Source: Haliotis asinina (taxonomy: Eukaryota; Mollusca; Gastropoda; Lepetellida; Haliotidae). From it: a stretch of 64,000 nt of DNA. The translations under genes and the position numbers were made by a program. The stretch covers positions 1,801,501 through 1,865,500 of the forward strand of contig NC_090285.1 of NCBI RefSeq assembly GCF_037392515.1. The letters are read 5' to 3'. Below, one piece after another: positions 1 to 64,000 of this stretch. A model generated the notes under the pieces. That model had not been told where the DNA came from. It did no database searches and saw nothing but the letters and a program-made list of their open reading frames with translations. Numbering within the stretch: the stretch's first letter is position 1; each line of letters starts with the position of its first letter.

Positions 1-120
1 CAGAGGGCAGTCTGGGTGGACTACAGTGTCTTAACCAGGTGTTACAGAGGGCAGTCTGGGTGGACTACAGTGTCTTAACCAGGTGTTACAGAGGGCAGTC
101 TGGGTGGACTACAGTGTCTG
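1..120. repeat. 44-bp tandem repeat at the window edge
   Basis: Three copies of a 44-bp unit (beginning cagagggcagtctgggtgg) start at 1, 45 and 89; the last is cut at about 120. The array probably continues to the left of the window. No coding role is seen. Confidence 0.9.
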
Positions 121-1316
121 GGGACTCAGGGACGAATGCGATGACTTGAAATTCAAAAGGCGTTGTTGTATTGAAATAGTATTTCGATCACTATTTCACA
201 ACCTTCAGAAAGGTGTTTATTCCGAGCTGGGTTGGTTTTTTCAGGGCTCTGAATTGTCCAGCTGATACCAAATACTTCATGCAGTGATCCATAACACAAC
301 CAAGATGTGTAATCAACACCCAACAGAACGACATGCTATGATCAATAACTGTATTCTAGAACGGACAAAGTCAAGTTGACAGATCAATACAATGACTTCA
401 AACGCATGATTATGTCACAGGGTCATTACAGAGTCAGAGCCAGTAGAAGAGCAGTTGCCATGGCAACAAAGACAATGATGGTAATATCTGTATCTCAGCA
501 GCAGTAACCAAGTCTACCGAACCTATAACTTTAGGGCGGTATTCATAAAGAAACGCAGAGTATGATCTTCTCACACAAGGCTGGTCTTCTGGTAACTTGG
601 GATATAATGTGAAGCAAGATCCAGCTCCCGTCATAAGGGTGGGCTGGGTTGAGGGTACGGATAGCAGGGTACGCATCCTTCCTCAGTAAACAATTTCCCT
701 GAAGAGCATTTCCCACTAGCCTTTGGACTTCATGATTTACGTGCATCCGCCTCTGCTCCAAGATCCTGGATCCGCTCCTGCTGAGATACCCAACTAGGTG
801 CTGGAACACTCTACACTCAGTCAGATGATTCTCACAGCAGGTCTTTGTAACCCTTTACAAATAACTTATATAACAGAGTGTCCGAACATAAAGCACATCA
901 TTGAGACCAGCTTCAAGGACAAGGACAAGAACTTTGTTTCTGTTGAATCCACATAGTAATACAACATTGCAAAAACTCTCCCATATTTGCTGAATTCTAG
1001 ATGTTGTTTTTCACATAAGCAACATTTTTCAATATCACAAAGAAAGGGTTTTTAGTTGATAAAAGCCAAATCTTGTAAGTGCAAATTACCTTTTCTCAAA
1101 TTTCCCTGAAATTCAACAATCGCAAATGTTTGCTTGAACATGCACTATAAGTAACACTGCCCGGCTGCAGTACGTCTCAAATTAGATAATTTGTCAATAC
1201 AAGATCAGAACAAAGTGTGGATATATCTCATTAATATATCGTATCTTTTTCCCATAAACCAACTGTGGCAGGATTTACTGTTCTACATAAGAACGAGCCA
1301 AATGCACATGTATACC
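121..1316. other. Gene-free stretch, nothing recognised
   Basis: A+T-rich single-copy-looking DNA. Short open frames exist on the minus strand (434-809) but show no family resemblance, signal peptide or splice context that I can support. Confidence 0.5.
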
Positions 1317-1413
1317 CAGTCTAAGTAAACTTAGTCTCAGTGGTATTCGTCACACTTCACCACTTAGTACTGGAGTGTAAGGAAAAGTACTGAGGCTAAG
1401 TTTACTTAGACTG
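1317..1413. mobile_element. Short hairpin transposon (MITE), family A copy 1
   Basis: A 97-bp element whose ends are inverted copies of each other: it begins cagtctaagtaaacttag and ends with the reverse complement (ctaagtttacttagactg). A second copy with the same ends lies at 38,905-38,986. There is no coding capacity, so it is a non-autonomous DNA transposon. The family is not identified. Confidence 0.8.
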
Positions 1414-3025
1414 ATGTATATCTGGTTTAACGGAATATATCTGAGTTACCCATGAAAGGTTGGATTCAGGGATCTCAATAAAGAAACAAACATCTATCAT
1501 GTTGATTAAACATTATTTAGGCATTTATTTCATAGAACGGCTTGTGAAAATGTATAAATCTTGAACTGTCCAACGATATTTATTGTAGCAACTTTCGTAA
1601 AATGTGACTTTCCCACAGAATGCATGTAGCTTCGCGTTATAATGATTAATGAAGTGGACCAGTACATAAAAGAAGTTACTTGACATTTAATGTGTGACAC
1701 GTTTATATGTAGACAAATCAGAGTAAGTATGGGCATGTGTGCAGTAGTATTCTTGTTTTCTAGAAACTTGAGACGACTGAAGCAGCCAAGTCAAGATAGG
1801 CTGGTTGATACTCAAAATCATCGATATGGATAGGGTTTTAATAGAATGACTATCACACAAACCTTACACTGGAGAAATCGCTGAACGTCATATGAATGAT
1901 ATATTGTAGATAGAGTTTGCCGACCTCACACAGGAACACCGCTGCCTTGACTCCTGTTGGATTTGGAAATTAACCCAATAGAAAGGCCCGACAGACGTCA
2001 TACTGAGTTATATAAATCGCTAGTGCATTAGTTGCACGTGCACGGGTAACAATACACCTTTGTCGTTTATATTGTAGCAAACCTAAAAAATAGGCAATGA
2101 AAAATAGGCGGCGTTCCCTGTGTCCGTCTAGCCAGGCGATATCTCCAGAACCCAATGATTGGTCACTGTTCTAAATTCGCTTGTGGCTATTATAGTGAAA
2201 GGTCAATCTGCAATTATAGATCATGTTCGTGCATATATGGAAATGTAGTTTCTTACCTATACTTAGCTGCTAAAGCCTAGCTGCCATTTAGCAACAACCA
2301 AAGAAACGGTATTTGGCCCAGGGGAGATAACTCCAACATGTGTTTCAATCACTTGATCACTTAGTTCAAGTGCACACCATGTGTAAGGAATGGCATGCTT
2401 CACATGTTTCAGTCTATCTTCTGTTAACATGCATTTCAAGCTAGATGAAGATGCAAGCTATTATCGATGTTTCGACACAGATTCTACTTATGTTTTAATC
2501 TCGTTGTCAAGAAAGTGATCACTTGCTTGACAACATTAAAAGATCTTTGTGGAAACGTCGCCTGTGCAGAATAGACACGTTGTATATCGTTGACAAAACA
2601 GTCCTCATCCTTTAGACGAAACATTGTCGGCGTCGTCTCCAAGGCAATGAGAGTGATGATCAGCTGATGTACGCAATGCTAAAGCTCCTCCCTGCGTCAT
2701 CAAAACCGATCCGTCTCTCGAATCACAGTTTAACACAGGTCGTAAAGAGTCAGATGTAGAAATTGATCTTATCAGCATTTCGTACTCACACAAACAAAAT
2801 ATATCCTATCAATTTAGAAACTGAAAGGAATGAATTCGTGCACATCTTGTGTTTGAGAAAACAAACTGTCTCCGAGGCGCACGTGTTCAATAAATGACTT
2901 GTTTTCAGCTAAGGCGTACCATGTTTAAACACCACAATAAAAACTACGTGAGAAGTTATAACCGCTATTTGCTCTGTCGATGCTCTGTCCTCTGTAGTAT
3001 CTCCCATCCGTTATATATTGGTTCC
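1414..3025. other. Gene-free stretch, nothing recognised
   Basis: No exon, RNA gene or repeat I can name. Small open frames in it are of chance size. Confidence 0.45.
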
Positions 3026-3859
3026 TGCTACAGCCACAGTGTGGAACCTGCTCGCTCAATGCCGAGGATCGTGTTGCTACAGCCACAGTGTGGAACCTGC
3101 TCGCTCAATGCCGAGGATCGTGTTGCTACAGCCAGAGTGTGGAACCTGCTCGCTCAATACCGAGGATCGTGTTGCTACAGCCACAGTGTGGAACCTGCTC
3201 GCTCAATACCGAGGATCGTGTTGCTACAGCCGCAGTGTGGAACCTGCTCGCTCAATGCCGAGGATCGTGTTGCTACAGCCACAGTGTGGAACCTGCTCGC
3301 TCAATGCCGAGGATCGTGTTGCTACAGCCGCAGTGTGGAACCTGCTCGCTCAATGCCGAGGATCGTGTTGCTACAGCCGCAGTGTGGAACCTGCTCGCTC
3401 AATGCCGAGGATCGTGTTGCTACAGCCGCAGTGTGGAACCTGCTCGCTCAATGCCGAGGATCGTGTTGCTACAGCCGCAGTGTGGAACCTGTTCGCTCAA
3501 TGCCGAGGATCGTGTTGCTACAGCCACAGTGTGGAACCTGCTCGCTCAATGCCGAGGATCGTGTTGCTACAGCCGCAGTGTGGAACCTGCTCGCTCAATA
3601 CCGAGGATGGTGTTGCTACAGCCGCAGTGTGGAACCTGCTCGCTCAATGCCGAGGATCGTGTTGCTACAGCCGCAGTGTGGAACCTGCTCGCTCAATGCC
3701 GAGGATCGTGTTGCTACAGCCGCAGTGTGGAACCTGCTCGCTCAATGCCGAGGATGGTGTTGCTACAGCCGCAGTGTGGAACCTGCTCGCTCAATGCCGA
3801 GGATCGTGTTGCTACAGCCACAGTGTGGAACCTGCTCGCTCAATACCGAGGATCGTGTT
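3026..3859. repeat. 49-bp minisatellite, 17 copies
   Basis: The unit starts tgctacagccacagtgtgg and repeats every 49 bp for 17 copies, with scattered single-base differences (such as cagccAcag/cagccGcag). Because 49 is not a multiple of 3, each frame cycles through all three phases of the unit, and all three plus-strand frames stay open. That gives three overlapping open frames of 269-335 codons with a 49-residue period. These are by-products of the repeat, not evidence of a gene: there is no conserved domain, no splice signal and no frame preference. Confidence 0.95.
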
Positions 3860-4899
3860 TTTGTAAAACACAGCGGAAGGGAATCATGGCAGTATAAATA
3901 AATGTTTTCTCACAACTAACATTTACAGTTTCCGCCATTTGGAATTTCTAATGCCTTTCGTGAAATGATCTATATTTATATCATACATTAACCTTGAATA
4001 ATTGATTGTGTGACTATTTGAGTGTTTATTTTACAGTAGATTGGCAGGGAATGAAACAATTAATGCCACGTGAACTTGAAGTTGCTATTACATAGGTCGT
4101 GGGACATGCCCCAAAGATGTATCCACAGGAGATGATTGGGTGTGATCACCTGTACCTGTACCGGTGCATCTGTAGAGACATGGGAAACTCAAAAACAGGA
4201 ACAATTTAGATAAACAACGATGTTTAAAGTACCTTTAAATGGTTTCGAATATTGTGCAAATTCTAGCTGAATGAAAAACATAGGCTACGCTGACACTAGT
4301 GAGTGTAAACTGTTGCTGGGTAGTATATCTGATAGTCATGCATACATATTACAACAACATGTTTATGTGTATGGAAGACAGTGGTGTTTCAGTAACTCTC
4401 CTTACATGAATGTGGGCCTAGGAAGCCTATAAAACCGTTTATACATACAGAACTGTAACCTCCATTTGTGGATAACCTTGATTCGTAAGGAAAGTCTGGT
4501 ATCCAGATACACTTCCCTTGCTAACTACATTAAAAAAGTAAAAAGACAGAATTATTTTTCCTTATCCTGACTCATGCTTTTTCGCTTATCTAACGGTGGA
4601 AACTTGAATCCATTCAAAATTCCTAGAAGCAAACGTACAATCACTCACCTTAACCCACTCCCTTTCCCGCCAAAACCACTCATGTGACCAACCGCATGGC
4701 ACGTATCACTCTCTCCTGAATCGCCTGAACGGACGGTTGGGGCGTTTCTGTCATCCGTGTGAGTTGCTGAGGTACCATCCTCATCATCGTTCTCAAGTCA
4801 GCATGCCCCCGTAATTTAAACCTGCTTCGTCTCAAGTGGTAGCGGAGGTGGCTGCACATACCTGAGGTAAGAGGTAAGCCTCGCCAACCAAAATCCCAA
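3860..4899. other. Gene-free stretch, nothing recognised
   Basis: A+T-rich DNA between the minisatellite and the retroelement fossil; no supported feature. Confidence 0.45.
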
Positions 4900-7545
4900 A
4901 GAACATGCCAAGACCAGGTCGACTTCACCCTCCAAATATCGTCACCGTCGTCGAGACATACGTCGAGGTCGGCGTAATCAACGAAATCTTCACATACGAT
5001 GAGTGATGTATGATCACAGATATCCCCAGCTGCCACACCGACGCCGGAGGATGCAGATGATGCTGTCAGTTATGATGATCCACTTGTGTTGGAGTCACAG
5101 ATCTTCAGAGAGTCATCGCAACATCGTCAGATGTGACACCAACGTCGAAACACGCGAGAGATGGTTCATCCCCAATGTCTTCTCAGCTATCGTCTATGGG
5201 GTCTTTGCTCCATTCGAGGGACAATATCCCAGGGACATCATTGATCCAGCAGAAGCAGACGTCTGTGGAGAACCTGTTAGCGTTTGCGAACGCTTCGCCG
5301 TCGCCCAGATCTGAAGATGAGACTGTGACAATTGTCACAAAGAAGCGGTCTCATAGCAACATTAAATACTATCTTGCCGAAGATTTTGTAGAAGTCCTCG
5401 CCCATGGGGTGTGTCAGGCGGTAGAAAAGACACTAGACGCTCAGCAGAAGCGGACGTCTAGCCGAAACAACATTGAAGGTAGCGAGCTCGCCCGCAGCAG
5501 TCGTCGGGATTTGTGCTGAGCGGTCTTTTACCGCGTTAGCTACAACCTACGTTGAAGATGCACAACCGGATGAGATGGTTGGACGTTTTATCATGGGTAG
5601 CTGACGGCCCCCAGATATCATCCCCAACGAAGACATCCAGCCCGACCAAAACTATGAAAGGAGACGACTTTGAGTCGATCACCATCCCGCCGATGAAGCC
5701 CGTATCGGATGCTACTGAAAATTTAGAAACAGCTCTTGTTAACGCGTCGAAGACCCAAGGTCAACGCACGGAGATTTAGACATCACAATATGGAGCATTT
5801 TATGAAAGCACCAGAGGCAGATGAAGATTTCTACCTAGCATTCGAAACGAAGTCACGAAGCTACAGAGTTGAATATAAAAGGCCAGCTCAGCTTGATACA
5901 ACAATCCGTAGAGCATTCATTGGCTTAGCGAGATCAAAGGCTTGTCACCCAACGTTTGATCAAGGTTTTATCTCAGATCATTTAGCATCTACGTCGGCAG
6001 GCATTATATGCCTTACGTCTTCAGGGGCTGCTGAGCGCTTGTACATTGCCAGACATCTACACGAAAGCACTTTTACACAAATCTTTGTTTGATGGCGGCA
6101 TCCGTCAACTATCACGGGATGTATCTGAAGACTCTAAGGACGTAATGTTAATTACGTCAGTCCAGACAATGAACAACATGTATCGTCAATCATCGCATCG
6201 TAGTCATTTGAGATCCTGTATTTTCAGGAATACAAAGATCAAAAGAGAAGAAACCTTCAGTCACCCGTGGCGGCTACTCGGGTCTTTTCGTCGCGCCACT
6301 AACAACAGGGTTTTTTCTGGTCGACGGTGCTCCTACGTGGGTTCAAGAAATTCTCGATTCTGAAGATCAGGTTCGGAATGATTGGTTGCTCCCACATCCA
6401 ATCGTTCCTGTAGAGCCGCCAGTTGTGGGCAGACGCCTTGGACAGTGTTGGAAGCATTGTAGAATACAGCAGGATGATTACGTCGTAGAAGTTCTACGAG
6501 AAGGCTACAAAGTCCAGATGAAATCAAGCCTCCGTTGACCAACAGTCCCTTGGTACACACATATCCAGAAATACAGAGAAGCAAGTTGAAAGAGGCGACT
6601 ACAAAAAGAAGCAGTAGAAGTAACAGGTCAAGAAAAACTCCAAAGAGAAGTTCCGGATCATGTACAATATGAAACTTTTCAACAAAGAACACCTGTTGAG
6701 ACTGGAGAGGTTCAAAATGATACATTTATCTCAGTTGAGACCCTTCGTTCGACTCAACAATTTTTATGGCGAGTATAGATCTGCAAGGCGGATATCTTCA
6801 CGTGCCGATGCATCCAGAGTCCAGGAAATACCTTCGTTTCCTACTTGATGGGAAACACTACCAATGGAAGGTACTGCCATTTGGAATTTCGTCGGCACTG
6901 TGGTTATTCACACGAATAACCAAACCAGTCGTCACATATCTACATCAGAAAGGTCTACATAGTGTCTTCTGTCAAGACGACGGTATACAGGCACATCAAG
7001 AAGCACATTTGCTCAATACAGCTGAACTTTACAAGCATTCTGCTGACACAGCTAGGGTGGCTAGTAAATCACATGAAGTCAGAATCAGAACCGTCACAAG
7101 TTCCTGGGCTCAGATTTTTAACCACACACAATCCAATTCAGGTTCCCTTAACACAACATTAAACCTCAGGGTGTGGCAGCTTCTGTTAGCGTTACGGACG
7201 TCGGCACAAGATCTTACAAGCAGAGGAAGACTGCAACAAAGACCGTTACAGCTCTTCCTGATAAAACATCTCAACTATACTCAGAACTTCAGTCTGCCAC
7301 AACATCTGAGGCAATACCTCTTATGGTGGACGGTGAGATCGAATGTTTGCAGCGGAACCTGTTTGAAAGAGCCGGAGTATAATCTCCACCTCTATGTAGA
7401 TGCTTCTTCCCAAGGATGGGGGCCACATCTCAATGACGAATCAGACTTAACCTGCGGGTGGCATCAACTAATCTCATTTCAGAATCATCGAGAGTTTGGA
7501 GTTTTAAGAATTTTGCCACTGTGTCACCCACATCAGCTTGTTGGT
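4900..7545 (+). mobile_element. DIRS-like (tyrosine-recombinase type) retroelement fossil
   Basis: A reverse transcriptase region near 6,760-6,970 shows DIRS-type wording such as MASIDLQGGYLHVP and the LPFGISSA stretch. A DIRS-type RNase H segment follows near 7,380-7,440 (LYVDASSQGWG). The region upstream, about 5,000-6,500, has broken coding character that fits an ORF1/gag-like part, but this is weaker. No recombinase part was recognised. The element is clearly broken, with several interruptions, and looks old. Both outer limits are approximate. Confidence 0.7.
7484..7545. repeat. Left copy of a ~60-bp imperfect direct repeat
   Basis: The stretch beginning gaatcatcgagagtttgg recurs in the same orientation at 8,220-8,280, with about 80% similarity by eye. 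The two copies bracket about 700 bp that holds the AG microsatellite and a tRNA-like SINE head. Confidence 0.65.
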
Positions 7546-7574
7546 GGTGCAAAGGTAAATCATTTCCTTTTTCA

Positions 7575-7578
<4 letters not shown>

Positions 7579-7614
<36 letters not shown>
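7579..7614. repeat. (AG)n microsatellite
   Basis: Uninterrupted run of about 17 AG dinucleotides. Confidence 0.95.
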
Positions 7615-7618
<4 letters not shown>

Positions 7619-7635
7619 AGGGTTAAGACAGTTAA

Positions 7636-7705
7636 TGTAAGGGTAGCCTATTGGTTAAAGTGTTCGCTTGCTGGATATAGACACTTGTTCGAACTTCATG
7701 TAACA
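7636..7705 (+). mobile_element. tRNA-like SINE head
   Basis: tagcctattgg at 7,644-7,654 fits the Pol III box A consensus (TRGCNNANNNGG), and gttcgaact at 7,687-7,695 fits box B, with 32 bp between them. That is normal tRNA spacing. The segment does not fold as a full tRNA by eye, so a tRNA-derived SINE 5' end is the likelier reading. The rest of the element is not delimited. Confidence 0.4.
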
Positions 7706-7917
7706 ACATTCAGTTTGTTCACATTTGTTTCACTACCTTGAAAATATACTATAACAAACAAGTGATACATTTGTTATACATATGAGACAACGTGAAAAAC
7801 CTTTAATGCAATGTTGGAAATTAGAACTTGGTCGATAGGGTATATCTTGCCTTAAGTCTCTAAGTTTCTAACTGTCAAAGAAAGTAATTCAATTAGAAAT
7901 GATTTCATATGATTATT

Positions 7918-8100
7918 CACCCGCATCGAAGCAGCGGGTATATAGTCTTCATTCCTTGTGTCCTTTCGTCCCGAAACTTTGTCCGGAGCATATCTCTTAA
8001 CGTTTACACGCTAGGTTCACCAAACTTCACACACGTCAATCATTACCCATAGATTACCCTTTTGCTATTTTAAAGTCTTTCAGACTTTTGGGGTTTTATG
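7918..8100. repeat. Possible interspersed repeat with a terminal hairpin
   Basis: A short hairpin (acccgcatcgaagcagcgggt) is followed by text resembling the repeat units at 25,129-25,660 and 46,213-47,088 (rare words such as ttcaccaaactt and ccggagc). Only a loose resemblance. Confidence 0.25.
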
Positions 8101-8219
8101 CTGTTTCCATGTAAACACAACTTGGTGCTTAGTGGGATTCAGCCATCATGACAAAAATTCATTACTAATGGCAAAGTACTAATGCATCATATGTGACATC
8201 AGCTAATGTTGTGATTATG

Positions 8220-8280
8220 GAATCATCGAGAGTTTGGGTTTCGAAAACCTTTGCCACCATGTGACCCACATTGGCCTGTT
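8220..8280. repeat. Right copy of the ~60-bp direct repeat
   Basis: Partner of 7,484-7,545 (see there). Confidence 0.65.
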
Positions 8281-11210
8281 TATGGTCCAAACTTACATCT
8301 TCTAAGTTTTCAAGCAAGTCAAGGTGGCTGTTTGCAGTAATGGGGAATGGTCATATTGCTAGCAGTGCAGCTCTCAGAAGAACTAAATTATTTCCCCATG
8401 TGCCAGGTGACCTCAGGACTGAGAGATGCAGCTTTCCAAGACTTCTTTGTGCTGGAGTTGTAGTAAGTGCTGAAACTCTTCTAGCATCTGGGCCTTCATT
8501 ACTTCCATCGTGACGGCAGGCTTCCTGCTCAGTGCCTGTCTACTGCCCTGGCCACAATGTCTTCTAGGTGGGATCCTGCAATAACCAAGTTTGCTGACAT
8601 ATTATATTCTTCTATGTATATACTGCCCAAGCTTCAGAGGGACTTGAGTACAAGGTGCAGGTAATAGACAGGATCAACCCCTGGAGAACACACATCTTCC
8701 CATGGCTTGGAGACCACTCATCCTCAACCCAGTCCACATTGGTTTCCTCTGGAGGCCCAGTTATTCCAGAGACCACTTGGTCAGCTTTTTTGGACAGCAT
8801 TGCTTCCAAGAGCTCAGACACTGTGAGCAAGGACATGTTGGCAAGATTTGAGATTAGTTTGAGATTCCTAATCATTTCAGGTAACTAAGATTAGATTATC
8901 TGTAAAGTTATGACATGTATTAACGCTACGACACCATGCCCCATGTTGGGCGTCAGTGTAAGACCTGGTGAATTACTACTGTTTCCTAGCAATTAAGTCT
9001 CACGGTAAAGAGATGGGCAAAAGTGTCTAATTCACAAAAAAAGATATTAATAATGCATATTAAACTGACCAGGGGGGTTTGCAAATTCCAACTGCAATAT
9101 CTAAACTACAAAGCACAGGTTAACATGGTTTGTTGTCACCTTGACGTACAGTGCAGACAGAAAGAGCTATTGTAGAAATGCAGTTACCGATATGAGCATT
9201 ATCTTAATGATGTACAGGATGTGGTATTAATATATATTAAAGACAGTTAAATAATATGTAAAGACAATACTGATGCTGAAAGCAAAGGTGCATATATAGG
9301 CACACAATTCCAATGAGTATTTACGTAAATAATATAATCACCCATAATCACCCAAAATACCTGAGACGCCTTTTTTAAGAGGATACATTTTGGACCTCAG
9401 TGAGTCAGATATGCTCATTGTGTATTCTACAATTATAAAAACACAAACAAGTCAATCATTGACATTGCCGCATTGATATACATATGTGTTATTTGTTTTC
9501 AATTTAACTAACCAGACCAATTTTATTTCTTGCTTTACAAACTTTCGTCCTCAGACAACCTGAAGACAGGCGTGGGGTAGGGAAAGAAATAAGAAATAAA
9601 ATCACCAATCAAAGTAATGTTCCTCCTAAATACTCAAAGTATTATATTTATGGCAAGTTATGAAGTGTGTAGGGGGCAAAAACACTCTTTTGTCTTATTC
9701 TTGAAAAATTACGACAGGCATGTCCGTTAACCAAGACATAGAGATGGTCTGACCTAAATTAAAAGAAGATGAAATGTTTCAGAGGGTTTTTTTTCCATTG
9801 GCCTCAAAGCATTGCTGCACATGTTTATCTTTCAAATCCTTCAATTGTCATGCAAGTCAAAACAAAATAAGAAGTTTAAACAATAAACCACTCAAATTGT
9901 ACCATGAAAATGAAGGTAGAATTTTGTTTTTAACTCTAATTACATTATCCGAGTTAAAATGATGAACATAATGACCCAATTTATCCCATTCACACGGTAA
10001 AGGTTGAGGTTGGGATATTGCCTATCTGATGTCAGGGACATGTTTGACATGTTCTTTAGAAAAATAAACATAACCAACAAGTGTCTGGAACAGATGGCGC
10101 CATCCCGTCCTCAGGGAGCCAGCTGGAACCATCCCTTCTGGACCCAGCCAAGTAAATGTGTGAATGACGAAGCAGTTCTTTCATCTGTTAACAAAAATGA
10201 CAATCAATACTTGGGATGACATTGAAACAAACAATTCAATGTTATTGTGGACAAAATGTTATTTATCTAATCTACTGATGCCAGATGCTTCATGACAAAA
10301 GTCACTTAAGAGAATCTGCTCCGTTTCACTAAATTACCAAAGGGATATTTACTCTAGTCTATTAACCTCTACTCCGTTTCTTTTTTCCGTAATCACACTG
10401 AAAACACCTACATCACTTTGGGTAGTACCAGGCTTTGGTCTTTCAAAACAGGCTGGTGGTTCACATGGAGAGGGAGATCCATTACTTGTTGATTGTAGAG
10501 ATTCTTAATTTCAAATCATTTCACTTTAGGTTTCATTTAGATTTGATGCCACACAAAGATATTTAGATTTGAAATGAAATAACCTTTATGTAACGTGTCC
10601 TACTGTAACATATATCTCTGAAATCATGATTTATTCATTGTATGTATCAATTAATATATTAATTTTCTGCCAACCCATGAGTTCCTCAGTTTCTTTACGT
10701 GCCTGCTCTTTTTTCCCAGTTTATCTTTAAAGAGACGACACTTGGTGCATGGATAGTTGTCCTCCTCGCCTGTTCTAGTCTTTCTGTGCAGTTTCAAAGC
10801 CGTTGCAGGATGTCGCTTGCTGTTTCTGGGAACATCTGTGCCAGTTGTAATTTGTCTGACAATAGTGTCCAAGTGATCTGTAAGTTCTTATGACATATAA
10901 TATGTCTTGCTAAAAGTGTTCTCCTAACTGAAACATGCCCGGGGAACGTGACAGCTGTAACCATGCCTGCCGCTGACGTGGCGTGATGCACATGGCACTC
11001 TGTATACTACACTGCACTGTGACGCTTCCACTAGCGAGCGACCCTTGACACCTCTGTAACTTACTGATTTAGGTCCCTTGCACCTGAAGAACAGGCCAAT
11101 CTGGAAATTCCATAAAATTTAAGATTAAGATTAAAGACATCATGCCAGTTCTGGTGACATGCATGTGAGGAGTAATTATATACAAACAATTTCTGAAGTT
11201 TAGCAATATT
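8281..11210. other. Gene-free stretch, nothing firmly recognised
   Basis: Mostly A+T-rich. Open frames at 8,612-8,875 and 10,651-10,991 (both minus) look slightly more protein-like than the background but match no family I recognise, so they are not called as genes. Confidence 0.4.
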
Positions 11211-14200
11211 CATCCGGGACATTCAGAATTTGCTGACAAGTTGGGAATGTTATTTACTATCATCCGGGACATTCAATATTTGCTGACAAGTTGGGAATGT
11301 TATTTACTATCATCCGGGACATTCAATATTTGCTGACAAGTTGGCAATGTTATTTACTATCATCCGGGACATTCAATATTTGCTGACAAGTTGGGAATGT
11401 TATTTACTATCATCCGGGACATTCAGTATTTGCTGACAAGTTGGGAATGTTATTTACTATCATCCTGGACATTCAGTATTTGCTGACAAGTTGGGAATGT
11501 TTTTTACTATCATCCGGGACATTCAGTATTTGCTGACAAGTTGGGAATGTTATTTACTATCATCCTGGACATTCAGTATTTGCTGACAAGTTGGGAATGT
11601 TATTTACTATCATCCTGGACATTCAGTATTTGCTGACAAGTTGGGAATGTTATTTACTATCATCCTGGACATTCAGTATTTGCTGACAAGTTGGGAATGT
11701 TATTTACTATCATCCGGGACATTCAATATTTGCTGACAAGTTGGGAATGTTATTTTCTATGATCCGGGACATTCAGTATTTGCTGACAAGTTGGGAATGT
11801 TATTTACTATCATCCTGGTCATTCAGTATTTGCTGACAAGTTGGGAATGTTATTTACTATCATCCTGGACATTCAGTATTTGCTGACAAGTTGGGAATGT
11901 TATTTACTATCATCCTGGACATTCAGTATTTGCTGACAAGTTGGGAATGTTATTTACTATCATCCTGGACATTCAGTATTTGCTGACAAGTTGGGAATGT
12001 TATTTACTATCATCCGGGACATTCAGTATTTGCTGACAAGTTGGGAATGTTATTTACTATCATCCGGGACATTCAGTATTTGCTGACAAGTTGGGAATGT
12101 TATTTACTATCATCCTGGACATTCAGTATTTGCTGACAAGTTGGGAATGTTTTTTACTATCATCCGGGACATTCAGTATTTGCTGACAAGTTGGGAATGT
12201 TATTTACTATCATCCTGGACATTCAGTATTTGCTGACAAGTTGGAAATGTTATTTACTATCATCCGGGACATTCAGTATTTGCTGACAAGTTGGGAATGT
12301 TATTTACTATCATCCTGGACATTCAATATTTGCTGACAAGTTGGGAATGTTATGTACTATCATCCTGGACATTCAGTATTTGCTGACAAGTTGGGAATGT
12401 TATTTACTATCTTCCTGGACATTCAGTATTTGCTGACAAGTTGGGAATGTTATTTACTATCATCCGGGACATTCAGTATTTGCTGACAAGTTGGGAATGT
12501 TATTTACTATCATCCTGGACATTCAATATTTGCTGACAAGTTGGGAATGTTATTTACTATCATCCGGGACATTCAGTATTTGCTGACAAGTTGGGAATGT
12601 TATTTACTATCATCCTGGACATTCAGTATTTGCTGACAAGTTGGGAATGTTATTTACTATCATCCTGGACATTCAGTATTTGCTGACAAGTTGGGAATGT
12701 TATTTACTATCATCCGGGACATTCAGTATTTGCTGACAAGTTGGGAATGTTATTTACTATCATCCGGGACATTCAGTATTTGCTGACAAGTTGGGAATGT
12801 TTTTTACTATCATCCGGGACATTCAGTATTTGCTGACAAGTTGGGAATGTTATTTACTATCATCCTGGACATTCAGTATTTGCTGACAAGTTGGGAATGT
12901 TATTTACTATCATCCGGGACATTCAGTATTTGCTGACAAGTTGGGAATGTTATTTACTATCATCCGGGACATTCAGTATTTGCTGACAAGTTGGGAATGT
13001 TATTTACTATCATCCTGGACATTCAGTATTTGCTGACAAGTTGGGAATGTTATTTACTATCATCCGGGACATTCAGTATTTGCTGACAAGTTGGGAATGT
13101 TATTTACTATCATCCTGGACATTCAGTATTTGCTGACAAGTTGGGAATGTTATTTACTATCATCCGGGACATTCAGTATTTGCTGACAAGTTGGGAATGT
13201 TATTTACTATCATCCGGGACATTCAGTATTTGCTGACAAGTTGGGAATGTTATTTACTATCATCCTGGACATTCAGTATTTGCTGACAAGTTGGGAATGT
13301 TATTTACTATCATCCTGGACATTCAGTATTTGCTGACAAGTTGGGAATGTTTTTTACTATCATCCGGGACATTCAGTATTTGCTGACAAGTTGGGAATGT
13401 TATTTACTATCATCCTGGACATTCAGTATTTGCTGACAAGTTGGGAATGTTATTTACTATCATCCGGGACATTCAGTATTTGCTGACAAGTTGGGAATGT
13501 TATTTACTATCATCCGGGACATTCAGTATTTGCTGACAAGTTGGGAATGTTATTTACTATCATCCTGGACATTCAGTATTTGCTGACAAGTTGGGAATGT
13601 TATTTACTATCATCCGGGACATTCAGTATTTGCTGACAAGTTGGGAATGTTATTTACTATCATCCGGGACATTCAATATTTGCTGACAAGTTGGGAATGT
13701 TTTTTACTATCATCCTGGACATTCAGTATTTGCTGACAAGTTGGGAATGTTTTTTACTATCATCCGGGACATTCAGTATTTGCTGACAAGTTGGGAATGT
13801 TATTTACTATCATCCTGGACATTCAGTATTTGCTGACAAGTTGGGAATGTTTTTTACTATCATCCGGGACATTCAGTATTTGCTGACAAGTTGGGAATGT
13901 TTTTTACTATCATCCTGGACATTCAGTATTTGCTGACAAGTTGGGAATGTTATTTACTATCATCCGGGACATTCAGTATTTGCTGACAAGTTGGGAATGT
14001 TATTTACTATCATCCGGGACATTCAGTATTTGCTGACAAGTTGGGAATGTTATTTACTATCATCCGGGACATTCAATATTTGCTGACAAGTTGGGAATGT
14101 TATTTACTATCATCCGGGACATTCAATATTTGCTGACAAGTTGGGAATGTTATTTACTATCATCCTGGACATTCAGTATTTGCTGACAAGTTGGGAATGT

Positions 14201-17164
14201 TATTTACTATCATCCTGGACATTCAGTATTTGCTGACAAGTTGGGAATGTTATTTACTATCATCCGGGACATTCAGTATTTGCTGACAAGTTGGGAATGT
14301 TATTTACTATCATCCTGGACATTCAGTATTTGCTGACAAGTTGGGAATGTTATTTACTATCATCCGGGACATTCAGTATTTGCTGACAAGTTGGGAATGT
14401 TATTTACTATCATCCTGGACATTCAGTATTTGCTGACAAGTTGGGAATGTTTTTTACTATCATCCTGGACATTCAATATTTGCTGACAAGTTGGGAATGT
14501 TATTTACTATCATCCTGGACATTCAGTATTTGCTGACAAGTTGGGAATGTTATTTACTATCATCCGGGACATTCAGTATTTGCTGACAAGTTGGGAATGT
14601 TATTTACTATCATCCTGGACATTCAGTATTTGCTGACAAGTTGGGAATGTTATTTACTATCATCCTGGACATTCAATATTTGCTGACAAGTTGGGAATGT
14701 TATTTACTATCATCCGGGACATTCAGTATTTGCTGACAAGTTGGGAATGTTATTTACTATCATCCTGGACATTCAGTATTTGCTGACAAGTTGGGAATGT
14801 TTTTTACTATCATCCTGGACATTCAGTATTTGCTGACAAGTTGGGAATGTTATTTACTATCATCCTGGACATTCAGTATTTGCTGACAAGTTGGGAATGT
14901 TATTTACTATCATCCTGGACATTCAGTATTTGCTGACAAGTTGGGAATGTTATTTACTATCATCCTGGACATTCAGTATTTGCTGACAAGTTGGGAATGT
15001 TATTTACTATCATCCTGGACATTCAGTATTTGCTGACAAGTTGGGAATGTTATTTACTATCATCCTGGACATTCAGTATTTGCTGACAAGTTGGGAATGT
15101 TATTTACTATCATCCTGGACATTCAGTATTTGCTGACAAGTTGGGAATGTTATTTACTATCATCCTGGACATTCAGTATTTGCTGACAAGTTGGGAATGT
15201 TATTTACTATCATCCTGGACATTCAGTATTTGCTGACAAGTTGGGAATGTTATTTACTATCATCCTGGACATTCAGTATTTGCTGACAAGTTGGGAATGT
15301 TATTTACTATCATCCTGGACATTCAGTATTTGCTGACAAGTTGGGAATGTTATTTACTATCATCCGGGACATTCAATATTTGCTGACAAGTTGGGAATGT
15401 TATTTACTATCATCCGGGACATTCAATATTTGCTGACAAGTTGGGAATGTTATTTACTATCATCCTGGACATTCAATATTTGCTGACAAGTTGGGAATGT
15501 TATTTACTATCATCCGGGACATTCAGTATTTGCTGACAAGTTGGGAATGTTATTTACTATCATCCGGGACATTCAGTATTTGCTGACAAGTTGGGAATGT
15601 TATTTACTATCATCCTGGACATTCAGTATTTGCTGACAAGTTGGGAATGTTATTTACTATCATCCTGGACATTCAGTATTTGCTGACAAGTTGGGAATGT
15701 TATTTACTATCATCCTTGACATTCAGTATTTGCTGACAAGTTGGGAATGTTTTTTACTATGATCCGGGACATTCAGTATTTGCTGACAAGTTGGGAATGT
15801 TATTTACTATCATCCTGGACATTCAGTATTTGCTGACAAGTTGGGAATGTTTTTTACTATCATCCGGGACATTCAGTATTTGCTGACAAGTTGGGAATGT
15901 TTTTTACTATCATCCGGGACATTCAGTATTTGCTGACAAGTTGGGAATGTTATTTACTATCATCCTGGACATTCAGTATTTGCTGACAAGTTGGGAATGT
16001 TTTTTACTATCATCCGGGACATTCAGTATTTGCTGACAAGTTGGGAATGTTATTTACTATCATCCTGGACATTCAGTATTTGCTGACAAGTTGGGAATGT
16101 TATTTACTATCATCCGGGACATTCAGTATTTGCTGACAAGTTGGGAATGTTATTTACTATCATCCTGGACATTCAGTATTTGCTGACAAGTTGGGAATGT
16201 TATTTACTATCATCCTGGACATTCAGTATTTGCTGACAAGTTGGGAATGTTATTTACTATCATCCGGGACATTCAGTATTTGCTGACAAGTTGGGAATGT
16301 TTTTTACTATCATCCGGGACATTCAGTATTTGCTGACAAGTTGGGAATGTTATTTACTATCATCCTGGACATTCAGTATTTGCTGACAAGTTGGGAATGT
16401 TATTTACTATCATCCGGGACATTCAGTATTTGCTGACAAGTTGGGAATGTTATTTACTATCATCCTGGACATTCAGTATTTGCTGACAAGTTGGGAATGT
16501 TATTTACTATCATCCTGGACATTCAGTATTTGCTGACAAGTTGGGAATGTTATTTACTATCATCCGGGACATTCAGTATTTGCTGACAAGTTGGGAATGT
16601 TATTTACTATCATCCTGGACATTCAGTATTTGCTGACAAGTTGGGAATGTTATTTACTATCATCCTGGACATTCAGTATTTGCTGACAAGTTGGGAATGT
16701 TATTTACTATCATCCTGGACATTCAGTATTTGCTGACAAGTTGGGAATGTTATTTACTATCATCCTGGACATTCAGTATTTGCTGACAAGTTGGGAATGT
16801 TATTTACTATCATCCTGGACATTCAGTATTTGCTGACAAGTTGGGAATGTTATTTACTATCATCCGGGACATTCAATATTTGCTGACAAGTTGGGAATGT
16901 TATTTACTATCATCCTGGACATTCAGTATTTGCTGACAAGTTGGGAATGTTATTTACTATCATCCGGGACATTCAATATTTGCTGACAAGTTGGGAATGT
17001 TATTTACTATCATCCTGGACATTCAGTATTTGCTGACAAGTTGGGAATGTTATTTACTATCATCCTGGACATTCAGTATTTGCTGACAAGTTGGGAATGT
17101 TATTTACTATCATCCGGGACATTCAGTATTTGCTGACAAGTTGGGAATGTTATTTACTATCATC
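11211..17164. repeat. Large satellite block: 119 copies of a 50-bp unit
   Basis: The unit catccgggacattcagtatt plus 30 further bases repeats head to tail from 11,211 to 17,160, with a 4-base stub after. 5,950 bp divided by 50 is exactly 119, and the phase never shifts, so no insertion or deletion survived anywhere. Variation sits mainly at three two-state sites: unit base 6 (G or T), base 16 (A or G) and base 42 (A or T). Rare private changes occur elsewhere (for example ttggcaatgt near 11,345). The block is non-coding: stops occur in all frames. Confidence 0.97.
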
Positions 17165-17940
17165 ATTCCTGTAGAAGTCAATCAAGAAATTGAAGGAAAT
17201 GGTGAACATTGTATCAAAACAATGTCTTAAAATTCTGAACATTGTTGTCAGTCAGAAAATGTGGTGTGTCGCTGCAGTGTAAGTAAAACAAAGACGTAAA
17301 CAACATAACGTGTTGGGTTAATTGAAGCATTCACAAGAAAATGCCACCCAACACTCTTACTGAAAATAGACTATGTTCATGACTGAGCTCCAGCTGCCAA
17401 CTATCTGGTATGAATCTTTTTAGATATACTGCATTTTCCTTTAAGTTGTATCTGCCGTAGAAATGACCGGTTGTTGTGACTCGTGTTGTAATATATCTCT
17501 AACTGACAACACAAATCCGACAGCAGGTCCACCGCATTTTATTGTGAGCTATATAACCACAAGCAAATACTGTCCCTTTCCAAATCCTACCAAACATTCT
17601 TTGATATTTGCCTTCTTTGATAATTTCTTTGGAAGGAGCACTCTCTGCTTCCCTCTTCGGGTAAAAAAATATGGTGAAACAGCAATAGCCACATTTTACC
17701 TAACTTTAAAGTCATTAATTAGATATTTACTGCACGTTGTTCCATGCAGAAACAGTGGCAGAATTCTGTTAACAACATAAACAAGATATATAATGAATGA
17801 GAGTAACAAACCATACAACAATACAAATATATATAATAATGGAATTGTATATCGATAATCTATTGATCTTCTAGATTTGTTTAAAATTTGTATGTATGGT
17901 AGCAGATTATTTTTATACTATTTGGCTCATTATTTCTAAA
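17165..17940. other. Gene-free stretch, nothing recognised
   Basis: An open frame at 17,463-17,780 (plus, 105 codons) has no recognisable domain and sits in A+T-rich DNA. The lower end may include the 3' tail of the neighbouring LINE. Confidence 0.4.
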
Positions 17941-17944
17941 CAGG

Positions 17945-19028
17945 AAGTTATATGTTTCAGTGGTTATTAGTCTTTCAAAGTTTTCAATTTGGAGGGAAAG
18001 GTAATAACAAGTGTCCTACATCTGAGTATGTAGTACAAGACATGAAATAGTGTCCTTCATCCTCAAGGAAGAAGTACTGATCACAGAGACAGTCCTACAA
18101 AGGTGTTGGTGATCTTGCTCTCCTACTCAGTTCAACATGTAGTCTGTGATCACCCAGTCGTAGCTTTGTGAAGTGGTTACAGTTATAGTTTTACCTTGCT
18201 CAGAGCTCTAGGTATGGTTTAAACTTCTGGTTTAAGTTTTGTGTGTGTTTTAAGTTTGTTCATTGAATATAATGTATTTGATGAATCAGTTAGTGAATGC
18301 TTTAACATGTCTTTACATTTAGAAGGGAGTTTACTATTTCAAAAGTTTGCTTTATTTATTGACTTCATGAACCCAGCCTATATTGTGCTCACAAAGACTG
18401 ATATTTGCTTCCAAATAGTTCTGCACGACAGACCCAGTTATGTTTTCTTGCCTGCTCCTAGAAATGATTTGCAAAACTGAAGCACTGTTTTTTTTCTGGG
18501 AGCAATGTGTCAGTATTTGTAAACATTGTAAAATCTACATCCATACTTCACATTTGTATAACATTATTGGTTCTAAGAGGTTTTTAACAGTCGCTAGTTT
18601 TACTGAAACATCATAATGAAAGACGAATGTTTTTAGCCAATGATAAGGACCTGTTACTTTCTCAGCGAGCGCAGGTAAACAACTTTGAACTTTCCATTTT
18701 CATGAAGTTATACTCCAAGACATGTGTCTCTGTCAACTGAATCTATTGTTTCTCCTTTTGCAGGCCATTTACAGATTTTGTTGCATTTATTTTTTTTCTG
18801 AAGATAACTGCTTTGGATTTATCATGGTTAATTTGTAGATTATTCATAGTGCAGTATCATGATAGATTGCTCAGTAACATCTGCAAGGATGAATCTGATG
18901 ATAACATGAGATCATCAGCAAATAATAAATAACATACTTGAAAATGTTCCTGTTATAGTATTTCTGGCTGCAGATATTTACGTATGTCATTTATAAATAT
19001 GTTAAAGAGTCTTGATGATATATTGGAG
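17945..19028 (-). mobile_element. LINE (non-LTR retrotransposon) fragment: RT C-terminal half and tail
   Basis: On the minus strand, conceptual translation from about 19,028 downward gives LINE reverse transcriptase text: SRLFNIFINDIRKYL, then the catalytic box YLLFADDLMLSSDS (FADD) at about 18,890-18,930, then NNLQINHDKSKAVIF. Further on come EPIMLYKCEVW (family YGCEIW-like) and a C-terminal cysteine/acid segment. In-frame stops occur (for example after PEIL and after SNLS), and the reading shifts frame before the C-terminal part, so it is dead. It lacks the endonuclease and the first part of RT, as usual for 5'-truncated LINEs. The clade is not assigned. Confidence 0.8.
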
Positions 19029-19582
19029 TTAAAATAGAAAAAAATAAAACAATAACAGTAGATTAACTCATATCACATATTTGTTGTTGGCAGATATTTC
19101 TCAACACAAGTCCTTCTGCAAGTCGCTAATATTTTATTTAACATCTGTTTAACCATGAGCTTAGTGCACAGCTCCCATTTCTAACCATTTCCACCTTGTG
19201 CTCATTAACCTTACTCTATCTAAGTCTTATAGTCTGACTGTCTTTCTAAAATGGTTATATGGCAATACCACATGGAACCTTTTCCACAACCACAAGCTTG
19301 CAGTGCAGTGTTTGTCAGGATCAGTTCCAGAATGCAGAATTTCAAGAGCATGTATAAATCGTGCACCCATCTCCAGGCCAATGGCCACTCGCCTGACCAG
19401 TGCATGTTTGGCATGCCTGTTGCCCTTAATATGCTTGATGTTTAGTTAAAACATTTTGCAGCTAGTCTGGATTGTAATATCTTTTTACTGCTTTAGTTTC
19501 TACAGGTCAGCTGGTCTGTAAACTGGTCTGTATGAACCAAAAATATGTATTATTAACATCCACTGAATTGAGCATGTACCTG
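19029..19582. other. Gene-free stretch, nothing recognised
   Basis: Overlapping small open frames on both strands at 19,198-19,449 have no recognisable product. Confidence 0.4.
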
Positions 19583-19842
19583 ATTGGTTTACCAGCTGCC
19601 TCACCAAGAAGGACTGGTTTACCAGCTGCCTCACCAAGAAAGACTGGTTTACCAGCTGCCTCACCAAGAAGGACTGGTTTACCAGCTGCCTCACCAAGAA
19701 GGACTGGTTTACCAGCTGCCTTACCAAGAATGATTGGTTTACCAGCTGCTTTACCAAGAATGATTGGTTTACCAGCTGCCTTACGCAGAATGATTGATTT
19801 ACAAGCTGCCTTACGCAGAATGATTGATTTACAAGCTGCCTA
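19583..19842. repeat. 30-bp minisatellite, about 9 copies
   Basis: The unit tggtttaccagctgcctcac plus 10 bases repeats every 30 bp. The first units are nearly identical; the last three or four drift (tacgcagaatgattgattta), so the array is more homogeneous at its left end. Because 30 is a multiple of 3, both strands carry a 10-residue open repeat; no gene is implied. Confidence 0.93.
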
Positions 19843-22800
19843 TTCTCACTTAGACTAATCTCATTATTTCAACAGCAACTTAATGTTACATTAACTGATT
19901 GTTTTACCAGCTGATTTAGTTACAAGACTGATTGTGTCACCAGCTGCCTAGTGCTATTTACAGTGTTTCTTCAGCAGCCTAAAGTTACATTAACTGATTG
20001 ATTTACAATCTGCTTAAAGTTACCTACACTGATTTAAGTAATGGTTGCTTGTTACATAACTATTGAGCTGTCTACTGAATTACTTTGCATGCTACAATCA
20101 GTAACTATAAGATGTACATGTATGTTCGTGTATCCATGTTTGTTAAAATTCTTGAATTGTATAAATGTCTTACATATATAGTATAATGTATTACATAACA
20201 TTGGTTTGGCCAACGATTACCATGTTCATAAAATATTCAGATAATTCATCTTGTTTTTCTTGGCAGCAAAGATGTATTGCTGTACCATATTCAAAGGTTC
20301 TCAGGTCCCGAGACTCCTTTTCATCATGAATATCTGGAAGCAATTTGATGGAACTACGGTAATCCTGGAAAAACATATCCATGAGGAATTTAATCCAGAA
20401 AGGAAACATTTTAAATTGCCTTTCAGCCCTTTGGCGCTGATCCATGTTTGGTCCCTGTAGCCTTTGATGATATGCTGCCTATGATAGATTCATGCTGATG
20501 ATCACTGGATGGTCTGGTCCAAACATATATAGGCCATGAGACTTGGTGACCAATATAAAGTGTTTTGTTGTACGCGATGTCGCTCACAAAAGCAATCACG
20601 CAAGGGTCTTAGAGAAAGGGTGTTTCATGGAAACCAAGATTCATGTGTAGTGATGATGTTAGAGAGAAAACATACTTATCATTTTAAGATTAAAAAAGAA
20701 CACAATAAGAAATTTAATAAAATTGAAAGACGTGTCAAGGTATTTGCTGTTTTCGGTTTGAGATGGAGAACTGGTTACACTGGACCAAGGCAGTTTGTTA
20801 AAATCAAATACTGCGAACAGCTAGGAAATAAACAGGATTAAATACAAACCACAGCCATTCCTGGCTGGAAAACTGAAGTGAGCACAATACAGGAAAACAT
20901 GAAAACAGTCTCCCTACAATCAACATCCTGTGACATGAGCCACCAGTCTGGAAGAAGGGTCTTGGTTCTGTCCCGTAAATCTGCCTCAGGAATGTGAGAC
21001 AATACAGGACCACAGAAAATTGACTAACAAAATGATCGATTTTCAGGCTAGTGGACAAAATAATGAGACTAAAACTCTGCATATTCAACAATATTTATAA
21101 TGCTCAACGTCTTCAAATACAAAAACTTGTACTGCAACAAAAAATAAAAACCTTTTTCTAGAACATTTAGGCAAACATTATAATATGTAAGCTTACTGAT
21201 GCAGCACCTTGGACACATATAAAACATAGAAAACATAGTGAAGGCACTTGTGCAGGTGTAATGAGATAGAAAAATCAAGAACATAGATGATTAAGATTAT
21301 ACCCCACTGCTGAACACAAGGACACTTACCTGATAATAGAAGTGGAGGTGTTTTGGTGGGAGAAAGACATCAAATATTGATTATCAACAATTTTACATTA
21401 AAACATACCTCCATCTTCTTTGTAAATTATTGCACTAACATATTGTAAAAAGGGTAAAGCAAACATTGTATACCTGGTATGTCACGGGTGTGGGACATCT
21501 AAAATGTACATTCAATTCATCACTGCCTATGAAAACTATTACATGTATCTGGGGTTTGGCGGGGCAACGTAAAATGTGAGCAATAAATGACACTGTACAT
21601 CCACCCATAACCAACACACAAGTAGCGTGTAAAGTACCCACTGGCCTGCCAGCCCTTGCCTAATAAATATCCAGTTGGGCCTGTAGACTGACTGGCTAGT
21701 GAATTTTCATGGGGTCATTTCACAAATATAACACTCTATCCAACTTGTTAAGTTATAAGACACTATTAAATCATGCAAGATATATTATGGCCTGGTTAAA
21801 ATGCTCATCATATCGGCAGCGTGATGCTGAAACCCATGTCATAGCGACAATATCTTATCATCTGTTTTTGTAATCTTTTGCTTGACTTCTACATTCACAT
21901 TTCAGGCTAGTGAAATATTTCATGGGCTAGTAGCTTTCAGGCATTGCCTGTCTGACTGGCTATAAAACTATTTCACACACTGCACTCGAGTGAAAAGTTG
22001 TTTGACTGACCAAGCACCTGCTGCATATTAATTTAAAACATGAATACAAGGCCACCAATGAAAGTCTGCATTAAAGCATGTAAAAATCTTTGACATAACA
22101 ATAATGTGACAAAAAAATAAACTATCACCACAGCCTGACAAGTACAGTAGATGCAGACGTTCACACACTGACGCCCTCGCTGTTGAGAAATGCAACAAAC
22201 ACATATAGTTACAATCCTCCATTTCAAAGCACTATTGGTCGATTATCCTGGTTAAATATATATAAGGATTACAACATATATAAAAATTTGGTTGACACTG
22301 GCTTTTAATAGAGAAGCATTTTGTACCTGAACCCATTGTAGACATGGAAATGTGAGGTACCATCTAACAACAAATTTCTTGTGTACATTTCAGTGAGTAC
22401 AACCTTCCTCTCCGCAGGACAGGGAATGGAACACAGGGTTACAGAGGCGCCGGTAAACAGTACTTAAACCAATCTCTTTTTCAAGAACATGAATCATTAG
22501 TTTGCATCTTCCCATTTCATGAAAATCATAAAGACACACTGTTTATAAATATTCTAGATGATGTTTTTGGTTAAGAAGTAATATAAAACACTTGCATTCA
22601 CATGAGATTCACAGCCCTTAGTATATCTTCATGTAGACATGAATAAATGTATAGGAAAAGTTTGGACATAGGACAACTGCCTTTAGTCAGGCTCACAGTC
22701 CCTGGACCACATTATTGTTCCTTCTCCCTAGCCCTCTCTGCAATGCTAAAGCTCTAAATGACTAGTCTAGATTTCCTCTGGAACTCCTTTTCAGTTTAAA

Positions 22801-23211
22801 TGGGTTTGTTTTTAACTATGAAAATGATGTATATTCAGAGAGTAAGCATTGGTGTATCTTGCTGTATATATGAAGAAATGTGGTCCTTAGTGACAACTGG
22901 CATTATGCTGGTTCAAAATGGCAAACCTCAAATATTTCTTTCCACTTGACAATCTCAGATGGTGGATGGAAGCATGGTATCTTTCAGTTAAAACTCATAC
23001 TGATATTTCATGTTAATATCTGACATGAAAGAAATTCTGACCATCTCATTGGTGCCCTGCTGTTGTTGGCAGCCCTGAAACACAAGATGCGTATCAGCTG
23101 GATAAGAAAGCATATGAAACAGGTAAAGGTTTCAGATCGTTGTATTTAACAGTAAACTAGATGTACGTCCTGTCTTGATGCTGTTTAGATGTACTTACAT
23201 TGGTTCTTGAG
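19843..23211. other. Long stretch without a supported gene
   Basis: A+T-rich. Open frames at 20,191-20,460 (both strands) and 20,536-20,841 (plus, basic, Cys-containing) were examined and match nothing I know. A ~50-bp segment near 22,730-22,785 (ctgcaatgctaa through tttcctctgg) recurs loosely at 61,740-61,790, so it is probably an interspersed repeat. The 3' UTR of the downstream minus-strand gene should lie just left of 23,212, but I could not fix its poly(A) site. Confidence 0.4.
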
Positions 23212-26200
23212 TTAGGCAGCACCAAACTTCACCATAGCCATAACCACTGCAACTAGACTTGATACTGTCAACTGATGATACCCTGAAGAGATGGAGCAAT
23301 AACGTTATTTAGAATGGCTACACATAAGTGGTTGACATCAGATACATCCCGACCAGAGAATAACAACACATCATATACCTTTCACACTTGACCCCAATCC
23401 AATATCCCCATCAGAGGCAATAGGGCAATAGCCACAGCTTAACGTTAGCCATAACCTAATGGTTAGCCACAACGTTAGCCATAGCCTAATGGCTAGCCAC
23501 AACGTCAGCCATAGCCTAATGGTCACAGCTCATGCTGAAGACCCAGGCTCATAATTCTGGTGTCCCCCTCTCTGCGATATTGCAAGAACACTGTGGCGTA
23601 AAACTAACACTAACCTCACTCACACATCTTAGCCCCATCCCTCGCCCAAACAGATATAAGAAATCAGTTAAGTTAGAAAAAGTGCTTCTGACATCACTCC
23701 CTGGGTATCAGGGTGCCATTGGACAAAGCAATCTTAGTGCTATAGTGACTCTAACTCCTATACCATACATTGACTTAGAGGAGTGTTAGTGTTGAGGTTC
23801 TTTTGTACAATAGCACCCTGGTATATAGACGCACAACAGTTGAATTGGAAAAAGTACTTTTCCCATCAGGTCCTGGGTATCAGGATTCCGTTGTACAGAG
23901 CGATCTTAGCGCTAAGGTGACCATAACTCCCAGACCTTAACATCGACTTAAGGTAATGTTAGTGCTGAGTTTTTTCTACAATGGCACCCTGATATATAGA
24001 CTCTTTACAGTCGATTCAGAAAAGGTACTTTGAGCATCACTTCCTAGGCACCGGCACACATGGGATGCTATACACAGAAGCACACATGGGTTTTTACACA
24101 TGGCAGGACACATAGGGTGATATATATAGCGGCACATGTGTTACGAGACTGACCTGGCAAACATGTCGACATACCTGAGTAGGTCGGTGCGACCTTGTTG
24201 GCTGGGTCAGGGGCAGGTGTACTTGGCTCTGGCGCTCCATTGCATGCCACTGTCACAGCTGATTTACCTACAATTGTTTTGACACTATAAATACACAGTA
24301 TTTTACTTGTTATGATTGATAGTGCTGAAGCGATGAAGTCACCTGTACAATAGCCAACATAGCAACAGCTGCGTCCCTTCATATACTGCACTGTTTGTTC
24401 ACAAGGTAGTGTCTTAGCCACAAATCGCAATACATAATGCCTTAGTATTCAAGAAACACCAGTAGGACAGACTTCAATACACTCATTGACATGGGCTACT
24501 CTGAAACTCTGTGAAACAAGCCTTTTACCTTTAACTCTCATCCACAAATAGTTGTTATCTTTGCCCTCCTTCCCTCCAGCATTATACACCAGCCGGACAT
24601 GCTTGACGTCCTTCAACTCTCTTTCTGTGAACGGCAGAACACCGGAGAAGATATGTCCTGTGACAGTGTTAACCTCTCCATCAGTGGGATATATAGTGGA
24701 GCCTGCAGTCATAGTATACTTCATGGTGTCATTGGAGCGGGGAAGGATCATGGCTTCCAAGATCTGTAGTCTCATTTCAGAACCCCGGATGTCACAGGTA
24801 CAGGTCTTATTTGGGTATGGAGAATCGACCTTCATTGGGTAGTTGGGAGACTTTAGATACACGTAATTGTCAGCAGCAGCTGCAAGACCAGCTTCATCAC
24901 AAATGTCAACTGGTGTCTCTGGAATACATGAGAGTGTGAGTGTGTGAGTGAGTGTGAGAAAGAGAGTGATGGTGAGTAAGTGTGTCAGTGAGGGATGATT
25001 TTAAGTCACATCGGCAATATTTCAGCCAAATTGTGACTAAATCAGACTATAGCAATGTGGAATAAAGCAATATTGACTACTGTCAACTGATAAAAGCCCA
25101 TTAAAAGAGAACTTTGCATTTTGATTTTTATCCCCCACAACACGTTTTGTGGCAGGTATTAAAATGCACTCCATCTGTACGTCCATGCACATTTGTCTTT
25201 TAAAGAGCAGAACTTAAAAACTGTTCACTATTTCTTCACCAAATTTGCCACATTTTCATTCTTTTCCAGAGCAGAACTGTAAAACCTTCCAATATTTCTT
25301 CACCAACATGGCACATAGATTGGTCTGGTGGTGTACTGGTGCCTTTTGGTAGTTTTGAAGTTCTGAGAAGAATATTTTTAACGTTTACATGGCAACAAGT
25401 TCAACATTGACAGAATTTGGTGGGTGTGCTCTTTTCCTGAGGAGAACTTTAAAACCGTTCACTATTTCTCAACCAAACTCAACAGATAGATAGATCCGGT
25501 GGTGTACTGGTGCCTTTTGGTAGTTTTGGAATTCTGAATAAAATATTTTCAATACTCTCCTTCCACTTTGCCGAAACATTTGACATCATCATAACTAGTA
25601 GACATATTCATGAAGAGTATTTTGCCATTGTGGGGGATATTGATGACTTTGTCTTCTTGTTTGACCTGTTGACATTTGACCAACTACATTTCATGGTTCC
25701 AAATCATTGACCTACACACAGTTTACTATGTAAAAATTCAATACCTCAGAGTCTGACTAACAGATGTACATCCATTCATCCTGCCTTGACACAATGTAAA
25801 GGTAATAAAGGCATTACAATGGTGGAGAAACACTTCATTCTACATCACAATGAAAATACATATACGTTGTTTACTGAATACATATACATTGTTTACTGAA
25901 TACATATACGTTGTTTACTGAATATGTATACGTTGTTTACTGAATACGTATACGCTGTTTACTGAATACATATACGTTGTTTTCTGAATACATATACGTT
26001 GTTTACCGAATACATATACGTTGTTTACTGAATATGTATACGTTGTTTACTGAATACATCCATGCTGTGATTTCCAGGAAGATGTACAGTGGAAGCTGTC
26101 TAATTCGGACCCGACTGGGACCGACTTTTGTGTCCGAAATACGAAGAGTTCAAATTGGACTGGTGAGAGTGAAGAGTTAGCTCCCTTGACCAGGAGATAT

Positions 26201-29200
26201 GCATGCACGATACTGTTACCATGGTGTAGCGTGTTTTCGGGGGTAATAGCGCAAAAGATGATCATGGACATGATTGTGTATCAGTAGATTATCAGAACTG
26301 TAACTCCGTCAGTAAATATCACCTCTTCTTTTATACATAATTTATTGTTAGAATGTTCTGTCGTCCGGTGGTTTCCAGTGCAACACACATTTTATGTCTT
26401 GTCCGTAAGCACCAGCGCTAGAAGTGATGTACCATGTTTTCGTGGTACTCACTATTTTGCAGGAAAACGCTTGTGTGGAAGCGCATGTGATGCAATCTTC
26501 ACTGAGTGAGTCGTGTCAGCTTACTGAACTTCTTTGTTAATTCCTTTTGTTAATTGGTTATCATAACACTTGATAATCCATTTGAAGTCGGTAATCAGCT
26601 AAATACAAAGCACTTCCGCCTCAGGCAGTCCCACTTGTCCGAGTTAATTTGTGATGTTTTCATGGTAAATTACCTTGAAGGGCAGAGATTTCAGTCCGAA
26701 AACAGAGTTACATGAAGTCTGAATAGTTAGCCTATATGTAATGATAACTTAGTTAACTTCTGCCAGGACTAATATAGAAAACCGAGTTACTAAGGGTCTG
26801 AGTAAGACCGCTTCCACTGTACCTGCCATTGTTCGTCTGGTGTAATTCCAGAACAGAGTACTGATTGGATGTCAATATCAACTCCGCCGGTCTAAAGGGG
26901 AACACCTAGTTGGCATGGTAACACAAGCTATTGTCATATCATTGTGACAGTATGGACTCGGACACAACTACATGAAAATCCAGGTTAGAACCAGTCTTTA
27001 GCAAACCATTCTTGTCTCTCTCATGTAGATCCAGGTCAGAACCAGTCTATAGCAAACCATTCTTGTCTCTCTCATGCAGATCCCGGTTAGAACCAGTCTT
27101 TAGGAAGCTATTCTTGTCTCCCTCATGTAGATCCCAGTCGGAGCCAGTCTTTAGCAAACCATTCTTGTCTCTCTCATGTAGATCCTGGTCAGAACCAGTC
27201 TTTAGCAAACTATTCTTGTCTCGCTCGTGTAGATCCTGGTTAGAACTGGTTAGAACAGCTTATACATGTACTTGTTTTATGGGGTAACTAATGGGATCAT
27301 GTCGTCAGGTTCACTGACTTGGTTAACATTGTATCCCACTTGTGCAGATCACTGGTCAGGATGTTGATCACTAGATTATCAGGTCCAGACTTTAACAGGC
27401 TGCTTATAGCTGAAAAATAGCTGAGTGCTACAATAAACAACAAACAAATGTGCACTCTCTCACATATCATACCACAAAAAAATATAACAACCCAGTCTTT
27501 ATACATACCAGAAATACACTCATATAGCAACTTAGGTTGAAAGAAGCCGGTCTTGTTACAACCACTTTCATACCAGCTTTTCAGCACTGTCTTGGTACAA
27601 GCCGACACACCCACGCAGTCTGTGTCTGTGCTGACGGAGTGCTGGAAACTACAGTCACCACCTGGCTGGCAATCATCTGTCATATCCTGCAAGTTAGCAT
27701 GCATGTAATACATCATCTCGTTAGCCTTGCATGCCAGGTTGAAAGTCACATTGGCGTCGGATGTGCACCTCTTCATCTCCTTCACGTCTTCACCTGGAAC
27801 AAAGGACAAGTATAGAGAGGATGGCACATCACATTACGATATTCTCATGTACATGTATCAGTGATGAGACTTTGAAAGACAATGGCCTTCCTAAGCACCG
27901 GATGACCTTTTGGTCATGTGGTATGATACCCATACTTTTGAAAATAAGTCGCTACTTCCAATTTCAAGTGGGTATCGATACTGTCAGATAGCCACCTTGC
28001 TTTTTGAAATCCAATAAGTATAAGAGGTGCGACATTTTTTAATTGGTAATAAGATCAGACAAAATCCTACTAACAATGCTAAATTAAGGCTAACAGCTAT
28101 ATCAACTTCTGCTACAAAAAATAGTCTGTGCCTTAGTCTACATTAGCTATGGTGTAAAACAAGATATCAAGATGACTATTTGATGATATCAGCGATGTCT
28201 TCACTCTAACAGAGTGTTGTTTGTTTAAAAACTTTGTTGTTTTACTTCCATGTTAATGATGCAAGTTCATTTATATTTATCAAACATCCCCGGCAACTGA
28301 ATCTGTGAAACACAGTACTTGCCTGTTCATTCACCTAGTAGTCCTCTAAGAAGTACCCTGTTTGTAAAGAGTAAACATTTTTAGACATTTTACCTTGAGC
28401 ATGTGGAAGCCATTAATGGTTTGTTTACAAGACATGTAGAAAGAAAACCATGTTTTGATTTATCGCTATTTATAGATCGGTGAATCAGTGAAGGGTTAAC
28501 AAACCATGATTGGGTATTCTATCTGCGTTGCACATTGTGAATGCGTTTAGAATTATTAAAAATTCTTTTAATCACAAATATTTAAAGATGGAAAAACTTT
28601 TAAATCTGATTGGCTTGGATTGCTACAATATGCAAAATGATTTGAAGCATTAGGTAAAAACACATTATAATATTTTGACATCGCGTAAAGGTAAAAATTT
28701 AGGTTTTTTTTTCATATGCTGGAACTTATTTCTTTTTTTTGCATATTTCAACTTTTGTATAGCGTATTATATGCAAATATTCAGCTTATCAGGATTTCCT
28801 TCAATGGAATTACTTCTTTAACAGATATCAGAGATATACATTCCAAATTAATAGCTTTTGCTAATGGGTAAAAGGAATTAAAAATTGGGATTGGGATAAT
28901 TTTCTTAAATACAACAGGGCTCCAGATAATTTTTCAACACCAAACAGTACCTACAATTATTTACCTAAATTCACAGTAAATGCATTTATTCATAGATTTA
29001 TTTACTTGTTTGTTTGTTTATTTATTTATTGATTTTTATTTACTTATTTATCAATTTATTTATGCAACAATGAAATTCTGTGGGTATCTTTAGGCAACAA
29101 AATTGCATACAACAATCATCATTATCATAATGTTTGGACTGTTTGAAGAGTTTAGTATTTTTAAGTGGATTTTACCAATGTTCCAGCAATATCATGGCAG

Positions 29201-31016
29201 GAACACCAGAAATGGTTTCACACATTGTACCCATGTTCCCAGGTTTTAACCTACACCTGGTTTGTTATCATTCACTGGAAGCTCAGATAGAGAATGTATA
29301 GCAGGCATAAGTGGTGGTAAGATTACAGTTTACATGACAAAGGTTCCCAGCTGATATTTCTTGTACCTGGTTCAATATCCCAACCTGAATTCAGGTCCAG
29401 GACTCTCAGGTCCAGGTTCATATTGCAAGTGGAGGTGTACTGAGAATTCTGAAGGTGTACTGACATATTCTTGTGTAAGCAAGCCAGTGATGTGATTTGT
29501 TATATTTATAAACAACTTTTCAGCTTTTAAACTTTATATATGTTAGATGTACAAAGGTATTTATGCGCATACGATACACTTGAAACATTACATTAATTCG
29601 TATGTCATTGATTTTTAGACGTCCATTACTCCTGTATTCCCGCTGTCTGCAGGCCTGATGTTATTGTAGGACATGTCAGGTAATATCCATGTGAAAGCAC
29701 AGTTACCATGGTAACAGAGGAAATGTCATTTGACTAAAGCAAAAGCATTAATCAATGGATTCTGTTTACTGACTTATCTCTGCTGTCTTGCACAATGGAT
29801 TTGTCAAATGTACTCAGTGAAAGTAGGTTTTATTGGAAACTTTACCCAAATTGTAAAATCGTGAAAAAGGAGCATGACTTACAACATCCAGAAGCACTCT
29901 ATATCTTACAATATTGTAGATTGTCAGAGGACACAGAACACTAACTTAGTCAGCTTGAGATCAATGATAGATGCATTCCTTATACAAGGTAATTGCATCA
30001 TTATCCACAGCACACTATTCCAGATAGCAGAGTCAGGTAAACGTGGCAGGAAAGCCCCAGCTGACACTGGTTGTACACACTTACCACTCTGGCAAAACCC
30101 ATGACTGGGTCAAAACAAGAGTGATACCACCAATCATAGGTGTGGCACATTACAACCACTAGGGCAAAAATGTTACAACATCTTGGGCAAAAATGTTACA
30201 ACATCTAGGGCAAGAACATTACTTCCTTTAGAACAAGAACATTACTACATTTAGTGCAAAAACCATACATTTAGGGCATGAACATTAACCACCCCTTCAG
30301 GGCAAGAATATTACTTAATAGATGAAAATTAACAATTACAAATATTTATTTGAAAAATAATACATAAACCTGGGACATCAAAATTGAATTAACATATTGT
30401 TTGACATTTTTGGTTAAAGAAACTGTTTGAATGGAGTATAATTCAAAATGTTGATATGGCAACAGAAAGATCTTTAGCACCCAACTACATAGTTCAACCT
30501 TAGGACATCACTATCACTGAACAACTGAGTTTGGTTACACAACACTCCTTGCATGATCTTCAACTGATTACACAACATTTGTTTAAACAACCCAAACTAG
30601 ATCTCATAAAGATCTTCAGACCACTTGTAATAAGGTATCAGCCAGTTTTATGCTCTCTGTTTAAAAATTGGTGAGTTGTGTCTTGTAATCTGAACATCAT
30701 TGATATATTTTGTATCTGATATGACTGTATCTTATGTTGTTGTTTTTGTTGTGTTGGTTTAGATCTAACTGTTTTCACAGCTCTCCAAATCGAAGAACAA
30801 TGCCAAAACTCGGTTTGCGTAGTACAAATATTAATCCCTCATGTTGGCTACAGTACACATAGTCGACCTCGCCATACTCCGTTTTCTGTTATCACCCTGT
30901 ACAGTGACCGATGCATACACAAATGATTCTAAACATTGGCGACTGTTCAACTCACCCTGCACCATAAGTAGTTGCCAGCACAAGACGCTCAGAACAGTCA
31001 GCCATGTTGGGGCCAT
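23212..31016 (-). CDS. Secreted, probably GPI-anchored protein with a SUEL-lectin-like module and CUB-like domain (5 exons)
   Basis: Exons in transcript order: 31,016-30,956; 27,793-27,509; 24,918-24,529; 24,267-24,175; 23,282-23,212. All have GT/AG borders and all junctions are phase 1. The sum is 900 nt: 299 residues and TAA. Residues 1-21 are a signal peptide (MAPTWLTVLSVLCWQ start); this Met was chosen over one 69 nt upstream because it directly begins the hydrophobic leader. Residues ~28-115 have eight Cys in a pattern like a SUEL/rhamnose-binding lectin module (CVGVSACTK ... YESGC ... LLYEC). Residues ~120-250 are CUB-like (LKSPNYP, YPNKTC). A Pro/Thr linker (PEPSTPAPDP) and a C-terminal hydrophobic tail (LTVSSLVAVVMAMV) suggest GPI attachment. 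Four N-glycosylation sequons are visible. It is probably a cell-surface carbohydrate- or protein-binding molecule; the precise role is unknown. Confidence 0.8.
23405..23525. repeat. Degenerate ~31-bp tandem repeat in an intron
   Basis: About four units built on gccataacctaatggttagc/cacaacgt, inside the last intron of the SUEL/CUB gene. Confidence 0.75.
23709..23820. mobile_element. MITE, family C copy 1
   Basis: A 112-bp element with inverted ends: cagggtgccattggacaaag at the left and the reverse complement of that theme (ttgtacaatagcaccctg) at the right. No coding capacity. It sits in the last intron of the SUEL/CUB gene. Confidence 0.7.
23881..23991. mobile_element. MITE, family C copy 2
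   Basis: A 111-bp element with the same ends (caggattccgttgtacag ... tacaatggcaccctg), 60 bp from copy 1. The flank before each copy is also similar (gaaaaagt.ctt..ccatca..tcctgggtat), so the pair arose by tandem duplication of about 171 bp rather than by two insertions. Confidence 0.7.
24930..25080 (-). mobile_element. Degraded SINE copy with GA/GT-rich end
   Basis: A gagtgtgagtgtgtgagtgagtg run is followed by text resembling the minus-oriented CACT-tail SINE (cggcaatatttcagcc, aatcagac). Heavily diverged, in intron 2 of the SUEL/CUB gene. Confidence 0.35.
25129..25660. mobile_element. Inverted-repeat element with internal ~170-bp units, family D copy 1
   Basis: TATCCCCCACAA at 25,129-25,140 is mirrored exactly by TTGTGGGGGATA at 25,628-25,639. 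Between them lie internal direct repeats (agagcagaact, ccgttcactatttct, gatctggtggtgtactggtg, ccttttggtagttttg). Homology with the second copy (46,213-47,088) runs about 20 bp past the right inverted repeat (ttgatgactttgtcttcttg), so the true right end may be near 25,660. No coding capacity; it lies in intron 2 of the SUEL/CUB gene. Confidence 0.7.
25855..26058. repeat. 22-bp tandem repeat, about 9 copies
   Basis: The unit tacatatacgttgtttactg+aa repeats with small changes (cgttgtttaccg, atgtatacg). It lies between two transposon copies in intron 2 of the SUEL/CUB gene. Confidence 0.9.
26087..26819. mobile_element. Non-autonomous pogo/Tigger-like DNA transposon
   Basis: A 733-bp element beginning CAGTGGAAGCTGTCT and ending with AGACCGCTTCCACTG (inverted, ~25 bp with few mismatches), flanked on both sides by TA, the target-site duplication expected for this superfamily. 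Text such as attcggac and gtccgaa recurs inside, as in Tigger-like ends. No transposase is visible, so it depended on an autonomous relative. Located in intron 2 of the SUEL/CUB gene. Confidence 0.75.
26976..27255. repeat. 51-bp tandem repeat derived from a SINE head, about 5 copies
   Basis: The unit holds gatccaggtcagaaccagtc and ttcttgtctctctcatgta. It matches the 5' end of the SINE family seen at 33,385 and runs directly into a diverged SINE body at 27,256. The 51-bp period keeps a plus-strand frame open (17-residue units); this is not a gene. Confidence 0.85.
27256..27460 (+). mobile_element. CACT-tail SINE body, diverged copy
   Basis: Collinear with 33,420-33,630: ctaatgggatcatg, ctgacttggttaaca, gtgcagatcactgg, gttgatcactagattatcaggtccagac (in parts), then tagctgagtgctac. 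It lies in intron 2 of the SUEL/CUB gene, close to the splice donor of exon 2 at 27,508. Confidence 0.7.
28968..29064. repeat. ATTT/GTTT-rich microsatellite
   Basis: Imperfect run of tttattta, tttgtttg and related tetramers. Confidence 0.85.
30143..30320. repeat. Degenerate ~25-bp tandem repeat
   Basis: About seven diverged units on the theme ttacaacatctagggcaaaa; period and identity decay toward the right. Confidence 0.75.
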
Positions 31017-31140
31017 GTTGCGATGTGGACGATGTGGATTCTGCCCTAGTCTGTCGCGGCTCTTAAAAGCATCAATATTGAGCAATGCTGGCAGTGTATT
31101 GAGCCAATATCACGTGATCGTTAGTCATTAGAGCAGCAAG
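31017..31140 (-). promoter_or_regulatory. Likely promoter region of the SUEL/CUB gene
   Basis: The stretch just upstream of the start codon holds a CACGTG E-box (tcacgtga, near 31,110) and a CCAAT motif on the plus strand (gccaatatc). No TATA box is obvious. Position and motif only. Confidence 0.3.
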
Positions 31141-33384
31141 GTAAATTTCGCAATCAGTCAGGTGAACAGCACAATTATTCCGAATGAGGCAAATGCTAAA
31201 TAAGAGGCGTGGTTATGTTCAGCATCACTGATCGAATCTCTTAACGCATAAACCTGTTCATCTCGCGTGGAGGCTAACACCACTGGTTAGCGACCACTTG
31301 TCGCCATTTTACGCTGTTTTTAACCATTTGCTCCATTATTTCTTAACAGAATGAAATGAAATTTGTCTTGATGATAGATCAGCTATTCACCGATGTTTTC
31401 TGCTTGTTGAAAGTAGAGTGGGTAAGGGTAATCCGGATCACTGCCACGTACATTAGCCCCCAGAAACTCTAAATCTCGACGGATTTCTTCACCCAATCTC
31501 TCATTTTAAGCCGAGATATTGCTCTTCAAGGTGATATATTTTGTTTTACTTGATCTGAACCAGAAGTTTACTTGCGCGCCCTGTAACGAGGATACCTATC
31601 ATCGCGCAATTTGTCGTTGGCACGTCAGGAAAAGGTAACTCATTCGAAATGGCCCATCTCAAATAAGACTAGAATCAAGTTGCTTCACGTTAACACTCCA
31701 TTGCATGCATATACTTTTCACCTTTGAAAAGCAACAAAAATCTTCTCTACATCTGTCATATTTTTTGAGAAATGAGCAATTTATCGAACCACATGTTTAA
31801 GTCGGTTCCGGATCACCAGAAAATAGAGATCACCCCAAGACTGCCAACCGTCGAAAAATGGTAATTGCTGTTGAAATAAAGTTTCATGATCTTACTGCGG
31901 TTGCCTTTATTTAAAATATATCCTCACTCAAAGGTCTGTCTTAGATGTTCTTTGCACAGAGTAGATACATAAAACGTTTTGGTCTTCATTTCGCCAAATC
32001 GTAATATGCGGTACAGAACTGTCTGTCGGGTGAAAGGTTATGAATATTGGAAATAACCAACTTGACAATGCTTTGGGGTTGATATTGTTTTGTTTTGTTT
32101 TCAAGTCATATCATTCTTTTTTTAATGACTTGATGCATTTTAGTAAGGTACGACTCACTACAAGTGCCAAGCAGTCTTGCAGGGTCATTCAGGCAAATTC
32201 TTTATGGGTTCTGACTCTCACCGTCAACTGTGTACATGAACTTTTCAAGGACGTTCCTGTGTATGTGAGGTATGTTAGTACTTATGTTGTATCTTCTCCG
32301 GTCACTGATTCGTCGTGTTCACGTTTGTCATGGTTTCATATACTGAGTACGTATTGCAATCTATGTGATGTTATCAGACATGCATTTTTATCAGATTAAG
32401 TTGTTGAAATCGGCTAGGTTCTTACTCTACGGTACGATACTCTACGGTACAATATGGTTACGTCCTACGCCCTACGCATATACGCATTTAGTGCAGATCA
32501 ACGTTATCTGCGGGATCCGAGTCTTCCCAAACAAACCAGACTCCCGGTTTCAAGGATTTTTCTCATAGGTTGTATGTCTATACCCATCGCTTTAGATAAC
32601 AGCTTTCAAGAAGTTATTCAGAACCCTGTGATTTCATGCTTACATTTTCATATCGTTCTTTTTGAACATGTGAGCATCACATTTATAAGTACTCATTGTG
32701 GACATGATATATTCGTGCTTTATCATTAGCTACATGTAAACGTATACATATGTTGTGAAGACCCATTGCTTGGCATATTCCACGAGCTACCTATAAATAT
32801 CTTCAGATAACGTAGATCACGGGGATTTGGGATGTGTCCTTCATACCTAAATTTAATTATGTCAACACCATCTAGATCAAACATAGTTCTAAAGTGCTAG
32901 AAATTATCCGGACAATTTCACCCAAACCCAATATGTTCTTCTATTTGGTGTACACATTAAATAACTCACATTTTCTTGTGTTTTGTTTTAAGGAAGGGGA
33001 CTCATCTTTAACATCCCCTGTATCCTGATAATCGCCATTTCCCATCCATTGTTTGCCTCACCACCGCCCTTTGAAGACTCCGTACATAACAAATGGTCCC
33101 AAATGCATTTTCATGCCCATTGCCCAACTGACCAAATGCATCACGCAATACAACATAGAGCCTCTGGTGAACATCACCAGTCTCCAGATAGTAGGTTGGC
33201 TTCGTCCTAGATTATATGTCGATATGCCAGGGTTTACCATCACTGACGTTTCTTTAGGTAAGGCTGTCACCTTACCTTCTTCCTTTCTATTGCCATTCAG
33301 AATTGCCTCCTGTTTGCATTCAAGTTTAAAGAGGCCATTTTGTGCTTATATATTGATAGATCATCATGGGTACAGACCCGTGAA
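31141..33384. other. Gene-free stretch
   Basis: No supported gene. tggttagcgaccacttgtcgcc at about 31,285 resembles the end of the family B repeat (38,734 and 55,945). Open frames at 32,040-32,729 and 33,053-33,397 have no recognisable product. Confidence 0.4.
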
Positions 33385-33658
33385 GGTCCCGGGGTAGAAT
33401 AGGCCTTCAGCAACCCATGCTTGCCATAAAAGGTGACTATGCTTGTCGTAAGAGGCGACTAACGGGATCGGGTGGTCAGACTAGCTGACTTGGTTGACAC
33501 ATGTCATTGGTTCCCCATTGCGCAGATCGATGCTCATGTTGTTGATCACTGGATTGTCTGGTCCAGACTCGATTATTTACAGACCGTCGCCATATAGCTG
33601 GAATATTGCTAAGTGCGACGTAAAACTAAACTCACTCACTCACTCACTCACTCACTCA
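33385..33658 (+). mobile_element. CACT-tail SINE, best-preserved copy
   Basis: Full-looking copy: head ggtcccggggtagaatagg, middle taagaggcgactaacgggat and gcagatcgatgctcatgttg, 3' part tggaatattgctaagtgcg and cgtaaaactaaactcactca, ending in about seven CACT tetramers. Related copies lie at 27,256 (+), 40,600 (+), 44,187 (-) and 60,565 (-). From general knowledge, this kind of CACT-tailed repeat is abundant in gastropod genomes, which is my main clue to the organism. Confidence 0.8.
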
Positions 33659-33806
33659 TGGGTACATACTGCCAGTCAGCTCTGCGACACGTGCAGGGAC
33701 ACTACCTGCTATCTCTATCTACCCATCTCTGGTTGTGTAAATCTGTATAGTGTCATTTCTTGATGCAAAATTTCGGGGCGAAATTTTAAAACGAACGGGG
33801 GGATAT

Positions 33807-34184
33807 TATTAACATGGTGGAAATGCACAATATTTTATAAAGATTCTATGACAGAATATTTTATTGAAATATCGAAATGCTACACGTTCCACATCTTCAG
33901 TCTGCCAAGGGTCACACTGATAACGAAGGTCCAAGACCAATATCTTGTAAGTGTCAACAGATAGAGATAGGCTAATCCAATTTATCGTGTACTTCACTCG
34001 TTGTCACACTGATGTCGAATGTCCAAGACCAATATCTTGTATGTGTCAGCAGATGCATCATGTCTTTCGCTTGTCAACGCCGTTGTGGTCAAATACGTTA
34101 TGAAAATCTTTATGTAATTCTGACAGATAGAGTGACTTAACTTCGCAGTAGGTACGTTATCGGTAGTCGAATTAGGCAATAGGA
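33807..34184. repeat. Left arm of a perfect 378-bp inverted repeat
   Basis: Reverse complement of 34,495-34,872, with no mismatch seen on reading through. The arm itself contains two diverged direct repeats (gtccaagaccaatatcttgt occurs near 33,930 and 34,020). The identity of small open frames on opposite strands in the two arms follows from the repeat and does not imply genes. Confidence 0.95.
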
Positions 34185-34494
34185 TTTAGATACAACAACT
34201 TATCAGGTAAGACCCTTTACTTTCTTCTACCTTGGCAAATCGTTACCATTACTGTTCAATGTTTTCTGCAATACATTTTTGCTATCATGACCACATGTTA
34301 AGATCCTTGGCAAGGTCGTTATGTTATCTGGAACGAGGGTCGTTAATATCTTTTAGAGCTGATTCCCCAAACTCGCGAGTTAACATAACATGGTGTAAAT
34401 GCACAATATTTTATAAAGATTCTATGACAGAATATTTTATTGAAATATCGAAATGCTACACGTTCCACATCAACATAACGACCTATTGCCATTT
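34185..34494. repeat. 310-bp spacer holding a third, partial arm copy
   Basis: Bases 34,388-34,470 repeat the outer ~80 bp of the left arm in direct orientation (aatgcacaatattttataaa onward) with about two differences. The rest of the spacer is unique. Confidence 0.9.
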
Positions 34495-34872
34495 TCCTAT
34501 TGCCTAATTCGACTACCGATAACGTACCTACTGCGAAGTTAAGTCACTCTATCTGTCAGAATTACATAAAGATTTTCATAACGTATTTGACCACAACGGC
34601 GTTGACAAGCGAAAGACATGATGCATCTGCTGACACATACAAGATATTGGTCTTGGACATTCGACATCAGTGTGACAACGAGTGAAGTACACGATAAATT
34701 GGATTAGCCTATCTCTATCTGTTGACACTTACAAGATATTGGTCTTGGACCTTCGTTATCAGTGTGACCCTTGGCAGACTGAAGATGTGGAACGTGTAGC
34801 ATTTCGATATTTCAATAAAATATTCTGTCATAGAATCTTTATAAAATATTGTGCATTTCCACCATGTTAATA
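34495..34872. repeat. Right arm of the 378-bp inverted repeat
   Basis: See the left arm at 33,807-34,184. The whole unit, 33,807-34,872, could fold back on itself; it may be a foldback transposon or a recent inverted duplication. Confidence 0.95.
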
Positions 34873-36510
34873 TGTAGGTTGAAGTGTGTTTGCTGAGCCA
34901 GCTGGAGAACCTGTTCCACGTTTTCTCCATTGGCCTGCTGCACCGGCAGAGAAGGGAGGAGGCGTGGTCATACTATGTCATTACGTTATTAACCACAGCA
35001 ACAAAAAGTTACCTTTTATGACAACCAAAAATATCCTGTAACTTATGCCAGAGGCGGAAGCAATGAGGTTGGAGTAGACTCGAGCTATAGTTTAAATTTG
35101 TTTCATTTTTAAACACAAGAAGATACACGTACACCCATAAAGAGTTCTAATAGGCTGGTATTAATAGATTATGCTCGTTAGCTTTACAATCAGCAACTGA
35201 TGATGGGTTATTTTGCCTCGATAGTTGTACATTTAATATACAGTCGCATGTAAAAGTCACGACAAAATACTATATATCAATACTGAAGAGATCAGTACCA
35301 TAAACCACTTATGTATTAACCCCAAGAAAATATTTTCAGCCCACACTGGTACCTGGAATCATGATTCTGGAGTATGTTGTTATGAGCAGCAAGTGTTAAA
35401 ACTATCTACCAAGTGGATGTTGTTATCAACTGCAATGTTTGTTAATTATTCGTTTTTCAAACATTATGAATATTGTTAACGCATTTATTTAATTAAACGC
35501 GTGTTATTGTTTGACACAGACCCCTGTTGCCCCAAACGAGCACCAATAACCGAACACTGCCTCGTTATGTCACGTGATCCGGAGTACCCTGAAATGATTC
35601 GGAACTGCCGTAACGGCGGAGCGTTTCTTATGCGATATTTCTAAAGTCAGTCAGGACCGAATTATTTTAATACTTGGGTGTAAGTAACATGAAACATTGC
35701 TCAGTCAGAAATTGCCCTTAGGTGCTTCAGATATATTTTTGCTGAGGCGCATGCAGTTGGTTTTTCGTTAGTGATCCGAAACTGCTTGTAGCCGATCGTG
35801 TTTCTTCGAAACGCGGTCAACAGGGAGAACGATAGTATATGTTGTGCTTTCCCAACAACCAACAAGACCAATTATCGCCATTTCTGATTTTTTTGTTTAT
35901 GTTATTCACCTAATGTGACATAAACATGGCAATAAAACTATTGTGTTTCAAACCTTGACATACTGAAGAAATTTCATAATTGGAATTTGTTTTATTTTTT
36001 TTTAAAAAAAATAAATTTGAAAGAACAAAACTCGCTCTCACTGTGAATGTTGACGGATGCTGATATAAACTGATGGGAATATGGAGATGTCACCGCTGGG
36101 TTGAACTTATGAAACTTGACATTTCGATTAGTAGTTTGCAATTTTCACAATGTTTCTTTTCTCGGGGAAAAACGAAAAGATAAAGGTGAAAATTGACTGT
36201 TATTTACTATGATGCAATGAAAACGCACTGACTTTTAAATTTCTATATTTCAAAAACAATCAAATCCGTGGAAAAGCGACTGAAGCAACATCAGATCACT
36301 GCAATAACATGTAAAAGTGGTGTTTGAGTGATTCCCAAAACGCATCATGAAACATTTTGCCAAAACACAAAAATGAGAACGTGGCTGAAAGGGAATGTTG
36401 AGATGCACGATTTGTGCTTGCATACCTGGGGTATTAAATTTGGCATGTCAGAAACTTTCGTCAGTACGATTGCTACTGTCCTGACGAAGACACGGCCACA
36501 TGTCAAGATT
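34873..36510. other. Gene-free stretch
   Basis: A+T-rich, no recognised feature. Short words such as gatccggag/cggaactgcc near 35,580 recall text near 31,805 and 31,430, perhaps another diverged repeat. Confidence 0.4.
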
Positions 36511-36514
36511 GACA

Positions 36515-37600
36515 CCCGAATACAGAGAACACGCCATTGGATTGCCCAGCAGAGCCATTGCCCGAAGGTTTGAATGCCATCATTCCACAATCTTGAGACT
36601 GGCCCAACGTTTCCAACAAACGGGGTCCACCACGGGTCGACCAAGACCGGGGCGGCAACGTGTGACCACGGCTTGACAAGACCGACACATTGTCCAACAT
36701 GTGCAGGATCGCACATTGCCAGCTACCCGTGTTGCTGCTGCTGTGAGAGGGAAACATAGGAACATCAGGGTGTACACTGTTCATCGCCGATTGCTCTCAA
36801 CCGGACTTCACGCCAGACGGACCAATACTGACTCGATCACCGTTTACTTTGGTCAAGGCATCACTGACAGTGGCGAATAAAACAATGGCATATGGCTTTG
36901 TTCTCAGACGCATCCAGGTTTCATCTAAGGAACGCTGACGGAAGGTTGAGATAAACATACTGTGTTGGGAAATCAGAGATATATAACGAAATTATAATAG
37001 CTCTAAATTTGATTTAAAACCGAAAGCGTAACCTGATTTTCCAACACAATACGTTTATCTCCATTCTACCATAACCGTGTTATTCAGATTTTAAACAAGT
37101 ACATGATGTGTTTGAAAATCAGAGGTATATAACGGGAACGCTACAATGACTGCATTGTGCAAACTGATCGTTGGGGCGAAGACAGTGTAAGGGTTTTGGA
37201 AGACATAAGCTACCGACACAGGACAGTACTACACGTGTGCAGAGGCAGAATAAATGCCGTGCACCACGGGGACAACGTGTTGGGTCAGACGTCATCAGGA
37301 TCTGCACACGTTTTGAAGAACAAGATAATGCTCAAGCACATACAGCGCGCGTCTCTATGGACTTCTTTCGTCATAACATTGTGCCAGTGCTCGAATGGCC
37401 ATCTATCTGGTCTGATCTTTCACCAGTTTGGGACATTACTGGCCGCCGTCCCCAACAGGGCCCCCAAATGCAAAATCTCCGTCAACTGGAGGCAGCATTG
37501 CAGTGAGAGTGACAAAGGATCCTACAAGCGACAATTCAAAGGCTTATCACCTCTTATCCGACTGCGTTGTACGGCTTGTATTTCTTCGGGGGGAGGACAC
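36515..37600 (+). mobile_element. Tc1-like transposase relic
   Basis: Conceptual translation gives Tc1/mariner text in order: IARRFECHHSTILRLAQRFQ and GSTTGRPRPGRQRVTT (helix-turn-helix and linker), then RVYTVHRRLLSTGL, then after an insertion CIVQTDRWGEDSV, and finally AQAHTARVSMDFFRHN and VLEWPSIWSDLSP. Stops and frame changes are present (for example a stop just after GRQRVTTA, and a frame switch between the last two parts). The last catalytic Glu region (usually NPIEHLWD) is replaced by SPVWDITG, so it is inactive. Interrupted by the small hairpin element at 36,945-37,063. Confidence 0.85.
36945..37063. mobile_element. Hairpin MITE inserted in the Tc1 relic
   Basis: About 119 bp with ~32-bp inverted ends (gagataaacatactgtgttgg at the left against the reverse of ccaacacaatacgtttatctc at the right). 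It splits the Tc1-like relic, so it is the younger insertion. A related partial text (gaaaatcagaggtatataacg) follows at 37,115. Confidence 0.7.
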
Positions 37601-38642
37601 ACCCGTTACATGTATTGACTTTTCGGGTTCACCCCTTGTGCTGCTGTATCAGTTTAATTCAGTTTCTTACAGTCTCTGTGAGTTGTATTGCTTTACTTGT
37701 ATTTGTAATTGGCCGTCCTACAACTATGCTGAAAATCTCATTTCTATGGCATAATCTCTCGCCAACACATTCAGTCAAAGTCGGTTGTGCGTTTTCATAG
37801 CATCTCAGTATATTTTGTCTGTATCGCCTGCATCGTATCAGTCGAGTCCATAAAAAGAAGATGGAAATTTGGGTCAATTCAAAGTTAAGTGATTGAATGT
37901 TGGCATTATGGGTAAGTTCAGACAAATTTAAATCTGCACTTTTATGGACTGAATTGTCAAGTCATACTGCTAGACACATATTATATGATCCTGCGCACTA
38001 AACGCATTTGTGACATTTGTACAACGAATTGGGCGAGTACACTTGGCTGTTACAGGTAGCCTGACGATTATGCACGTGCAATATACATGCTAACCGTGAC
38101 ATGAAATCAACACCGCATATTCCTTCGAATGATAAGACTGCAATTTCAGGCATAGGATACTTATATTCCACGCTAACCTTTAGTTAAGACGAAGACAAAT
38201 AGATGATTGGGGCATTGACAAGCATTTTAGATATTCAACAATTTTGTTTAAAGAAAACCCAGGAAAATGTCATTTGCTTCGTGAAATGGATCGGTGGTCC
38301 TAAACATATTTGCTCAGTATATTGTGTTGATTCAATTCGTTGGGATTGTACCTGTTCCCAAATCGAGTGTGCTATAAGATGCGTGAACCGCACGGGGAAA
38401 ATGAACTTCTCATATTTATCAGACAACCTGTCTCCCTCTTGTTTCAAGTGGATCGTTCTGTGGGGCGTTCCCAAGTATGCAAATTGGGGTCATTTGTCAG
38501 GTCGTGGATCATCTTATATGTGCTTACCAAGTCAACACACTGAAGGTCACGTGACATACGGGTCTCGTCTACCGAGGGATTCATATTTGTAATGTATAAA
38601 ACGTAAAATATTCACAGTAATTTTAACCATTGTAACCAATCG
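37601..38642. other. Gene-free stretch
   Basis: An open frame at 38,203-38,592 (129 codons, plus) has no recognised domain. Nothing else supported. Confidence 0.4.
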
Positions 38643-38738
38643 TTTTTTTTTTTTTTTGGGGGGGGGGGGGGGGGGGTTGGGGGTTTTTTTTGTTTTTGTT
38701 TTTTGTTGTTTTTTTTGTTTGTTTGGGTTTTTTTTATG
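38643..38738. repeat. Homopolymer T/G tract
   Basis: A T15 run leads into about 20 G, then TT, GGGGG, T8 and further T/G-rich text. The G run could form a G-quadruplex. Tract lengths are likely to be assembly-sensitive. Confidence 0.9.
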
Positions 38739-38838
38739 TGTCAATGTGTGAAATACTACAGAAGTACAAATAAAGCTGTCTGCGCATCTGCGCAAGCGCT
38801 ACAGCCAGGTGTTGACGATAACTGGTCGCTAGCCAGTA
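38734..38838 (+). mobile_element. Interspersed repeat family B, copy 1
   Basis: About 105 bp (tgtgtcaatgtgtgaaat ... aagcgctacagccaggt ... actggtcgctagccag) found again in reverse orientation at 55,945-56,051 and partially at about 31,285. No coding capacity; class unknown. Confidence 0.65.
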
Positions 38839-38904
38839 TGTTCCATTGTTAAACATGATGCGCTTGACAAGTACGCATTCTACTCTCCACCACTGAGTCT
38901 AACA

Positions 38905-38986
38905 CAGTCTAAGTAAACTTATAATTAGCCTCCACTACTGTAGTGGAGTGTAACGAAAAGTACTGAGGCTAAGTTTACTTAGACTG
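38905..38986. mobile_element. Short hairpin transposon (MITE), family A copy 2
   Basis: 82 bp with the same ends as 1,317-1,413 (cagtctaagtaaactta ... taagtttacttagactg) and a related centre (tagtggagtgtaacgaaaagtact in parts). Confidence 0.8.
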
Positions 38987-40459
38987 AACAAACATGAAGC
39001 ATAAATGCCGTTGCGGAGCGGTCGCGACTGCGTTACCATTGACTAAGCTAGTTTACGTGCAAAAGAGGAACGTTTAAACGAAACAGGATTTGAAACGTTT
39101 AAGTACTTCATTCTGTCTGGATACACATCTTCATTTGTCAGGAAAACACGTTTACATCTATATTCAATCAAATATTAGGATCACTGGTAGTCGTATTTAA
39201 AGCATATTATATGCTTGTAAAAGTTTCACCCTTTACTCCTGTCTCACAGTATCAGTCGCATGTTGCCTTTGGTTGTTACAACCAAATAAAACGTCATAGA
39301 TCTATGTTTCATCATAGGTGTGGACATATGTAAAATAGTATTATATCTACATAAATACCATTTCCTAAAGGGTAAAACAGTGCTTAATGCTGGCACGATA
39401 CACAAAGTGAAATCCTCGCCACTATTTCGCGTTATCAATGAGTTTTTTTACGCCCCACATAGCAGGATTAATTACGGCCATTGGCGATCGCTTTATCAGT
39501 GTTCTGTCTGACTTAGACCCAACACTAAAACGCAATAGGGATTTCACGCGAAACACTTTTATTTAATTATATTATATGTACACAAAGGCCGTTATATATT
39601 GTCCCTTTAAATCGCAGCTAATGATATCTGGCCACAAAATAGCTTATCAAAGTGTTTCTGTTTTGGGTTCGGCAAAGTGATGCTCAAAGTGAAGAACTTT
39701 TCCTCTATAGTCTCAAAATAATCTTTATCAATGTGTTTGGTCTATGTTCGGTCCAGCTTGGAACAGACAATTTAAATATGTTTACGTTTTGAAAAGTTTC
39801 ACATCTGCATAATCACAAATTCATAGTTTCTAATGATAGGAGACTAGATCTATAAGGTGCTGTAGATTATCCCTTTTTAAAGTAACGCCATCTATGCTAT
39901 ATTCTCAACATCGTCTCTATCACAAGTATTCGGCCCGACTGGGCCCGTTCTTTCAGAAACAACTTCATACAATACTGATCTTTAAACAAACGATGCAATC
40001 GAAACTGCTCCAAATTAACCAGGGAAGATTCAAAAGCTACCTCAAAATAAATACGAAATCAGATGTCTATAAAAATAATAATAGTCTCCTGATACAGTGG
40101 TAAATTAATCATCACAATTTAACACAAAATAAGTGACTTCATATATCGACTGTGTGCACAAACGATAGTGATTAAAATGGCTCTGCTTTATCTCATTTGT
40201 AATCCTAATGGTATGACAAAGAAGTGCCGCTAAATATAGGTAAATATAACACCTGTCCATCTATCACTCACTGAACGTGTTTTACTCGCCCGAGGCATTC
40301 GTGAACAATCGTCGTGTCTGTTTGTAGGGAGCATATTAAAATACTTCAGTTTACATCACGTGTCACCATGTTGTGACATTATAAACTGAAATATATAACA
40401 CAGTGATCTGAAACGATCAACAAACCAGGTGAGCCATTTGTTGCCGTTCAACCAGCGCA
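38987..40459. other. Gene-free stretch
   Basis: A+T-rich; nothing recognised. Confidence 0.45.
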
Positions 40460-40624
40460 GATCCTGGTTAGAATTGGTCTTCAGCCAGTGCAGATCCTGG
40501 TTAGAATTGGTCTTCAGCCAGTGCAGATCCTGGTTAGAATTGGTCTTCAGCCAGTGCAGATCCTGGGTAGAATTGGTCTTCAGCCAGTGCAGATCCTGGT
40601 TAGAATTGGTCTTCAGCAACCCAT
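40460..40624. repeat. 33-bp tandem repeat derived from a SINE head, 5 copies
   Basis: The unit gatcctggttagaattggtc plus ttcagccagtgca starts at 40,460, 40,493, 40,526, 40,559 and 40,592 and then runs into a SINE body. All frames read through it as short repeated peptides; not a gene. Confidence 0.9.
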
Positions 40625-40735
40625 GATTGTAGTAAACGTATCTTCGTATCTCAGATGCATAAATCGATGCTCATATTGTTGATCACTGGACTTTCTGATC
40701 CAGACTCGATTGGTTACAGACCGCATAGCAGGAAG
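40600..40735 (+). mobile_element. CACT-tail SINE body, truncated copy
   Basis: Collinear with 33,395-33,600 (cttcagcaacccatg, aatcgatgctcatattgttg, tccagactcgattggttacag), but lacking the CACT tail. Confidence 0.7.
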
Positions 40736-41254
40736 AGCGGAGTGAAAGAACGAATTAACTTCTGTTTTGGTACTCTTGTAACCATTACATACGAAAGACT
40801 TAAAATCTAGTGGTTAATTCATACCGAGCGATGAAAAGTTGCCAGAAAGAAGCAGATTACGTAACTCTATCGCCAGGGAACTGCAGCCAACCAGAAGTGA
40901 CATGTGAGAAAGGGTTTTCAGTTACTTGTACAGAAAATGTGTAAGAAGAACTTACGAGCTTGTGTTTTCTGGTGGACACGTGAACTTAGTTAACTTTTGG
41001 AGAAATTTCTCATAACATAACAATTTCACTCTTGGAGGCGAGGTGGATGTCGGGATAATGCTACTAACAATGTTTGTGTCACTTCGACCACAACCCTGAT
41101 TGAAGAAATCGAAGTTGTGTCATGCAAAATCCTTTTCGTCATCTAGTGTGGTTACTACTACCAGTAAGTCGTTTTGATTGTTTTTAACTCCATGAAAACA
41201 AATCTAAATACAATTTTCTATCTTGGAAGCGTGGTAGGTGTCTAACCAACCGAT

Positions 41255-41830
41255 TTAATATATATCACAGGCTACCACAATAGTCACTTCGCACCCACAA
41301 ACAGCAGCCTTTATTGTTGTGGATCTGTTCACTAAAGTCTCAAAGATACTTTGTATGGCAACAATAACAGCCCGGCACAGAAAGTCGACCAAGGCGCTCG
41401 TTCTACAGTACCTTGGCAGTTCCAAAGTTGTGGAAGTGTCTGAGGCATATTTTGATGTTGACGCACGCGTCGATCTAGTCGATCCCAGAGGTGTTCTACT
41501 GGGTTTAGATCTGGTGGTCGAGAAGGCCATGGTAAGACACTGACGTTAGAATAGGCAGTGTACCAGGCCGTGATGCGTGTTGTTGTGTGAAGTAGAGTTC
41601 GGTCCATAATCGGACGCATGTGATGCCTAAGGGAGGACTTGTATGATGTAGCCATTTGCTGTCAAGTTCCCCTTAACCACCACGAAATCAGATCATTGAG
41701 TGCTGGATATCGCACCCCAGACCGTGACTCTGTCCTCACCCAGTCTGTAAACTCACTGTCTTCCATCTCGCTGGTGAGGAGAAAATCGCGATTCACTCAG
41801 CGGCACGCAGTCGTGGGATAATGCTTTCCC
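41255..41830 (-). mobile_element. Tc1-like transposase relic, C-terminal part
   Basis: On the minus strand: ANGYIIQVLP-like text, then VLPWPSRPPDLNPVEHLWDR, the C-terminal catalytic block of Tc1-like DDE transposases with the last Glu (NPVEHLWD) still present. The N-terminal half is missing or unrecognisable and the reading changes frame near 41,640. A different copy from 36,515-37,600, in opposite orientation. Confidence 0.85.
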
Positions 41831-42627
41831 CATTTCCAGGCAAAAACGAATGACAAATTAAACACAACGTTTGTCTCTATATAGTGATCGATACCTCGTG
41901 TATGTGCGCTTACGTGCACGTGAATTCTGCTTTGCATGTTTTCTTGGTGGCATTTGGAAATTCTTCAAGCGTTTCTAAAACAAGGGGAAAATTTCAAATT
42001 GCCACGTTTTGAGAAAAAGTTCAAATTGCCACGTTTTGGCGACGAAGCCGTTTCCAATCACACAGGGACGACGTTTGGGTGTATTTCTATTGTTTTTACT
42101 GCAGCTACTTGAGTCCAATATTCTCAAAATCATATTTGCGTTTGTTTGTTTTTAGAGAGTGCAGTACACATTCCTACAAAGGAGTCGTGTCCTGCTTATG
42201 CCATTACACAGGCGACTGTTGGACAGAGACCGACTGAGGGCAATGAAAGATCATTTGTGATCATCCAGAACATCGAAATCGGATCTCTTAGGTTACACAA
42301 ACTGAACTGCTGTCAACAGTGGTACAATCAAACACGTGGGGGTCAGCTTTTTTGTTAAAGGTCACATGCAACCAATAACATTAAAACAAACATGATTAAA
42401 ACATACTGGCAATGTGTTCCATTTCAAAATATGACATCGATAAATAGTCATAAGAAAATACAGACCCTTTTGCTGACATAAAATGTGTGAAAAATGCATA
42501 CACAAGCATAAAATGCATATGCTTTATGAACAGATTATTCTTGTACTTACACATAAATGTGTATGTAGACAAACACTAACACACAAATCTAAATAAACAA
42601 AAATATATACATACGCACGAACACACG
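41831..42627. other. Gene-free stretch
   Basis: A small direct repeat (aaattgccacgttttg twice, near 41,995 and 42,025) is the only structure seen. Confidence 0.45.
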
Positions 42628-42636
42628 TATAAAAGG
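42628..42636 (+). promoter_or_regulatory. TATA box, candidate promoter of the polyketide synthase
   Basis: tataaaagg is a strong TATA match. An initiator-like tcag follows with its A at 42,662, 34 bp from the first T. It is the best promoter-like signal upstream of the PKS on its strand, but 3.2 kb from the start codon, so linkage is inferred. Confidence 0.4.
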
Positions 42637-42661
42637 AGCTGTGGACAATGAGAACATTGTC

Positions 42662-42693
42662 AGCGAGAGACAGTTCACAACAGCACTGTGCAT
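42662..42693 (+). other. Candidate 5' leader exon of the polyketide synthase
   Basis: About 32 bp between the predicted start site and a consensus splice donor (gtaagta at 42,694). It would splice to the strong acceptor at 45,831-45,832 (ttttttctctctctctttaag), giving a leader exon and then the start codon at 45,854. RNA data are not available here. Confidence 0.35.
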
Positions 42694-43404
42694 GTAAGTA
42701 GGTAACTTCCAGTAGGTATGAAATTAGAGAATATTTTTTTTCACATTGTATATTTGGGAATTTATGATGTGTATGTTGATTCTACCTGGATTTCAAAAAC
42801 AGATTAAAGCATCAGATAAGTTTACTTTCAAAAGACCTGTATTCATGCAATAGTGTTAGGCGTGCGTGTACAATAATCATCAGTATCATCACGTATAACA
42901 TGTTTGGGGAGATCTAATTAAATTCTAAAACAATTGCAGCATCGTGAAAGAGTTTTTAATCATGCGATCAGCGTTTGGTTCATATAAGTGGCGTGTAGTG
43001 GTGTCGCCGATATGCAAATATATAATGCTTTGAGTATCTCCACTCACTCCGCCAGTTGCGTCAGATTGCTTGACTGGCACTTAGTTCAGAGAGTCAATGG
43101 TCAAGAGGGCACTCCACATCAAGCATTCAAACATAGTTACTACCATCCATGCTCACTGACAACTTAATGCTCTGATATCTCGGCGTGAGAGCTGGACTCG
43201 ATGAATTAAGTATGCAGCAGATGTACAGACATGTCCCCGTGTTAGGTATAAGACCATAGGGTCGGTGTTACTAAAGTGCCAAAGCAACACCCTGTATTAC
43301 TGACGTGTCCTCGATGGCGTTCACGAAGATCTCCCACCATGTAAGTAGCATTCGTTCGTTCGTTACGTCGTTCGGTCATTGTCATTTGGCAGAATAAGAT
43401 ATCA

Positions 43405-43549
43405 GGGTCCCCTTTCACAAAGCTCTTGTAAGCCTAAGATCTCGTTTCTTTTCTTGTAACATTCGTATTTTCTGTGTTGTAGTAAGTTTCATTGCTAGGA
43501 GAAAAGTTACGAGTTCTTAGGCTTACAAGAGCTTTGTGAAACGGGGCCC
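43405..43549. mobile_element. MITE, family E copy 1
   Basis: 145 bp; ends gggtcccctttcacaaagct and its inverse agctttgtgaaacggggccc, with the inverted repeat continuing through cttgtaagcctaag. No coding capacity. It lies in the inferred PKS leader intron. Confidence 0.8.
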
Positions 43550-44186
43550 AGAGGTAGTCACTTGGTATTTTACTGGTGCTTAGTGATGCATTGCACCCGC
43601 TAGCAGTACGCAGAGGTCACTGCCGTGTTTGACAAAGCACCCTCTCCCATATAGATTTTTACAATTATTGTTTACGTGGCTGCGTTGATCATATATAGTA
43701 TTGTGAGAACAACGTATCGGATGCACATGAGGAAGAAGATTTTGCGATGGGGCTTTGGCCCAGCTTTTTGATGACGATGTCATCGCTCGGTAAAGACAAC
43801 TGTTTTTGACATTCTGAATGAAATAAGACCGTATATTGTACACTTCACTAAAATCTTTCACACACTCTATTGGTAACGCATCGTTATGTGATCTCAAGGA
43901 GTGGGGAGACTGGTGTTTTGAATTGCACCCGATGTCTTACTCTATCATATCACGACCCATTGATAGAAGTGTGAGCACATGGCAGAAATAAATAACTGAC
44001 ATATTTTAGTGTACTGTATGTTTAAAGGCGGTAAAAATTAAAGAAACATATTATGCACAAGCGATATATTCTGATTACGCATGTAAGGAAACAGTAACAG
44101 AGAGTATAACAGATAATGATATTTCCAGAATGTAAATATTGTCACCACAAATAAACGGACATGTATCATCAAGTCACTTTCATGTA
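43550..44186. other. Gene-free stretch
   Basis: Nothing recognised. Confidence 0.45.
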
Positions 44187-44425
44187 ATGAGTGAGTGGGT
44201 GAGTGAGTGAATTTAGTGTTTCATCGCACTCAGCAATATTCCATATATATGGCGGCGGTCTGTAAAATTGTGTCTGAATCAGACAATCCAATGATCATCA
44301 ACGTGAGCATCGATCTGCACTATTGGGAATATAATGCTATTTGTCAACCAAGTCACCCGAGTAGCCGCCTCTTACCACAAGCATGTGTTACTGAAGATCA
44401 GTTCTAGCCCGGATCTTCACGGCTC
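44187..44425 (-). mobile_element. CACT-tail SINE, minus orientation
   Basis: Begins gagtgagtgggtgagtgag (reverse of the CACT tail), then cactcagcaatattcc, ggcggcggtctgt, cgtgagcatcgatctgc and cttaccacaagcatg; reverse of 33,385-33,658. Confidence 0.75.
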
Positions 44426-45436
44426 CATGCAATGAGAGGAACAAATACCAAAACTGAAGTTTGACCAGATAACACGATATTACGATAAACAATTAAATGC
44501 GTCCCCTCAAGTTTCTTTTCTTTACATATCCGAAAGGTTTGCAAAATAGTTATAGTTCCATGTGAAACGACAGATACGTATACAAAGAAACCAGTGTTTA
44601 CCCCGAGAGTCGGAATGCCGTCAACAGACATGACCAATTACATGGTGCCCTCAAAACATGAACCTCAGCAAAATTTGTAATTTCATTGTTTTAACGTTTG
44701 TGCCAGTTAATACACGTTATTGTCCTGAAGCAGGCGAGTTCACATGTATCAGCCACAGTGAAACTGCATCTATTTTCTCCTCATGGGACCTGTACTCATT
44801 GTGTAAGGCTCTTTCACCGTAAGAAGGATTAACTATCGCACGTGACAATTCAACAATGGGAGTATGAACTTGCCTGGGAGCAAAACTAAAACAGAAAAAA
44901 CAGTCAAAATCACCAAGGTACATAAAAACTACTACAAAACAATACATAGGAAACTACTAGGGTCACTAAAATTTAACTGTATAAAACGTGTGTTTCGGTT
45001 TTGTTTATACATAGAAACGTTACCGATTCATCGTAACATAACTGAAATATATTTTCCTAGAACATTTAGGGCCCCAAATCATCACACATGGCATATTAAT
45101 GTCTCATGACTAAATGTGTGAGGAGTGATTTGAGTGGGTAGAAACACACCCACATGGGAGTTTGAGTCATAAATACTAACATGACATGAAATGAGCATGC
45201 AACGTGCATGTTCACTGTATATTAGACATTCAGTGACTGCCTCGCCACACACGATGAGGCACATGGCCGACCAGTGCTTCCAGGGAAATGAGTGTACTTC
45301 TACTCTGATGTTTAGTGATTGTCTCTTCTTGAATACAAACACTGATATACGCTCTGCTCCATGTTCAAACACTTCTTGCCATATATCTTAATATAATAAG
45401 TATGCTACAGAAAAGTATAGACACCACCGATCGCAC
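44426..45436. other. Gene-free stretch upstream of the PKS
   Basis: No exon recognised. Several small open frames on both strands without family resemblance. Confidence 0.4.
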
Positions 45437-45780
45437 ATGTACACACACACTCATGTACAGACATGCACACACAAGCGTAGGTGTGCACATACATGCATAC
45501 CCACACTCACGCGCACATATATACACGCATTCACATGCATGTACATGTATGCACACGCGCAGATTTACATGCACACATGCACACATGCACACACGCATAT
45601 ACATTCACACGCACATAATCAACAGAGACATAGCTTGTGCACAATGTGGGGGTTTCTCACTCTCTCCTCTGTGTGTGTGTGCGTGCGTGCGTGCGTGCGT
45701 GTGTGTGTGTGTGTGTGTGTGCTTGCTTTGCTCCTTTGTTTGTTTGTGTGCTTGCTTTGCTCCTTTGTTTGTTTGTTTTT
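45437..45780. repeat. CA/TG-rich microsatellite zone before the PKS start
   Basis: Imperfect CA-rich repeats (cacacatgcac theme) to 45,620, then gtgcgtgcgtgcgtgtgtgtg from about 45,672, then two copies of a ~26-bp unit (cttgctttgctcctttgttt). It is read through by a long frame joined to the first PKS exon, but that extension is low-complexity and most likely intron or UTR. Confidence 0.9.
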
Positions 45781-45853
45781 GTTTTCGCTTTTGTTTATGT
45801 CCAGTTCAATTTTTTTTCTCTCTCTCTTTAAGAAACAACAGACGGCAAAGAAA

Positions 45854-48800
45854 ATGGACATCGCCATCATTGGTGTAGGATGCCGATTTCCCGGGGCTTC
45901 CTGTCTCAGGGAATTCTGGAGAGTCTTAGTCAAGGGAGAAAACCACGTGACAGACATCCCACCAGACAGATGGAATATGAGCAGTTTCTATGACCCGGAT
46001 GTAACCGCCACGGGCAAGTTCTACTCTAGAAAGGCGGGATTCCTAGAGAAGTAAGCCTGTAGTTGTCTGTAAGACCATTCTACTAGCCTAGATGATGAAA
46101 ACTTCAAACACTGAGCGACTTCGTGGTTGTTGAAGTGTCCCCCTTTTGCATTACTGGTCATAAGAAAATAAAAGTTATTTGTTTGAGAGGCTTTGAATGT
46201 TTACAAATTTGTTATCCCCCAAAACGCGTTTTACTGGTGGTATTAAAATGCGCTCCGTCTGTCCTTCCGTGCACATTCATCTTTTCCAGAGCAGGACCTT
46301 AAAACCGTTTAATACTTCTTCACCAAACTTTGCACATAGACAGCTCTGCCGGTGTACTGTGCCTTTTGGTAGTTTCTGGAATTCTGAAGAAACAGTTTTC
46401 GCGTTCCCATGGCAACAAATTTGACTTCGACTGAAATTGGTGGTAGTGCTCTTTTCCGGAGCCGAACCATAAAACCGTTCACTATTTCTTCACCAGAAGT
46501 GACACAGATATTGGTCTAGTGGTGTACTGGTGCCTTTTGGTAGTTTTGAAATTCTGAATAAAATAGTTTTGGTTTCTCCATGGCAACAATTTAGACTTCG
46601 ACTGAAATTGGTGGTAGTGCTCTTTTCCGGAGCAGAACTCTGAAACCGTTCACTAATTCTTCTCCAAACTTGGCGCATAGATAGATCTGGTGGTGCAATG
46701 GTGCCTCTTTTGCAGTTTGGGTATTCTGAATAAAATATTTTTGGCGGTTTTTACTTTCAAATTGGTAGTAGTGCTCTTTTCCGGAACAGAACTCTAAACC
46801 TGTTCACTATTTCTTCAACAAGCTTGGTCTAGTGGTGTACTGGTGCCATTTGGTAATTTGAAATCATGATTAAAATATTTTGGTGTTTCCATGGCAACAG
46901 ATTTGACTTAGACTGAAAGTGGTGATTGTGCTCCTTCCAGGAGCAGAACCTTAAAAACCTTTCATTGTCCTAGCTCCTTCCACTTTTCTATAGGCACATC
47001 AAAACATTTGGCATAATCATAACTTGTAGACATAATCATGAAGAATATTTTGCCGTTGCGGGGGATATTGATGACGTTGTCTTCTTGCTATTCCAGTTAT
47101 GCAGACTTTGACAACAAACTGTTCGGTATCAGCGAGAGCGAGGCTGGTCAGATGGACCCCCAGCAGCGCCAGGTGTTGGAGTGCACGTACATGACGCTTG
47201 AGAACGCTGGCATCACCAGACAACATATAGCAGGACAGAACGTCGGAGTATACATAGGTAAGTCATGTAGACGTCACGCTGCAGGCAGATGACCAACACC
47301 ATACATGTACTCCAATCCAACAGACAAAACACAAGGGTATGTCTACTGTAACAGATATGGAGTGCCACACTTTTTTAGGTCACATTCCCTGATGTGAAAC
47401 AGGCTCCAATGTTTGGAGTTTATCTGGAGGAAAATCTAAAGATGTATTAATGAGGCGGCTGGAAGACTCCATAACAAACATTTCGATATCCATAGGTGTA
47501 ATATGTGTGAAGCCCATCTTGTTCCCAGTTGTGGAGTTCTTTTTCTAAATTGTGGAATAAGTCTAATCTCGGTCACTCTGGAAAGAACACAAGTGATGAC
47601 GGGAGTCTATAAGCTACTCATTTACCCCCCACCAGGTGCCATGAACAGCGACTTCACGGTGAGGATGACTGCCAACTCTCACGAGATCGACCACTACTCT
47701 GTTGCTGGTCTCGCGGGAAGTGTCTTAGCCAACAGAGTGTCCTACGTGTACAACTTGTCCGGGCCCTCCATGGTAGTGGACACAGCCTGTTCCTCGTCTC
47801 TGGTGGCAATACACCAGGCAAGTCTGGCCCTCCGAGCAGGTGCGTGTACATCCCGTCACAGTCACACTCCTGTTATATTTACAGTTGGCTCCCCACTACA
47901 TCTTACACTAATTTCGAAAATTAGTTTTAAATATGTCCACATGTTCAACTGCAAATGCAACGTATTTTGTGATGTCAGATATCTACCTTTTCTCTGCAAT
48001 GTGAACTGTAACCCATATATGTCTGCACATTTTGTGAAGACGTCTCCAAAATGACATTATTTTCTGACGATAATCGATTCATTGCTTCAAATATACTCGT
48101 ACCTATATTTCTGTATACTGAAGAAGGTAGCTGAACACTGTCTGGACATGTATGTCTCACCAACTATCCCCATGTGTTGTCCAGGAGACTGTGAGATGGC
48201 ACTCTGTGGGGGCGTGAACCTGCTGCTGCACCCCACAGTGTTTGTCCCCCTAAGCAAGGCCCAGATGCTGTCCCCCAGTGGACAGTGCCACGCCTTTTCC
48301 TCTAACGCCGACGGGTACACAAGGGGAGAGGGATGTGGCATGGTCCTCATCAAGCCACTAGCACAGGTGAGCGAGTTGGTGTTGCTGTCATTTTCTTTCA
48401 GTTTTATCAGGTCGTATCTGATGTTGGAGGAGTTGGTTTCACTCGACATGAGACACGAGTATTAACATACTTTGCAAACTAGAATCATAGTATTACGTTT
48501 CTGCCACGCCCAAGGGACGCAACTCTGTATGGCGAATGGCGGCGTGTTTAAAAACCTGATTATCCATTGCTCCATACAAAAATGAGATCCCCTACTTTAC
48601 TTTGTCTGGGTATTATATCAAAGTGTGAAACCGAGTCACATGTTCAGATCATAGGCTGTTCCATATCAAGTATGTCTTCGCTAGAATCAGATTAAGTGAA
48701 TGGTTTGTATCCATGTTGAAGGCACTTCATGATGGTGACAACATTTGGGCCACGGTTTCTACTGGTGTGAACCAAGATGGCCGAGCGGCCCAACCAATCA

Positions 48801-51800
48801 CAGCGCCATCTGGTAACCAGCAGCTTCAACTACTCCACGACCTCTACAGGGCACATGACGTGGACCCTTACACCGTTGAATACATTGAGGCTCACGGTAG
48901 GTCTGTGTGTCCATGTGTTACGCTGTACTTTCGTAGTGTTCTTTTATCTGCCAATGATCAGCGTGCAGATGCACATTGAGTACATAACATGCATTCCTGA
49001 AAATATAACTTACAGTTAATTTAATATCTGAGATCACTAACTTGTATTACTTTCGGTGATTTGACATTGTCAGCTCTGAATCAATATGATATAATTATCT
49101 TTCACAGGTACTGGCACCAAACTTGGTGACCCTATCGAGGTCAACGCGTTTGGAGAATTCTTTACCTCTGATAGGAATCCAAGGACACGTTACATGGGCT
49201 CCGTGAAGACCAATATAGGCCATCTGGAACCGGCAGCAGGCGTGGCAGGTCTTATAAAAGTCTTGCTCATGATGAAACACAACACAATCGTACCATCTCT
49301 TCATTTCGATAAACCAAACGAACACATAAACTTTGAAAATTTTCGGTTTATCATTCCACAAGATCCTTTGCAATGGACTTCAGTTACGAAAGTAGCTTGC
49401 CTGAATTCATTTGGTTTTGGCGGAACTAACAGTCATGCAGTTTTACACAGTTTCAATAAACCACCACATGCCAGCAGACCCATTTTGGGGGCTTCGCATA
49501 TTGTTTGTTTTTCAGGCAGCACCTCAGAGTCATTGAAGAAGAGTCTTGAGGATTTCCTCTCCTGTGACGATTTCATAGACGATGACCTGCCAGCAATGTC
49601 CTACACATCGACAGTCAGAAGGGAACATTTCACGCATAGAAAGTCATTTGTTGTAAAAAGTATTAATGACTTGAAACAGCAAGTACAAATGATACTAAAA
49701 AGCAGAGACGTTGCTGACATTAAGACAAGCAAATTGAAGATTATCTTCGTCTTTTGTGGGATGGGCACTGCTTGGTCGGGTATGTGTGATGGCTTCATGA
49801 AAAAGAACAAAACTTTCAGCACAACGATCAACACGATTGACGCGTCTTTGAAAAAGTTCGTCTCCTGGTCATTGACAGAGAGGCTCAGAAACGGTTATGA
49901 TGTACAAGACCCTAATTTCGGTCCAATCGCCATATTTGCTTGTCAGGTCGCTCTTGCCAAGCAGTGGGAGTCCTGGGGAGTAAGCCCAGCCGCTGTTGTT
50001 GGTCAGTCAGTTGGGGAGGTGGCCGCGGCACACGTTGCTGGCATTCTGTCTCTGGATGAAGCTGTCAAGGTCATCTTCCACAGGACTCGAATCCTGGCTG
50101 AAGTCACAGGAGGTAAGATGGTTCTTATAAGAAACCTTAAGACAGAGAAGGTACAAGACATTTGTGAAGAAGCTGCAGGCGTGAATATTGCAATTCGTTA
50201 CAGTCCTGTGTCGTGTACAATTAGTGGTGACTCTACTGCCGTGGATGAGGTGAAGTCACGTCTTCAGTCCTCTCACAGCGATCTTATGCTGACTGATCTC
50301 CCTGTTAGTGCTGCATACCATAGCCACCACATGGACCGATGCACGCAGCAGCTGGACAACATATTAGCTGACCTGAAACCATCACCAGCGAGGATACATA
50401 TGATATCAACAGCCGCATCTCGCCCCACAGAGAAAGATGTAACGTCTTCTGAATACTGGGGTGCTAATGTTCGCAATGCTGTTCAGTTTGCTTCGGGAAT
50501 AGAAAATTCTACCTCTGTCAATCATCTCAATGTATTTATAGAAATTGGTCCTAAGCCAGTATTGAGAGCTCATATTGATGACATTTTTCAGGAAAGAGCA
50601 GGATCGTGTATATGCCTTCCTTCCTTGACAGTCAAGCTTAGAGAAAAGACGATCCTGGGGACACTGTCTGAGCTGTACCAGATGGCCATGAACATAAACT
50701 GGCGGGAGCTGTTCAGCTACACAGAACCCCCAACGCCGGTACCGAGTTATGCCTTCTCACACAAGCACCTAATGATCTTGCCTCCAATTACAGAAGAAGA
50801 AGTGTTTGGATCTAATGGAAACTCTGGAAGTCACCTCTTTGTGAAACTGTCACCTTCCACGGGCAAGTGCATACTGAACATCAAACCTTCTAACTTTGGA
50901 ACTGTCTATGAACACAAGGTCAAGGACATTATTGTCATCCCAGGTGCAACCTACGTGGAAGCAGGGTTTGGAATCGCAAGATCAATGAATATTGCTGATG
51001 TTAGACATCTAGTGGTATCTGTCAGCTTTCTGAATCCAGTTACTTTGAAGAAGGACGTGTCTGTTCAGCTGGATGCTGTGATTGAAGATCAAAGCCAAAC
51101 TACGAATGACTGTACCAAAGAATTCACCATCAAAAGTACTGGTGACGTCATTGCCAAAGGCAGAATGCTGGTGTGCCACAATGAACTTGAAGAGGAACGG
51201 ATGGACATTGAGGCCATAAAGGAGAGATGTATCCAAACAGTCACGGGCGAAGAAGTGTATCAAGTTCTGCAATATTCTGGATTTACATATGGAACTAACT
51301 TTGCAACTGTACACTATGCATTAAGAGGGAACGCAGAGAGTCTCACAAGCCTAACAGTCGGGCAAAAGCTGAAAGAGGAGATGACCCACACTGTGATTCA
51401 TCCGGCAATACTTGATGGAATGCTGCAGTCAGCAGCTGCATTCGACATGCAAGAAAGGGAGTTTCTCCCAGTCGAGCTCAAGAATGTAATCGTCAGGCAT
51501 CCAGTGGAGACAGATATGTTTGTTTATACAAGAATTACAGACAGCAACGGATCCCACACATCCTTTACCTTAACACTTCTTTCGCCCAATGGAACTGTCA
51601 TAGCACATGTTGAAAGATTCACAACACAATTTATTGGGTCAGATACTTTTGATATTCACAAAGCGACATTCAAAACAAGCATGGTGTTGTTGGATTCTTG
51701 TGCAGTTCCTCAGAACAGTGTTGATACTGGAACTGTCGTCTTCACCAATGCAGATCTAACCAGTGTGGAAACATCCTGTGTCATACATGAATTGGATCAC

Positions 51801-54800
51801 ATGGGAGTTGAAGGCACAAGACACGCTCTTGACTCTGTCATACACAACATCAAGCAAATCTGTTTCGTATTTGCAGCACCTGATATAAAAACTGACCGGG
51901 GAGAATCCCTTCAAGAAGAACTCACGAGAAGGATAATGGCCTTGAGACTGATCGCCCTTTACCTAGCCAGTAGAGGGGTGTCTGTGCCTCTGGTGATAAT
52001 TTCAGAAATAGAAACCACTGGAGATACCATTGCAACTGGCTGTCTCAGTGAAGCTGTCAAAGGTTTCATCAGGTGTGTCTTAAGGGAGTACAGAGCTCTT
52101 CACGTTCAGCTTGTGGATGTTCTAGTTGACAATGACAGGGACTTCTTAGAAAGGCTTCCAGGGATATTACCACAATGCAGATCTGATGACTTCAAAAGGT
52201 ACCCTGAGATAGTTCTTCACAATGATCAAGTCTACATGCACACAATTATGTCATACCCATGCCTGCAACCAACGTTTCGATCAGTTATAATGGATGAACG
52301 TTCTGAGGGCATGCTGTGCACAAAATCAAAGACATCAATAACCAAACCATTTTTCTACCCCAAACAAAAGACAGCTACATCCATGAAGGATATGACCGAT
52401 ATAGAGGTGACTTCTGTGGTTGTCCATAGCTCCCTGATGCATGGACTTCACATTGGGTGCCCTGCAGGGTCCACAGTCGATATCCACCCAATTCTGTGTC
52501 TTGAAACAATTGGTAAACTGCCCATGGGATCCAGACGTAGCCATCCCGATGCAATAACCCTGTTTCCTTCAAACGTTTGCAAGAGTATCCAGGTTCCAAA
52601 GGACTGCACCATAGACGCAGGACAGGTGCCTGGTTATGCTCCAGGTCATCTTACAACACTTTATCTAATGTGGAATTTGTCCATTAACACAGCAAGGAAC
52701 AACATTGTCATTTTGTACACAAACAGCTCAAAGCCATTTGCAAATGCACTGTCATACTTGCTTCTTTCACAAGGGGCAAAGAAAGTGTCATTAGCCAACC
52801 TAAACGACACTGCACAGCAAAGAAATGACTCTGTAACGTTGATTCCGACGGTTTTACTGACGAAGGTGGAAGCAAAAAGACTGTTGACAACATTCACAAA
52901 TGTACTGAAAATAATTTGCTTTGAACCTATCACTAAAAGATCTGCCCAGGAGTATCTACTTGCGGCTTTGCAAAACTTGCAGCTTCACATCATACGACCA
53001 TTTGAAATTTTCTCTCCAAGGGTAATGTCTGCAACAGTGCCCAAAATGATTAAATGGATCACATCCCACAGTAAGACAGTCTTCAACATATGTCATAGCT
53101 TCAGTGGCATCACGGTATCTAAGAAAGAACAAACAGCTCCCCCACTGAACATTTCAGAAGTTCTTAATAGCACCGTGTTGTCCTTGTCTTCAGATAGCAG
53201 CTTGGACATGGATTCTATGGTGACACCAAGTACCCACCTATTTCAGAAGACTGCTTCCTATCTGGTTGTGGGAGGTCTCACGGGGCTGGGATGGGAATGT
53301 GTGACATTCCTTGCAGCCAGAGGAGCTGGATGTGTGATCATTCTGAGCAGACGTACGCCTAACCCTGAACGACAAGCAGATATGGACCATCTGTCTCAGA
53401 AACATAAGTGCCACATAACATCCATTCAAGCTGATGTCACTGTCTACAAGGGCCTGGAATCAGCTGTATTAAAGATAAAGACACATATGAAACCTCTCAA
53501 GGGTGTATTTTACGGTGCAGCGGTTTTACAGGATGCCTCCCTCTCTGAGATGACAGAGGAAAAGCTCGCCACAGCTATGTCTCCAAAGGTAACAGGTGCT
53601 TGGAATCTTCATATCCTGACAGCAGATCTTCCTCTTGACTTTTTCGTCCTGCATTCTTCTGGGGCAGCTGTTCTGGGGAATGCTGGTCAGTCAAACTATG
53701 GAGCTGGTAATGGATTCTTGGATGGATTGGCAGTGTACAGAAGGCAGCGTGGAATGAGTGGCCAGAGCATCAACTGGGGACCTCTCGACCTTGGGATGCT
53801 AGAGAACAAAGGATCTGTACTGAGGAAGCTGGAGAGTCAAGGGTACATGATCATTGGCAAGAAGGATATCAGTCAGTGCCTGACACACATGCTCATGCTG
53901 AATGAGCCGCAAGCCCTGGTGTGCAGAATAGACAGACAGAAAATGGCAGAGCAATTACAAAGGGATAAGGAAACAACACTTATGGTACGACTTAAGACAT
54001 ATTTGGAACCTGCCATGAAGATAATAAATCAAAAGGCAACATCGGAAGGGGGTAAATGCTCTTTCAGTGTTGACAAACTACAGAGATGCACAGAGGAGGA
54101 GAAGCTGCAGATGTTGAGGGAATATGTAAAACACCTTGTGTGTGATAAGGCTTTGTTGGATATAAACAGTTTTCAGATGGACGCCAACATGAAGGATCAA
54201 GGTGTGGACTCAATGTATGCCATGGAAGTTACTGGCGGAATCTTGTCAGACATTGGAGTAAAGCTGTCCACCCACGAAATCCAGCTTCAATCGACAAACA
54301 GCATTGCCAGGAGAATACTGGATATACTATCAGGTACAGGGAAGGAACAGACACAAGTCTGTGACATGGAGTCCGTCATAACTAAACAAGCAATAAGCAT
54401 GTCAATTGCGAAGTCAATCTGTGGGATGAAGACAAACTGTGAACATAACATGGGTTTTGTAATCATCAGTACCATTTCAGTTCCAGATGTGGTAAATGTA
54501 TCAACATTGATAGCGGTGGCAAAAGAATGTGTATCACGTCATCAGGTCACAAGAACCTCTTACATCCTAAGCCATAACAAAGTTTCCACAAACATGTTGC
54601 CCCTGGAGGATGCTTTTGACTTCCGTGTACTCTCCGGAGATGACCTGTCCGAGGTCAGGAAACATACAGAGGAGTCAATGCATCTTCGGCATAAGAGTCC
54701 TTTACGATTCATATTTCTTACAAGATCCTTACAGCTCAGAATCGTTTTCCACAGACTTGCATTTGATTTGAAGGCCATCACAATCTTTGTGAAGGAACTT

Positions 54801-55706
54801 GAAAGTATGGCCAATGCAGCGCTGCTGGGCAAACCCCTGGAAGATGTCGTAACTGATCCAGATGAGGATGTTGCGAAAGAAATCCAGAAAGTTCTTGCTC
54901 CAGATTTCAAGAGAGTGAACCAGTTTTGGAAGACAAAGGCAATGTGCATACCCTACAACAGCCTATCGAAAGCGCCAGTTATACACAATTTACAAAATAA
55001 CCACATCTTCCTCACACGACCAATAAACAGTCACCTGTACACAAAGATCTTGAAATACGCAAAGGACAGAGGACTCACACCTTTTGATTACCTTGCCAGT
55101 ATCTACCAGCTATTTCTTGCCTTTGTCAGCAGGAAAACAACATCAACTATCACGACCTCAGTTGACCTTCGTAGCTTGGTTCCCGCTCTGACCAGAACCC
55201 TTGGAAGATGCACGAACTTCATCCCCCTGATATGCCAAGTACCCGAAGACAACACAACAGTGGAGGAGTTCCTACAGCACAACAAGAAGACTATACAACA
55301 TTTCACCCAATATGCAATATATCCGTCAGACGAAATCAAGAAACTGATTCCCGAGGACAAAAGCCTGGGTCCAAACTACTTCATATATGAGACTGATACC
55401 ATCACCAATACGTCTAACCAGTTGACAGTAGACATGCCGGTCGTCTTTGATTCCTCCATTGAAACTTTCATGTACATTTGGCAGAGGAAGGAGACGAGAC
55501 TCATGGAGATCAGGTTTCATCTGAGGAAGGACCTGTTCACTAACCCGAGGGCTGAGGTCCTCGTCAAGGCATTCCTAGGTCTAATGGATGATTCTTTGAA
55601 CTTCCCTGACTCAACTTTAGGGCATCTAAGACAACAAAACTACATGGCCTTGGACGAAAGGAGCTCCAAGAAACGTGTCCTGTCTGCATTGTGCTCTCTG
55701 ATGTAA
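45854..55706 (+). CDS. Type I iterative polyketide synthase, KS-AT-DH-deadER-KR-ACP-condensation-like (6 coding exons)
   Basis: Coding exons: 45,854-46,050; 47,097-47,257; 47,636-47,839; 48,185-48,366; 48,722-48,896; 49,108-55,706. All have GT/AG borders. The sum is 7,518 nt: 2,505 residues and TAA. The start was chosen because the KS begins at once ([14 protein letters not shown]) after a strong acceptor at 45,832. Key residues: KS C171, H306, H345; AT S607 and H711; DH H909 and D1076; KR S1824, Y1837, N1841; ACP S2008. The C-terminus is a condensation-like domain, not a thioesterase. Expected action: repeated malonyl-type extension in the cytosol with ketoreduction and dehydration but no cis enoyl reduction, giving a polyene chain; the release route is unknown. 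KS wording ([12 protein letters not shown]) is PKS-type, unlike animal fatty acid synthase (KSNMGHPEPASG). Product unknown. Introns lie only in the KS part. Confidence 0.93.
46213..47088. mobile_element. Inverted-repeat element with internal ~170-bp units, family D copy 2 (PKS intron 1)
   Basis: Opens tatcccccaaaacgcg and closes gttgcgggggata (47,055-47,067), with about four internal units (ctcttttccggagcagaact, aaccgttcactatttctt, gtggtgtactggtgcc, ccttttggtagttt). Homology with 25,129-25,660 continues to gtcttcttg at 47,088, eight bases before exon 2 of the PKS. It fills most of intron 1 (46,051-47,096). No coding capacity. Confidence 0.75.
47258..49107. other. PKS introns 2-5
   Basis: Introns at 47,258-47,635, 47,840-48,184, 48,367-48,721 and 48,897-49,107, between 211 and 378 bp each. 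Nothing else was recognised within them. Confidence 0.8.
49734..50680 (+). other. PKS domain: acyltransferase (residues ~516-830)
   Basis: [13 protein letters not shown] opens the domain (family GQGSQW). The nucleophile elbow is [12 protein letters not shown] with S607; the usual GHSxG His is Gln. The second catalytic His (H711) sits in AAYHSHHMD. The motif that predicts extender choice (HAFH malonyl, YASH methylmalonyl) is neither, so the substrate cannot be assigned. Confidence 0.9.
50841..51685 (+). other. PKS domain: dehydratase (residues ~885-1165)
   Basis: Double hot-dog motifs are present: [12 protein letters not shown] with H909 (the conserved Gly of HxxxGxxxxP is Asp) and [10 protein letters not shown] with D1076. 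Both catalytic residues are kept, so activity is likely. Confidence 0.88.
51831..53228 (+). other. PKS region: KR structural subdomain and degenerate enoylreductase (residues ~1215-1680)
   Basis: Residues ~1215-1400 resemble the structural half of a ketoreductase ([20 protein letters not shown]). Residues ~1415-1680 follow ER order and spacing, with [15 protein letters not shown] where an ER substrate region is expected, but the nucleotide-binding GGVG motif is replaced by NSSKP, so NADPH binding is not expected. No methyltransferase domain was recognised. Confidence 0.65.
53241..53845 (+). other. PKS domain: ketoreductase (residues ~1685-1885)
   Basis: NADPH loop [11 protein letters not shown] from residue 1693. 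The catalytic Ser (HSSGAA, S1824), Tyr (SNYGAGN, Y1837) and Asn (N1841) have normal spacing, and a Lys upstream (SPKVTGAW) is also in place. Confidence 0.92.
54081..54323 (+). other. PKS domain: acyl carrier protein (residues ~1965-2045)
   Basis: [12 protein letters not shown] carries the phosphopantetheine Ser (S2008) in the standard GxDS context. Only one ACP, consistent with an iterative single-module enzyme. Confidence 0.92.
54396..55628 (+). other. PKS domain: C-terminal condensation (NRPS C)-like domain (residues ~2070-2480)
   Basis: Order and wording fit the condensation fold: [18 protein letters not shown] at the HHxxxDG site (H2188, D2193), [19 protein letters not shown] at the bridge region, and [13 protein letters not shown] at the site of the family GNFVNTLPLR motif. 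The second His, the catalytic one in NRPS C domains, is Arg2189 and the Gly is Leu2194, so ordinary condensation chemistry is doubtful. A relative in the same CoA-acyltransferase fold is the main alternative. Confidence 0.75.
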
Positions 55707-57794
55707 ACAGTTTCGTTGTAAACTGGACACAGTTCATGTTTCCTGGTTCTGTCATATCGTCCTCCTTGTGTCGGAATTACGAACAGAAAATAGAGAATAT
55801 TACCAAATGTCTTTTGATATCAACCATATCACAAGTTGATACAAGTTTTCTGGTATCAATACCATGTCTAGAATTGGACACCATTTGCCATGGAATGAGT
55901 GAACGTATTAACATTAATGAAATCACAACCAAATAACTCTGCTGGCTAGCGACCAGTTTTCGCCGCGTACTAGTTATGCCAATACCTGGCTGTAGCGCTT
56001 GAGCAAACAGCTTGACTTGTACACATGTACCATTTCACACATTGACACATCACAAAAGCGACAGGCTATGAGTGTTAAATTCAAGCTGTCTGCTTAAGCG
56101 CAGGCTGTAAATATGGCAATGTGGGTTTAGTATGCAAATGTAGATTTACGACTGTTTCGTCGAATGGTGTACAACCTTTGAACAATCACTGTATTCCGTG
56201 TACACAGGAACTCTGTTAAACCGGGCACCTGTATTGCTGGACTCACCACGTGTAATGAGGAAATTACAATGTGCCCTGGACACGTTCGTTTATCCGGGTA
56301 TTCATTCATTTCGACAGTCCCTGTGAAGAAGGTAGTGTCTGAATTAAACAATAACCTGTAGTTACCATTAACTTGCGTTTGCAGGTGAGACATGTCATGC
56401 TTTCTGTTTTGAAACCCAAGCTGAACTTTTGACTTTTACACTGCAGTAGTCCCCTACCTGGAATCAGTGGCATGTAACATTCTGGGTTGTCTGCTTGTAT
56501 ATGATCAAGCATACTTTGGGTTATATACTCGTGTTATCTAGTACTGTTCGTTTGTAGCCAGTCTTTGTTGTTTAGTTGTCTCCGTTGAGCAGGCCTGTCT
56601 TCTACAGTTTTTAAATATTGCATAACCTTGAAATCTGTGTTTCTTTATACACATTGTTGGCAGTTTTTGATATTCCACAAATACATATTGATTAAGACGT
56701 GATTTGTGCATGGATTTGACTGAGTGTGGTCTCGTCTATTTACACGTAGTGAAAGAACAAAAGGACCTTGTGAAGTGTAGCAAGAAGGGTCATGTTGAAT
56801 GTACCAGTACTTCAGTGATGGAGAATGGTTTGGCCGTATAGTAAATAACCAAATAAATATATATGAAATATATAATTTGAGAAGGAACAGTGGCATTACA
56901 CCCTTTGTATCAGTTACTTTCATTGATATGAAGCATGGTTCTGAATACAACAGTAAACATCCTTCAGGATGCCAGATGTTACCATAGTTACCTTCTGCTG
57001 GTTCCATCTGTCTGTGGTTCATTCTCAAGTCCTGAAGCTGTTTGTATACCGACTGTATCCACTGTTTGTACACACATTTCAAATGGCTCTTGAAATTATT
57101 ATGTTACTTCCATGAAAATATCTACCCACCATGTTTTGCTCTGTCCATTAATATCAGGCATGCTTCACCATGATGTTCAACAATGTATGCTTCAATTAAA
57201 AGAACAATCATTCTGTGTTTAAGTATTTTGTCTTGTTTAGCAAGTATGTTCCATTGTCTGTGAGATCGTGTGATAGCCTAGGACTCCCTTGTGTCCCAGC
57301 AGTCAACCATCTCGTAGAGTTACTCTAAAATCTACGTATGGGCATGATATGGATTTACAATATTTCAACCACTAGACTATCAATCCACACTAGGACAAGT
57401 AACATCTTTAAAATTGTTAGTGTACTTCAGTACAGTGGCACATGTAAAATCGCCCTGATAAATTGTCCACTACACAGGTCGATTTCCCAACTGATCTCAT
57501 AAACAAACAACACAATTAACATTGAAAAGTCAACTGGAAACCAGTGCAGCATGATTTACAAATTTGCTTGCCCAACAGAAAACACACTGGACTTGGACGT
57601 TGGGCAATGGTTCATTTCCACCCGCGCACTTGTTTGTGCTGTAACTGGTCAGCACAGTGATATGAAATGACAGGACACCAAGGTATGTAACTACACATGC
57701 CTTGTTGTGTAATGAGTTGACAGAGCAGCCCCTTGCATACCTTACATCCTCTCCAAAAACATCAAAACAACATCTGTTTACAAAACACATTCAC
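55707..57794. other. 3' region of the PKS and gap to GTF2E1
   Basis: The PKS 3' UTR must lie here. aataaa at 56,852-56,857 is one possible poly(A) signal; others cannot be excluded. The two genes are convergent. Apart from the family B repeat, nothing is recognised; an open frame at 56,645-57,082 (minus) has no visible domain. Confidence 0.4.
55945..56051 (-). mobile_element. Interspersed repeat family B, copy 2
   Basis: Reverse of 38,734-38,838 (ctggctagcgaccagt ... acctggctgtagcgctt ... atttcacacattgacaca). A partial third block (caagctgtctgcttaagcgc) follows at about 56,082. Confidence 0.65.
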
Positions 57795-57800
57795 TTTATT
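57795..57800 (-). terminator. Poly(A) signal of GTF2E1
   Basis: AATAAA on the minus strand, two bases after the stop codon, followed by GT-rich sequence (gtgaatgtgttttg). It implies a very short 3' UTR. Confidence 0.6.
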
Positions 57801-57802
57801 CC

Positions 57803-60800
57803 TCATTCATACATGTCTGAATACAACTCCTGCCCAATACGTATATACTCGTCCTTCTCTGCTGGGGTCATCTGCTCCACCATGTCAGGGGTCACTTCCT
57901 GATAGGGCACCTTGCGGAGACCAATTGTTACCATGGGAACACTCTCTTCTTCATCATCACTGTCCATTTCTTCAACAACTGAGTAACACAAAACTTCTTC
58001 AATGAGTATCAGAGTTAGAATGTACACTTTGGAATCTTGTTTACAGATATGTAGCAATGCATTGATTGTGAGTGAAAAATGGCACACTTTGATACCTATT
58101 GGAATAATGCCCTGAACTGACATTGTTTTCAGTGTCCAAGCAGGCTTGTAGAGTTGAGGTCTCACAAGGGAGTGTGACATTAAGGTGTTATCAAGCAAAG
58201 GATGGTGTTAGTATTTAGATCATAAAAAATGCACTTTTTGTAATAAAGAAATTGTACATCCATAGAATTATCTCATTTCTTCATCATATCAACTTCTAAA
58301 TGACAACTAAAGAAGTCATCAAGCTTTCAGCTCCAGCATAGATAAGCAGGGGCAGACCTAGGAATCTGGGGGGTTGGCTAATACCACAACTGGTTAAATT
58401 TTTGATAGGAGGGTCCATGTGCCCCAACAGGTTAATTTTAGGTTGGTAACTTTTAGATTTGGGTGTTTTCAACTCAATGTATTACACAATATATATGCTA
58501 GTAAACTGTTTTAATAAGCTTGCTCATTCATGATCATGAAAGAAACCCCATACTGAATGTTACCACATGGGAGAGTTTTAGAAAAATATGCTTTCACTGG
58601 CTGAACTTACTGCATATGGATTAAAACTGGTTCACATAATAGTCTTTTGCGTGAATGCAGTAAACAAAAACAATATTTATTGCATTATAGTTACTTGTAT
58701 TGTATGCCACACTAGTATTTTGGGGATGCACTGTTTTCAAATATTTTGTGTCCACAGGACGCAACCCAAAATTCTATCAGCGGCAATTGGTATTTTGATG
58801 CGGAAATGCTGCAGAAATGCATACTAGGTTTAACCCTGGACAAGAATCCATGTGAAGTAATTATGTGACTTATAAGACAAAACAATTAACAGGGCACAGC
58901 TAGGTTTCTGTCCACTTAAACACATAACATTGCAATTTGAAATAGGATATAATCAGCTAAAGTTTTTAGGCTGCAACAATTCAACCTGATTCATCGAAAA
59001 CTGAATCTGACACCTTCGTTTTGATTTTCAATAACCATTTTCTCCATTTCGAGTTCAAACTTGAGTGGTGTTCTGCATTTAAACATCATATTTTCATTTT
59101 TTTAAAAAGGTTACATCCTTTACATTCCAGGGCCTCCTTTCACAAAGCAACTTTTACTAAGGTTAACTTTAACTCCCATCCTTTAACACTGCACTAAGGT
59201 TACAATAGATTTAGGTTACCTTAAAGAATGTGAGTTAAGTTTAACCTTAGTAAAGGTTGTTTTGTGAAAGGAGACCCTGATCTGGTCAAATCTTGAAAAA
59301 AGTTTTCTGTGTGATACGTTTTGTTTCTTAAACTGTGAGAATTAGAGGAAATCTGATGTTTTTACTTTTATGAAGAATCGAACTGAAAATGATCGCATTG
59401 TGGGTCCAATATCGAAAATTGAATCAAGGTCAGCGTGATCTGTTGGCAGTCCTACTAGTTTTGGATCTTGTATTTTCTCAATGCATAACATATGTGATAT
59501 TATTTCTTTATTTCTTTTATTACTCCACAATGATGATTATCATAACTTTTCCAAATATTTTTCTGTAACATGTTGCCCAAGACATCCTACTTGAAAAATG
59601 CTCCACAATCATGCTTTGTTCATTAGGAGCTATGCTTCAAACAGCAACAGGTGCTATCAGTTTCTTAACAACTGTAAAACTTATATATTTATGAGAAAAG
59701 AATATCTTTCCTGCATCAGAAACATTACAATGTCACTCCAACATGAGGTAAATGGTTGAAAGGTTTCTTGATATGATGGCAGTTTAGAGAAATATACCAA
59801 CATGAGGTAAATGGTTGAACGTTTTCTTGATATGATGGCAGTTTAGAGAAACACACCAACATGAGATAAATGGTTGAAAGTTTTCTTGATATGATGGCAG
59901 TTTAGAGAAATACACCAACATGAGGTAAAGCTGTCTTGACATGATGGCAGTTTAGAGAAATACACCAACATGAGGTAAATGGTTGAAAGGTATTTTAATA
60001 TCATGGCAGTTTAGAGAAATACACCAACATGAGGTAAATGGTTGAAAGTTTTCTTGATATGATGGCAGTTTAGAGAAATACACCAACGTGAGGTAAATGG
60101 TTGACAGTTTTCTTGATATGAAGGCAGTTTAGAGAAATACACTAACATGAGGTAAATGGTTGAAAGGTTTCTTGATATGTTGGCAGTTTAGAGATATACA
60201 GCAACATGAGGTAAATTGTTGAAAGGTTTCTTGATATGATGGCAGTTTAGAGAAATACACCAACGTGAGGTAAATAGTTGAAAGTTTTCTTGATATGGTG
60301 GCAGTTTAGATAAATATACCAACAAACCTCCATGTGATGGACCAGGTTTCGGGGCTTCATCTTCTGATGAACTACTGGAGTTTTCTTCCACTCTGTCTGT
60401 TGGGATCCGGAGTCCAGCGCCAGGCTTGGATTGTTCATGTACCAGAAGGGCATTCATCACCTCATCATTGGCGTTCACCTGAGACAAGTCCTGAGATGGG
60501 CCAGCATCAAAAGCACTCTCCATCTAGAAAATTGAAAGAAGTTGACATTATCGTATTGAGACTGCACTGCACTCAGTAATATTGCAGGAATATTGCCTGT
60601 TAGTAATCTGGTCAGGACTAGACAATCTAGCCACTGGTGCTAGTTTGTGCCATCATGGTACTGTGACATTTTGTCGCAACTTGTGATCATCAATTCATTA
60701 GTTACTTGAGACCTTTGATTATTTACTGCCATGTACGAAAAAGCACAACCACGGGTTTGGTGAAGCCACTGCCATGGGTACAGAGCTGAGCAACAATCAA

Positions 60801-62696
60801 AAGAATGGTGGAACAACAACCACTGGCATGCTGAAACCACTGCCATTTGTACAGTGCTGGCATATCAAGGCAACAGTTGAACTGACATTCACACCTAAAG
60901 AAACCATGTTTAGACACACAGAGGCAGTCTGGCACGCCAGCCGCTGGACTGAAACCTGTCCAGCAGAATTCTGATCAGTGTGGTAAGCTCATCAAATAAA
61001 AGACCAAATATTACCACTAAATCATAACAAGGATATAAAAAGATGCCAAAAGGTTTAGGGCACACACTGCTCAGGTACTAATGGCAGGAAAACAATCTGA
61101 CAACCAATGACCAATATATCAATCAGCAAAATGTTTACATTTCAAGAAAGTTAGATCCAACACAAATAAATAATAACTGCTTGCACATTGCCATATAGCA
61201 TCTCATTTCTTACCATTCATGGCACTAATAAAGATTTGCCAGTACAAATAATTCATTTCACACAAACAAGAGGAAAGGTGAAGAATACAAAGTGAAGTAT
61301 GTTACAATCTTACATGACTTCATCGCAGGGTCAGTGACATATAGCTGGTGATGACGTTACCTGTGCGTCAATGACAGTGGCACCCTCTACAGTGCTCTTG
61401 GACATCCATTCAGGTACCTCCTTCTTCTGCACCGTCCCATTCTTTTCATCCTCATCCATACTGATGGTGATACGGTTGTCTGTGTAGCCAAAGCGATTGT
61501 TCCGAGACAGTTCCCCGCTCCAGACCATTTTTTCGGCATCTACATTGGGCCTGTTCTTGTCACTTGGCGCCCTGCAGATTGTGTACAGATATATGACACA
61601 CACTGTTACCATTTTTCTTCTTCATGATCTTTGTATGTGACAATGGCAGGTGAAGACATCTCATCTACACTTTGTTCTGTACTCATTATTATCCTAGTCT
61701 GTCACATCCCCCACATAATTTTCCCATCCACACAGCCCTGTCTGCAATGCTAATGCCCTTGATAAAGCAAGTCTGGATTTCCTCTGGTTCAGGAATCTCC
61801 CATCTCACTGGGGCTTGTTTTCAGTTCAAAACAAATCACTTGTTTCTATATGTAATCCAGGACTAAGCATAACTCTAATTGTTACCTCATTAAATCAGCA
61901 TTAAATATTTTCTAACCAAATTCATACATCTTTCTGCAAACAAAATGATGACATGTCGACTTAATTCTTCAGTCATTATCAACGTTATCATTCTATGAAA
62001 ATGACAGTAAAACCAAACATACAAAAGGGGTGATTGAAACAAAACTTACCTTGGTAATAATTTCTTGATGTCAATAGGTTCTGGTTCTAATATTTCAGGT
62101 GCAAGTTTGATATCCTCACAATCTCGTAATAAGTCGTATATGACCTGAATCTGTTCGTTAAATTTGGCCATGGTTGTGCGAGCATCTTTCTTTGGCATGG
62201 AGCTCTCATCCTCTTCCACTTCAGTTTGGCAGTAGGTGCACTGTAATGAGCCTGTCATTGGGTCTACGAGCTGCCCAACTTCCAGGTCAGTATATGACTT
62301 CAAACAGTTTGGACATTTAAATGAGGCACGACTTGTGTTATCACGTTCCTCAAGCTCAATCTTTCTCCTCATATGATCAAGCTTGTATTTCACCACATTC
62401 ACAAAGACATTATAATTAATGAAATAATAATTGTGCCTTGTTGTCTTTCCTTCTGCATCAGTCTCTACCCTCATTCTCACTTTCAGAATCTTGTCTACTT
62501 TCAAAGAGTTGATGATTGCTCTAAGTTGTTTCCTTTCAAACTTGAGCAACTCTAACATATCATCCTCCTTAATACAGGGATTCCTGACCAGCATGTCAAT
62601 AACTATGGCTGTTTCAACAGTATAGAACCCTCGCACTATCAGCCGAATCAGTCGCTTGAGGGAGTCAGGAACTTCAGTTGCTATATCTGTGTCCAT
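57803..62696 (-). CDS. GTF2E1: General transcription factor TFIIE subunit alpha (4 coding exons)
   Basis: Exons in transcript order: 62,696-62,050; 61,571-61,361; 60,523-60,328; 57,978-57,803. GT/AG borders and phases agree; total 1,230 nt, 409 residues (the human protein is about 440). Residues ~10-110 are the winged-helix domain ([25 protein letters not shown]). The zinc ribbon has C128, C131, C153 and C156 (FKCPNC, LQCTYC). [13 protein letters not shown] follows, then an acidic Ser-rich linker (SSSSSEDE) and the conserved C-terminal end ([17 protein letters not shown]). TFIIE alpha pairs with TFIIE beta in the RNA polymerase II pre-initiation complex and recruits and regulates TFIIH in the nucleus. 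The start aligns with the human N-terminus (TEVP at residues 7-10). A leader-exon acceptor lies at 62,715-62,716. Confidence 0.97.
59130..59277. mobile_element. MITE, family E copy 2 (GTF2E1 intron 3)
   Basis: 148 bp; gggcctcctttcacaaagca at the left, inverse tttgtgaaaggagaccc at the right, with the inner inverted repeat ttttactaaggttaa/ttaaccttagtaaa. The same TTTCACAAAGC end as 43,405-43,549 but a different interior, so a related subfamily. Confidence 0.8.
59738..60323. repeat. 59-bp minisatellite in GTF2E1 intron 3, about 10 copies
   Basis: Unit atatgatggcagtttagaga plus 39 bases. One unit near 59,930 is shortened and the others differ by few bases. The array ends at the exon 3 splice donor. 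Confidence 0.93.
60565..60690 (-). mobile_element. CACT-tail SINE fragment (GTF2E1 intron 2)
   Basis: cactcagtaatattgcagg and ggtcaggactagacaatcta resemble the 3' half of the SINE in minus orientation; no CACT tail remains. Confidence 0.5.
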
Positions 62697-62714
62697 TATG
62701 GAACTGTTGGTACT

Positions 62715-62905
62715 CTACAAACAAAACACTATCATTACTCGTCCAAAAACCAACAACTCACAAACAAAATAGTGGTTGGACAGTGACATGTCAGACATAT
62801 AAAACTTTATTCTAATGTTTCACATTCAACATTTTCTTTCGCTAAAGTTCAGGCAATCTTGGGCACCCCACATTCAAGATTCGCAGCCCTTGATTCTATC
62901 CTTTA
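62715..62905. other. GTF2E1 leader intron or 5' region
   Basis: The acceptor ttgtttgtag on the minus strand ends at 62,715, so at least one upstream non-coding or alternative exon exists. Its position is not certain. Confidence 0.5.
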
Positions 62906-63059
62906 CAGGCCCCCCTAAGTAATTGAAGGAATTACAGCAAATTTGAAGGAATTGCATCTCAAATGTAAACAAACGCAGCCCACTCGCGAAACAATTGCAG
63001 CGATATCGGTAGTTTAACGGTAATAACAGAAACACATCGGCCCTATCGGAAGCAATGTC

Positions 63060-63131
63060 GGTAATACTGGAAACACGATCGGCCATCTTCGGAGATTTTT
63101 CGGTCGCGAGCGGAAACTCACGCAGCAAAAC
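63060..63131 (+). promoter_or_regulatory. Promoter-like block in the left arm
   Basis: A CpG-containing stretch with the YY1-type motif gccatctt (cggccatcttcgg), just before the candidate start codon at 63,132. This is typical of TATA-less housekeeping promoters. The inverse copy lies near 63,725-63,796. Confidence 0.4.
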
Positions 63132-63161
63132 ATGGCATCGTTGGAAGAAGCACCCGTCTCG
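63132..63161 (+). CDS. Candidate first coding exon of a divergent gene (MASLEEAPVS)
   Basis: ATG through ten codons followed at once by a splice donor (gtgag at 63,162), preceded by a promoter-like block. The rest of the gene would lie beyond the window. In human, RABL3 (protein starting MASLD) sits head to head with GTF2E1; a RABL3 first exon is therefore a reasonable guess but rests on four or five residues. Confidence 0.35.
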
Positions 63162-63694
63162 GTGAGATTTGTTTTTAGTTCCTACTATTACATTTTCATA
63201 CTTATCCATCTTTGACCACCCGTGTTGAATGCGTTTAGGTATGAGGTGTTGTCGGGGCAATAGCTTATGTTTTTAGGAAAAGATTGTCACTGCAGAAGAG
63301 TGTCACAAGTCGTGCCCCTGGAGATTGTTTACATCTGAACATCGAAGTCGTGCCGATGATTACGAACATCATGAACGTGCGCCATGAAGAAGTTTAAGAT
63401 TTAAGAGTTTAATTTTTCTTGCTACGAGGTGCAATTGACAAATTTAAACACATTTTACAAAAAAAAAATGATGTTATATCTGGCGCACTTTCGTAATCAT
63501 CGGCACGACTTCGATGTTCAGATGTAAACAAACTACAGGGGCATGACTTGTGACGCTCTCCTAGAGTGACTATCTTTTCCTAAAAACATAAGCTATTGCC
63601 CCGACAACACCTCATACCTAAACGCATTCAACACGGGTGGTCAAAGATGGATAAGTATAAAAATGTAATAGTAGAAACTAAAAACAAATCTCAC

Positions 63695-63724
63695 CGAGAC
63701 GGGTGCTTTTTCCAACGACGCCAT
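63695..63724 (-). CDS. Mirror copy of the candidate exon (MASLEKAPVS)
   Basis: Inverse copy of 63,132-63,161 with one silent change and one E-to-K change, also followed by a gtgag donor. If spliced to the GTF2E1 acceptor (exon from 62,714) it stays in frame with the GTF2E1 start, so it could serve as an alternative upstream exon. Equally it may be a dead copy. Confidence 0.3.
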
Positions 63725-64000
63725 GTTTTGCTGCGTGAGTTTCCGCTCGCGACCGAAAAATCTCCGAAGATGGCCGATCGTGTTTCCAGTATTACCGACA
63801 TTGCTTCCGATAGGGCCGATGTATTTCTGTTATTACCGCTAAATTACCGATATCGCTGCGTTTGTTTACATTTGAGATGCAATTCCTTCAAATTTGCTGT
63901 AATTCCTTCAATTACTTAGGGGGGCCTGCTTTATGTTTATTGTTTATAGCCTATAATATCCCGGTTGGCCTATTATAGGCCGATCGGTATTTTCCCCTAT

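Follow-up and report, generated by a model that had tools for sequence, protein, structure and literature searches.

Polyketide synthases (PKSs) with condensation (C) domains and N-terminal introns have already been described in molluscs (Lin et al. 2024, PMC10764717) and, as far as seen in the literature covered, this layout has not been characterized biochemically. In the relevant part of the same paper, product release by enzymes that lack a thioesterase (TE) is given as unknown for most animal FAS-like PKSs (AFPKs). In the fungal LovB system, the product is reported to be released by a separate thioesterase, LovG, with LovC as the trans-acting ER (PMC7870829). The X-domains of bacterial NRPSs carry an HRxxxD motif according to passages in a review of C domains and a study of kistamicin (PMC11546977, PMC6565677), and the latter reports that the change of HHxxxDG to HRxxxDE abolishes condensation and blocks the channel, while streptothricin ORF18, with HQxxxDM, is listed as active in the review.

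The locus analyzed here lies in a stretch of 64,000 nucleotides from Haliotis asinina (the window) and is best explained as an intact type I PKS of the mollusc PKS clade, iterative and partly reducing, with the layout KS-AT-DH-psiKR-psiER-KR-ACP-C. The gene starts with the ATG at 45854, its stop codon ends at 55706, and it encodes 2,505 amino acids without an internal stop; the six exons are joined across GT-AG introns, in agreement with the spliced frame proposed in the earlier sequence-only reading. All five introns fall within the first 919 coding nucleotides and are followed by a 6.6-kb exon, in which the ACP and the C domain are unbroken, so that splicing is not required to join the two. 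The TFIIE-alpha gene adjoins the PKS gene. The features are as follows:

45854..46050, forward strand: exon 1 (KS), with the ATG start, a GT donor and alignment to the four paralogues
47097..47257, forward strand: exon 2 (KS), GT-AG
47636..47839, forward strand: exon 3 (KS, active Cys in DTACSSS), GT-AG
48185..48366, forward strand: exon 4 (KS), GT-AG
48722..48896, forward strand: exon 5 (KS, EAHG), GT-AG
49108..55706, forward strand: exon 6, 6,599 nt, with the end of the KS, AT, DH, psiKR, psiER-like stretch, KR, ACP, C and the stop, from the gene model and Pfam
49740..50633, forward strand: AT (GQSVGE; AAYHS), PF00698, E 1.8e-53
50826..51638, forward strand: DH (HxxxDxxxxP, DGMLQ), PF14765, E 7.1e-20
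51726..52253, forward strand: pseudo-KR (structural subdomain), approximate limits, by fold only (low-confidence model, secondary structure, fold search)
52254..53228, forward strand: ER-like stretch, probably dead, approximate limits, by fold order compared with the modifying regions of MAS, FAS and EcPKS1
53250..53888, forward strand: KR with active-site K, S, Y and N all present, PF08659, E 1.4e-57
54111..54323, forward strand: ACP (GVDS), PF00550, 20.7 bits, cut-off 20.8
54441..55628, forward strand: terminal condensation-fold domain, PF00668, E 9.1e-17 in the exon; best Foldseek match 8qnf, E 1.3e-18
54747..54767, forward strand: FHRLAFD, the HHxxxDG site with Arg in place of the second His (H2188, R2189, D2193) and Leu in place of the Gly after the Asp, from the motif and the paralogue alignment

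The haemocyanins of the genome mark it as molluscan. Four paralogues of the window copy (A, B, C and D) with the same layout are present in it, and given this common organization, a chance arrangement or an artefact of mis-splicing is very unlikely. The five introns are common to the window copy, A, B and C, with one fewer in D, and the reading frame is intact in all five genes. The family falls into approximately three diverged lineages, namely the window copy, D and A/B/C, between which the C domain (25–31% identity) and the middle region are the most diverged parts. The search of the genome with PF00668 yielded four matches, all in PKSs of this family, and found no separate NRPS C domain, although D was missed as well, so that a diverged one could escape. 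The FAS-like gene of this genome lies on C5 and has KS and TE matches; in the window copy, Pfam gave no TE match in either exon 6 or the C-terminal 448 amino acids.

The condensation-like C-terminus proposed from the sequence alone is borne out by both profile and fold. PF00668 is the sole Pfam match of the C-terminal 448 amino acids of the window copy (E 2.5e-18), its score of 61.3 bits in the scan of the exon lies above the gathering cut-off of 30.6, and it matches four of the five genes, D giving nothing at E<=1. The predicted structure, a model of modest confidence (mean pLDDT 57.9), resembles NRPS C domains, and the 50 best fold matches listed were all C-type domains of NRPSs or PKSs. Carnitine acyltransferase, CAT and TE, which gave no Pfam match in this region, were ruled out as its identity; with PF00668 standing alone in the Pfam results and C-type domains alone among these fold matches, a reading of the terminal domain as one of these three enzymes rather than a C domain has virtually nothing in its favor. 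In the paralogues, weak Pfam matches of the C-terminal region to DUF3829_2nd (two of five genes, best E 0.0058) and TerL_ATPase (one of five, E 0.023) were taken as chance. Back-translated patterns, run against bacterial genome contigs and viral contigs in search of C-domain relatives, gave 133 and 52 matches, none confirmed by tblastn; such a search needs near-exact motifs and says nothing on origin.

The active site of the C domain is altered throughout the family. HHxxxDG is replaced in all five genes, by HRxxxDL in the window copy and by HRxxxDH in A–D; the F, H, R, F and D of the FHRxxFD site are invariant, and three adjacent invariant columns occur in the C alignment only at FHR. The dN/dS of the C domain, computed among A, B and C only, is 0.26 (A-B), 0.19 (A-C) and 0.21 (B-C), which is similar to the values for the KR (0.17–0.25) and below those for the middle region (0.28–0.36). 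From these comparisons, the C domain seems to be still kept by selection despite the loss of two motif residues, the second His and the final Gly. A decaying vestige, the original function of which is gone, would fit the loss of these two residues, the lack of a PF00668 match in D and the strong divergence between the lineages, but is improbable in view of the intact frames, the dN/dS of 0.19–0.26 and the invariant site. A search of the open-licence literature found no report of the HR motif in animal PKSs.

The reading we prefer, at a probability of about one half, is that the terminal domain is non-canonical and probably does not condense, product release occurring elsewhere. Since two residues of the motif are gone and the domain is nevertheless maintained by selection, the C-fold domain, which would not perform canonical condensation, would most likely be a tethered platform or gate that serves a partner enzyme or the acyl chain beside the ACP, with the X-domain of glycopeptide synthetases as an analogue. 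Counted in favor of the platform are the presence of HRxxxD in all five genes from the approximately three diverged lineages, the low dN/dS among A, B and C, the top rank of an X-domain with the motif half as profile, the inactivation reported for X-domains, and the outcome of the PF00668 search of the genome, which showed no separate NRPS C domain. Counted against it are the first His and the Asp, which remain in place as a modified active site would demand, the fact that loss of the second His is not always inactivating, the whole-domain profile, which favors catalytic C domains, and the failure of the scored matches to reveal a partner enzyme nearby.

With the entire C domain as the profile, the top PDB matches are catalytic C domains, namely TomBC (8qnf, E 4.8e-11), LgrA (3.3e-8) and SgcC5 (6.7e-5), and the X-domains rank lower (6m7l, 2.3e-4; 4tx2, 2.3e-3); with the motif half only, X-domains come first and third (6m7l, E 5.2e-5; 4tx2, E 6.1e-4); HR letters in the profile favor X-domain matches. 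A serious rival, somewhat less probable than the platform, is that the terminal domain releases the product itself, as an acyltransferase whose unusual active site would use H2188, R2189 and D2193, or another base, to move the polyketide from the ACP to a free amine, an alcohol or CoA. Such an activity would agree with the nearness of the whole-domain profile to catalytic C domains, the purifying selection in A, B and C, the invariant residues of the site, the lack of a TE in cis and the activity reported for variants such as HQxxxDM (PMC11546977). It is at odds with the replacement of the widely accepted catalytic His by Arg in all five genes, with the inactivating effect reported for the same change in X-domains (PMC6565677), and with the fact that an acceptor-loading module was not found. 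C-mediated release, implied by the sequence-only reading, is doubtful given that LovB is reported to require LovG (PMC7870829) and that the second His is Arg in every gene of the family.

Under the preferred reading of a non-condensing domain, release would depend on another enzyme, either a hydrolase or an acyltransferase, or the chain would cyclize spontaneously. More specifically, and tentatively, by analogy with the bacterial X-domain, an NRPS C domain may have become, through the same His-to-Arg switch acquired convergently, a module without catalytic activity at the end of an animal PKS, where it may serve for docking or gating and guide a trans-acting enzyme, for tailoring or release, to the ACP. 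P450 and zinc-ADH (ADH_zinc_N) matches exist in the genome, but the window and C6:61.18-61.51 Mb contain no scored match to either as a partner (92 of the 777 P450 candidates in the genome were scored). FSH1, which we take to be the family of LovG-like enzymes, has one match in the genome, on C1. The PPTase family PF01648 has no match in the genome, which is uninformative as genes were searched exon by exon.

Upstream of the C domain, the KS, AT, DH, KR and ACP motifs named in the sequence-only reading are all present. In the 6.6-kb last exon of the window copy, AT, DH, KR and Condensation exceed the Pfam cut-offs and the ACP falls just under (20.7 versus 20.8 bits); in the scan of this exon with cut-offs, which covered four of the five genes (the window copy, A, C and D), the ACP passes in A, C and D. 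The AAYHS of the AT is presumably malonyl-like, judging from general motif rules. With the catalytic motifs preserved in the KS, AT, DH, KR and ACP, chain building, probably from malonyl units, and reduction to alcohols or alkenes would be expected, with no enoyl reduction in cis. The ER-like order appears in a low-confidence model of the middle region (pLDDT 48.7); the stretch lacks a GGVG-type motif where NADPH would be expected to bind and, used as a 295-residue profile against PDB, gives six matches at E<=10, none of them an ER (best E 0.01, ornithine cyclodeaminase). Pfam finds nothing in this stretch of the window copy and a weak MIT_C match (E 0.15) in one paralogue. The psiER label is drawn from fold order alone, and the stretch is perhaps a degenerate ER-like one.

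The KS (420 amino acids) resembles PKS KS domains: the top PDB row is 7zma (1.2e-200 over two stretches) and the best single-stretch match is CurL (2.3e-114). By PDB bits, a proxy for the HMM test of Lin et al. 2024, it is more PKS-like than FAS-like, with 386 for CurL, a bacterial PKS, 307 for LovB and 276–280 for FAS; EcPKS is not among the best 60 of the 71 rows at E<=1e-60. The similarity to LovB-type enzymes that had been pointed out holds for the layout, and kinship is not supported, as the KS scores higher with CurL and the C profile gives no LovB or MokA match at E<=10, MokA being matched by the motif-half profile only (E=0.25). That a LovB-like fungal enzyme was gained by transfer, with the C domain acting as the LovB CON domain, is highly improbable: the domain order is similar apart from the missing methyltransferase, and the low-confidence fold adds an ER-like stretch, but the KS bits and the lack of a LovB CON match point away from it, and the introns common to the paralogues (one fewer in D), together with the neighboring TFIIE-alpha gene, suggest a long-resident animal gene. 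Overall, an animal type I PKS that ends in a C-fold domain without a TE is supported, whereas kinship with LovB and novelty of the layout are not, C-domain mollusc PKSs having been described by Lin et al. 2024 (PMC10764717).

If the C domain of mollusc PKSs is not a condensation catalyst, its reading as an amide-forming domain would mispredict a whole family of animal enzymes, and the conserved HR motif opens a direct test of catalyst versus docking site. The open-licence papers searched show no counterpart in animal PKSs to HRxxxD(H/L) in place of HHxxxDG, here in a C domain that seems to be kept by selection.

Among the known systems, LovB and MokA, fungal highly reducing PKSs, share a similar domain order ending in ACP-C and the absence of a cis TE; LovB-type enzymes have a dead ER, and LovB has an active methyltransferase, whereas the Pfam scan of exon 6 shows no methyltransferase family, and the sequences are not close. 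Animal FAS has a C-terminal thioesterase, unlike the window copy by Pfam. In glycopeptide NRPSs, a TE follows the X-domain. The X-domain (6m7l, 4tx2) shares the C fold, HRxxxD, the loss of the Gly and the position after a carrier protein, going by the parts of PMC6565677 and PMC11546977 that treat it, but its motif ends in D or E, whereas here the last residue is H or L; it belongs to bacterial NRPSs and recruits a P450, the binding of which here is hypothetical, and the overall similarity is weak (E 2.3e-4). EcPKS1 and EcPKS2, which are AFPKs, share molluscan origin, the lack of a TE and a modifying region related by fold; they are FAS-like, match the present sequence less well and, in the portions of the account available, are reported without a C domain. 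The section of Lin et al. 2024 on C-domain PKSs (PMC10764717) gives neither an active-site motif nor a mechanism; with the mollusc PKS clade as described in that paper, the present enzyme shares the PKS rather than AFPK type, the C domain and the few N-terminal introns.

The polyketide synthase (PKS) gene that the sequence-only reading placed at window positions 45854-55706 (+) is confirmed: six exons with GT-AG introns encode 2,505 residues, the sole stop lying at the end. Exons 1-5 (919 coding nt) bear most of the KS, and exon 6 (6,599 nt) spans the KS end through the stop, with the following domains.

Pfam matches in exon 6 of the window gene (+)
Ketoacyl-synt_C: 6.3e-21, over the cut-off
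KAsynt_C_assoc: over the cut-off
AT: 1.8e-53, over the cut-off
PS-DH: 7.1e-20, over the cut-off
KR: 1.4e-57, over the cut-off
Condensation: 9.1e-17, over the cut-off
PP-binding: 20.7 bits, just under the cut-off of 20.8

The following motif residues are kept: Cys/His/His in the KS, Ser in the AT, His and Asp in the DH, Lys/Ser/Tyr/Asn in the KR and Ser in the ACP. The C-terminal 448 amino acids, scanned alone against Pfam, score to Condensation (2.5e-18) and to no other family. We are nearly certain of this anatomy.

The window gene, on contig C6 of the 1.14-Gb genome, is part of a family. A genome search with PF00668 yields four genes, the window gene and its paralogues A, B and C (C6:61.18-61.36 Mb; loci L005-L010), and a KS search (13 matches) adds a fifth, D, at C6:61.50 Mb. 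The C domain of D (L025:6495-7811) has no PF00668 match at E<=1; it retains FHRxxFD and is ~30% identical to the window copy. Intron positions of the window gene are common to the models of A-D, except that D lacks intron 2. The DH motif reads HxxxDxxxxP in the window gene and D, and HxxxGxxxxP in A, B and C. The last three are closely related (C domains 82-93% identical); the window gene, D and A/B/C are three old lineages, with identities of 25-31% in the C domain and 66-69% in the KS.

The KS search also matches a mitochondrial-type KS on C1 and an exon on C5, called FAS-like by eye, with a TE match ~12.5 kb downstream. A weak KS-end match and a TE match, 30 kb apart on one strand at C3:63.078-63.108 Mb (-), are possibly a second FAS-like or AFPK (animal FAS-like PKS) gene with a TE. 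At C2:96.256-96.318 Mb, 16 matches to the haemocyanin beta-sandwich family, which we take to be molluscan, support assigning the genome to a mollusc; they form two sets of eight, which would fit a pair of eight-unit molluscan haemocyanin genes.

The DNA adjoining the PKS gene is ordinary animal DNA, with a TFIIE-alpha C-terminal exon at 57803-58207 (-) (Pfam E 6.3e-18); an N-terminal exon at 62046-62714 (-) was recognized by eye only, from the zinc-finger CPNC...CTYC. The window also holds a 6-kb satellite (11210-17164; 50-bp unit, 119 copies, 97% match), a foldback element-like inverted repeat (62906-63928, a stretch that contains both 378-nt arms at 96% and 74-nt arms at 100%) and a reverse-transcriptase fragment at 6739-7626 (+) (RVT_1 E 1.4e-8), probably a retroelement remnant.

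The active site of the C domain, canonically HHxxxDG, is altered throughout the family: it reads HRLAFDL in the window gene and HRIGFDH or HRVAFDH in A-D, so that all five genes retain the first His and the Asp, with Arg for the second His and Leu or His for the Gly. The Arg falls on the second His, ungapped, in HMMER alignments to TomBC and LgrA, and FHR is the only place in the C-domain alignment where three columns in a row are invariant. Against the PDB, the motif half-domain alone ranks the X-domain 6m7l first (E 5.2e-5), then TomBC (1.7e-4) and the X-domain 4tx2 (E 6.1e-4), a ranking partly owed to the HR letters themselves; with the whole C domain as query, catalytic C domains rank first. 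Both X-domain chains carry HRIAAD at the motif position. According to two papers, the X-domain recruits P450s, and the change of its HHxxxDG to HRxxxDE inactivates it and blocks its channel (PMC6565677; PMC11546977). A search of the open-licence PMC literature found no paper on an HR motif in animal PKSs.

Nei-Gojobori estimates (own script) cover three of the 10 possible gene pairs.

dN/dS for the pairs A-B, A-C and B-C
KS: 0.09, 0.19, 0.21
AT: 0.14, 0.13, 0.12
DH: 0.26, 0.33, 0.31
Middle region: 0.28, 0.36, 0.36
KR: 0.17, 0.21, 0.25
ACP: 0.43, 0.11, 0.12
C domain: 0.26, 0.19, 0.21

These ratios show that selection keeps the C domain as protein at least in the A/B/C lineage; its maintenance in the window copy is supported by the open frame and by the motif common to all five genes. 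Between A and C, dS is 0.15 in the AT and 0.21 in the KR, and 0.39-0.53 in the KS, DH, middle region, ACP and C domain. This mosaic pattern suggests that the tandem copies have exchanged AT and KR through gene conversion.

The motifs are intact, there is no TE in cis, and the C domain is altered yet constrained. Using malonyl units, the enzyme would build chains iteratively, reducing keto groups and dehydrating, with no enoyl reduction in cis; the C domain, non-condensing and tethered next to the ACP, would act as a platform or gate, and the product would be released in trans or spontaneously. We give this mechanism as a whole a probability of about 0.5. Its main rival, only slightly less likely, is a catalytic C domain with non-canonical chemistry: because a C domain with HQxxxDM is reported active in PMC11546977, inactivity in the present C domains is something we can only infer.

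The top PDB match of the KS is a putative PKS, 7zma (670 bits across two stretches); single-stretch scores are 386 for CurL, 307 for LovB and 276-280 for FAS, and the AFPKs EcPKS1 and EcPKS2 are absent among the best 60 of 71 matches. Exon 6 overall scores 341 bits to MAS, 311 to DEBS chimeras, 237 to LovB, 210 to FAS and 184 to EcPKS1. By these scores, the window gene is PKS-like rather than AFPK- or FAS-like, and neither set indicates the fungal, LovB-type origin that had been entertained. According to Lin et al. 2024 (PMC10764717), some types in the mollusc PKS clade have a C domain and others lack one, and the clade has few introns, mostly N-terminal; the window gene agrees on every point tested, and the layout was therefore already known in silico. 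The same paper gives the mechanism of offloading as unknown for most TE-less AFPKs. In the LovB system, which the sequence-only reading took as its model, LovG releases the product (PMC7870829), and a terminal C domain therefore need not release anything.
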